Origin: a virus
Direction: 5' to 3' (one strand)
Virus record (IMG/VR): IMGVR_UViG_3300047547_000097
Coordinates: 1 to 38,333 of that record
Length of the DNA stretch: 38,333 nt
Shown here: piece by piece, positions 1 through 38,333 of the stretch
Layout: every line of letters begins with the position of its first letter
How positions within the stretch are numbered: the stretch's first letter is position 1
Translations under genes and position numbers: made by a program
Notes under the pieces: model-generated
Told to the model about the DNA's origin: nothing
The model's database searches: none
The model's input: only the letters and a program-made list of their open reading frames with translations

Positions 1-145
1 CCCTGCTGTTCTGGTAAACGCATTCTTGACCAAGGGTGTCGTGGTGACTGCCTTAACCATTGCGTTGTTCTCCGTACCTGGTAACATCTTACTCATCACA
101 AATTGACGAATCGTTGACCACTTTTCTTTAGGTACGTAATTCGCC
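1..145. repeat. Terminal overlap, copy 1 (circular closure)
   Basis: These 145 bases recur at 38189-38333 with 143 identities. An open reading frame runs smoothly across the joint, from the minus-strand gene at 1-2364 into 38129-38188. The simplest reading is an assembly overlap of a circular or circularly permuted genome of about 38,188 bp, as expected for headful packaging. A true direct terminal repeat cannot be excluded from sequence alone. Confidence 0.93.
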
Positions 146-2364
146 AATTCATCGAAGCTCTTCACGTCATAAGACGCTTTCATCAGGATGTCACGGGTCT
201 TTTTATCAAGGAGGCCTTCTAGCTCGTTGATAATGGTTTTAGTGGTCGTTAGCTTGGTATTGAGGAAAGTAGGTGTCTTGAGCTTACCACTCATGTCTTC
301 TAATAAACTTTTGAACCTTGTCTCACCACCTGAAGCCAGCGATTCAGCTTTCTTGTCACGGCTAACCTCATCTGCCATCTTTTTGAAACGCGGGTACATA
401 TCACCCATTTGTTCTTTGAAGTCGAAGTTACCCGAACCAAAGACTTTCTCGACTCTGTCAGGACTGTTACCCTTAATCACCGACACAAACTCATCTGGTG
501 ACTTACCATGCAGATTGTAGAGTTCGGCGGCCATCTTCCGTTGTTCGAGCTTCTGAGCCGCTTTAGAAAACTCATCCAGAAACTTGCTATAACCTGTTCC
601 ACCCGCCCCTTCGATAGCACGAGTCAGGATAGGCTTAACTTCGCTCAAAACAGCCGCTTCCGCACGCTTACGAGCCGTCTGGTCTAATGTCGGGTTCAAT
701 CGACCCACCGCGTCATTTATTCCATTCTTACGCAGCGCATGGAGGGCGTTGGCACTGACGTATCCGTTCTTGTCGGCGCGTTCAGCCAGTTGACTCATTA
801 AATCGTTTATCACATTCTCAGGTACTTTAAGACCAGCCTTGTTATCGTCAGCCATGACACGTTTCAACTGGCTCGTGAGCTTATCGACTGTCATGGGTTT
901 AAGCCCTTTGTCAGCCAATACACGTTGTTCCCTGAGCTTGGATTCGTTGAGCCGTGCAGTAAAGTCGTCCAGTTCAGCTTGGGTACGTTTGACATTACGA
1001 CGATTGGTTAAACTACTCTCGGCTGCCAGTGACGCTTGTTCGTCGGCGAGTATAGCCGCATCAAGGTACCCCTCGGATGTACGCTTTGATGTCTCATACG
1101 GGTCATTAAGATTCTCATAGCGTCGATTCTTAGGTGGCTCGTTCAGGTAAGCAGGGTCGGTGGCTTTATTTAAGGTAAACTCGGACAACATCGCATTCCG
1201 TCGAACTTTCGAAACATCAGCACCAGCGGCACGTTCAAAGTCATTGAGTCGTTCTTGAGTCGGTGCGATGTTACTAGCGATTTGATTAGCACGTTGGTTG
1301 AATGCATTCGCCACACGATTCGTTTTGTTCGCTGCCTCAAGCGCAGGGTTCAAGTAAGTCACGGCGAGTTCTTCACCCACCGCTTCACGAGCCTGTTTAC
1401 GCCGAGTCTTAGATTCCGTAACCGTGTCGCCCTTCATCATCGATTTAATCTGAGCTTCTCGAATTGCACGCTGCTTATTGGCTATATCACCCACTTTCTC
1501 AGGGGCGTATTGTTCGGCTGTCTTGAGTAAAGACTGAGTCGTCGGTGCGTTAAGTGATTGGTTTGGAGTAGCGTTGTCCTGTAACTCAGCAAGTACCTGA
1601 CTTGTGGTTTTAGGTGTCGTTGTACTAGAATACCCATCTGCTACGCCTAAACGACCCTTCTGAGCCTGTACAACAGGTAACTTATCACCCAATGAACTTT
1701 GTACGAGTTTAGCGGCTTTCTCGGTAGCGGCGTCAGCTTTAACACGATCAAACTGGTTAGCGATAACTGTAGCACCTTTACCAGCAAGTTTAGCGGTCGC
1801 TGTGATCGGTGTCAGTGGTTCAGTAACCTTAGCCACGTTGGTCGCCAGTGTCCCGACTTTATTAGCCCCTGACATCTTAGCCAGTTTACCCGCGACACCT
1901 GACAACAACGATAAATCCGACAACGTCCTTGCTGGATCAACGGCAAACGACTCCTGAACTTTGTCCCATGAACCGTAACGATCTTTGTAATCTTGACCAA
2001 TTGTGTCGGCAATCCTGATCGACTCTTGCATGGACTCGTTGTTCAATAACGGGTTGCCCGTGGTCAGATAGTCAGGAAGAAGATTGACCATGCCACCCAC
2101 CACCCCTTTACCCACGGTTTCAAGGGTATCGAGTGGGTGAGACAACGCGCTCACGGTGTCTTTATAGTAGTTCTTGTAACTCTCTGGCGCGTTGTACACC
2201 GCGTCTAGAACCGTTTGCTTCATGGATCGACTTGGTGCAGCGTTACCTGTCGAGATGGAAACGTCTAAGTCGGCAGGTTGACTGTACCCTTCAAACGGAT
2301 TCGCTTGCGTAGGTTGAGTCTGAGGAGGTGTAGGTTGACCGTATCCTTCAAATGGATTAGCCAT
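1..2364 (-). CDS. Internal virion / DNA ejection protein, large (N-terminal part, continues at 38188-38129)
   Basis: The ATG at 2364-2362 overlaps the TAA of the upstream gene (TAATG) and has a GGGAGG site 6 bases before it. The frame stays open to base 1 and, through the circular joint, ends at the TAA at 38131-38129, giving about 807 aa. The protein is rich in Ala, Lys, Glu and Gln and mostly helical. Its N-terminus carries two copies of an NPFEGYxQP motif (residues 3-11 and about 22-30). It is the last of three adjacent genes placed as P22-type ejection proteins usually are, downstream of the tail genes. The role is inferred from composition, size and position, as no specific family was recognised. 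It probably enters the cell with the DNA. No transglycosylase active site was recognised. Confidence 0.8.
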   Translation of the reverse strand, partial: MANPFEGYGQPTPPQTQPTQANPFEGYSQPADLDVSISTGNAAPSRSMKQTVLDAVYNAPESYKNYYKDTVSALSHPLDTLETVGKGVVGGMVNLLPDYLTTGNPLLNNESMQESIRIADTIGQDYKDRYGSWDKVQESFAVDPARTLSDLSLLSGVAGKLAKMSGANKVGTLATNVAKVTEPLTPITATAKLAGKGATVIANQFDRVKADAATEKAAKLVQSSLGDKLPVVQAQKGRLGVADGYSSTTTPKTTSQVLAELQDNATPNQSLNAPTTQSLLKTAEQYAPEKVGDIANKQRAIREAQIKSMMKGDTVTESKTRRKQAREAVGEELAVTYLNPALEAANKTNRVANAFNQRANQIASNIAPTQERLNDFERAAGADVSKVRRNAMLSEFTLNKATDPAYLNEPPKNRRYENLNDPYETSKRTSEGYLDAAILADEQASLAAESSLTNRRNVKRTQAELDDFTARLNESKLREQRVLADKGLKPMTVDKLTSQLKRVMADDNKAGLKVPENVINDLMSQLAERADKNGYVSANALHALRKNGINDAVGRLNPTLDQTARKRAEAAVLSEVKPILTRAIEGAGGTGYSKFLDEFSKAAQKLEQRKMAAELYNLHGKSPDEFVSVIKGNSPDRVEKVFGSGNFDFKEQMGDMYPRFKKMADEVSRDKKAESLASGGETRFKSLLEDMSGKLKTPTFLNTKLTTTKTIINELEGLLDKKTRDILMKASYDVKSFDELANYVPKEKWSTIRQFVMSKMLPGTENNAMVKAVTTTPLVKNAFTRTAG

Positions 2365-3926
2365 TATCGACCTCCCAGAACTCGTTTAGACGCACCTGCG
2401 CCGTAGTATTGATCAAAATAAGGTGCGAGTCGTGGATCGCTTTTTAGACGTTGCACCGCGTCTTCGTATGACCCTTTAGGTGCTGACTGTGGTGCTGCTT
2501 GTTTAGGTGGTACTTTAACAGGTGGTATCCCAACCATAGGTGGCTGGATAGCGGGAACAACCGTACCCTTCGGTAAAGCGGCAGGTTGACTCGCAGAAGT
2601 CGCTGCGTTGGGGTACACGGCGTTTGGATTGATAGGCTTATCCATTCCTAGTGATTTAAGTGGTGACTTCCCAGGGTTCGCTTGTTCGAGTGCCGACTTT
2701 CGTTCATTCCACTGGTTCTCGATAAACGTCTGCGCCCTTAGTAAGTCGTTCGCCAACTTCTTCAACCCAGCTCTGGAGTAATCAATATCACCCGATACGG
2801 CTTTCTGAAGGTTCCTGAAATCCTGCTCGGTGAATCCACGGCCCGTACCCAAGTTAGCACGAGGGATCGCGTCGAGTACGGCTTGAATTTGAGCTTTGAT
2901 AAACGTCTCGGTAGCCGCGACATCTTTTTCAGCCGACTCGTTACCAGCAAATCCTAGGATTCGAGCTGCTTCCAGTCTCACACCAGCTTTGTACCCGAGG
3001 ATGGCATTCTTGGAATCAGCTAGTGTAAGAATCGTGTTAGCTGTATCTCTGGTTCGTGGACCATTCATTGCACCTGAAAATAGCGAAGCATCTGATTCTG
3101 CTATTTTGTCAGACATCTTAACACTGTACCGATCAAGGGCAACATCCTTAACAGGTTTTTCAACGCGGTTAAAAGGTCGTTCTGTGCCGCCGTCAGGTAG
3201 CATTACATAAGTATTTGTAGCTGGATCAAATACAAACTGATCGACAACCGTTTTGTCACCCATGTTACGAATTTTTAACTGAGGGAGCACTGGTTTAGGT
3301 AAAGGTTGAGTCCCTTCAATGACCGTACCAGATCGTTTAGAAGGATCAACCGCTACTACTCCATACTGTGTACTCATCAGCGTTGGTGTGTTTTGTTTAA
3401 TGTACTTTTCTAAACCAAGAACCGCCAATTGCTGATATTCAGGAATCTTTCCTTCCTGCGAAGCTTTTTCAATATCGACCAAACCTTTCAAGTAACTCGA
3501 TTCACCAAATTGATTATGGATTTCTGGATACTGATGATTTTGAATGTGCCAGTTAGCGACCTGCTCACCTGCGTCAGGTGCATTCGGGTTAATGTTCTCT
3601 AACACTTTGAGTCGGTTTGCATAGAGTTTAGAAAATACGTCTTGTTCTTTGATGCGATCTTCGATGCCCTTTTGCTTAATCTCAGCCAGCTTACCTGCAA
3701 TATCGACACCAGCTTTACCGAACTGAGCTAAACCACTTGGGTCAGAAGGATTCGTTTTCAGGAAAGCATTCAGTGCTTCAGCGTTTTTGTTGGCCAGCAA
3801 CTGTTCTTCAGCTTTAGCTCGGTTGAGGTCATTCTCGGCACGTCGAGCGGTCATCTGAGAAAACGCATTCATTGTCTCAGGAATCGTGTTTTTAATACCC
3901 AATGCAATACGTGGATCAATAGGCAT
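2364..3926 (-). CDS. Putative internal virion (ejection) protein, 520 aa
   Basis: The ATG at 3926 is chosen over an upstream alternative at 3950 because it has GAGGGG 6 bases before it and starts just after the preceding gene ends. The protein is 520 aa, largely helical and charged in its N-terminal 300 residues. Its C-terminus, from about residue 440, is rich in Pro, Ala and Lys. No enzymatic motif was seen. It overlaps the next gene as TAATG, so the two are translationally coupled. It sits between a Gly/Ala-rich DNA-transfer-like protein and a very large helical protein, the arrangement of the ejection proteins (gp7, gp20, gp16) in P22-like phages. The function is inferred from context. Confidence 0.75.
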   Translation of the reverse strand: MPIDPRIALGIKNTIPETMNAFSQMTARRAENDLNRAKAEEQLLANKNAEALNAFLKTNPSDPSGLAQFGKAGVDIAGKLAEIKQKGIEDRIKEQDVFSKLYANRLKVLENINPNAPDAGEQVANWHIQNHQYPEIHNQFGESSYLKGLVDIEKASQEGKIPEYQQLAVLGLEKYIKQNTPTLMSTQYGVVAVDPSKRSGTVIEGTQPLPKPVLPQLKIRNMGDKTVVDQFVFDPATNTYVMLPDGGTERPFNRVEKPVKDVALDRYSVKMSDKIAESDASLFSGAMNGPRTRDTANTILTLADSKNAILGYKAGVRLEAARILGFAGNESAEKDVAATETFIKAQIQAVLDAIPRANLGTGRGFTEQDFRNLQKAVSGDIDYSRAGLKKLANDLLRAQTFIENQWNERKSALEQANPGKSPLKSLGMDKPINPNAVYPNAATSASQPAALPKGTVVPAIQPPMVGIPPVKVPPKQAAPQSAPKGSYEDAVQRLKSDPRLAPYFDQYYGAGASKRVLGGR

Positions 3927-3928
3927 AA

Positions 3929-4672
3929 TTAACCCCTCTTTCCGAACCAACCATTAGCCGAACCGTACATGCCCATAGCATTACCCACCATGTCACTCAT
4001 GGCGTTCGCCTTACCTATGTACCCAGAGGCTCGCGCATTCCCTGCTTGAGTGTAAAGCTCACCTGCCTGATTAGCGTAGTTCTGACCCGCTTGCCCAAGG
4101 TTCTGAGCCACTGTCTGACCTGCACCCGTGAGACTTTGCAATGGGTTCAATAAAGCACTACGCTCAGTCTGGTAACGGTTAAAAGCATTATTGAACTCGT
4201 TAGAAGCGTAGTCCTGCCCATATCGCTGAGCCGCCTTTAACGCGCCACCTGACTGGAGACCTCCTTGAGCAGCAGCTTGACGATCCATAGACTTCAAACC
4301 CTCAGACAACCTAAATTGGTAGCCAGGGTCTTGGTACATTTGATTAGCATTGAATGGTTGTGTTAGGTACCCGTATTTATCGGCTCCCGTGTTCTTACTC
4401 AAACCGAGTAAATCCATCATGCGATTCTGGGCAACCAGTGAATTATCGTAGAATGGTTTATTTAGGTCTTTGTTTTCTTGGAACATCTGGTATTCAAGGG
4501 CTGCCGCATCCTGAGCCGCTTGAGCTTGAGCATCAGCCGCTTTACCCGCAGCACGACTACTACTCAACCCCGCACCAACGACTCCACCTAGTAACGCACC
4601 CGATCCAAGTGTTAACCCACCGATCCCTGCCGCCCCTGCTAAACCGCCTATAGCCGCTGCTACGAATGTCAT
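3929..4672 (-). CDS. P22 gp7-like DNA transfer protein, 247 aa
   Basis: The N-terminus (about residues 5-38) is a Gly/Ala-rich stretch with glycine-zipper spacing, able to insert in or span a membrane. A helical region rich in Ala, Gln and Asn follows, with repeated GQxY and QAG-type spacing. This fits phage DNA-transfer/ejection proteins that form part of the trans-envelope channel. The length matches the gp7 class (about 230-250 aa). The start overlaps the end of the cupin-like gene by four bases (ATGA). No cleavage site could be placed. The family call rests on composition, size and position, so the alternative is a generic Ala-rich virion protein. Confidence 0.72.
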   Translation of the reverse strand: MTFVAAAIGGLAGAAGIGGLTLGSGALLGGVVGAGLSSSRAAGKAADAQAQAAQDAAALEYQMFQENKDLNKPFYDNSLVAQNRMMDLLGLSKNTGADKYGYLTQPFNANQMYQDPGYQFRLSEGLKSMDRQAAAQGGLQSGGALKAAQRYGQDYASNEFNNAFNRYQTERSALLNPLQSLTGAGQTVAQNLGQAGQNYANQAGELYTQAGNARASGYIGKANAMSDMVGNAMGMYGSANGWFGKRG

Positions 4673-5115
4673 ACTTCAATCCTTTTCAACCGATTGAATA
4701 TGTCGAAGGGTGAGTCATCGGTCTTTTCCACAATGTCACCTTCTAAGTCTTCAACCTTGTGTTTATCAGTACGGTGGATCGTCATTCTTAGACTATCTGT
4801 CACCGAATACACTAATTTGTTAGAACCTGCTTTACTACACACTAAACATGGAGCCTTGAGTCGTTTTACAAATTCTTCGCTGGCTACCAGTATCTCACCT
4901 TCCAACAGTAAGTATAAATGGTCAACTAAATGTTTTTTACCAGCTATTAACGTACCAGCAGGGGTGAAGACTTCCCGACAGTATATACCACCCCAGAACA
5001 CATGCTTAGTAATCGGCTCGACTTGGGGATACTGTAACATCAACTCTGTGGTCTTTTTAATGTTATTCAATATAAGACTGAAGTTGTCCAGTTCTACCAA
5101 GTCGAGTGTAGGCAT
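4669..5115 (-). CDS. Cupin-like / cyclic-nucleotide-binding-fold phage protein, 148 aa
   Basis: Residues about 42-110 read like a double-stranded beta-helix: an Ile-Tyr-Cys-Arg-Glu strand, the turn TPAGT, HLVDHLYLLLEGEI, and later short strands. The LxxGEI pattern is typical of cupin and cNMP-binding folds. The His residues near 62 and 66 could bind metal, but no complete cupin metal signature is present, so enzymatic activity is doubtful. It overlaps both neighbours by 1-4 bases inside the late operon, between duplicated virion-type proteins and the ejection proteins. A structural or adsorption role is therefore more likely than metabolism. The fold call comes from motif reading only. Confidence 0.6.
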   Translation of the reverse strand: MPTLDLVELDNFSLILNNIKKTTELMLQYPQVEPITKHVFWGGIYCREVFTPAGTLIAGKKHLVDHLYLLLEGEILVASEEFVKRLKAPCLVCSKAGSNKLVYSVTDSLRMTIHRTDKHKVEDLEGDIVEKTDDSPFDIFNRLKRIEV

Positions 5116-5846
5116 TATTTTAACTCAACATACAACGCATTAAGTACCACATAGTCTGTTGTAGCCGTTGCTATGTTAATGGTAAGCGTTAAAGACGTGG
5201 CCACTGATGTATCAATCGTTGTGTAAAGTGCTGTAGTTGAATTATTTGTACCTAATGCTGTAGCATTTGAGGTTATCTGACGATTCAGCACACCTGCATT
5301 CATAAGGATAACTGGTCGCATATCAGAGTTGATAGTAGTGTTTGAAAACGAAGCTATCGTTGTACCACTCATCGCAAATGTTAAAACTTTAGCAGATGCC
5401 CCATTCCTCTGAGCAAACATTGGATAAATCGACAATCGACTTGTTTCTTTAAACGTACCTGCTGCTAACGGTACATTTAACACCCTCAATGCTGAGGCGG
5501 CTGTTTGAGTATAAGCTAAATTACTTCCTGTTACCGCCACAAGTGTACCTGTTGGGGTAAATGGAGTGAAATTTGCAGTAGTTGGGTCAACGTAATTTGT
5601 ATAAACTACGCCAACTGTTGTCGATGACATCACCGTCCAATACAGCCCTGCCGATCCTCCTGAAACCGCCCCAGCAGGAAACCATAACCATATACCATTG
5701 GAATAAGTTGTGTTCAACGCTATCGTTAATGTCACTGTACCGTTTGCAGCAATGGTTCCATTTGCAGGTACACCGACATTAACGCAAGTATTTAACAAAA
5801 TACCACTGCTTGATGACGAAGAATTATTGTTAAAATACATAGGCAT
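5115..5846 (-). CDS. Small virion-type protein, paralogue copy 2, 243 aa
   Basis: This protein is rich in Thr, Ser, Ala, Asn and Val with short beta-strand-like repeats, typical of surface or fibre-like phage proteins. It is clearly homologous to the neighbouring gene at 5895-6620. Both share an ANGTI/TL-type N-terminal block, a TTYSxGIWL segment, PAGAVSGGxAG, the stretch VMSSTTVGVV and a C-terminal TTDYVxL. It has GGAG 7 bases before the ATG. The leader before it copies the leader of its paralogue, including a remnant of the gene that precedes that paralogue, so the pair arose by tandem duplication. The function is unknown. A decoration or receptor-interaction role is an inference. Confidence 0.85.
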   Translation of the reverse strand: MPMYFNNNSSSSSSGILLNTCVNVGVPANGTIAANGTVTLTIALNTTYSNGIWLWFPAGAVSGGSAGLYWTVMSSTTVGVVYTNYVDPTTANFTPFTPTGTLVAVTGSNLAYTQTAASALRVLNVPLAAGTFKETSRLSIYPMFAQRNGASAKVLTFAMSGTTIASFSNTTINSDMRPVILMNAGVLNRQITSNATALGTNNSTTALYTTIDTSVATSLTLTINIATATTDYVVLNALYVELK

Positions 5847-5847
5847 A

Positions 5848-5892
5848 TTAAATCTCCGTGCAATGGAACTCTGACTCTATTAGCCCCGTCAT
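5848..5892 (-). pseudogene. Remnant of the 3' end of the 6622-6903 gene
   Basis: Read on the minus strand, 5892-5848 is a 14-codon frame ending in Phe-His-Cys-Thr-Glu-Ile-stop. The gene at 6622-6903 ends in Phe-His-Cys-Arg-Glu-Ile-stop. In both cases the stop is followed after one base by the ATG of a paralogous virion gene (TAACATG and TAATATG), with the same GGAGATTTAA ribosome-binding context. This is best read as the left edge of a tandem duplication unit. It may still act as a coupling leader because it begins two bases after the upstream stop. Confidence 0.75.
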
Positions 5893-5894
5893 GG

Positions 5895-6620
5895 TCAGCT
5901 CATGCTCACAATTTCATATTGCAAACCTTCTAAAATTACATAATCCGTTGTTGTAGCAAGTTGTAAGGCAATGTTAAGCGACTTATTAATACTGGTATTA
6001 ATCGAGGTATAGCTGTTAGCTGTAGTGACTGCTGAGGTGTCACTACCTGAAGGTGCAATCTGGGAACTCTGGCTACCACGGTTTCGCCAAGTCAACAGAT
6101 AACCAGTGGCCGCAACTGTGGTAACTGATGTAGATAAGCCAATAACAGTACCGTCTAACAGAGTTTTTATTGTTTTAGCACCCGCTGAATTAGTAGTCGA
6201 TAATCGTATAGTTGTCCGACATGTACCATTCGCACCCACTGAACCACCTGGTAACGTTACATTGGTCACGTTGATGTCAGAGGCTGTGGTCTGCGTGTAA
6301 GCTGCATTGCTACCTGTCGCTGTCACGACTGAAGTGGGGATGTATGGTAAAAATGAAGCACTAGCATCTGAAAATGTCGTACTGACTACACCAACCGTTG
6401 TTGACGACATCACAACCCAGTACATGCCCGCTAATCCACCTGATACAGCTCCTGCTGGCAATCTAAGCCATATACCCCCTGAGTAGGTAGTAGGTAAAGC
6501 CGTACCAAGCGTAATTGTACCATTTGTGGCTACTGTCCCGTTTGGTGCGATCCCGACAGGTACAGCCGTCTGTGCAAGTATATAAGGTGCTGTACTAGCT
6601 TTTAATGAATGCAGGGGCAT
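5895..6620 (-). CDS. Small virion-type protein, paralogue copy 1, 241 aa
   Basis: The ATG at 6620 is chosen because GGGAG lies 7 bases upstream and it aligns with the start of the paralogue at 5846. A longer frame from 6674 would overlap the upstream gene by more than 50 bases. The sequence is rich in Thr, Ser, Ala, Gly and Val with strand-turn repeats. Blocks shared with copy 2 are GIWLxxPAGAVSGG, the stretch VMSSTTVGVV, TGSNxAYTQT and TTDYVIL. It has no catalytic motif or signal peptide. It sits between tailspike-proximal genes and ejection genes, so a virion surface role is plausible but unproven. Confidence 0.82.
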   Translation of the reverse strand: MPLHSLKASTAPYILAQTAVPVGIAPNGTVATNGTITLGTALPTTYSGGIWLRLPAGAVSGGLAGMYWVVMSSTTVGVVSTTFSDASASFLPYIPTSVVTATGSNAAYTQTTASDINVTNVTLPGGSVGANGTCRTTIRLSTTNSAGAKTIKTLLDGTVIGLSTSVTTVAATGYLLTWRNRGSQSSQIAPSGSDTSAVTTANSYTSINTSINKSLNIALQLATTTDYVILEGLQYEIVSMS

Positions 6621-6621
6621 G

Positions 6622-6903
6622 TTAAATCTCCCGACAATGGAACGCCGATCCAGTTGTGGCACCATATACTTCAATAGAACTACCGTTCACACTGTCACCG
6701 CGTAATTTAGGTAGCTCATACAATGATCCACTTGACACTTTAACACGCTTATAACCAGATGCAGCCGTCGCTCCAATTCCAAGATACAAGTCTTCGGATG
6801 ATAGGTTCTGGAAAGTAAAGCTGACTCGTAACTCGTTAGCGGGGGCTAATGACTGAGAAGACCCACCTGTCGTAATCGTTCCACTTCTATCGATTTCTAT
6901 CAT
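6622..6903 (-). CDS. Small late-operon protein, 93 aa, unknown function
   Basis: The ATG at 6903 follows AGGGTGA with 4 bases between. The product is beta-rich, with Ser, Gly and Thr in the first 25 residues and a middle segment SFTFQNLSSEDLYLGIG that looks like a small beta-sandwich. It has no known catalytic motif. It ends one base before the next gene, and the same terminus-plus-start junction is copied at 5848-5892. Genes like this next to tailspikes usually encode minor virion proteins. That is inference from position. Confidence 0.78.
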   Translation of the reverse strand: MIEIDRSGTITTGGSSQSLAPANELRVSFTFQNLSSEDLYLGIGATAASGYKRVKVSSGSLYELPKLRGDSVNGSSIEVYGATTGSAFHCREI

Positions 6904-6916
6904 GATGTCACCCTAA

Positions 6917-7258
6917 TTAGTTTGTCACTTCTCTGCCACTACAACGGATATTAATCGCCGAAGCTGTACCTGCAATCGTGCTAATGAACCCACCAGCTTC
7001 AAGATTATGCCCTACCAACTCAGGGAACATGTAAGTCTCGTTTGGTTGAAGTGTTTTGGTCTTGTTGATCAAGTTCTGGTTGCCTGCTGTATCACCCGAT
7101 GTCACAAGGTTGACTGATACTGTTGCCGCTGATCCAGAATAGTTCATCGCTGTGAACTTATCAATCATGGCAGTAACACCCGTTGGTGTGGTGTACTGAG
7201 TCGTTTGACTGTTCTCGGCGATCTTGGATGCTATCAATACTCTGTTTCTGACTGTCAT
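6917..7258 (-). CDS. Small conserved-looking late protein, 113 aa, unknown function
   Basis: It is preceded by AAAGGTGAG five bases before the ATG. The protein begins with basic and polar residues, then shows alternating strands (TAMIDKFTAMNYSGSAATVSVNLV; NETYMFPELVGHNLEAGGFIS). This resembles a small single-domain beta-sandwich virion protein. Similar small proteins are common beside phage tail fibres, but no named family was recognised. It lies 12 bases downstream of the tailspike gene in the same operon, so it is likely made in the same late transcript. Confidence 0.78.
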   Translation of the reverse strand: MTVRNRVLIASKIAENSQTTQYTTPTGVTAMIDKFTAMNYSGSAATVSVNLVTSGDTAGNQNLINKTKTLQPNETYMFPELVGHNLEAGGFISTIAGTASAINIRCSGREVTN

Positions 7259-7270
7259 AATGACTCACCT

Positions 7271-9142
7271 TTATGGTGTAAATGAACTATACACAGGAAT
7301 ATAACCCATGAGAGTGTTGTCTTCTTTGTAAACGGGTATAACTTTAACAGGTGTAGAAAAAGCTGATGCTGCACCATATAACGATAGTCCTAACGCCCCG
7401 TCATTTCGGACAAACACCTTTTCAGAATCGGTATGATCTTTAAATCCAAATATTTTTGCACTTGTCGATGATGAAAAATTCTGAGAGGCGTAAATAGTAT
7501 TAGATGAGGCATTCAGTTTGGTGTATGACGTTACTCCATCAGTTTGAGTTAGTTTTAAAGCACCTGCTACTAATAAATCGTTAAATCTAGGAATCGACCC
7601 AATTGTAATAATATTTGACAATGAGGGTGTGAATAAACCTGACGGTAACGAAGCAGGATTGGATACCATTTTGTAAGAAAAAACGATGTTGTTATTCTGC
7701 AAAGTAAATACGGCAGACGCTGTAATTATCAACACGTCAATAATGGATGATGTACCACCTATATCAAAAAATAACTGACAGCTTTCAGTATGTCCATTTA
7801 AACCGCTGGAACCAACGGATGACCCACCGATTTGAACTTTGTAGTCACATTCACCTTTATCCCCAGATACCGATATTCTAGAGTTCTTAGCATAGGTACA
7901 TTGTAATGAGTCAACAATCGTGTCTGATGCTGTCCACGCTGTACCTGAAGGGTTTAGCCTACGATCAGCAGCCGTTTTAGTTGTTACAACTGTAGCATCT
8001 ACATTCATACCATGTGATCTAGCGATTACAACGTCACGCTGACAGTTTACAAGTGTCGCGTTGACCGTGACACCCATTGTCATATCAGCATTGAGCGCAC
8101 TTGTTGCTTCACCCGCCGAGAACACGACACCCTGATAACAATTTTCAGCCACAATGTCAATTTCGACGCTGTGTTTCTTTTCAGCCCAGTTTGCTAAATC
8201 GACTTCTAACCCGAAACCGTGTACGCAACCCTTGGCGAAAATGTTAGTAGCTTTGAGTGTCCCGCATTCTGTAGCAGGTGTACCAGTCTGAATAGTAAAT
8301 GCTTTACCACCATCTAAATAAGTAATTTTGTCAGTGTAAGGTAGATCATTTATCCATACATGATCGAACGTAAGGTTATCAAATCCCCCTACTACTGATA
8401 TACCATTTGAACCAGAACCCGATGTATTCGATATCTCAGCTTCAATCGCAAAGTTACGCGCGTGTAAATTTTTAACCGAATAAGCGTTAAAAACATCTGC
8501 CCCTGTTACAGAGTCAGTTTTGAAAATAGTAGTGGGACCTTCTCCGTAAATTGTGATGTTTTTACAATCTAATAATGTCGAAGCTGGGAAATCTTGTTTC
8601 CAAGGGAAATTTTGGATACCGCAGCTATAAGTACCTGCTGGGAAGTATAAATCAAATCCATTAGCTAAACAGTAGTCCCATACTTCTTTTATGACAGTAT
8701 ATTCATCGGTACCGTCACCTTGTACATTAAAAGGTTCATCTTTTACGGATACGACTTGTTTTAATTTTTCACCAACTGTCCCATCTGTATAAGTCGAGTC
8801 ATGGGAAAATCCAACCATACCAGAACCGTTAGCCGTGGCAAGCTGATCCCTTAATACCTTAACAGTGTAATTAGACGAACTCACATTATCAACAGTCCAT
8901 TGGGTAACATCATTTGAGTCTTTCAGAACCATTTTATATAATGATTCACCAAGCCACAGGTTCGCTTCGCCATCTGAGTCTAATATTACGGGGTTTGTAT
9001 TGGAAGTGACTTCAGTTGAATCTGTATAAGTAGCAAGCGGTGTAGTTGTACCTGCCGAGTACGTGTAAAGTTTACCACCTGATAACGGGTTGCCATCAGA
9101 ATCAAAAGCTCTGAATTTAGGATTAGGTGATAATGTACTCAT
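7271..9142 (-). CDS. Tailspike, pectate-lyase-like beta-helix, 623 aa
   Basis: Residues 1-90 form a short adaptor with the motif FDSDGNPLSGGKLYTYSAGT near residues 13-32, common at the N-terminus of phage tail fibres and spikes. A typical right-handed beta-helix entry follows at about 120-160 (VQGDGTDEYTVI; LYFPAGTYSCG). It continues with repeated N/D-G-containing coils to about residue 500 and a distinct C-terminal end. It probably binds or degrades host surface polysaccharide. The catalytic residues cannot be assigned. Its ATG overlaps the stop of the fibre gene as ATGA. Part of its N-terminal module is duplicated at 35086-35181 on the other strand. Confidence 0.88.
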   Translation of the reverse strand: MSTLSPNPKFRAFDSDGNPLSGGKLYTYSAGTTTPLATYTDSTEVTSNTNPVILDSDGEANLWLGESLYKMVLKDSNDVTQWTVDNVSSSNYTVKVLRDQLATANGSGMVGFSHDSTYTDGTVGEKLKQVVSVKDEPFNVQGDGTDEYTVIKEVWDYCLANGFDLYFPAGTYSCGIQNFPWKQDFPASTLLDCKNITIYGEGPTTIFKTDSVTGADVFNAYSVKNLHARNFAIEAEISNTSGSGSNGISVVGGFDNLTFDHVWINDLPYTDKITYLDGGKAFTIQTGTPATECGTLKATNIFAKGCVHGFGLEVDLANWAEKKHSVEIDIVAENCYQGVVFSAGEATSALNADMTMGVTVNATLVNCQRDVVIARSHGMNVDATVVTTKTAADRRLNPSGTAWTASDTIVDSLQCTYAKNSRISVSGDKGECDYKVQIGGSSVGSSGLNGHTESCQLFFDIGGTSSIIDVLIITASAVFTLQNNNIVFSYKMVSNPASLPSGLFTPSLSNIITIGSIPRFNDLLVAGALKLTQTDGVTSYTKLNASSNTIYASQNFSSSTSAKIFGFKDHTDSEKVFVRNDGALGLSLYGAASAFSTPVKVIPVYKEDNTLMGYIPVYSSFTP

Positions 9143-10041
9143 AATAGTGACAACCTTTGCTCAAGGGTAATAACTCGTTTACGTAATGATTTAATTTCAG
9201 CAGTTAATAGTGGTACAAGACTTGAATGATTGATCATTTGATAATCATTACCGTCTTTTTCACCCGTTACACTATACGGTGCTACTTGTTGGAGTTCATG
9301 GGCAATAAACATCGGTCTGTCCATAGAGGCCCCGTTCATTCTACCGATATATACTTTCATAGAATCTATTTCATCGACATTATTTAATTCATGTTTTATG
9401 GTTTTCAATCGGTAATCGGATGTTACATTATAAGCTGTCAAACCACCTGCCCGATTATAAGTAATCGAACCTCTTAATGTTGCTGTACCTTCAGTGTAAA
9501 ACTCGACAAACTTATTATCACCAGTCGTAGCATTGTCCCATAACGGTAACGTGACACCTGACTGACTTTTGACAGCTAGTCCATTGATAGAACCTGTCAA
9601 TTCCGCAACCGTTGACCCATACCATGTTGCCGATTGACCAAGTAGTAACCTTGAGCCATCGAATGTGAAATTACTACTTCCTGACGGAGTATTATAATCA
9701 GATAAATACACGATGGAATATTTGGTGCTCAGGTTATCCCATTGTGACGGTTTAGCAGGTTCTGGTGCAACTGTTTCCGAATAGTTGAAAGTTGGTGTTG
9801 GTGATGCATCGTGAATATAAGGGATATTACTTGACCGAGTAGGTTCTACGCTTTCGTCGTCATTGTAATTCGTAAAATGAGTAGAAGAGGGTGATTTAGC
9901 TAAATCTTCAATGCTCAAGTCAGAACTACCGCCTCCTGTCAGCTCGAATAACGACAGAAGAAACAGATACCATTCACGGCTCACAAGACCTGTTCTCTGG
10001 TCTAAAAAGGGTGTTCTAGGGGCTGGGATAGAGTTAAGCAC
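9139..10041 (-). CDS. Tail fibre with C-terminal S74-type intramolecular chaperone, 300 aa
   Basis: GTG at 10041 is preferred because GGAGG lies 6 bases before it. An in-frame GTG at 10056 would sit inside that site. The N-terminus (PAPRTPFLDQRTGLVSREWYLFLLSLF) resembles that of many phage fibre-like proteins. The C-terminal 100 residues contain SDYRLKT, a helical segment, MFIAHELQQVAP and a terminal coiled coil (about residues 275-300). This is the layout of endosialidase-type chaperones (Peptidase_S74), which trimerise the fibre and may cleave themselves. The Ser of SDYRLKT is the expected cleavage residue. It overlaps the gp10-like gene by 8 bases. Confidence 0.87.
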   Translation of the reverse strand: MLNSIPAPRTPFLDQRTGLVSREWYLFLLSLFELTGGGSSDLSIEDLAKSPSSTHFTNYNDDESVEPTRSSNIPYIHDASPTPTFNYSETVAPEPAKPSQWDNLSTKYSIVYLSDYNTPSGSSNFTFDGSRLLLGQSATWYGSTVAELTGSINGLAVKSQSGVTLPLWDNATTGDNKFVEFYTEGTATLRGSITYNRAGGLTAYNVTSDYRLKTIKHELNNVDEIDSMKVYIGRMNGASMDRPMFIAHELQQVAPYSVTGEKDGNDYQMINHSSLVPLLTAEIKSLRKRVITLEQRLSLL

Positions 10042-11479
10042 GGGTTTCCTCCACACTGAGTTCTGCGCCTGTTATAACGAGCTTTACGGGGTCAGTAAAC
10101 GATACTTCGTAAACTCGATCCCGTAACTTCTCACTCATACCAAGTCGTCGCCATATAACCCTGTTCCCATACTCCCCAATTCGACCAATTGATCGCCAAT
10201 TTTCGTTTGACCAAGTATGCCCACCATCATCAGAAAATCTTAAACAAACCTGAGGGTCTTCACCCTGACCTGTCGATAAACCGACTCCTGACTCTACTCT
10301 AAGTTCTAAGGAATGATGTATTGATCGTTTGAAGTTATTTTGACCTGTTCCCAAAGCTCGCCATGCTCGCAGGCATCGTTGCGTACCAACTGAGTCACTA
10401 TAGGTGTTCAGTGAGAGTTGATAAAGATTCCCGTTCTCGTAGTCGCCTACAATGCTGACACCGTTGAACATGACGTGGCACTGACCCCTGTGCCTTTTAA
10501 ACGCCCCGTTTACCCAGCTTCCCCGTTCATGCCATAATTTTGTCGCGGCATCATAGACCCATGTAGCATCAGCAGTAGGGAATGTTAGAACATAGAAAAT
10601 GTGACCTTCTTGCTGATAAGTGTAAGCTACGGCATCATCGATTCGACTTGTTCTTGCGTATTCAGCAATTTTGTACTCAACAGCATGAGTCGAAATTCGT
10701 TGACCGATATAACCATCAGCACGATACACCATGCCTTGACCACGGTCATCAGAACCCAACCAAACAATACTGTTATCCATCTTGCAAATGGAATAAGCCG
10801 ATAAGCATCCAACCTCGTTAAATGCCCCTTGGATACGTTGCAGAGGGAAGTCACCTGTACCAGAGTTGTAATACACCTCGGTCGAATTGGTACCAAATGC
10901 CCAATACTCACGGTGGTCGGATATACCCCCTACTAAATAATCAGGACTACCCTCTGCACTTGAGAAATCGAGTGGATCAATGCTAGTACCATCGAGTAAT
11001 GCGGTGATCCATAATTTCTGCGAGTTTAGTTCGGTATATACAAAATAAGAGTCGAGGAATGAGACGGTTTTAGCACTTGTGAAGTCAGGATCGGTTATCT
11101 GACCGAATGCCCCAGTTGAAGTGTTGTAGATGTACGAATTGACCCCATTGGCGATGAATATCTGCGTACCGTTGTCAGCCATCGAAACGAGTGATGACCC
11201 TGTTACTGAGCCAATAAGGGTTTCATTGTAACTTGCGTCAATTTTATAAAGCTCGTTACCTGACACCACGTACAAATAAGGTTGAGAGTCTAGTTTCCAT
11301 AAGCCTCTAATTGGGCCATTTCCGACAGTTGCTAATAGTGAAATACACGGCGCGCGATTCATAAAAGCAGCTTCGTTACCACCTTCTTCAATCGCTTCTG
11401 CAAACAAGTTAACCATACGATCACATGCAGCATTAACACTTCTCGCCACATAAGAACCTCCCATGATAGGCGACTTCAT
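10034..11479 (-). CDS. P22 gp10-like tail protein (packaged DNA stabilisation), 481 aa
   Basis: The ATG at 11479 follows AGGGGT with 6 bases between and comes one base after the preceding stop. A longer frame to 11545 would overlap that gene and lacks a site. Residues 1-45 contain PIMGGSYVARSVNAACDRMVNLFAE, close to the start of P22-type gp10 proteins. The rest shows repeated beta-propeller-like strands (GNELYKID; YLVGGISDHREYWAFGTNSTEVYYNSG). The family forms the hub of the tail machine, closing the portal and holding spike and needle. It sits directly after the gp4-like gene, as in P22. Confidence 0.88.
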   Translation of the reverse strand: MKSPIMGGSYVARSVNAACDRMVNLFAEAIEEGGNEAAFMNRAPCISLLATVGNGPIRGLWKLDSQPYLYVVSGNELYKIDASYNETLIGSVTGSSLVSMADNGTQIFIANGVNSYIYNTSTGAFGQITDPDFTSAKTVSFLDSYFVYTELNSQKLWITALLDGTSIDPLDFSSAEGSPDYLVGGISDHREYWAFGTNSTEVYYNSGTGDFPLQRIQGAFNEVGCLSAYSICKMDNSIVWLGSDDRGQGMVYRADGYIGQRISTHAVEYKIAEYARTSRIDDAVAYTYQQEGHIFYVLTFPTADATWVYDAATKLWHERGSWVNGAFKRHRGQCHVMFNGVSIVGDYENGNLYQLSLNTYSDSVGTQRCLRAWRALGTGQNNFKRSIHHSLELRVESGVGLSTGQGEDPQVCLRFSDDGGHTWSNENWRSIGRIGEYGNRVIWRRLGMSEKLRDRVYEVSFTDPVKLVITGAELSVEETRA

Positions 11480-11480
11480 T

Positions 11481-12179
11481 CTAATACCCCTTGTAGATAT
11501 TAAAACGCGGTGCGCCTGACATTTCAGGTGGCATTGACAACTCAATCATTGGGTCATTGATACGTCTCAAATTCTCTTTACTGGTGGCCGCTATTCGTTG
11601 AACAGTGGGTGAGGGTTCGACACCAAAGAACGATGCCAACTCGCATGCCAGATTGTAAAGGAATGCACGATTGTACCCAGGGGGATAACTCAGCAAGTCT
11701 GATAAGTTAGCGATACTGGTGAAAGGTTTAGGCGATATAAGATGCAGTTCGACTGTTTGCGATGGTACAGGGTATAAATAAAGTGTCGAGTTAGGGTATG
11801 TTGGCTCAACAAATAAGCTATCAGGAATTGTGCTACCGATGCTCTTATTTACTATCCCGTTATACTCAGGTTCGGTGAGCAGTGTAAGCGTATAGTCATT
11901 GTTACTGATTCGTAAAAACGAAGAACTTTGCACGATGGTCGGTCGTATTCCTACAAAATTACCTGTAGCCCCAATTGTACGACTTGCTTGCCCAGCTCCC
12001 CACGAGAACACCTGCTCTTGGGTCGTAAACACACTTAACGACTCAAGACTCCATGAATCCAACAGCATATTGAACACAGACAACCCGTCAGTCATTGTTT
12101 CAGACGATGGTGTTTCACCTTCTGATAATTGACCGATTAGCTTTAACGCCAGTTCAATCTCACCCCGTGCTGTTGGCAT
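11481..12179 (-). CDS. P22 gp4-like tail accessory factor, 232 aa
   Basis: The N-terminus (ELALKLIGQLSEGETPSSETMTDGLSVFNMLLDSW, residues about 8-42) is the helical segment typical of gp4-type head-to-tail connector proteins. A middle beta domain and a C-terminal helix pair with ASFFGVEPSPTVQRIA follow. In P22 this protein binds first under the portal ring and allows gp10 to attach. The length is larger than P22 gp4 (about 166 aa) but usual for this wider family. It lies directly upstream of the gp10-like gene. Confidence 0.88.
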   Translation of the reverse strand: MPTARGEIELALKLIGQLSEGETPSSETMTDGLSVFNMLLDSWSLESLSVFTTQEQVFSWGAGQASRTIGATGNFVGIRPTIVQSSSFLRISNNDYTLTLLTEPEYNGIVNKSIGSTIPDSLFVEPTYPNSTLYLYPVPSQTVELHLISPKPFTSIANLSDLLSYPPGYNRAFLYNLACELASFFGVEPSPTVQRIAATSKENLRRINDPMIELSMPPEMSGAPRFNIYKGY

Positions 12180-12190
12180 ATCGTTCTCAT

Positions 12191-12424
12191 TTACTTAGTA
12201 TTAAGAAAATCAGGGAGTTCTGAAGCAGTTTCTTCGGTTGATTCCGTGGATTTCTTTGTGGATTTCTTAGGTTTCGAGTCAACTTCGGTTTCGACAACTG
12301 GCACATCTTCAACAATTGGTGCTGGGTCATAAACAACCCATCCACGCTTTTCATCCTGAGCTACTTCATCTTCCGAAATAGCAACTTTGGTTCCGTGACG
12401 AGGGTGTCTTAAGTAAATAACCAT
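12191..12424 (-). CDS. Small head/tail-region protein, 77 aa, C-terminus LPDFLNTK
   Basis: The ATG at 12424 follows CAGGGA with 6 bases between. An in-frame TTG at 12472 would add 16 residues but overlaps the leader. Residues 1-33 (YLRHPRHGTKVAISEDEVAQDEKRGW) form a small folded start seen in phage proteins between coat and tail genes. Residues 34-68 are a low-complexity acidic then Lys/Thr/Ser-rich tail. The last eight residues, LPDFLNTK, match the recurrent L-P-x-W/F-L peptide also found in replication proteins and the terminase of this phage. The function is unknown. The tail looks like a flexible arm carrying a binding peptide. Confidence 0.82.
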   Translation of the reverse strand: MVIYLRHPRHGTKVAISEDEVAQDEKRGWVVYDPAPIVEDVPVVETEVDSKPKKSTKKSTESTEETASELPDFLNTK

Positions 12425-12472
12425 TTTTAATCCCTGAGTTGATGGTGAGGTGTGACCCTCACCTTTTGACAA

Positions 12473-12874
12473 TTAAGCTACACGGTAAACTGAATAAGCT
12501 GTGGCACTTGTTTTGCGGAAGCGGTAAGTCGCAGATGACGTAATAGCTACTGTTGCTGAACCAACTAACGTGATACCTGTACCTGCTGAAATGGTCAATG
12601 CGCCCGATGATGTACCAAGGTTAACAATTGCTAATTCAAATTGTTGGTTGATGTTCATGTTAGTCAAACGGGCATTCAGTAAGGCAGCCGTTGGTAAAGT
12701 GTAAGTCGCCGCACTTGTACCAGGCGATGCCACTAACACATTTGATGTAACTTGAGCCGCTGTTAAAGTTGCGGTTGTTGTGGCTGTTGCAGGGTCGCCC
12801 ATTGGGTAAAGATACACATCACTCGTATTACCATTACCGATTGCTAACCCGTTACCACTGACGTTTAAAGCCAT
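12473..12874 (-). CDS. Putative capsid decoration protein, 133 aa
   Basis: The ATG at 12874 has AAGGG 7 bases upstream. The protein is small, rich in Ala, Thr, Ser, Gly and Val with almost no charged residues in its middle. It reads as alternating strands (residues about 20-130), with an N-terminal YLYPMGDPA and a C-terminal ATYRFRKTSATAYSVYRVA. This fits trimeric beta-rich head decoration proteins and its place directly after the coat gene. The assignment is by composition and position. The alternative is a minor fibre-like protein. Confidence 0.75.
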   Translation of the reverse strand: MALNVSGNGLAIGNGNTSDVYLYPMGDPATATTTATLTAAQVTSNVLVASPGTSAATYTLPTAALLNARLTNMNINQQFELAIVNLGTSSGALTISAGTGITLVGSATVAITSSATYRFRKTSATAYSVYRVA

Positions 12875-12903
12875 AATAAAACCCTTTCATAAACTGATTC
12901 ACG

Positions 12904-12925
12904 GGAGTACACCATTGCGTACTCC
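12904..12925. other. Stem-loop between coat and decoration genes
   Basis: GGAGTAC (12904-12910) pairs exactly with GTACTCC (12919-12925) around an 8-base loop. It sits in the 70-base gap between coat and decoration genes. No run of T follows on the minus strand, so it is not a standard intrinsic terminator. It may be an RNA-processing, stability or attenuating hairpin that sets coat expression apart from the genes below. Confidence 0.5.
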
Positions 12926-12944
12926 TGACTGATTTTATAAGTCA

Positions 12945-14159
12945 TTAACCCCATACACGAGTTGCACCAGCACCACGTAATACTTTGTACCCGTACAATA
13001 CGTCTAGTCGGCAAGGCATGTTATCAGAGTTAATATCCCACGCTTTAGTAATCCGCATGCTGATACCTTTGTACTGCTTACGTATTGCAATTTCGGCTTT
13101 GGTAGGAAGTACCAAGTCAGCGGTCACGAATGTAAAACTATCACGCCAGTAAGACAGGTTCTGAGGATATTGTGTACTTGCGGCACCCACAAATGTAACA
13201 GTAGCGTTGTCAGCAGGGAATGCATCGACGGTCGCTAATGCATGGGTTGCTGTGTAAATAGGAGGGGAAATAGCAACACTTGTCCATGCACCAGATGAAG
13301 CGGTGTTAGTTGCTGTACATACAAACTGTTGCAGTGAACCTGTGGATTCACGAGTCTGAGGGTTTACAGAGTAAACACCAGCGATTGTGAACACATCACC
13401 TTCAGCAATAGTAGCCGAACCTGTACCACCGTCCAAACTAATCGTTGACGTACCTTGTGTACTAATCGCACCGTTGACAAGGATTGTGTCGGATGTACTA
13501 CGTGACCCTGTAGTATGAACCTTGATACTTTGGGTCATGTTTACTTCGTCGTACCCTAGAATACCGTTGGCTACGTTCCCGTTGTTAAACTGAGAAGAAA
13601 TCTTGGTATTAGGGTTAAATAAACTTTTCATTCCTTCAACAAGACCAGCGTTGGCGGCAGGGTTAATGCCCAAGAAACGAGGTGAAACAGGTACACCTTG
13701 CTCATTTAATTTTTGTTGTGCTTGCAACAACACCAGTGACGTAGCAGGGGTCGTACCAGGTGTTCCTACAGTGTTATAAAAGCTCTTGTACACATTAGCC
13801 ACATCATAATCAACGGATGCCGCTAATTGGCTAATACGGGGCTTCAATACACGTTCTGCAAAATCATCTAGTGACAATGTCATTTCAGACGTTGTGAAGT
13901 TAAGACCGACGTGTTTTTGTGAAGTTAGCGCAATGCTGACATACTGTTCGTCATCGTCTTGCACTTGTAAAGCTGGCCCGTCTGTTACCAAGCAACGGTC
14001 TGGTAAACGTGCGCGAACCGATGCGCCAATTTTCGCACCCGTTTGAGCAAAAGCATCGTCGTACTGACGATTACAAGTACGTGTCAAAACAAGTTCATTC
14101 TCGAACATTTCGAGCGACTTGTTCATAATCATGTCAATGGTTAAAAGATTGTTAGCCAT
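12945..14159 (-). CDS. Major capsid (coat) protein, P22 gp5-like, 404 aa
   Basis: The start follows AAAGGAT with 5 bases between. The N-terminal 100 residues (ANNLLTIDMIMNKSLEMFENELVLTRTCNR; FAQTGAKIGASVRARLPDRCLV; HVGLNFTTSEMTLSLDDFAERVLKP) match the pattern of P22-type HK97-fold coat proteins. The family has a helical N-arm followed by the GDTV/RxP segment. A beta-rich insertion lies around residues 220-320, where P22 carries its I-domain. Length, the scaffold gene just upstream and the decoration gene downstream all agree. Confidence 0.92.
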   Translation of the reverse strand: MANNLLTIDMIMNKSLEMFENELVLTRTCNRQYDDAFAQTGAKIGASVRARLPDRCLVTDGPALQVQDDDEQYVSIALTSQKHVGLNFTTSEMTLSLDDFAERVLKPRISQLAASVDYDVANVYKSFYNTVGTPGTTPATSLVLLQAQQKLNEQGVPVSPRFLGINPAANAGLVEGMKSLFNPNTKISSQFNNGNVANGILGYDEVNMTQSIKVHTTGSRSTSDTILVNGAISTQGTSTISLDGGTGSATIAEGDVFTIAGVYSVNPQTRESTGSLQQFVCTATNTASSGAWTSVAISPPIYTATHALATVDAFPADNATVTFVGAASTQYPQNLSYWRDSFTFVTADLVLPTKAEIAIRKQYKGISMRITKAWDINSDNMPCRLDVLYGYKVLRGAGATRVWG

Positions 14160-14191
14160 TTGGTATCCTTTGTATTAGAACGATTGACACC

Positions 14192-14962
14192 TTACCGACT
14201 ATGGAGTTTACGCTTACGTTCTCTCTCAGCCGCAATCCATTCTTCTGTGGACATGGATTCGGCTGCCCTTGGATCGGTTGTATCAAAAACTTTACCTGAT
14301 ACTTTACCATTACCTTTAACGGGAGTCAGCGGGGCAGGTGCTTTAGAAACTTTATTAACAAGAGGTTCTGTTGCCAATTTAGCCGCGATTTGACCCAATT
14401 CGAGTCCCTGTAACTTCTCAGGGAGTCTGGCAATGCGTAACGCCTCTGAAGGGTTTGTACCGAGGTAATACAACATCTCAGACCCTTTAGGAGCAATCCT
14501 GATTAACTCAGCCATGTTATCCGTGATAGCTAATGCTTCATTGCGTGTTATTTGATCGTAATCGGCAAACTTGTCACGCATAGCATCTTCTTGAGCATCA
14601 AATGCTTCCATCACCGATGAATACTCTTTAGCGCGTTGAGTCTGTTCAACGATCTCTTTAGCCTTGGTTTCAATAATCTCTTTCAGAGAGTCTTGGTCAA
14701 GATTAGGGATAATCTCAGGATCAATCTCAACTTCTACTTTCGACTGAGCCTGACGATTCGCGTATTCACGTTCGATCCTACGTTGTTCACGTGCTAACCG
14801 TTTAGCGATTAAATCATCCACTTCTTCTTGGGTGAATGTTTTAATCTCTTTAGGTTCGACGTTTTCGGTAGGTGTCGATGTGTCATGGTTTACAACATCT
14901 GATTCAGGGTTTACAACATTGTCAATTTGGGGTTCTACGACTTCATTAACACCATCACTCAT
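14192..14962 (-). CDS. Scaffolding protein, 256 aa
   Basis: This is a highly charged, helical protein rich in Glu, Lys, Asp and Arg (residues 35-175). It has an acidic N-terminus and a basic C-terminus (AAERERKRKLHSR), the layout of P22-type scaffolds whose basic C-terminal helix-turn-helix binds coat. It lies between portal and coat, the expected position. The ATG overlaps the portal stop (TAATG) and has GGTGGAG 7 bases before it. No protease domain is visible. It should leave the procapsid when DNA is packaged. Confidence 0.85.
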   Translation of the reverse strand: MSDGVNEVVEPQIDNVVNPESDVVNHDTSTPTENVEPKEIKTFTQEEVDDLIAKRLAREQRRIEREYANRQAQSKVEVEIDPEIIPNLDQDSLKEIIETKAKEIVEQTQRAKEYSSVMEAFDAQEDAMRDKFADYDQITRNEALAITDNMAELIRIAPKGSEMLYYLGTNPSEALRIARLPEKLQGLELGQIAAKLATEPLVNKVSKAPAPLTPVKGNGKVSGKVFDTTDPRAAESMSTEEWIAAERERKRKLHSR

Positions 14963-17160
14963 TACTCTTCTCCACCTAGTGTAATCGCACCAGTACGAGC
15001 CTGATCTTCGGGATCAGTACCGTTAAATTCGGGTTGTTGCTGTTCACTATACTCGTGAACAGGTGACTCATTGAGATTATTACCCAATAAATCCCCATGT
15101 TGCAAGGCTGCCGCTAGTGTACCCATGATGATATCTTGAATCTGAGCATGTGTCATACCAGCTTGGGTCGCACTGATACGTTTAGTTTCGGCATCATAGG
15201 CTTTAACTTGAGCCTCAAACTCTTTGACTTGCACTTCTTTAGCGTCTAATGAGTTATGAGCATTCTGAAGCATTTGTTGCATTTGTTGTAATTGTGCCGT
15301 GAGTTGCTCATTTTGATCCTGAGCCGCTTTAAGGATCGGTGACATCTGACTATCTTCTAACAACTTAGGATCAATAGCACGCTGTAAACGTTCAGCAATT
15401 CGATCTGCTTCGGGCATATCGATGCTCTTGACGAATAAATCCCCTGCTATCTTCCAAAGCTCAGGGTTCGTCTGAATCAAGTCTGACATGACAGCTAAAG
15501 ACTGTTGTCGTTTAGTCTCGTAACCTGGACCCGTTGTCACAATGACGTCGTACTTCCCTACATTAGGGTTAAATATCTGAAGCACGGCGTCAGGTTGGTT
15601 AGGATCGACTTGTTCAATGATCCCTTCGACTTGTGACGGATTGATACCTACGTTTTTCGTCTTACCATCGTCACCAATGATTGTTTTGACTTGATACACA
15701 TCGTAATACTTAGGGATAGCATCGACCAGGCAACGCGTCACACATCGAACCGCCAATGCTAAATTATCGACGTAATGGAATGTACCTGTGTCTGATTCTT
15801 TCTGACGCGCCAGAATCGCCTTACCAGACCGTTCATTCGATTGCTGACCTAATGAAGCGTTGTACTGACCTGTCACGGCTTTAATGTCGTCTGCTGCGCC
15901 CATTTTGGCTTGAATTAGACCTGTTTGAGCCAGTGGTGGTGCTGCCCGTTGAGGTAAAGGTAAAACCGCCCCATTACCATCCTTAACATCGGGATTCACC
16001 TCAAGATAAGCCCAGTTCTTTGTGTTCGCCGTTGCCCACTTAGCCTCGTACCCTTGGAACTGACCACCGTAGCCAATAAACGGTGCTTTCGGTGCCAAAG
16101 CCAGCATCTCAGCTTCTTGTGACGACCAATAGTTATAGAGTCTTTGCGGGTCGGTGGCGTTACGAATCAGACCCGATATATGCAACTGACCATCGACTTC
16201 ATACTCATTACCGATCACACGGAACACGGGAACATAGCGGCCCAACCACTCGGTCTCTTCCAGTATCTCGACACCGTTAGACTTGACCCATTTAACCGTA
16301 TAATCGCGTACTTTCCGTTCTTTGAGTGGTTTACCGTACATTGCGGTCAAACGCTCGATTGACTCACCTTCTTTAGCTGACGCGGTGATATTTCCAGCAA
16401 ATAAATAAAGCGTTGTTGTAAAATAATCTTTGTAAAAGTATTCAGCGATTCGGATTGAATTATCGGTGTACCACTCAGTCAGTGATTGATCGTTTGTCCC
16501 TGACTCCATGATCTTTGATACAGTTGAAGCATCGGGGTATTTAGCCTCGTACTCCTCGTGTTCCATATCATCTTCGATAATGCACCACTCGGCATCGGAA
16601 CCAGCAGGGCATTCAATGGTCGGATCCATGAACACTTTGAACGAGTTCCTGATCCTTTTGATCTTGATTTCTTGATTGAACGAGTCAGGATCACAGTATT
16701 CAGGAACGACTCGAACGTAACCTTCACCAAATGTTACTTGGTTGTCACATGCTGTTTTATAAGCCACGTCGGCGTCTGAGATGTACTCGATGTGACGAAT
16801 CATACCCATGAAGAACTCGGCGACTTTAATATCACCTTTATCATCGACAGGGATCACCTTCCCTCTAGGCATATTCTGACGCTGGTCGTTAGTGACTTGG
16901 TTGACGTGTTGAGGGAGTCGGTTGATCGTCAGACAAGGTCTATCTGCTGTACTAAGCTGACCATTGACGGAAGGTGTACTTCGTGAAGCCAATGCTCCTT
17001 CATCCCACTGCCATTTATTGTCAGGTGAACCTGCTAGAAACTTCAAATCTTTCAGTTCAGATTGTCTAGACTGATCATAGGCATCCTGAGCCGCTTGTAA
17101 CCGAGTCTTGAGTAATTGGACAACCTTTTCAGACGATTTAGTTTTGTCTTGTTCCATCAT
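14962..17160 (-). CDS. Portal protein, P22 gp1-like, about 732 aa
   Basis: Length and motifs fit the P22-type portal family: DRPCLTINRLPQHVNQVTNDQRQNMPRGKVIPVDDKGD near residues 75-115 and GEGYVRVVPEYCDPDSFNQEI near 150-170. Also present is a segment with TGQYNASLGQQSNERSGKAI around 435-455. A C-terminal coiled coil (about 615-680, rich in Gln and Glu) would form the barrel inside the head. The start is ATG 17160 or the adjacent ATG 17157. The first overlaps the large terminase stop as ATGA, and a weaker ATG lies at 17172. It forms the dodecameric DNA channel at one vertex. Confidence 0.92.
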   Translation of the reverse strand: MMEQDKTKSSEKVVQLLKTRLQAAQDAYDQSRQSELKDLKFLAGSPDNKWQWDEGALASRSTPSVNGQLSTADRPCLTINRLPQHVNQVTNDQRQNMPRGKVIPVDDKGDIKVAEFFMGMIRHIEYISDADVAYKTACDNQVTFGEGYVRVVPEYCDPDSFNQEIKIKRIRNSFKVFMDPTIECPAGSDAEWCIIEDDMEHEEYEAKYPDASTVSKIMESGTNDQSLTEWYTDNSIRIAEYFYKDYFTTTLYLFAGNITASAKEGESIERLTAMYGKPLKERKVRDYTVKWVKSNGVEILEETEWLGRYVPVFRVIGNEYEVDGQLHISGLIRNATDPQRLYNYWSSQEAEMLALAPKAPFIGYGGQFQGYEAKWATANTKNWAYLEVNPDVKDGNGAVLPLPQRAAPPLAQTGLIQAKMGAADDIKAVTGQYNASLGQQSNERSGKAILARQKESDTGTFHYVDNLALAVRCVTRCLVDAIPKYYDVYQVKTIIGDDGKTKNVGINPSQVEGIIEQVDPNQPDAVLQIFNPNVGKYDVIVTTGPGYETKRQQSLAVMSDLIQTNPELWKIAGDLFVKSIDMPEADRIAERLQRAIDPKLLEDSQMSPILKAAQDQNEQLTAQLQQMQQMLQNAHNSLDAKEVQVKEFEAQVKAYDAETKRISATQAGMTHAQIQDIIMGTLAAALQHGDLLGNNLNESPVHEYSEQQQPEFNGTDPEDQARTGAITLGGEE

Positions 17161-18722
17161 GCACCCATCCATGAGTTAGGGAGTTCATAGTTAGCTTGTT
17201 TGGTGTACTTCTTGAGTTCTTGCTCGGTAGTGTACGACGATTTGATCGGGAAAGCATGACAGAGTGCCATTGCGTCACCGTAGTCAGGAGACGGTTGCTT
17301 CCTTGCTCGAATATCTTCCTTACTTTCTAACGCCGTGGCACCGTTAGACTTGAATTTCTTACGAGGTGTGGTCAGATGGAGTCGAACCAGTTTATCGTCG
17401 CTGTCCAGTGGGGTTTTGACGGGTATAGACGCGGTTTTAAGCCACTTCTTGAGCCTACCCCACATCTCGGCTCGAAAGTTCGCGTAACGGCGTTTATCAC
17501 CTGAAGACCAACCAAAGTTCACCGATCTTACATTCTTGTACCCTTGCTCCTTTAACCGATCGTACACCCCAGCCCCAAGTCCTCCCTCATCGATGTTCAC
17601 CAGCTCGGGTTTCCATCGCTCCATTGCATTGACCACCTCACCTGTTAGCTCCATTAAGTCGTCGGTCTTCAACTTCTTACGGAATTTAAGATCACGACCT
17701 TGGATGACTACGATCGTGGCAAAGTCGCCCCCTCGCGCAGGATCCACCCCCATGATAACGGGCGCATAGGGGTCATTATACGAGGGCCGTTTGAACGCTT
17801 CTTCGACCTCACTCATACCAATGAACGACTCGTTATCAGACTTAGGAAACTGACCATAAACCTCGACGCGTGCTTCATCGCTGTCTTCGCCGTATTCTTC
17901 GATGATCGAGTCATACAACGACTTATCACTATCCTCGACTGAGCGAGCGTCGATATTATCGACATCCCAAAACTGACTTTTAGAATGGAAACACTCGTAG
18001 AAGTACCCACTGTTCCGACGACCATTGGAAAAAGCCAACCAGAACCGATTAGCTGTGTTTTCGGTGAAGTACCCTTGGGCCACACTCCAGATACCATCAG
18101 GGATACCTGCGGCTTCATCGAACACGATCATCATACCGTGTTCGTTGTGCGGACCTGCAAACGAGTCAGGTTTTTCTTCACTCCATGTTTTCCCGTCGAT
18201 GATCCAATAGACCGTACCGATGTGCAACTGTTCTTCGACTTTTTGCTTAAGCCACTTGCACGGTATCACCGATGTTGCCGTTGGCTCGAACCAATGACCG
18301 TTGATCGCCATCGCCATCCACTTCGATATCTCGCCAAACGTGACTCGTTTAAGCTGCTCCTCGGTGTTCGCCGAAATGATAACCGTCGAGCCGATTCTGG
18401 TGCTGATCATCCAATGGCTGAGCCAAGCGATCAGGCAAGACTTCCCGATACCACGTCCGCTGACCCGAGCCATGCGAATGATTTCATACACGACCTCGGA
18501 GATGAACGAAGGTACGGATGCCTTGTCTTTGTTACGCTTGACAGCGTCCGCGATCCGTAGCAACAGCGCCTTCTGCCATCGTCGGGGTCCACTTCTCCCT
18601 GCCAGCGGTGTTCCCTTGCGACCCCATGGGTAAGCATACATGACAAAATTGTAAGGGTTGTCGGCTATATCGGCCGACCACAGGTCAGCCATTAACTGTT
18701 CTTCTTCTTTTTTACTCAACAT
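17157..18722 (-). CDS. terL: Terminase large subunit, 521 aa
   Basis: This is the ATPase-nuclease that packages DNA through the portal. Walker A is SGRGIGKS (88-95) and Walker B is MIVFDEA (198-204), with the acidic pair D202/E203. The RNase H-like nuclease centre shows VDPARGGD (326-333), NIDEGG (376-381) and SPDYGDA (about 478-484), so all three acidic positions are present. Its size is normal. It overlaps the small subunit by 11 bases and the portal by 4. The C-terminus reads ELPNSWMGA, loosely like the L-P-x-W peptide seen elsewhere in this phage. Confidence 0.95.
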   Translation of the reverse strand: MLSKKEEEQLMADLWSADIADNPYNFVMYAYPWGRKGTPLAGRSGPRRWQKALLLRIADAVKRNKDKASVPSFISEVVYEIIRMARVSGRGIGKSCLIAWLSHWMISTRIGSTVIISANTEEQLKRVTFGEISKWMAMAINGHWFEPTATSVIPCKWLKQKVEEQLHIGTVYWIIDGKTWSEEKPDSFAGPHNEHGMMIVFDEAAGIPDGIWSVAQGYFTENTANRFWLAFSNGRRNSGYFYECFHSKSQFWDVDNIDARSVEDSDKSLYDSIIEEYGEDSDEARVEVYGQFPKSDNESFIGMSEVEEAFKRPSYNDPYAPVIMGVDPARGGDFATIVVIQGRDLKFRKKLKTDDLMELTGEVVNAMERWKPELVNIDEGGLGAGVYDRLKEQGYKNVRSVNFGWSSGDKRRYANFRAEMWGRLKKWLKTASIPVKTPLDSDDKLVRLHLTTPRKKFKSNGATALESKEDIRARKQPSPDYGDAMALCHAFPIKSSYTTEQELKKYTKQANYELPNSWMGA

Positions 18723-20193
18723 CGATCACTCTCCCTAGTACTCGCGCTCGTGCTTCTTCGAGTGCATCGTTAATGCTCACACTGGTATTGACATCGACCG
18801 TTTGCTTCGCACCGTAACGGCGGTTGTTATAGACCCCTGTGAGCCATTTACGCGCCTCGATCCGCAGCTTCGAGCGTGCCGTATCGTCCATGATGGGATT
18901 CCCAGACGCATCGACACCATCTGCTATGTTCAACACCTCGGCTGCCATGATCTCAGCCCCGATCATCTGAGCCATCATGTACCGTTCCTGACGTGTCGTA
19001 TCGTCATTAATCCACTTGATCAACGCCCCTTTCTTGATCCGCAGTCCTCGCCTCGCTAGTATGGACTCGATACTCATCCCTTCGTATAAATCCTCCAACA
19101 CATCCTCGAAGACTTCTTCTAACCAAGGCTCGATCTCACGGATGACAGCGGTTCGCCGTGTTGTGGTAATACCCCCTTTACCAATGACAGTCAGACCCTT
19201 GGCAACCAGTGTTCCATTGACCGCCCATGCGTACCCATTGACGAGTCCACTGTCGATGTACTCCTTGACTGTGATGGCCCCGCACGGCTCGTTGAGACGT
19301 ACGAAGCAGGGGTGTCCGTTAGGTAACACCATGACCCTGTAACACCATGCTTCAGGACTCTCCTTGGCCACGGCCCATGTATTCTCCCCACACCCTGTGA
19401 CTCGCCGTGTCGCCTGCATGACATTGTAGTGCGGGGTGCTAGGGTCGATCTCACTCCACAACCTAACTTGCGACTCGTTGGGTTCACGCATCACGGCATC
19501 CTCGCGTTGGTTGAACCAGTCACGCTCTGGATGAAACCCCTTCGTCATAATGTCGTAAAAGCTCCTGACGTAGCCCATGCCTGATGTCGCCGAGTCAATA
19601 CCTTCTCGCCTATCCATTAAGGTTCGCCTCCACACGGCTTCCTTGGTCTCCTTGTCCCACTGTGCCAGAAACTCACCAGCGTAGAGTACGGGCATGTGGG
19701 GACAGGTGTCGAGGGTACGCGCGTCAACAGCATAGATGGCATTCGAGCGATAAAAGTGCCAAAGACTCGCAAACTGCTCCAATTCTTTACAGATGAACCA
19801 CCGTTCGTTGGGATGAGGGGATGTCGCGTGAATGGACGGATCGAAGGGTGTGACCACGAATGACGGGTTCAAGACTCGTGAAAACCGTGGGTCTGTGTAG
19901 TTATGGAAGGGTTCACCTGACTTTGTAACCCACTGGTTTGATAGAGTTAAGGTGGGGGAAGAAGTGTGAGTCGATTCCATACCACTTCCACCCCCTCGCA
20001 AAGCTCGCTCAAGTAACTGATCCAATGACAACGGGATCAACTCACCAGTGGCGGTGATCGTGTTGTTCGATAGATCGGGGAGACTTACGGAAGTCAGGGT
20101 CGATTGGGTCGGAGTCGATAGAGTAGGGGGTGATGAACCAGTTAACCAGTTTGGTAACGAGGGTAGAGTTGACGAATTTGAATTTGTTTCCAT
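18712..20193 (-). CDS. terS: Terminase small subunit with long N-terminal extension, 493 aa
   Basis: Residues about 362-493 look like an Sf6-type small terminase. They comprise a helix-turn-helix (EGMSIESILARRG, then ALIKWINDD), the helical core YMMAQMIGAEIMAAEVLNIADG and RIEARKWLTGVYNNRRYG. The usual family length is about 140-180 aa, so some 330 residues are extra. Residues 1-80 are Ser/Thr/Pro-rich and unfolded-looking, containing LPNWLTG (13-19). Residues 90-350 look folded, with many Trp and Cys, but match no domain known to me. The ATG at 20193 has no strong ribosome site, and an in-frame stop lies shortly upstream. It is first in the late operon and should recognise viral DNA for packaging. 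Confidence 0.85.
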   Translation of the reverse strand: METNSNSSTLPSLPNWLTGSSPPTLSTPTQSTLTSVSLPDLSNNTITATGELIPLSLDQLLERALRGGGSGMESTHTSSPTLTLSNQWVTKSGEPFHNYTDPRFSRVLNPSFVVTPFDPSIHATSPHPNERWFICKELEQFASLWHFYRSNAIYAVDARTLDTCPHMPVLYAGEFLAQWDKETKEAVWRRTLMDRREGIDSATSGMGYVRSFYDIMTKGFHPERDWFNQREDAVMREPNESQVRLWSEIDPSTPHYNVMQATRRVTGCGENTWAVAKESPEAWCYRVMVLPNGHPCFVRLNEPCGAITVKEYIDSGLVNGYAWAVNGTLVAKGLTVIGKGGITTTRRTAVIREIEPWLEEVFEDVLEDLYEGMSIESILARRGLRIKKGALIKWINDDTTRQERYMMAQMIGAEIMAAEVLNIADGVDASGNPIMDDTARSKLRIEARKWLTGVYNNRRYGAKQTVDVNTSVSINDALEEARARVLGRVIDVE

Positions 20194-20231
20194 GATCGAA
20201 TTGTTCCAATGTTATAAATCGAATTAGTCCA

Positions 20232-20259
20232 ATTATATAACCAGATATCGACTGAGCAA
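20232..20259 (-). promoter_or_regulatory. Candidate late promoter for the leftward operon
   Basis: On the minus strand a perfect TATAAT (20237-20232) lies 16 bases from TTGCTC (20259-20254), about 40 bases before the small terminase start. The -35 box is poor (3 of 6), as expected if a phage factor is needed, but it could also be chance in AT-rich DNA. Confidence 0.35.
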
Positions 20260-20356
20260 GGAGTTTCATTGAGTGGATTGGTAACGACTCACTTATTCCA
20301 TAGATCGCGTAATCGAGGAGGGTGCGACTTAAAAGCGGAGTTTAGCGATATAGGGA

Positions 20357-20370
20357 TTCCGATATCGGAA
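20357..20370. promoter_or_regulatory. 14-bp perfect palindrome, operator candidate
   Basis: TTCCGATATCGGAA reads the same on both strands and directly abuts the left arm of the 14-bp inverted repeat. Perfect palindromes of this length are rare by chance in a few hundred bases. A dimeric repressor or initiator site is a reasonable guess. Confidence 0.4.
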
Positions 20371-20397
20371 CTAATTCAATGAGTTAAAGGGAGCAAT

Positions 20398-20490
20398 ATG
20401 ACAAGTCGAGACCGCGACCACACTGCCCTACGAGTCCACTTAGTCCGAAAATTCAGAGTCATTACTTTACCCAATGCCCACTTACTCTGA
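20398..20490 (+). CDS. Possible 30-aa peptide, doubtful
   Basis: ATG 20398 follows AAAGGGAG with only 4 bases between and opens a 30-codon basic frame ending in TGA at 20488-20490. The stop falls within the second copy of a direct repeat. The spacing is short and no domain can be seen. It may simply be part of a noncoding control region. Confidence 0.2.
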   Translation: MTSRDRDHTALRVHLVRKFRVITLPNAHLL

Positions 20491-20495
20491 AAATT
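20436..20495 (+). repeat. Imperfect 18-base direct repeat, 42 bases apart
   Basis: CCACTTAGTCCGAAAATT (20436-20453) and CCACTTACTCTGAAAATT (20478-20495) match at 16 of 18 positions. The 42-base offset is four helical turns, so both copies would face the same side of the DNA. Such phasing suits cooperative protein binding or a bent DNA site. Confidence 0.5.
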
Positions 20496-20647
20496 TAAAA
20501 ATTTTGATTCGTTGGATTCGGCAGGTGCTGAACCAGTCCACCCGAGTCAAAGACCTTGGTACCCCCCTACCCTTGAAACAGTGAATCCATGAGTCGTAGA
20601 ATCAGGGAATTACTGAATGAATAGTATAAAAATAATTGATTTAGTAC

Positions 20648-20676
20648 TTGCTAATTAAGATTACATAGAGTACACT
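20648..20676 (+). promoter_or_regulatory. Sigma70-like promoter upstream of the acidic gene
   Basis: TTGCTA (20648-20653), a 17-base spacer and TACACT (20671-20676), each 4 of 6 to consensus. The bases after the -10 box (TAAAGCATCAAG) resemble those after the strong promoter at 21782 (TAAATCAAG), which suggests two related early promoters. It lies about 75 bases before the ATG at 20753. Confidence 0.5.
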
Positions 20677-20752
20677 TAAAGCATCAAGCATCGAATACAA
20701 AGTGCTTGCGAGTAGTGTAAGTAATATATACAGAGAGAGAGAGAGGGATCAT

Positions 20753-21103
20753 ATGAACAGCGAACAGATACTAGAACGCGACGATAACGCTAAAGTTTTA
20801 CTTGACTTTTTCAAAAATGTCGCGAGCGGGGAATACGGTGACGGGCGTTGCTATCGACTTTACTATGATATCAACGGCAACTCGATCTTTGATCACGTAG
20901 AAGCATCGAGTAACAGCTGGCTAAACTGGGACGGACTCCATGAGCTGCATCGAGAAGAAGGGTACTGGAACGGGCGCGAAGAGGATCGATACGATGATGA
21001 GGTACATTATATTGATGATTTCGGTTGGCAAGACTGGTACTACATGATCGAGTCACAGCTTGAGTCGATTTTGCAAAGTATAGAGCAACATGATCACGAT
21101 TAA
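20753..21103 (+). CDS. Acidic early protein, 116 aa, unknown function
   Basis: ATG 20753 is chosen because a purine run ending GAGAGGGATCAT precedes it. A GTG at 20702 would translate that same ribosome site and is rejected. The protein is strongly acidic (many Asp and Glu) and rich in Trp and Tyr (WLNWDGLHELHREEGYWNGREEDRY; FGWQDWYYM). It has a His/Asp-rich C-terminus. It carries no known motif. An acidic, aromatic, small early protein may imitate DNA or bind a host enzyme, but that is speculation. It stands alone between two repeat-rich regions and is bracketed by a 14-bp inverted repeat. Confidence 0.75.
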   Translation: MNSEQILERDDNAKVLLDFFKNVASGEYGDGRCYRLYYDINGNSIFDHVEASSNSWLNWDGLHELHREEGYWNGREEDRYDDEVHYIDDFGWQDWYYMIESQLESILQSIEQHDHD

Positions 21104-21287
21104 GCTCGATTTAGTCCCTATATCGCTAGCCCTCCATTCCGATCTGACTCCAATCTCGCGCACTTAACTCAGTTTAATCCAGTGTACCGACAATCCTCAA
21201 TCCAATGTACCACTGATCAACTGATCATAAATTTAACGATTTTACGAGCCGAAGTTAGTGGACAAAGAAAAACTTACAAAAAACACA

Positions 21288-21332
21288 CATTAAGTAGTCT
21301 TAAAGCTAAACGCACTCACAGACTACTTAATG
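21288..21332. other. Strong 13-bp stem-loop in the control region
   Basis: CATTAAGTAGTCT (21288-21300) pairs perfectly with AGACTACTTAATG (21320-21332) around a 19-base loop. No T-run follows on either strand, so it is not an ordinary terminator. It lies just inside the left arm of the 18-bp inverted repeat. It may be an origin hairpin, a cruciform site or a small structured RNA element. Confidence 0.65.
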
Positions 21333-21640
21333 ATCTGTTAAGTGTCGTTTGGGTAAGTAGTTGTTTTTATTCGTTTAGGGTAAACCCGTATAATAAATGC
21401 ATTTCGGGGGGTCGCATATACCTTTTGGAAGACCCACATGAATAGAACCAAATAATTAATCGATTCAGTAGCCAATGTAAACTTTAAACTCCAAAACACT
21501 TACGACTCTTATCGATTAAGCTCACTCAGATACACTGGATAATCTCATCGATTAAGCTTACCCGTGGATTAGTATAATCATTATCATTGTGGTACATTGA
21601 CCCCGTTAACTCGTTGATTCTATTAACTCGCATATTAAAG

Positions 21641-21654
21641 TGGGTATATACCCA
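21641..21654. promoter_or_regulatory. 14-bp perfect palindrome, operator candidate
   Basis: TGGGTATATACCCA is a perfect palindrome lying between the two arms of the 18-bp inverted repeat and 130 bases before the strong rightward promoter. It is a good candidate for a dimeric regulator site. No second exact copy was noticed in the window. Confidence 0.45.
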
Positions 21655-21668
21655 TATCGATTCTCAAT

Positions 21669-21817
21669 TTACGATAACCTTAAATCATTGTTTTTATTAC
21701 TATTACAATAACTCAGTGTATCTTTATGTAAGTTTTTCTTTGTCACTTACGATTTAAGTATAAAATAAGTCACTAAATCGCTTGACAGATTACAGTACTT
21801 ACGATATACTTAAATCA
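21669..21817 (+). repeat. 19-base direct repeats, one over the -10 box
   Basis: TTACGATAACCTTAAATCA (21669-21687) and TTACGATATACTTAAATCA (21799-21817) agree at 17 of 19 positions. The second copy covers the -10 box of the strong promoter at 21782-21810. A related half, CTTACGATTTAAGTA, lies between them near 21747 with the tail inverted, and ACTTACGA occurs again near 21500. These look like iterated binding sites able to control the promoter. Confidence 0.6.
21782..21810 (+). promoter_or_regulatory. Strong sigma70 promoter for the early gene cluster
   Basis: Perfect TTGACA (21782-21787), a 17-base spacer and TATACT (21805-21810, 5 of 6). Transcription should begin near 21817, about 25 bases before a short frame and 75 before the 81-aa gene. 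A strong ribosome site AAAGGAG follows at 21826-21832. This is the best host-type promoter seen in the window. Confidence 0.85.
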
Positions 21818-21841
21818 AGTGAGCAAAAGGAGTAATGAGCG

Positions 21842-21904
21842 ATGAGCAAACTAATCTTTTGGGCAATGTGGATTAATAAAGGGGTGATGAGATGGCACAT
21901 ATAA
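21842..21904 (+). CDS. Possible 20-aa leader peptide
   Basis: ATG 21842 lies 9 bases after AAAGGAG, directly downstream of the strong promoter. The 20-codon frame is hydrophobic with three Trp and ends at 21904, overlapping the start of the next gene at 21892. It could be a leader peptide coupling translation of the 81-aa gene, or a membrane-active micro-peptide. A competing ATG at 21835 is too close to the ribosome site. Confidence 0.4.
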   Translation: MSKLIFWAMWINKGVMRWHI

Positions 21905-22137
21905 CATTGGAACAGAATAACCACACGTTACATGTGGTATCCGACCCGAGTCTTTACAGTGAAACTGGATGGGATACGAGTATTTACGCTGTGACATCTG
22001 AGGGTGGGACGTTATACATGCCCCAAGGTGTCAAACACGAGTCACGGGGCGCGTATATGGCTAGGCGGGGTGAGTCATTACTTGGACTATTCAGCATCGG
22101 ACAGGTGCTTAAGTGTGTGGCGTTGTCAAGGCGTTGA
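21892..22137 (+). CDS. Small early protein, 81 aa, unknown function
   Basis: ATG 21892 has GGGGTGA 3 bases before it and is the first long frame after the strong promoter. The product begins with strands (HITLEQNNHTLHVVSD) and contains WDTSIYAV and GTLYMPQGVKH. It ends in a helix with a basic tail. It has no known domain. The first gene of an early cluster often acts against host processes or defences. Nothing in this sequence proves that here. Confidence 0.72.
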   Translation: MAHITLEQNNHTLHVVSDPSLYSETGWDTSIYAVTSEGGTLYMPQGVKHESRGAYMARRGESLLGLFSIGQVLKCVALSRR

Positions 22138-22194
22138 ACAATCTTAGTCGATTCAGCGAGTCGGCTAGTGTGGTTTAACAAAGGAGGCAACCTT

Positions 22195-22314
22195 ATGAAG
22201 TGGATAACTAATCGACTGGCGAACAGGTTCAATCGTCGGTATCGGATCAATTGGGATCAATGTCGTTTGCTGGCTGAGATAGCGTTGGCGCGAATTGGGA
22301 AGGTGGGGATATGA
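22195..22314 (+). CDS. Small basic peptide, 39 aa, unknown function
   Basis: The ATG is preceded by the near-perfect ribosome site AAAGGAGGCAACCTT, and the stop overlaps the next start by four bases (ATGA). The peptide is basic and helical (NRLANRFNRRYRI; CRLLAEIALARIGKVG). Its size and charge would suit a nucleic-acid-binding or membrane-associated peptide, but no family is recognised. The translation signals make it very likely to be a real gene. Confidence 0.72.
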   Translation: MKWITNRLANRFNRRYRINWDQCRLLAEIALARIGKVGI

Positions 22315-22928
22315 GTATGGTGAAGAAAGCGTCACTAGGGGCGTTTAGAATGCTGTTAAATGGGGATCAGTCGAATAAGACGCGTAACGTAGTCATCGAC
22401 TCATTAATTAAAGTCCACAATCATAAGTCTGAGACTATAGAGCAGCGTTTTAAATGGTTAAACGCCCACACGGACGCATTGGATAAGCGGTTTAATGGAA
22501 TGGGGTTGGTACGGGTCGAAGATGGATATGGAGTCGGCTTGAACGGGACAAGTGCTGCTCGAATCAGGCTGGATCGCGTGGAGGATGGGTTTTACAAAGT
22601 CGATGGGAAGAAGATCGAACGAGTCAGCGAACTGGACGCTTATCATTTTCCTGAATTTAAACGAGTCATTCCCACAGGGACGTTCGAGGAAGTGGTACTC
22701 GACTTTGACAGTTTAGAAACTCACATACTCAAGAACAATATGGTGGTGTCACGAGTCGGGAAGTTATGGGTGCAACGAAGCCTGTTATCTAACTGCCTAT
22801 TTGATGGAATATGTAAGTTATATAAGTTTGAGGTGTTCGACCGTCAGCTTGTTATCGAGTCGGACTATAACAAAGATGCAGTGGTGGTTTTAATGGGTGT
22901 GGAGAAAGGGCGACTCGATGAACTTTAA
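22311..22928 (+). CDS. Early protein, 205 aa, unknown function
   Basis: It starts by a four-base overlap with the preceding small gene, and a GGTGGGG sequence lies just upstream. Residues 1-60 are basic and helical (KASLGAFRMLLNGDQSNKTRNVVIDSLIKVHNH). The rest alternates strands and helices with acidic patches (TGTFEEVVLDFDSLETHIL) and a C-terminal VVVLMGVEKGRLDEL. No motif of an enzyme or DNA-binding fold could be assigned. It is the largest protein of the early cluster. Its close packing indicates one transcript from the 21782 promoter. Confidence 0.75.
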   Translation: MSMVKKASLGAFRMLLNGDQSNKTRNVVIDSLIKVHNHKSETIEQRFKWLNAHTDALDKRFNGMGLVRVEDGYGVGLNGTSAARIRLDRVEDGFYKVDGKKIERVSELDAYHFPEFKRVIPTGTFEEVVLDFDSLETHILKNNMVVSRVGKLWVQRSLLSNCLFDGICKLYKFEVFDRQLVIESDYNKDAVVVLMGVEKGRLDEL

Positions 22929-23232
22929 ACAATACGTTTACTTTCGATGTAGTTCGTGGGTAGCGGTGAAAACGGCTCTATTCGAGTTATTTTTAAAGCG
23001 TAACGGGTTAGGGAATGGTGAGCATCCAGTCAAGTGGTTCGAGGCTCAGGGACAGGCGTTTTTGGCTGAAAACGGGATGGAACCGACAAGTCAACGGTAC
23101 TTCATTGGTGACGGGTTCCCGCCATGCCCCGAACACGGTGAACCTGTGTTACCCGATGAGAATGATAACTGTTCGCTGTGTGGGAAGCATTCAGCATCGA
23201 GACTTAACGATAAAGGAGAATGGGATGTTTAA
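22918..23232 (+). CDS. Small protein with zinc-finger-like cluster, 104 aa
   Basis: ATG 22918 is chosen for AAAGGG 7 bases upstream and an 11-base overlap with the previous gene. A GTG at 22897 lacks this. The N-terminal half is helical and aromatic (FKQYVYFRCSSWVAVKTALFELF). Residues 70-91 contain C-x2-H, then C85-x2-C88 and H91, a likely single zinc-binding knuckle (CPEH and CSLCGKH). The role could be nucleic-acid or protein binding. No family name can be given. Confidence 0.75.
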   Translation: MNFKQYVYFRCSSWVAVKTALFELFLKRNGLGNGEHPVKWFEAQGQAFLAENGMEPTSQRYFIGDGFPPCPEHGEPVLPDENDNCSLCGKHSASRLNDKGEWDV

Positions 23233-23524
23233 ATTAGCCGTTTTTACAAAAATCAACATTACGAACGATGGTGATGTGAACGTTATCGCGCGTTCATCGA
23301 GAGGTGAAATCGTTAAACAGTGCTGGCAAGATGAACTAAGTAGTTTAGAAAATCATCGCGACACGGCGATCAAGGTTGTAACAAATCTCAATAAATGTTA
23401 CGAAGATCGAGAAATCGACTTTTGCGACCTTCCGTATGATGAAGGTTATGTTTTCATGTTCAATATCAAGGAACCTTCGCCCAGTAAAGGAGAGCAGGAT
23501 GTGGTTCACGTATCGGCCCAATGA
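23225..23524 (+). CDS. Early protein, 99 aa, unknown function
   Basis: ATG 23225 has AAAGGAG with 6 bases between, and overlaps the stop of the preceding gene. A longer frame from 23015 in the same phase is discarded because it runs across the preceding gene. The product starts with a strand pair (FKLAVFTKINITNDGDVNVIARSS) and has a helical middle, then an acidic segment CDLPYDEGYVFMFNI. It has no known motif. Its stop lies 26 bases inside the next gene, whose own ribosome site is within this one. Confidence 0.72.
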   Translation: MFKLAVFTKINITNDGDVNVIARSSRGEIVKQCWQDELSSLENHRDTAIKVVTNLNKCYEDREIDFCDLPYDEGYVFMFNIKEPSPSKGEQDVVHVSAQ

Positions 23525-23861
23525 CGAAAACAACGAATGGATCTGCGCAGGGCATCGGCACGTCATTGAAGAACACAATGGATCACAAGATACCCTACTC
23601 GACCATTTCAGAAACGAAGTGGCGTATCAAATCCATAGATGTGGTATCAATAAATCCCTCGTGTGTACAGGTATCGAACCCTACGACTTCGAAGATGGAT
23701 GGATCAAGACGAATGACCCCGAGAAGTATCGAATCGGTGAAGACTACATCGTCGATGGATTACAGTGTGAAGTTAAACCATGCGGGACACGTTACAGCCT
23801 GACCCCCATAGAGGTCGTTTACTGCCCTGTGTTGGAGGTGATCGATGGTCCGACGTCATAA
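23499..23861 (+). CDS. Early protein, 120 aa, unknown function
   Basis: ATG 23499 follows AAAGGAG with 6 bases between. The upstream frame to 23436 is ignored for lack of a site. The sequence contains Trp, Cys and His residues (ENNEWICAGHRHVIEEHNGSQ; EVAYQIHRCGINKSLVC), an acidic middle and a basic-aromatic end. The Cys/His set is irregular, so metal binding is uncertain. It overlaps its neighbours by 26 and 17 bases, showing tight translational coupling. Confidence 0.72.
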   Translation: MWFTYRPNDENNEWICAGHRHVIEEHNGSQDTLLDHFRNEVAYQIHRCGINKSLVCTGIEPYDFEDGWIKTNDPEKYRIGEDYIVDGLQCEVKPCGTRYSLTPIEVVYCPVLEVIDGPTS

Positions 23862-24111
23862 TCCTTGGCTCGATCCTACCGTGGAGCTACCAGCGACCCT
23901 GCGACACCTACCGTTGCGTCAGGTCAAGATGCTCGGTGAAGAATGGGTTATCTGCCAGCACGTGAACCGCATCGACAATACTGAACGGGATACGTTCGGC
24001 TGGATGGTGCGAGTCGGGGAGCATTGCCGATTCTTCAACGACTTCGAGGGACCACCGCAAGCCAGCTTAATCAAAGCTTATAACTTTTTAAATGGAGTCA
24101 TAAATGAGTAA
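23845..24111 (+). CDS. Early protein, 88 aa, unknown function
   Basis: The ATG follows GGAGG with 6 bases between and overlaps the previous gene by 17 bases. The protein begins with a basic, Pro-containing segment (RRHNPWLDPTVELP). It continues with short strands (EEWVICQHVNRID; FGWMVRVGEHCRFFNDFEGP) and ends in a helix. It may be a small beta-barrel or SH3-like domain. No family is recognised. It overlaps the HTH gene by 8 bases and is probably co-translated with it. Confidence 0.72.
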   Translation: MVRRHNPWLDPTVELPATLRHLPLRQVKMLGEEWVICQHVNRIDNTERDTFGWMVRVGEHCRFFNDFEGPPQASLIKAYNFLNGVINE

Positions 24112-24448
24112 GGAACAACTAAACAAGTGGAGTCACGTGGACGACTTCGCCCTGAGCGAGCTACTCGGGGTCACGTGGATCACAGTGCAACGGTACAAGA
24201 ACGGTACGCGACCGATCCCACTGACTACCAATAAAACGATCGGTCTGATGGCGGTGATCGAGTCGAACAACCCTGACTTGTTCGCCATGCTGGTCAGTCA
24301 GGCGGTCGTCGAATCTAGACGCATGGCGCAGGACCACCGCATAAAGGTCGCCGACCAAAACCGTCAGTATTACCTGACCAAGCGAGCCAAGACATCCGAA
24401 GGGTCGCCAGTACAGGCGATGACGGACGTACCAAACTGGTTGAAGTGA
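24104..24448 (+). CDS. Helix-turn-helix protein ending in VPNWLK, 114 aa
   Basis: Residues about 14-36 (DFALSELLGVTWITVQRYKNGTR) form a Cro/C1-type helix-turn-helix with the recognition helix near WITVQRYKNG. A helical region and a basic middle follow. The last six residues, VPNWLK, match the recurrent peptide found at the C-terminus of the DUF2800 nuclease (LPDWLK). It is the only obvious DNA-binding regulator among the early genes and is thus the best candidate to act at the palindromes of the control region or the primase promoter. That target is inferred. Confidence 0.75.
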   Translation: MSKEQLNKWSHVDDFALSELLGVTWITVQRYKNGTRPIPLTTNKTIGLMAVIESNNPDLFAMLVSQAVVESRRMAQDHRIKVADQNRQYYLTKRAKTSEGSPVQAMTDVPNWLK

Positions 24449-24513
24449 AGGTCGTCTATCAGGTCGTAGGGGTTCTGTTTATTCTAATGGTGCTGGTTAT
24501 CATCAAGTTATAA
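24445..24513 (+). CDS. Possible single-span membrane peptide, 22 aa
   Basis: A GTG overlaps the preceding stop (GTGA) and opens a 22-codon frame, almost all Val, Leu, Ile, Met and Phe, with Lys at both ends. It would make one membrane helix. It has no ribosome site of its own and would depend on coupling to the HTH gene. Its 3' end forms half of a hairpin. A tiny toxin, lysis or regulatory peptide is possible, as is a chance frame. Confidence 0.35.
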   Translation: MKVVYQVVGVLFILMVLVIIKL

Positions 24514-24522
24514 CCTGCACCA
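24488..24522. terminator. Hairpin between convergent genes, possible weak terminator
   Basis: A 13-base arm (24488-24500) pairs with 24510-24522 at 12 of 13 positions, with one T-T mismatch and a 9-base loop. It lies between the plus-strand HTH gene and the 3' end of the minus-strand primase, so it could stop both transcripts. No clear T-run follows on either strand, so intrinsic termination would be inefficient. Confidence 0.45.
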
Positions 24523-24527
24523 GCGAA

Positions 24528-27494
24528 TCAGGAACCAAACCGATCAGTTAACGCAGTAAGTCGCTTCTCGTTAAGTGTCCGAGTCGCGAAGCAACGAGAA
24601 GCAAGCGTCCCGACGCATGGGTTTATCTGGTAAGAAAGTCGATCCCGTGCGTTCACCTTAGGCAACGGAGCAAGGAACCCACGGCGTTGGAACGTAATAA
24701 GCGCCGACTCGATCCACCACTGGAGTCGGGCCTGTTTACCCTCTAGCAGTTTCATCAAGTTGTCATCGGTCTTGATCCATAACTCCACGTCGCTGGTGGT
24801 GAGCGTGTCCTTGCCCGACGAGGCGACATGGAGTACGTGATCCATGACCGATGCCTCGACAGCCGTAAGCTCGTGGTTCGAGCAGTACATAACCTGGAAC
24901 GAGGGGATCACAAAGTCGAGAATAAAGCGGATGGCTTGACGCAGGGTCGCAAGGCTCACTGTAGTGTGATAGCCGAGATGAGTAAACAAATGGAACACAT
25001 AAGCCAAACGACCTGCGTACCCGACCATCTTACCCAAAGCTTCGACGAACAGGGGACTTGTATCTCGATCAATGGATAACAGGCGAACCCGCTCATCCAT
25101 CGACTCACGGAACGACTCGAACAGGTCACGGGCAGCATCGGATAACTCGTACTTGACTGGCGACTTAGCGTGTCTAATACTCGTGAACCGCTCACCCAGT
25201 GACTTCAGCGTAGCCGACACCGCACCCCGTGGAATCGTCTTATCCTCTGGGTGGTGAGTAGCGAGGAAGGGAATAAATCGATGAATGAACCCGTCACCTA
25301 AGGCGTGTAAATGAGGCATGAGTTGACGAGGTTGCACGTTCACGAGTTGCGCGACATTAAGGTTATCGGCGTGAGCGAACCCCTGCCCGACTCGATCCTG
25401 CGTGTAAGACCCGCCGTCGAACGAGGCGATCCAGACTGATCGCGACTCGTAACCCTGCACCGAGGCTAGACCAGCCAACCAGTCTGCCCCATCGTCTTTG
25501 TAGTGGAGCATGCCCTTTGGTGAGGCGATAGCGGTGCGTACAAGGGTGGCACTGGTCGAGTCTCTTAGTACCAAGGTGGGGCGACCTTTCGGGGCCTCTG
25601 GCTCTTTGAAAGGCATCTTACGGATCGGATCACTGCTATCGAGTAAAGTATCACTTCGACGCTTCATGTAAGCATCGACAGCTTTATCATGGAACCGCTT
25701 CTCAATGTCGTACTCGCGCTTCTTCTCCTCATAAGCCTTAACCTCGGGAACCTGTATAAGCTCGTCAATCAACTTAACAATCGGAGTTGTGACAGGTGAC
25801 TTCTTAACCGATGGATCACCGATCACCATCGACCACACTGTAGGTGGTACGACGAACCCGTCTCGCAGCTCTAACCCTACCCGCGAGTCGGCCACACCAC
25901 TGACACATGAAAGGATCGCGGCTACCGCCACCGCAGGATCAGAACCTTGCTGTCCTGCGATCACATGAGCCGCTGACCATAAATCATCAGGCAGCATGGT
26001 CGGACTCAACGAGGGTGGTTTAGGCTTGCCCACCGAGACAATGTCCTTCACAGTCAACGACTCAAAGACTTGACGAGTGGGCTGGTCTTTCGTTAAAGTA
26101 GTCGGGCAACCCTGAGATGCAGACAACCAACTCGGTACATCGGGAAGGTCTGTCAATCGGTTGGGTAACTGGGTGTCACGAGTGCTTTGGTTACCTGTTA
26201 AGAAAGCGGGTAGGTGGATAGTTGATTCTGGGTTTTGCCTCCTTTCGTCTGACGACTCACTTATTCCGCTATCTTTTCTGAATAAAGGCATCGAAGCCCA
26301 AGACGGTAACAATGGTTCGAATAAATCAGATACGTCATACTCGACTTGTACATTATCTGGAGCATACCCAGTCAACCAAGCTGGTAAGGCTTGAGGTTTA
26401 ACGAATAACCAAGTCGGTAGCGTGGAGTCGAATAAGTCAGATATGTCAAAGTCAATCTGTACATAGGGTAACGACTCGAATAAGTAAGATGCATCGTCCA
26501 CCTGTACATTGTCTGGAGCATGCCCAGTCAACCAAGCTGGTAAGACAGGACTCATTAATTCTTCGACTGGTTTAAATAAATGACTCACGTCTCGACGACT
26601 CGGTACGTAACCTTGTAAGGTGGCGTAGTGGAACAGTGTATTAATCGTTACAGCATCGTCACGAGTCGTCTTAAAGCTCCTCCACTGGGGCAGAAGACCC
26701 TTGTAACCATCGTACTTCCCCATCTTCGAACCAGACGACCATTTATCCCACACATCCAACGCATACTCGCATTCGCCCGTTCCCGATGCCTGATGATGTA
26801 ATGCCATGCCTACGTGGAGCCATTCCTCCCTGCAACAGTCTGGGTTCAAATGACTCAAAGCATCCTCGATGTCGTCCCACGTAGCGTCAGAAGGTTTGAC
26901 AGGTTCAGTACGCTCGACAACCTTCAGTAAACTCGACCAGTAACCTAGCAAGGAGGCAGGGATCATCGGAGGCTTAGCAGGGTTCCCCTTCCCTCCCCAC
27001 TGATAACGGCCCATTGTCTCAGGGTGAGTTGATGGTGGCAGCACGTCTTGAACCGTTAAACCCTCTGACGTAGCGCATCGGAAGTCGATGATGTCGTGAG
27101 TCGATGAACCATCTTTGTAACGTACCTTTTTGGAATGGAGAGGGAACGGAGTACGGTAAAGTAATTTGGCTTTGTTCGGCTTACCACTGATAATCTGCAC
27201 CGCGTCATCGGCATTCAAAAGCGCGTGCAGGTCGATACCCACCTTGCTCAGAATATCCGTCGCCTGTACCACGTCATCAATATCCAGTGCCATCGTTCCC
27301 GAATAGGCGTGGCAGATTCCATAATTTTTAAAAGGGTGTTGTTGGTAATCTTTGGTCAAGTGACCTTTATAATCTTTTTTGTTCCACCCAATGAATTCAT
27401 CACCCTTTGGCGACTTCTCAGCGAATCCGAACTCTATTACCTTGAAACCTGAGAGAATTAAATCGTTGATTGTTGTAGTTCTGGATTGACTCAT
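24528..27494 (-). CDS. Primase-helicase: prim-pol, PriCT and DUF3987 domains, 988 aa
   Basis: Residues about 10-190 look like a prim-pol (AEP) domain, with catalytic ALDIDD (69-74), SGKPNKAKLLYR (103-114) and VLPPSTHPETMGRYQWGG (151-168). Residues 203-295 fit a PriCT helical domain (WDDIEDALSHLNPD; EEWLHVGMALHHQ). From about 500 the DUF3987 helicase-like part begins, with the phosphate loop GDPSVKKSP (559-567). Residues 302-456 are a repeat-bearing linker with four D-x-S-x-L-F copies (302, 334, 350, 387) and six L/V-P-x-W/F-type copies (318, 359, 370, 396, 428, 452). It probably primes and unwinds DNA at the fork. It is the only replication gene on the minus strand. Its weak GGGAG site lies 10 bases before the ATG. 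Confidence 0.88.
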   Translation of the reverse strand: MSQSRTTTINDLILSGFKVIEFGFAEKSPKGDEFIGWNKKDYKGHLTKDYQQHPFKNYGICHAYSGTMALDIDDVVQATDILSKVGIDLHALLNADDAVQIISGKPNKAKLLYRTPFPLHSKKVRYKDGSSTHDIIDFRCATSEGLTVQDVLPPSTHPETMGRYQWGGKGNPAKPPMIPASLLGYWSSLLKVVERTEPVKPSDATWDDIEDALSHLNPDCCREEWLHVGMALHHQASGTGECEYALDVWDKWSSGSKMGKYDGYKGLLPQWRSFKTTRDDAVTINTLFHYATLQGYVPSRRDVSHLFKPVEELMSPVLPAWLTGHAPDNVQVDDASYLFESLPYVQIDFDISDLFDSTLPTWLFVKPQALPAWLTGYAPDNVQVEYDVSDLFEPLLPSWASMPLFRKDSGISESSDERRQNPESTIHLPAFLTGNQSTRDTQLPNRLTDLPDVPSWLSASQGCPTTLTKDQPTRQVFESLTVKDIVSVGKPKPPSLSPTMLPDDLWSAAHVIAGQQGSDPAVAVAAILSCVSGVADSRVGLELRDGFVVPPTVWSMVIGDPSVKKSPVTTPIVKLIDELIQVPEVKAYEEKKREYDIEKRFHDKAVDAYMKRRSDTLLDSSDPIRKMPFKEPEAPKGRPTLVLRDSTSATLVRTAIASPKGMLHYKDDGADWLAGLASVQGYESRSVWIASFDGGSYTQDRVGQGFAHADNLNVAQLVNVQPRQLMPHLHALGDGFIHRFIPFLATHHPEDKTIPRGAVSATLKSLGERFTSIRHAKSPVKYELSDAARDLFESFRESMDERVRLLSIDRDTSPLFVEALGKMVGYAGRLAYVFHLFTHLGYHTTVSLATLRQAIRFILDFVIPSFQVMYCSNHELTAVEASVMDHVLHVASSGKDTLTTSDVELWIKTDDNLMKLLEGKQARLQWWIESALITFQRRGFLAPLPKVNARDRLSYQINPCVGTLASRCFATRTLNEKRLTALTDRFGS
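26344..26544 (-). repeat. 45-base tandem-type repeat inside the primase linker
   Basis: Bases 26344-26388 and 26500-26544 agree at 42 of 45 positions, exactly 156 bases (52 codons) apart and in frame. Both encode LPAWLTG(H/Y)APDNVQV. The three differences look like third-position changes or one His/Tyr change. The linker has evidently grown by in-frame duplication and may vary in copy number between relatives. Confidence 0.85.
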
Positions 27495-27511
27495 TTATTT
27501 TACACTCCCAG

Positions 27512-27540
27512 TTGACGACCCGTTAACATTGCATTACACT
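27512..27540 (+). promoter_or_regulatory. Promoter for the replication operon
   Basis: TTGACG (27512-27517, 5 of 6), a 17-base spacer and TACACT (27535-27540). The same -10 sequence is seen in the candidate at 20648-20676. It lies about 40 bases before the first gene of the operon, in the gap between divergent genes. Confidence 0.65.
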
Positions 27541-27553
27541 GATGTCAATGTTA
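27524..27553. promoter_or_regulatory. Operator-like dyad around the -10 box
   Basis: TAACATTG (27524-27531) and CAATGTTA (27546-27553) form an exact 8-bp inverted repeat, 14 bases apart and enclosing the -10 box of the rightward promoter. A perfect TTGACA on the minus strand (27548-27543) overlaps the right arm, so a regulator here could affect transcription both toward the primase and toward the replication operon. Confidence 0.5.
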
Positions 27554-27578
27554 GCTTATTGAAAAGGAGGAAGTCAAT

Positions 27579-27863
27579 ATGAGCGGTTATGCAAGCGTGA
27601 ATTGGGCGCATGCCAGATTAAAATTTGACCCGATCACAAGAAAACCATTAAACATACCAGATACGGAGACTGTACCGTTACTCTCATGGTACACGAGAGC
27701 CGAAGGTGAGAAGTTAAGGTTAAAGTTAGCCGAAATCTCACCGATAATATCTGTCCCATGTTTTATCGCACTGTGTGCGAACCTTCTGATTGAAGGATCA
27801 ATAACCCTAGAACCGAAAGGAAGCGACTATGTCATTAGAACAACAGATTCAAAGTCTAAGTGA
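27579..27863 (+). CDS. First protein of the replication operon, 94 aa, unknown function
   Basis: The ATG has an excellent ribosome site (AAAAGGAGG with 7 bases between). The protein is mixed: a polar start with KFDPITRKPLNIPDTETVP, a charged helix (RAEGEKLRLKLAEI) and a hydrophobic patch (IISVPCFIALCANLLIEGSI) that may be a buried helix rather than a membrane span. It has no known domain. It overlaps the next gene by 35 bases, so the pair is probably co-translated. Confidence 0.75.
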   Translation: MSGYASVNWAHARLKFDPITRKPLNIPDTETVPLLSWYTRAEGEKLRLKLAEISPIISVPCFIALCANLLIEGSITLEPKGSDYVIRTTDSKSK

Positions 27864-28251
27864 AGCCATCCGTGGTCTATCAGTCGTGTTACTGAAAGCC
27901 ACCGAGTCCGCTCAATCAGTCGGTGTCGTGAGTCATGCAGCATTAACTCAAGAAATAAGTGTTCCTGTAATCAAGGAAGTGATTCCTGAACCTGTGATTC
28001 AAGAAGTCGTTGAGCCTAAACAGGAAGAAGTCGTCGAAGCTGGTGCTATCGAGGCAGTGGCGGAGTTACCCTTCAGTGACAAAGACTCATTGGTGCAATG
28101 GACGATTAGCCAATACCAGTCGATGAGTAAGGAAGCCCAAACACGGTTCCCTGACTTATTGACTCACTTTGGTATCAGTGAGTTGAGTCAGTTACAACCT
28201 GCCGCGTACCAGTCGTTTTATCAGTCGGTCGAATTATTGAAAACTAAGTAA
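27829..28251 (+). CDS. Acidic Val/Glu/Pro-rich protein, 140 aa, unknown function
   Basis: ATG 27829 follows AAGGAAGCGACT. The N-terminal helix (EQQIQSLSEAIRGLSVVLLKATESAQ) could be a coiled coil. Residues 45-78 are an extended low-complexity acidic stretch with alternating Val, Pro, Ile and Glu. The C-terminal 60 residues form a compact helical domain (DSLVQWTISQYQSMSKEAQTRF). This coil, linker and small domain layout suggests an oligomeric adaptor. No family is recognised. Confidence 0.72.
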   Translation: MSLEQQIQSLSEAIRGLSVVLLKATESAQSVGVVSHAALTQEISVPVIKEVIPEPVIQEVVEPKQEEVVEAGAIEAVAELPFSDKDSLVQWTISQYQSMSKEAQTRFPDLLTHFGISELSQLQPAAYQSFYQSVELLKTK

Positions 28252-28263
28252 GGAATAAACTAA

Positions 28264-28662
28264 ATGATTAATCTAGATGAATTAACACTCGGTCAGATTA
28301 AACAGATCCAGTCTCTAGTACCTGCGACTGCACCATCGAAATCAAACCCTACTCAGTATGACCCTTTTGTAGGTAAACCAGTTCTGGTTCGCCACAACCT
28401 TAACGGGGTGAATTGTGGAGTTCTGGTAGCACCGATGAAAGAAGGTTTTTACCTGAACAGTGGTCGTAAATTCTGGCGTTGGCAGGCTGATAAAGGTGTG
28501 TCATTGGAATCCTTTGCAAAGACACCACGTTCAGAGGGTACTCGTGCTAGTCACGTTCAACAGTCCATCTTCATTCCAAGCGAGGGGTTGTGTGGGATCA
28601 TTTTGTTATCGGATGCTGAGTTCACAAAGATGTTAGAGATTGAAATATCCAGGCAAGACTGA
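28264..28662 (+). CDS. Phage protein resembling the DUF6948 type, 132 aa
   Basis: The middle (residues about 32-80) reads YDPFVGKPVLVRHNLNGVNCGVLVAP, then FYLNSGRKFWRWQADKGVSLESFA. This pattern, a small beta domain with R-x-F/I-W-x-W and a Gly/Ser loop, is seen in small phage proteins of the DUF6948 kind, whose biochemical role is unknown. The N-terminus is helical (LTLGQIKQIQSL). The resemblance is from memory of the motif and is tentative. The gene lies between the acidic adaptor and the Gly-repeat gene. Confidence 0.65.
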   Translation: MINLDELTLGQIKQIQSLVPATAPSKSNPTQYDPFVGKPVLVRHNLNGVNCGVLVAPMKEGFYLNSGRKFWRWQADKGVSLESFAKTPRSEGTRASHVQQSIFIPSEGLCGIILLSDAEFTKMLEIEISRQD

Positions 28663-28672
28663 GGTATCGAAA

Positions 28673-28864
28673 ATGAAGCTAGAAATCGGAAACTACAAGT
28701 TTGACGAAGACCGAATTGGCGATGGCTCTGGCTCTGGCGATGGCTTTGGTTATGGCGATGGTTATGGTTATGGATCTGGCTCTGGCGATGGTTATGGATC
28801 TGGCTATGGCTCTGGCGATGGCTATGGCTATGGCTCTGGCTCTGGCTATGGCTCTGGAGTATAA
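28673..28864 (+). CDS. Gly-X dipeptide repeat protein, 63 aa
   Basis: ATG 28673 has GAGG 8 bases before it. A TTG at 28640 would overlap the previous gene and is less likely. The first 16 residues are a charged start (LEIGNYKFDEDRIG). From there the protein is nearly pure Gly-X, where X is Ser, Asp, Tyr or Phe, about 22 pairs, ending GSGV. Such short Gly/Tyr/Ser-rich proteins occur in other phages and bacteria, but their role is unknown. The repeat would be disordered or amyloid/condensate-prone. It lies directly upstream of the DUF2800 nuclease gene. Confidence 0.72.
   Translation: MKLEIGNYKFDEDRIGDGSGSGDGFGYGDGYGYGSGSGDGYGSGYGSGDGYGYGSGSGYGSGV
28719..28860 (+). repeat. Hexamer-type microsatellite (GGC-TCT/GAT/TAT units)
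   Basis: The stretch consists of 6-base-related units GGCTCT, GGCGAT, GGCTAT and GGTTAT repeated about 22 times. All shifts of a unit keep the reading frame. Two other frames are also open through it, one giving a hydrophobic Ala/Leu/Met repeat on the same strand and one Ala/Arg/Ile repeats on the other. These are best seen as by-products of the repeat. Confidence 0.8.
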
Positions 28865-28867
28865 AAC

Positions 28868-30220
28868 ATGGTCACTCAACCTACTCATAAACGATTAGCA
28901 GCATCGAGCAGACACCGATGGAAAGTGTGTCCTGCCTCGGTGACTGAGGAAGCCAAGTACCCGAACAAAAGCTCGGAGAGTTCTAAGGACGGTACACACA
29001 GCCACACGTTATTAAGTGCCTGTGTCAGTACACCGTTCCTTGGTATCCTTGAACCTGAGTTCTTCATGGGTCAGACGATGACTGACCACGATGACTCGTT
29101 CGTCGTTGATCCTGAACGATGCAAACGAGTCAAGGTCGCTATTGGTTACATTAAAAAACGAGTTCACGAGTTAGGAGGAACACAGAAAGTAAAAGTCACG
29201 GCCGACATCAGTACGGACTTGGATCACTTCGGGATTGCCGATTGTGGTGGTACGTTCGACGTGTGTTTGGAGTCAGATAGTCTCATTGAGGTTATCGACT
29301 ACAAAGACGGACGAACACCTGTCGCAGCGAGCAATGATGACGGTTCACCCAATGAGCAGTTGGAGCAATACCTGTTCGGGAAGATGGCATCGCTGAAACG
29401 TGGAATGAAGGCTCAAGAATACCCGTGGAAACGGGCTATTTTGACCATTATTCAGCCCCGAATGATCGAACCGATATCTTCACATCAACTCACCATTGAA
29501 GAAGCCTTAAATCGACTCTGTAACATCATGGACGAGGTGGCTCGGGTTAACACCGACGAACCTGAGTACGTACCCACAGAGTCAGGGTGTCAGTGGTGCC
29601 GAGCGAAGGGTAACTGTAGCGCATTTGCTTCAATGGCTGCTAGTAAGTTAGGTCAGGTTGTCGATGTGTCAGGGTTGTTCAAACCTATCAATGACACACA
29701 GGACACCGCGACAGGGTTAGCTTCACAGCTTGCTAACACCGATCCTACCAAGCTCACTGACCAACAACTCGTTAAGTTGTACGAGTCGGAGTCACTTGTC
29801 ACGTCATTCTTCAAATCAACGAAGGAGGAGTTACAACGTCGCTTGGAAGCTGGACAACGTATCGACGGGGTGAAACTGGTCAATGGTCGCGGTAGTCGCA
29901 CATGGGCTGTTCCAGAGGATGAAATGGCATCAAAACTCAAGCGAATGGGTGTACCAAAGGATGTCATTTACCCAACCAGTTTCATCACGATTCCACAGCT
30001 TGAGAAAGCAACATGGGATAAGAAAGATGGAACCAAAGGCAGTTTAACCGCGAAGCAATTGGAGTTGATCGACGCGCAGTACACGAGTCGCGTTGTCGGT
30101 AAACCTGTATTAACGTTTGAGTCGGATGAACGGAAGGAGGTCATCACCGACGTGAGTCATTTGTTCAAAGCTGTAGAACCACAGCAAACCGTAGTAACTT
30201 TACCAGATTGGCTTAAATAA
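28868..30220 (+). CDS. DUF2800 / Cas4-like PD-(D/E)XK nuclease, 450 aa
   Basis: The nuclease core shows GTHSH (42-46), GTFDVCL with D131, and EVIDYKDGR with E141, D144 and K146, followed by EQLEQYLFG (163-171). C21 plus C241, C244 and C250 (CxxC-x5-C) match the four cysteines that hold an iron-sulphur cluster in Cas4/AddB-type nucleases. The family (DUF2800) is often next to DUF2815 and a phage polymerase, as here. It is expected to process DNA ends in replication or recombination. The protein carries DVSGLF (266-271), DVSHLF (428-433) and ends in LPDWLK (445-450). GGAG lies 8 bases before the ATG. Confidence 0.88.
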   Translation: MVTQPTHKRLAASSRHRWKVCPASVTEEAKYPNKSSESSKDGTHSHTLLSACVSTPFLGILEPEFFMGQTMTDHDDSFVVDPERCKRVKVAIGYIKKRVHELGGTQKVKVTADISTDLDHFGIADCGGTFDVCLESDSLIEVIDYKDGRTPVAASNDDGSPNEQLEQYLFGKMASLKRGMKAQEYPWKRAILTIIQPRMIEPISSHQLTIEEALNRLCNIMDEVARVNTDEPEYVPTESGCQWCRAKGNCSAFASMAASKLGQVVDVSGLFKPINDTQDTATGLASQLANTDPTKLTDQQLVKLYESESLVTSFFKSTKEELQRRLEAGQRIDGVKLVNGRGSRTWAVPEDEMASKLKRMGVPKDVIYPTSFITIPQLEKATWDKKDGTKGSLTAKQLELIDAQYTSRVVGKPVLTFESDERKEVITDVSHLFKAVEPQQTVVTLPDWLK

Positions 30221-30250
30221 ACTAAACCCGTAATAAAAGGAAATCCTAAA

Positions 30251-30958
30251 ATGAGTAACGAAATCATCTTCATCCAAAACGCCCGTATCTCTTTCCCTAA
30301 CCTCATCGAGCCTCAAGTCCGTGAGAAGGAAGACGGTAGCAAGATCATCACTTATAACTGCGACCTTATCCTTCCACCAGATCACGCTGGTTACAAGGCA
30401 TTCATGCTCCGATTCCAATCTATTGCTAACGAGATGTGGAAAGACCGCGCTCAAGGTGCCATGCAGCAGATACACGCAGATCGTAAGTCTCGATGCTATG
30501 GACTCGGTGAGGAGCGCAAGAACAGTAAGACCTTCGAGGTGTACAGTGGTTATGCAGGGAACGTTTACATCAGTGCATCACGCAGCTTCGACCCCGTCAA
30601 GAACACAGGTCGCCCACAGATTATCAAAGAGAACGGACAAGCCGTCGATGCAGGTGACTTGGTTCAATACGCCCATTACACCCGTCAGATTTACGCAGGG
30701 TGTTACGTCAACGCTGCCATTAAACCTTGGGCGCAGAAGAACGTGCATGGTAACGGTATCCGATGTGAATTAGTCGCTATCCAGTTTGCCAAGGACGGCG
30801 AACCATTCGGTGAAGCGGAGGTCGATGTATCGGGTATGTTCGGTGCGGTAGCAGGTGGGCAACCTGCCAGTGGTGTGACGTTTAACCCAATCGACCCTAG
30901 CCTCACGTCACCAGCACCAGCGATGCCAGGATTACCTTCGTTCTTAGGAGGGAACTAG
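30251..30958 (+). CDS. DUF2815 family, presumed single-stranded DNA-binding protein, 235 aa
   Basis: The sequence fits DUF2815: an N-terminal strand ARISFPNLIEPQ, then YNCDLILPPDH, a helix with FQSIANEMWKD, YISASRSFDPVK, YAGCYVNAAIKPWAQ and RCELVAIQFAKDGEPFG. These have the feel of an OB-fold. The family is found with DUF2800 nucleases and polymerases and is believed to coat single-stranded DNA. The C-terminal 45 residues are flexible and carry DVSGMF (192-197) and LPSFL (228-232). It is separated by 30 bases from the nuclease gene and has AAAGGA upstream. Confidence 0.85.
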   Translation: MSNEIIFIQNARISFPNLIEPQVREKEDGSKIITYNCDLILPPDHAGYKAFMLRFQSIANEMWKDRAQGAMQQIHADRKSRCYGLGEERKNSKTFEVYSGYAGNVYISASRSFDPVKNTGRPQIIKENGQAVDAGDLVQYAHYTRQIYAGCYVNAAIKPWAQKNVHGNGIRCELVAIQFAKDGEPFGEAEVDVSGMFGAVAGGQPASGVTFNPIDPSLTSPAPAMPGLPSFLGGN

Positions 30959-30961
30959 ACC

Positions 30962-31138
30962 ATGCGCATTGAGATCAGCAAGGAGAACATGAGTATCGTA
31001 TTCGATGCCCTGATGAACCTCCCTTATCGTTACGTGGGGGAGCTAATCCGTGACTTGGAGGATCAGGTCAAGCGTCAGTCAACGGGTACGCCTGTGTCGT
31101 CGATTGAAGAACAACCCCGAGAGAAAGTAGTCCTGTAA
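30962..31138 (+). CDS. Small protein, 58 aa, unknown function
   Basis: The ATG lies just after the DUF2815 stop, and the TAA directly abuts the polymerase ATG. The GGAGGGAAC within the preceding gene's end serves as ribosome site. The N-terminal 37 residues look like two helices (ENMSIVFDALMNLPYRYVGELIRDLEDQVK). The rest is a polar tail. Its place between presumed ssDNA-binding protein and polymerase suggests a replication accessory protein, without direct evidence. Confidence 0.75.
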   Translation: MRIEISKENMSIVFDALMNLPYRYVGELIRDLEDQVKRQSTGTPVSSIEEQPREKVVL

Positions 31139-33037
31139 ATGACCTACGACGTAGTGTACGACATCGAGTGTTACCCTAACTTCTTCTGCCTGACGCTGGT
31201 CTTCGCTGACTTCCCGTTCGCTAAGTTAGAGTTCGAGATTAGCGACTGGCAGCATGACCAAGTAAGGATGATGTCGTTCCTACGTTTCTTAATCGAGAAG
31301 AAAGCTCGGATGATTGGGTTCAATAACGTGGGCTACGATTACCCCGTGTTACACCATATCATCCGAACCCCTCACATCAAACCGATTCAGATTTATAACA
31401 AGAACGCCCAGTTATTTGCGACACCCTTCGGTAAAGGCTGGTTAAACCATGTTAAACCTTCTGAATGCTACCTGAAACAAATCGACTTATACCTGATAAA
31501 TCACTTTGACAATGAATCCAAGCGAACTCGTTTGAAAGATATCGAATTTAACATGTGGTCTAACACTATCGAGGATTTACCACTGCCTGTTGGTAAACCT
31601 ATCGAAGACCACCAACGCCCGATCCTTTTGTCTTACTGCCACCACGACACGGCTGAAACGCTGAATTTCTACAACGAGTGTCGGAGTAAAGTGACTTTCA
31701 GAGATACTCTTACCGCACGTTACGGGAAAGACTTTACCAACTTCAACGATACCAAGATTGGTAAAGAGTACGTGGTCATGCGACTCACCGAAGCAGGTGT
31801 TCCGTGTTACGAATACACATCGAACGGTAGGCAACCGAAGCAGACGGTGCGCGGCGCTATCAACTTGAACGATGCTATTCTACCGTTCTCCTTCACTAAT
31901 CCGAAGTTCGAGCAGGTGAAGGAATGGTTACGTCAACAGACGATTACTGAAACACGAGGGGTGTTCAAGAAGTTCATCGAGAATGTTAAGTTCTTCCAAT
32001 ACGGTATCGAGTTTACCTTCGGTGTAGGTGGACTGCACGCCTCGATCAAGAACAAGATCATCGAGTCAGACGAGCAGTTTGTCATATTGGATATCGACGT
32101 TAAGTCTTACTATCCGAATACCGCCATTAAGAACCGATTCTACCCAGAACACCTAGGTGAACGCTTCTGTGACATCGTGGACGACCTATACCACCAGCGT
32201 ACCAGCGTTCAGGAGAAGATGAAGACCTGCGACCCCAGCGAGCTACACGATTTAGAGTCATTGTCAGGGATGCTCAAATTGGCGTTGAACGGGGTATATG
32301 GTGACTCTAATAACAAATTCTCGGTCTATTACGACCCACTTTACACGATGAAAACGACCCTCAATGGTCAACTGTTCATGTGTAAGCTCATCGAGTCAGT
32401 TTGTACATTAGAAGACTCGCAACTGCTACAAGTGAACACGGACGGTATTACAGTTAGGATCAAACGAGTCGATGAGTCACAGTTCGACGCACTCTGTCAC
32501 CAATGGGAACAGCTCACCAAATTGACGCTCGAAAAGACAGAGTATAAGAAGATGTTCATCCGTGACGTGAACAACTACATCGCCGTTAAACCGAACGACA
32601 AGGTGAAGCGTAAAGGGGCTTATGCATGGGAGAAAGACTGGCATCAAGACCATTCCTGTCTGATAGCCCCGAAAGTGGCTTCCGAGGTGCTTCTCGAAGG
32701 GTGTGATATAAAGTCAACGGTCGAGAACTGGGCGAATATCGACGATTTTCTCATCAAGTCAAAAGTCAAACGATCCGACAAACAATACTTGGTCGCCGAA
32801 GCCTTGGGTATTCGACAAGAAATCCAAGGTGTCAGTCGGTTCACCGTGGCCCATAGCCCGTTCAGCATTGTAAAAGAGTTGCCTCCACTCAAAGGTAAGA
32901 CCGAGCTTAGACAAACTAACCTAGTGAGTGGTTGGAACGTATGTCTCTGTAACGATATCAAGGATGTGTCGCATTACCCGATCAATTACCAATACTACAT
33001 CGAGGAGGTTGAAAAGCTATGTCTGATACTAGGTTAA
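31139..33037 (+). CDS. Family B DNA polymerase, 632 aa
   Basis: The 3'-5' exonuclease motifs are DIE (8-10), FNNVGYD (61-67) and YCHHD (166-170). Polymerase motif A is LDIDVKSYYPN (317-327) with D318/D320, motif B KLALNGVYG (380-388), and motif C QVNTDGITV (431-439). In motif C the first Asp of the usual DTD is Asn, but the metal-binding D435 is kept, as in many phage relatives. The protein is short for family B, and no TPR insertions of protein-primed type were recognised. It should be the replicative enzyme of this phage. It starts immediately after the 58-aa gene. Confidence 0.93.
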   Translation: MTYDVVYDIECYPNFFCLTLVFADFPFAKLEFEISDWQHDQVRMMSFLRFLIEKKARMIGFNNVGYDYPVLHHIIRTPHIKPIQIYNKNAQLFATPFGKGWLNHVKPSECYLKQIDLYLINHFDNESKRTRLKDIEFNMWSNTIEDLPLPVGKPIEDHQRPILLSYCHHDTAETLNFYNECRSKVTFRDTLTARYGKDFTNFNDTKIGKEYVVMRLTEAGVPCYEYTSNGRQPKQTVRGAINLNDAILPFSFTNPKFEQVKEWLRQQTITETRGVFKKFIENVKFFQYGIEFTFGVGGLHASIKNKIIESDEQFVILDIDVKSYYPNTAIKNRFYPEHLGERFCDIVDDLYHQRTSVQEKMKTCDPSELHDLESLSGMLKLALNGVYGDSNNKFSVYYDPLYTMKTTLNGQLFMCKLIESVCTLEDSQLLQVNTDGITVRIKRVDESQFDALCHQWEQLTKLTLEKTEYKKMFIRDVNNYIAVKPNDKVKRKGAYAWEKDWHQDHSCLIAPKVASEVLLEGCDIKSTVENWANIDDFLIKSKVKRSDKQYLVAEALGIRQEIQGVSRFTVAHSPFSIVKELPPLKGKTELRQTNLVSGWNVCLCNDIKDVSHYPINYQYYIEEVEKLCLILG

Positions 33038-33050
33038 AGGAGGTTTTAAC

Positions 33051-33284
33051 ATGTCGAACGATTTAGTCAAAGATTATCAACCTGCCCCGATCCACAATGA
33101 ATTGCCCCCTGTATGGGATTTGGTTGTTAAAGATATGAGTGATCGTGACAAAGAAGGAACTCGTAAATATGGCACACCTTTGCAACCGTTTAACGGTCGG
33201 GACAGTTTAGTCGATGCTTATCAAGAAGCACTGGATTTAGTGGTTTATTTGAGAACGGTTATTTACGAACGTGATGGTCGTTAA
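33051..33284 (+). CDS. MazG-like / dATP-dGTP diphosphohydrolase-type small protein, 77 aa
   Basis: A near-perfect ribosome site (AAAGGAGG, 7 bases) precedes the ATG. Residues about 33-72 (DRDKEGTRKYGTPLQPFNGRDSLVDAYQEALDLVVYLRTVIYE) hold the helical pattern with E/D residues seen in phage all-alpha nucleotide pyrophosphohydrolase-like proteins. Only one helical pair is present, so the protein may act as a dimer or be a reduced member. A role in adjusting nucleotide pools fits its place after the polymerase. Activity is not shown by the sequence alone. Confidence 0.7.
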   Translation: MSNDLVKDYQPAPIHNELPPVWDLVVKDMSDRDKEGTRKYGTPLQPFNGRDSLVDAYQEALDLVVYLRTVIYERDGR

Positions 33285-33285
33285 C

Positions 33286-33627
33286 ATGACAGTGTTCAAA
33301 CTACCGAAGTCTAAACCCTCTGAGTCAAGTATCGAAAGTAAAGGGCGAAAGTACGCACAATCCAAGGGCCACTTCTCATACAAGTTTGTCTCCCCTTCCC
33401 ACCGCTCTGTACCAGATCGACTTAACTTAGCCCCCGTACCCGAATGGCTGAGACCTGTCATCGCCAAGTACGTGTGTTTTATCGAGTACAAGAAAGGTGG
33501 CAAGGAACCCACTGACGAGCAGGCTCGTGAGCATGAACGACTCCGTGATCTTGGCTACCGAGTAGAGGTCATCGACAACGTGGAAGACTCGAAGAAAGTG
33601 ACTGACTCAATGGGTGAGACATGCTGA
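33286..33627 (+). CDS. VRR-NUC domain nuclease, 113 aa
   Basis: The sequence matches stand-alone phage VRR-NUC enzymes: an early ESSIESKGRKYAQSKG, then SVPDRLNLAP with the catalytic Asp, FIEYKKGGKEPTDEQ with E and K of the E-x-K, and a late GYRVEVID. These small PD-(D/E)XK proteins cleave branched DNA and are typically paired with an SNF2-like helicase, as here. ATG 33286 is taken because it follows the preceding stop. A GTG at 33271 is an alternative. It overlaps the helicase by 7 bases. Confidence 0.88.
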   Translation: MTVFKLPKSKPSESSIESKGRKYAQSKGHFSYKFVSPSHRSVPDRLNLAPVPEWLRPVIAKYVCFIEYKKGGKEPTDEQAREHERLRDLGYRVEVIDNVEDSKKVTDSMGETC

Positions 33628-35027
33628 CTCCAGAGAACCTACACGGCTACCAGAAACGCGCTGTGAAGCATCAGTGTTCGACCCCATACTCGATGTTGTG
33701 GGTCGATATGGGACTGGGGAAAACGGCGATTACACTCACTTCGATCACTCATCTCATCGGGTCAGGCTTCGTTAACGCCGTCTTGGTCGTTGCCCCGTTG
33801 CGTGTTGTCTCACTGGTATGGCGACAGGAAGCGAAGAAGTGGACTCACACCAAAGACCTTACATTCAGCGTCATCACGGGAACAGTGGATCAAAGGAGTC
33901 GGGCGTTATTACGCAAGGCAGACGTATATCTTATCAACTACGAGAACTTAGGATGGTTAGCGAAGGTATTGCAGGTTTACTTTCTGAAACCCTGTAAACC
34001 GTTACCTTTTGAAGGGATCGTCTGGGACGAAGTGACTAAGTGTAAGAACAGCACCACGAACCGAGTTAAAGCGATTCGTAAGGTTCTACCCCACATGAAA
34101 TGGCTGACAGGGTTAACAGGTAGCCCAGCACCCAATGGATTAAAAGATTTACATGGTCAGTATTTAGTAGTCGATAAAGGGGTACGACTTGGTGAATATA
34201 AGACCCACTTCAAAGAACGGTTCTTCAAGAAAGCAGGCCCTTATGATGAAGTACCCCATGCTGATTCCGAGTCGGTCATCAAGCAACTGGTTTCAGATAT
34301 TACGCTTGAGATGAGTGCCGAAGAATACAACCCATTACCAGCGATCATTGTTAACGATGTCAGACTCGATTTACCCAGTCAGTTACGCGACCGCTACGAA
34401 GAGATGGAGCGCGATTTCTTCCTTCAACTCGATTCAGGAAATGAGGTTGAACTGTTCAACCAAGCGTCACTTATGAACAAAGCTCTCCAATTCGCCAATG
34501 GATCGGTTTACCTTTGCCCAGGTGTTCCCTTGTACGAAGAACTCCATGACCTGAAACTGGAAGCACTTGATGACGTAATCGACTCTGCCCAAGGGAACCC
34601 TGTTCTATGCTCGTACAGTTTCAAGGCTGATGCCGAACGGATTATGAAACGGTTTAAATCGATAGACCCGATTAACTTAACCGCGTGCAAAAATGATCGT
34701 GAGTTGGAAAATGCCATGACAAGGTGGAAGAAAGGCGACTGTGGTCTGATGGTCGGTCATCCTGCCAGCATGGGCTTTGGAATCGACGGATTACAGGATT
34801 CTGGTCATATTCTTACATGGTTCGGGGTTACATGGTCACTCGACTTGTATGACCAGTTTAACGCCCGTCTGCGTCGTCAGGGTCAAGGAAGACCTGTGAT
34901 ATGTAATCGGATCATTATGAATAACACGCTCGACGATGCGCAGGTCGAAGCGTTGTCACTCAAAGCGAGTAATGAGCAATCACTGCGTAAGGCTCTTAAC
35001 AAATATAGGCAAACAAAGGGGTATTAA
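33621..35027 (+). CDS. SNF2-type DEAD/DEAH-box helicase, 468 aa
   Basis: Motif I is DMGLGKTA (29-36), motif Ia VVAPLRVV (57-64), motif II WDEV (135-138), with SNF2-like TGSPAPNG (167-174). The C-terminal half has the motif V/VI region with DLYDQFNARLRRQGQGRPV. Length and motifs match phage SNF2-like helicases that follow a VRR-NUC gene. It probably translocates on double-stranded DNA and remodels forks or recombination intermediates together with the nuclease. No extra domain is visible. Confidence 0.9.
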   Translation: MLTPENLHGYQKRAVKHQCSTPYSMLWVDMGLGKTAITLTSITHLIGSGFVNAVLVVAPLRVVSLVWRQEAKKWTHTKDLTFSVITGTVDQRSRALLRKADVYLINYENLGWLAKVLQVYFLKPCKPLPFEGIVWDEVTKCKNSTTNRVKAIRKVLPHMKWLTGLTGSPAPNGLKDLHGQYLVVDKGVRLGEYKTHFKERFFKKAGPYDEVPHADSESVIKQLVSDITLEMSAEEYNPLPAIIVNDVRLDLPSQLRDRYEEMERDFFLQLDSGNEVELFNQASLMNKALQFANGSVYLCPGVPLYEELHDLKLEALDDVIDSAQGNPVLCSYSFKADAERIMKRFKSIDPINLTACKNDRELENAMTRWKKGDCGLMVGHPASMGFGIDGLQDSGHILTWFGVTWSLDLYDQFNARLRRQGQGRPVICNRIIMNNTLDDAQVEALSLKASNEQSLRKALNKYRQTKGY

Positions 35028-35028
35028 A

Positions 35029-35223
35029 ATGAAAACATTAGCGCAATTATGGTCTTATTTAAAGATTAAGTTTCGAAAAGTACGGGCTTCCGACTCTGAC
35101 GGTAACCCGTTAGCAGGCGGTAAGCTTTACACGTATTCAGCGGGTACAACTGCACCGCTTGCTACTTATATAGACACGACCAATTTAAAGAAGACCAACC
35201 ATGACCAAGAAACCTCGGAATAA
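35029..35223 (+). CDS. Small protein carrying a copy of the tailspike N-terminal module, 64 aa
   Basis: ATG 35029 has AAAGGGG upstream. Residues 1-19 are helical and basic, unlike the spike. Residues 20-51 (SDSDGNPLAGGKLYTYSAGT and following) closely match tailspike residues 12-43. DNA of 35086-35181 aligns with the reverse strand of 9014-9109 at roughly 85 percent, most changes being silent. Conserved third-base drift with kept protein sequence suggests it is translated and under selection. It stops after the module and overlaps the next gene by 23 bases. It may be a recombination donor, a decoy or an assembly factor. All of these are inference. Confidence 0.72.
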   Translation: MKTLAQLWSYLKIKFRKVRASDSDGNPLAGGKLYTYSAGTTAPLATYIDTTNLKKTNHDQETSE

Positions 35224-35833
35224 GAAGTACAACCCTTACCGAAAAGAACACATGAGTTTTGTACGAGTATGGGCATTCCTTGACCCATTTAACACGTTTC
35301 TGAAGCAGTTAGCGACAGGTGACGTATATACCAACGAGAAAGGACAAGTTCTATTCGATTTACCAGGTGAGTTGACGATAGACGACGCTGTGAAGAAAGG
35401 TGAACCTCCTTTGTTGGCCGTGCCGAATATCCGATCCATCCTGATAGCCTATCGGCAAGTCGCCCAGCTTGGAGGTAACGATGCATTGGTGCAGTCAATT
35501 CGTGACAAGGTGAGTGAGTTCGAGCGGCGAATACTAAAACCACTGGAACTAGACTCACCGATCCAAGAAAGTTCGTTGAAGATTGGATTCGATCTGGTTA
35601 AGGATATGCAAGCTTTCTTTCTTAAAGCACCGTTGAACGATGTGATGACAGTCAACCAAGCCCTGATATCACTGGTTAAGTTATCCGAACAGTTCAATGT
35701 CGCTGTTAGCTTGGACTGCTGGGTTCAACCGTTCTTGGATGCCATGAAAGAGAATCCAAAACGAATTATTAACAGTCTTAATGAAATAATTGACCTTGAG
35801 TCGATTATCAAAGAATCACCTAGTTTTGAATGA
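35201..35833 (+). CDS. Helical protein, 210 aa, unknown function
   Basis: It starts with a basic segment (TKKPRNKKYNPYRKEH), then a helical body with regular hydrophobic spacing (FLDPFNTFLKQLATGD; RSILIAYRQVAQLGGNDALVQSIRDKVSEFERRIL). It ends in an acidic helix. No enzymatic motif was recognised. It may be a DNA-associated or structural replication accessory protein because it directly follows the helicase group. That is from position only. Confidence 0.72.
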   Translation: MTKKPRNKKYNPYRKEHMSFVRVWAFLDPFNTFLKQLATGDVYTNEKGQVLFDLPGELTIDDAVKKGEPPLLAVPNIRSILIAYRQVAQLGGNDALVQSIRDKVSEFERRILKPLELDSPIQESSLKIGFDLVKDMQAFFLKAPLNDVMTVNQALISLVKLSEQFNVAVSLDCWVQPFLDAMKENPKRIINSLNEIIDLESIIKESPSFE

Positions 35834-35846
35834 TGGAGTCTTGAAA

Positions 35847-36248
35847 ATGGAACACAAAGATTACCCTGATTATTTAGAGTTGTTGAATAAGAATTACACA
35901 GAAGAAGAACTTTTTGACATCGAGCATGACGTGAGTGAATGTTTCTCTTTACCGTCCAATAAAACCAAAATAGACAAAATTGACGGAGGTTTATACAAAA
36001 TAGTCGTCACGTGGCAAGACCGCGACTTTGTTGATTCATTTCTTAAAATTAAACATACAACACGTGGATTTGAATATGTGGAATTTAAAGATTCCTATGA
36101 CCAAGATTGTTCGATAAGCAAGTCTTCGTCAGCCGAAGGTGATTTTATATGGGTCGGTCAGAACGATAAAAGAATGTTACTGTCACGCGAACAGGTACAA
36201 ACTTTATTACCAACGCTTCTTAGATTCGTAAACACAGGGGATTTATGA
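35847..36248 (+). CDS. Acidic protein, 133 aa, unknown function
   Basis: ATG 35847 is preferred with GGAG 8 bases before it. A frame starting at 35790 would overlap the previous gene without need. Residues 1-40 are acidic and helical (EHKDYPDYLELLNKNYTEEELFDIEHD). The middle is beta-rich (GGLYKIVVTWQDRDFVDSFLKI; GFEYVEFKDSYD), followed by a short C-terminal helix. The stop directly precedes the ATG of a two-span membrane protein. Confidence 0.72.
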   Translation: MEHKDYPDYLELLNKNYTEEELFDIEHDVSECFSLPSNKTKIDKIDGGLYKIVVTWQDRDFVDSFLKIKHTTRGFEYVEFKDSYDQDCSISKSSSAEGDFIWVGQNDKRMLLSREQVQTLLPTLLRFVNTGDL

Positions 36249-36422
36249 ATGACCATTCACTTATCGACGCGTTTAATTTTAATGTATGTCTTCACAAGTG
36301 CGTTACTAGTCGCACCATTTGTAATAAACTGTTTCTATGAAGACAACAAGGGATTCAAAGGTTCGAGGGCTTTGATTCTATACGTACCCGTTTTAGTTAT
36401 AATTACCTTAGTATGGGTTTAG
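36249..36422 (+). CDS. Two-span small membrane protein, holin candidate, 57 aa
   Basis: The ATG abuts the preceding stop. Two hydrophobic segments are clear: residues about 9-29 (LILMYVFTSALLVAPFVINC) and about 41-57 (ALILYVPVLVIITLVWV), joined by a short polar loop FYEDNKGFKGSR. Its size and two-helix topology are those of class II holins. No endolysin is recognisable next to it, so the role remains open and other small membrane functions, such as superinfection exclusion, fit equally. Confidence 0.65.
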   Translation: MTIHLSTRLILMYVFTSALLVAPFVINCFYEDNKGFKGSRALILYVPVLVIITLVWV

Positions 36423-36440
36423 TACGGGAGCATGGAATAA

Positions 36441-36629
36441 ATGATCAAATCGAAAGAAGGTTATATTTTATACATTGATCCAGATGATGCTAAATGTAAA
36501 ATTCCATGTACAGGAGACTGTTATCGTAAAAGACCAGTTAATCCTAATACAGGGGTTCAGAATTGGTTTGAACCCAATATAAACTTAGATGGTACTTGTA
36601 ACAACTATATTAAGGATTCAGATAAATGA
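36441..36629 (+). CDS. Small Cys-containing protein, 62 aa, unknown function
   Basis: The ATG lies about 11 bases after GGGAG. The sequence contains four cysteines (DDAKCKIPCTGDCYRKRP near residues 16-30 and a C-terminal CNNY). These could form a small metal knot or disulphides. It has many Asn, Asp and Pro residues in between and a short acidic end. No known family applies. It overlaps the next gene by 4 bases (ATGA), as do its neighbours. Confidence 0.68.
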   Translation: MIKSKEGYILYIDPDDAKCKIPCTGDCYRKRPVNPNTGVQNWFEPNINLDGTCNNYIKDSDK

Positions 36630-36886
36630 GCGAAAACGACACGGTGACTTTAATTGGTGAAAAACCTGACGGGTCTGCCGAAGTGTTAGGAACCATTCCT
36701 ACCCCACCTTCTATAAAACGCGGACAGATTGCACGTGATTATTTTGGAGGTTGTATCAATTGTATCAACCCAGATGAAGATGATGTAAGCGATGCGTATT
36801 CCTGCTTACTGGCACTTGAAGAATACCATAACTGGTTAGTGGCCCAAGGATGGCTTGCACCTAAACTCGAGATTGTTTCAAAATGA
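36626..36886 (+). CDS. Small protein, 86 aa, unknown function
   Basis: It begins with a four-base overlap. The N-terminal part forms strands (TVTLIGEKPDGSAEVLGTIPTPP). The middle holds a C-x2-C pair in FGGCINCINPDEDDVSDAY and the C-terminus is a helix (LLALEEYHNWLVAQGWL). It may bind a metal, but only two cysteines are present. No family is recognised. It is coupled to the next gene by a four-base overlap. Confidence 0.68.
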   Translation: MSENDTVTLIGEKPDGSAEVLGTIPTPPSIKRGQIARDYFGGCINCINPDEDDVSDAYSCLLALEEYHNWLVAQGWLAPKLEIVSK

Positions 36887-37083
36887 CTACATTAACCAAA
36901 GCAAATCCAGTGGATTTAAGAAAAGCTAGAGAAATATGTAACGCATTGGAAAAAGCTGGTATCGAATATGTCCCTATTCCTGTGTTTGGTAATAAGGAAG
37001 AATTAACATTGAAACTTCAAATGGCACTGGAACTTATTAAAGGTTTATCATTGGATGAAATGGGTGGTAAAAATGGAAAATAA
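36883..37083 (+). CDS. Small helical protein, 66 aa, unknown function
   Basis: This short, charged, helix-rich protein (DLRKAREICNALEKAGIEYVPIPV; ELTLKLQMALELIKGLSLDEM) is overlapped by its neighbours at both ends. The arrangement of helix, YVPIPV strand, then helix resembles small regulatory or adaptor domains, without a clear family. Its stop lies just inside the next gene. Confidence 0.66.
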   Translation: MTTLTKANPVDLRKAREICNALEKAGIEYVPIPVFGNKEELTLKLQMALELIKGLSLDEMGGKNGK

Positions 37084-37474
37084 TGCATGTTGTAATTGTA
37101 CTGTCTTTATTAAACTGATAAATGAGTGGTGGGAAAAACATCAATATGATACAACAGGTAGGTACGGTGACTACAATGTATATGATGAAGAACCTGAGTT
37201 TGTAAAATTAGCAATTCAGTTGAAAAGGAACACGTTGAGAAATAACTACCTTATTAAACGGATAAACTGTAATGATTCAACCAATGAATTATTGAAAAAG
37301 TTAGCGGTTTCCAGAGTAAAATCGGCGGAAAGGTCATTAAATAACCTTATCAAATGGATAGACCTTACCGAAGGTGGTGCGTCCTATGAGTGTAACGGAG
37401 ACTGCAAACAAGGTCGGGAATGCACCTGTAAAAAAGTGCCTGTTTCACAACAGGCTGACAAGGTTTCTACTTAA
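37073..37474 (+). CDS. Cys-rich-ended small protein, 133 aa, unknown function
   Basis: ATG 37073 follows GGGTGG with 5 bases between. ATG 37055 (139 aa) is an alternative inside the previous gene. The N-terminus reads CCNC near residues 6-9, the body is helical and basic, and the C-terminal part has CNGDCKQGRECTC, a C-x3-C-x5-C-x1-C set seen at the end of many small phage proteins. The two Cys groups may jointly bind a metal. It is the last gene of the rightward block, 18 bases from the convergent PAS-like gene. Confidence 0.7.
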   Translation: MENNACCNCTVFIKLINEWWEKHQYDTTGRYGDYNVYDEEPEFVKLAIQLKRNTLRNNYLIKRINCNDSTNELLKKLAVSRVKSAERSLNNLIKWIDLTEGGASYECNGDCKQGRECTCKKVPVSQQADKVST

Positions 37475-37492
37475 TGGAAGTCGGTATTATAG

Positions 37493-38005
37493 TCATTCCT
37501 CGATCAAATAACCAGTGTAAATAATCGAGCCTGTACTAGACGAACTGGCAGCCGAGATCATTGTCAAAGATGACTCGGCGTTAAAACGAACATTGTATTT
37601 AGAAGATCGCTTTCTCACAGCCAGTTCGTTGTCCATGAGTCGCATGGCATCTTTCAACGCGGCTGGTAACTTGTGGAGTTCATCGAGTCGTTTACCCACT
37701 ACGTCCGATTTACGGTAGCCGTAAGGCATTAGAATCAAACGAATAAACTCCCAATTGACTGTTACGATCACACCTTCCTGTGTCTTCTTCCAGCACGGTA
37801 CATCGGTATGCATCGACGCTTCAATGGCGGCCACTTGTTCGATCAACTGAGTTCGATCCTTTTCGCAAGCCTCTATCTTGATGTTCAACTCAGCTTGCAT
37901 CTCTTTTCGACGGGCTTCTACTGCCATCCATAACCATTTCAAACCAGCCCCCAGTGTCACCCCGACAACACTGTAGATTTTAAGCATTTCATCAACCGTT
38001 AACAT
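37493..38005 (-). CDS. Membrane-anchored PAS-like protein, 170 aa
   Basis: ATG 38005 has AAAGGG 6 bases upstream. A TTG five codons earlier is rejected. Residues about 8-29 form a membrane helix (LKIYSVVGVTLGAGLKWLWMAV), 30-63 a charged coiled coil, and 70-170 a domain like a PAS fold (EGVIVTVNWEFIRLIL; GYRKSDVVGKRLDEL; a strand-rich end). No kinase or output domain follows. It is transcribed apart from the late operon, behind a terminator-like hairpin, and toward the rightward block. A signalling, lysis-timing or exclusion role would suit a membrane sensor, but none is shown. Confidence 0.68.
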   Translation of the reverse strand: MLTVDEMLKIYSVVGVTLGAGLKWLWMAVEARRKEMQAELNIKIEACEKDRTQLIEQVAAIEASMHTDVPCWKKTQEGVIVTVNWEFIRLILMPYGYRKSDVVGKRLDELHKLPAALKDAMRLMDNELAVRKRSSKYNVRFNAESSLTMISAASSSSTGSIIYTGYLIEE

Positions 38006-38067
38006 GTTGCACCCTTTCAAAGTTATCGTTATAGTGATAAATGTATGACAAGTGGAATGACATTGAA

Positions 38068-38097
38068 AAAGGGTCGCTACACAGAGGGCGACCCTTT
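38068..38097. terminator. Bidirectional intrinsic terminator at the convergence point
   Basis: AAAGGGTCGC (38068-38077) pairs exactly with GCGACCCTTT (38088-38097), a 10-bp stem with a 10-base loop. On the plus strand it is followed by ATTTTTAT, and on the minus strand by TTTTTCAATG sharing the last stem bases. It lies 31 bases after the stop of the late operon's last gene (38129) and about 60 before the PAS-like gene, so it should end late transcription and stop rightward read-through. Confidence 0.85.
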
Positions 38098-38128
38098 ATT
38101 TTTATAACGGCTGATAAAACGAGTTACT

Positions 38129-38333
38129 TTACTTTGACTTGCGAGCCTCCTCTTGCTTGGAAGCTGGTTCAGTCCGTGTCCCAATCGCCCCTGCTGTTCT
38201 GGTAAACGCATTCTTGACCAAGGGTGTCGTGGTGACTGCCTTAACCATTGCGTTGTTCTCCGTACCTGGTAACATCTTACTCATCACAAATTGACGAATC
38301 GTTGACCACTTTTCCTTGGGTACGTAATTCGCC
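38129..38333 (-). CDS. Ejection protein, C-terminal part (continues from 1-2364)
   Basis: This is the 3' end of the large ejection-type gene. It reads from the duplicate 145 bases into unique sequence and stops at TAA 38131-38129. The terminal residues (GAIGTRTEPASKQEEARKSK) are polar and basic. Together with 1-2364 it makes about 807 aa. The two base differences between the copies (CCT/CCC and AAA/AAG codons) leave the protein unchanged. Confidence 0.88.
   Translation of the reverse strand, partial: ANYVPKEKWSTIRQFVMSKMLPGTENNAMVKAVTTTPLVKNAFTRTAGAIGTRTEPASKQEEARKSK
38189..38333. repeat. Terminal overlap, copy 2
   Basis: These bases match 1-145 except at two positions near 38313 and 38316, both silent in the overlapping gene. 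This marks the point at which the assembled circle closes. Confidence 0.93.

Follow-up and report, generated by a model that had tools for sequence, protein, structure and literature searches.

The window, by which we mean the whole analyzed stretch of 38,333 bases that makes up virus record IMGVR_UViG_3300047547_000097, carries a small open reading frame (ORF) of 64 codons, which lies between a gene for an SNF2-type helicase and a 210-aa ORF (Table 1) and is located in the early rather than in the late gene block. Its start codon is preceded at a distance of seven bases by the ribosome-binding-like sequence AAAGGGG (35015–35021), and at its other end it overlaps the 210-aa ORF by 23 bases. 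The encoded protein is composed of three parts, in that a segment corresponding to residues 9–43 of the phage's own tailspike is flanked on both sides by non-tailspike sequence, and the frame is unbroken over all 64 codons and through both junctions. A family search with the N-terminal 29 residues returned no match. The ends of the record (1–145 and 38189–38333) form a direct repeat with 143 of 145 bases identical, which represents either terminal repeats or the overlap of a circular assembly with two differences.

Table 1. Positions of the small ORF, its neighbors, the tailspike gene and genes for proteins with recurring motifs in the window.
Feature	Position	Strand	Remark
SNF2-type helicase gene	33621–35027		5' neighbor of the small ORF
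Small chimeric ORF, 64 aa	35029–35223	+	ATG start, TAA stop
N-terminus of small ORF, non-tailspike, MKTLAQLWSYLKIKFR	35029–35076	+	short helix predicted at residues 4–13, low confidence
Segment shared with the tailspike (tailspike residues 9–43)	35077–35181	+	best-matching core, codons 20–51, at 35086–35181
C-terminus of small ORF, non-tailspike, NLKKTNHDQETSE and stop	35182–35223	+	final 23 bases double as start of next gene
210-aa ORF	35201–35833		3' neighbor of the small ORF
Tailspike gene, 623 aa	7271–9142	-	residues 1–91: P22/Pam1-type head-binding domain
Tailspike stretch (residues 9–43) with diverged copy in small ORF	9014–9118	-	alignment, repeat search
Second half of head-binding domain, NTNPVILDSDGEANLWL..YKMVLKDS..WTVDN	8870–9013	-	absent from small ORF
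Primase	24528–27494	-	recurring motifs
RecB-like	28868–30220	+	recurring motifs
Single-strand-binding-like	30251–30958	+	recurring motifs
ORF	18712–20193	-	recurring motifs
ORF	24104–24448	+	recurring motifs
ORF	12191–12472	-	recurring motifs

The Tailspike and Its Diverged Copy

Residues 1–91 of the tailspike constitute a head-binding domain of the P22/Pam1 type by sequence and by fold. They match the head-binding domain of Pam1 (7EEQ) with phmmer (E = 5.5e-7) and Foldseek (E = 2.6e-5), a sequence match exists also to Pan3 (9VYG), and the Foldseek matches comprise the head-binding domains of Pam1, Pan3 and P22 (7EEQ, 9VYG, 2VKY, 1LKT). The AlphaFold2 model of this domain has a pLDDT of 86 and contains five strands (9–11, 24–29, 59–61, 69–74, 80–87). 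The third-position G+C of the tailspike and the adjoining fiber-like genes (5115–10056, minus strand) is 0.30–0.36 and thus lower than that of the replication and terminase genes (0.50–0.60), which would fit a separate history of the spike region.

A sequence-only reading of the window had equated codons 20–51 of the small ORF with tailspike codons 12–43 on the opposite strand, and this is confirmed by a gapless alignment, in which 79 of 96 bases are identical (82.3%), and by an independent repeat search, in which the pair 9021–9118/35077–35174 (98 nt, 83%) is the sole inverted repeat in the whole window that reaches a length of 40 nt. The DNA identity is high, as had been stated, and amounts to 82–83% rather than to about 85%. 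The changes are mostly silent as described, as over the 96 aligned bases 12 are silent and 5 replace a residue, and the longest identical run comprises 18 bases. The similarity begins at codon 17–20 of the small ORF and ends abruptly after codon 51. The match is not due to chance, since its ungapped score is 64, while the best of 30 shuffles reached 16, and since a tailspike search of the window's own genome finds two places only, the small one with E = 9e-15.

The small copy was compared with other tailspikes, represented by 163 distinct modules taken from viral contigs other than the window. Its DNA identity to these modules does not exceed 69%, and that of the tailspike of the window does not exceed 74%, compared to 82% between the two, and only 0.6% of the module pairs within the family are as close as this pair. 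The residues R11 and A12, each found in approximately 1% of modules, are common to both; together with the mutual identity of 82% this indicates that the segment comes from this tailspike lineage, i.e., from the own genome or that of a near relative. None of the modules compared is a closer donor candidate than the tailspike of the window itself (best 69%), and a degenerate pattern for the signature DSDGNPL..GGKLYTYSA had no match in viral contigs.

What the Small ORF Retains of the Head-Binding Domain

The segment had been described as a second copy of the N-terminal module, which is correct insofar as a segment was copied; the whole module is not present, as the small ORF holds approximately 35 of approximately 90 residues. 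Our results agree with the further description, according to which a piece from the tailspike N-terminus lacks the beta-helix and follows another N-terminal sequence in a gene of the early block. Two of the five strands are covered, and the strands 59–61, 69–74 and 80–87 are missing, by which a complete five-strand head-binding domain of ~90 residues is ruled out. The motif NTNP[VI]LDS.GE ... W.VDN of the second half, which is found in all complete modules compared, does not occur in the small ORF, and neither does the fuller consensus NTNPVILDS.GEANVWL..YK..L..W.VDN. From the first half, in which GGKLYTY.AGT.P is strongly conserved, GGKLYTYSAGT and P are retained, and the residues F13, T34 and T40, strongly conserved with 85–95% identity in the module family, are lost by the replacements F13S, T34A and T40I. 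AlphaFold2 gave no confident fold for the 64-aa protein (20 aligned sequences; pLDDT 55, pTM 0.19). With three of five strands gone, strongly conserved residues altered and such a poor model, the proposal that the ORF supplies a usable spike-attachment module finds no support. Compared with the head-binding domains of P22 gp9 (1LKT), Pam1 (7EEQ) and Pan3 (9VYG), the small ORF is a diverged copy of approximately the first 35 residues, that is, about two fifths of the domain, with changed conserved positions, a foreign N-terminus and no spike.

Occurrence in Related Phages

It had been suggested to look for the same stand-alone module in relatives, and none was found in the loci and modules searched: there was no second example in the 21 loci that the small protein retrieved or in the 44 records to which the 91-aa domain was compared, no early-block copy in ten helicase-relative records, and no other stand-alone half-module among ~160–177 distinct modules in all loci, including an unbiased pattern scan. 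The second half is kept in every module found in related DNA, barring one that is cut by a contig end; two further modules that the motif pattern had flagged are complete, their sequences reading ...QNPI and ...VNPI. Within what was searched, the small ORF is unique. Of the wider searches, a comparison of the whole phage with 50,697 phage records gave no DNA match to a near relative, one with the adjoining 210-aa ORF gave no relatives, DNA polymerase patterns used to seek relatives matched nothing, and the search for prophage relatives in a genome collection gave one weak match. A literature search on duplicated tailspike head-binding domains yielded nothing direct.

Short proteins with the whole anchor are common, unlike the small ORF: many viral contigs encode the whole module in frames of 154–270 aa, and phage DSL-LC05 has a 170-aa protein (WJZ48168.1) of this kind. 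These short late module proteins likewise combine a head-binding module with the lack of a long beta-helix; however, their N-terminus comprises the ~90-aa domain in full, and the DSL-LC05 gene is located in the structural block.

All nine helicase relatives examined carry unrelated sequence at the position of the small ORF. The helicase gene is followed by a MazG-like ORF in one relative (L001), as read from its translation, by a gene for a 69-aa hypothetical protein in phage DSL-LC05, and by convergent lysis genes in two Vibrio phages. Because the sequence differs among these relatives, the place behind the helicase is a variable spot, and in some relatives it is the junction of the early and late blocks. 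The native small gene of DSL-LC05 at this position was considered as ancestor of the N-terminus of the small ORF and rejected, as only W8 is common to both. In Vibrio phage 1.185.O (MG592551.1) CRISPR spacers are annotated at 1543–1760, within the coding sequence of a gene that lies upstream of that for the helicase; they are probably a repeat-rich coding stretch.

Tests for Selection on the Small Copy

The sequence-only reading had proposed to compute dN/dS for the aligned regions, and the pairwise value of 0.09–0.14 between the small ORF and the tailspike segment reveals a clear silent excess. From this excess it had concluded that the pattern favours selection on the protein, which does not follow, since a silent change looks identical whether it occurred in the small copy, in the tailspike or prior to the capture. 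All five replacements in codons 20–51 polarize to the small-ORF side and none to the tailspike side. At these positions the tailspike residues F13, S21, T34, T40 and S42 have family frequencies of 85, 25, 95, 91 and 44%, respectively, and the small-copy residues S, A, A, I and T have frequencies of 0, 8, 0, 0.6 and 0%; five residues of the small copy are rare in the family compared to one in the tailspike. The profile score of the small copy is approximately 3 sd below the family mean, and that of the tailspike is typical.

Simulations in which all changes occurred neutrally in the small copy gave a probability of so few replacements of at most 0.002, which rises to ~0.01 for equal time on both sides and to 0.05–0.07 for time mostly on the tailspike side. 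Codon branch models with outgroups estimate an omega of 0.17–0.35 for the small branch compared to ~0.05 elsewhere, i.e., in tailspikes, and these branch tests are rough, as they use 32 codons and a star of distant outgroups with silent sites near saturation. With free branch lengths and two outgroup sets, neutrality had p values of 0.37 and 0.05 and family-level constraint of 0.12 and 0.10; with equal branch lengths neutrality and full constraint were both mildly rejected (p 0.02–0.06; likelihood-ratio p for neutrality 0.023 and 0.064). Neutrality on the small branch is overall not firmly rejected, with p ranging from 0.02 to 0.37 by assumption, and neither is full constraint. A fair reading of these alignments is that the small copy is under relaxed constraint, possibly with some selection. 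Some constraint on the small protein is possible on account of its intact 64-codon frame, the strong pairwise silent excess and the disfavor of neutrality under equal times. This case also illustrates that a pairwise silent excess between duplicates, alone, is no proof of selection on the shorter copy.

Origin and Possible Roles of the Small ORF

The small ORF probably arose by capture of a tailspike fragment through illegitimate recombination, the fragment now forming the middle of a small chimeric early ORF. Of the three options given by the earlier reading, debris of recombination fits best; a spike donor or an attachment competitor is unlikely. A piece of ~100 bases, encoding approximately the first 35 head-binding residues, would have been copied from this phage's own tailspike or from that of a close relative into the early block, where it would have landed in frame at the variable spot behind the helicase gene. 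In phages, partial gene duplications and mosaic junctions created by illegitimate recombination likewise consist of a short gene fragment fused in frame to unrelated sequence, and the present case does not differ from them in principle; its piece is short, inverted and 18% diverged. The two segments share descent, the small one is truncated and its replacements are one-sided; we infer that the captured piece has lost the function of a spike anchor. The ORF may have been kept open by chance and recency, or by a weakly constrained other use of the small early gene, of which the simplest would be a putative short translated leader coupled via the 23-base overlap to the next gene. With its probable origin by capture, the small ORF illustrates clearly how pieces of known structural genes can be built into small early phage genes whose origin is obscure.

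The capture may alternatively have left nothing but neutral debris, in which case the ORF would not be a gene and the segment would have been taken recently from an already diverged tailspike. We consider this doubtful, although a free-branch model with omega fixed at 1 for the small copy fits as well as a single omega (lnL -562.47 vs. -563.28) and the third-position G+C of the segment (0.44) is closer to that of the early genes than to that of the tailspike (0.25–0.30): the start site is good, the frame is open across both junctions, non-genes would hardly find space among such tightly packed genes, and the closest tailspike found is the window's own. The start site and the intact frame would also suit an early peptide with a function of its own, whose tailspike-derived part was selected for a new role, e.g., as a competitor that limits attachment by binding to the tail hub or to assembling spikes. 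This is somewhat less probable still. It is consistent with a small-branch dN/dS below 1 and with the p values for neutrality of ~0.02–0.06 under equal times; the three missing strands, the loss of residues with 85–95% family identity, the lack of a confident fold, the location in the early rather than the late block and the absence of a further carrier among the relatives searched argue against it. The specific version in which the phage has recruited a fragment of its own tailspike anchor as a small early protein to influence spike attachment, e.g., by delaying or limiting assembly or by blocking the spikes of co-infecting phages, is quite improbable; if true, it would be an unusual reuse of a structural domain as an early regulator.

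Spikes are often exchanged at the junction formed by the tailspike anchor, and the homology of the segment to this anchor would fit a stored donor for its exchange by recombination. A donor cassette needs enough identical sequence to recombine with its target; however, the longest identical run of 18 nt is below the published minima of 23–27 nt for Red-beta and 31–34 nt for RecA (PMC3945230). Moreover, the copies are mutually inverted, and a crossover between them would flip much of the genome, and the copy contains no receptor-binding part. The earlier proposal of a donor for spike exchange is therefore very improbable.

Recurring Motifs in Other Proteins of the Phage

Two short motifs recur in replication and other proteins encoded in the window (Table 1). 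The motif LPxWL/LPxFL is often located at the extreme C-terminus, and its type P-x-[WF]-L was seen 12 times compared to 2.1 expected from a shuffled proteome; D[VIA]SxLF was seen seven times compared to 0.1 expected, with four occurrences in the primase linker. Directly before the RecB-like gene lies a 74-aa ORF (28640–28864, plus strand) that consists mostly of Gly-Ser/Asp/Tyr repeats (GSGDGYGYGSG). The DSL-LC05 homologues have the motifs too, as RecB ends with LPSWLS and SSB contains DASGMF and LPSFFGQ. Both motifs have the look of docking sites for one shared partner, for example a clamp.
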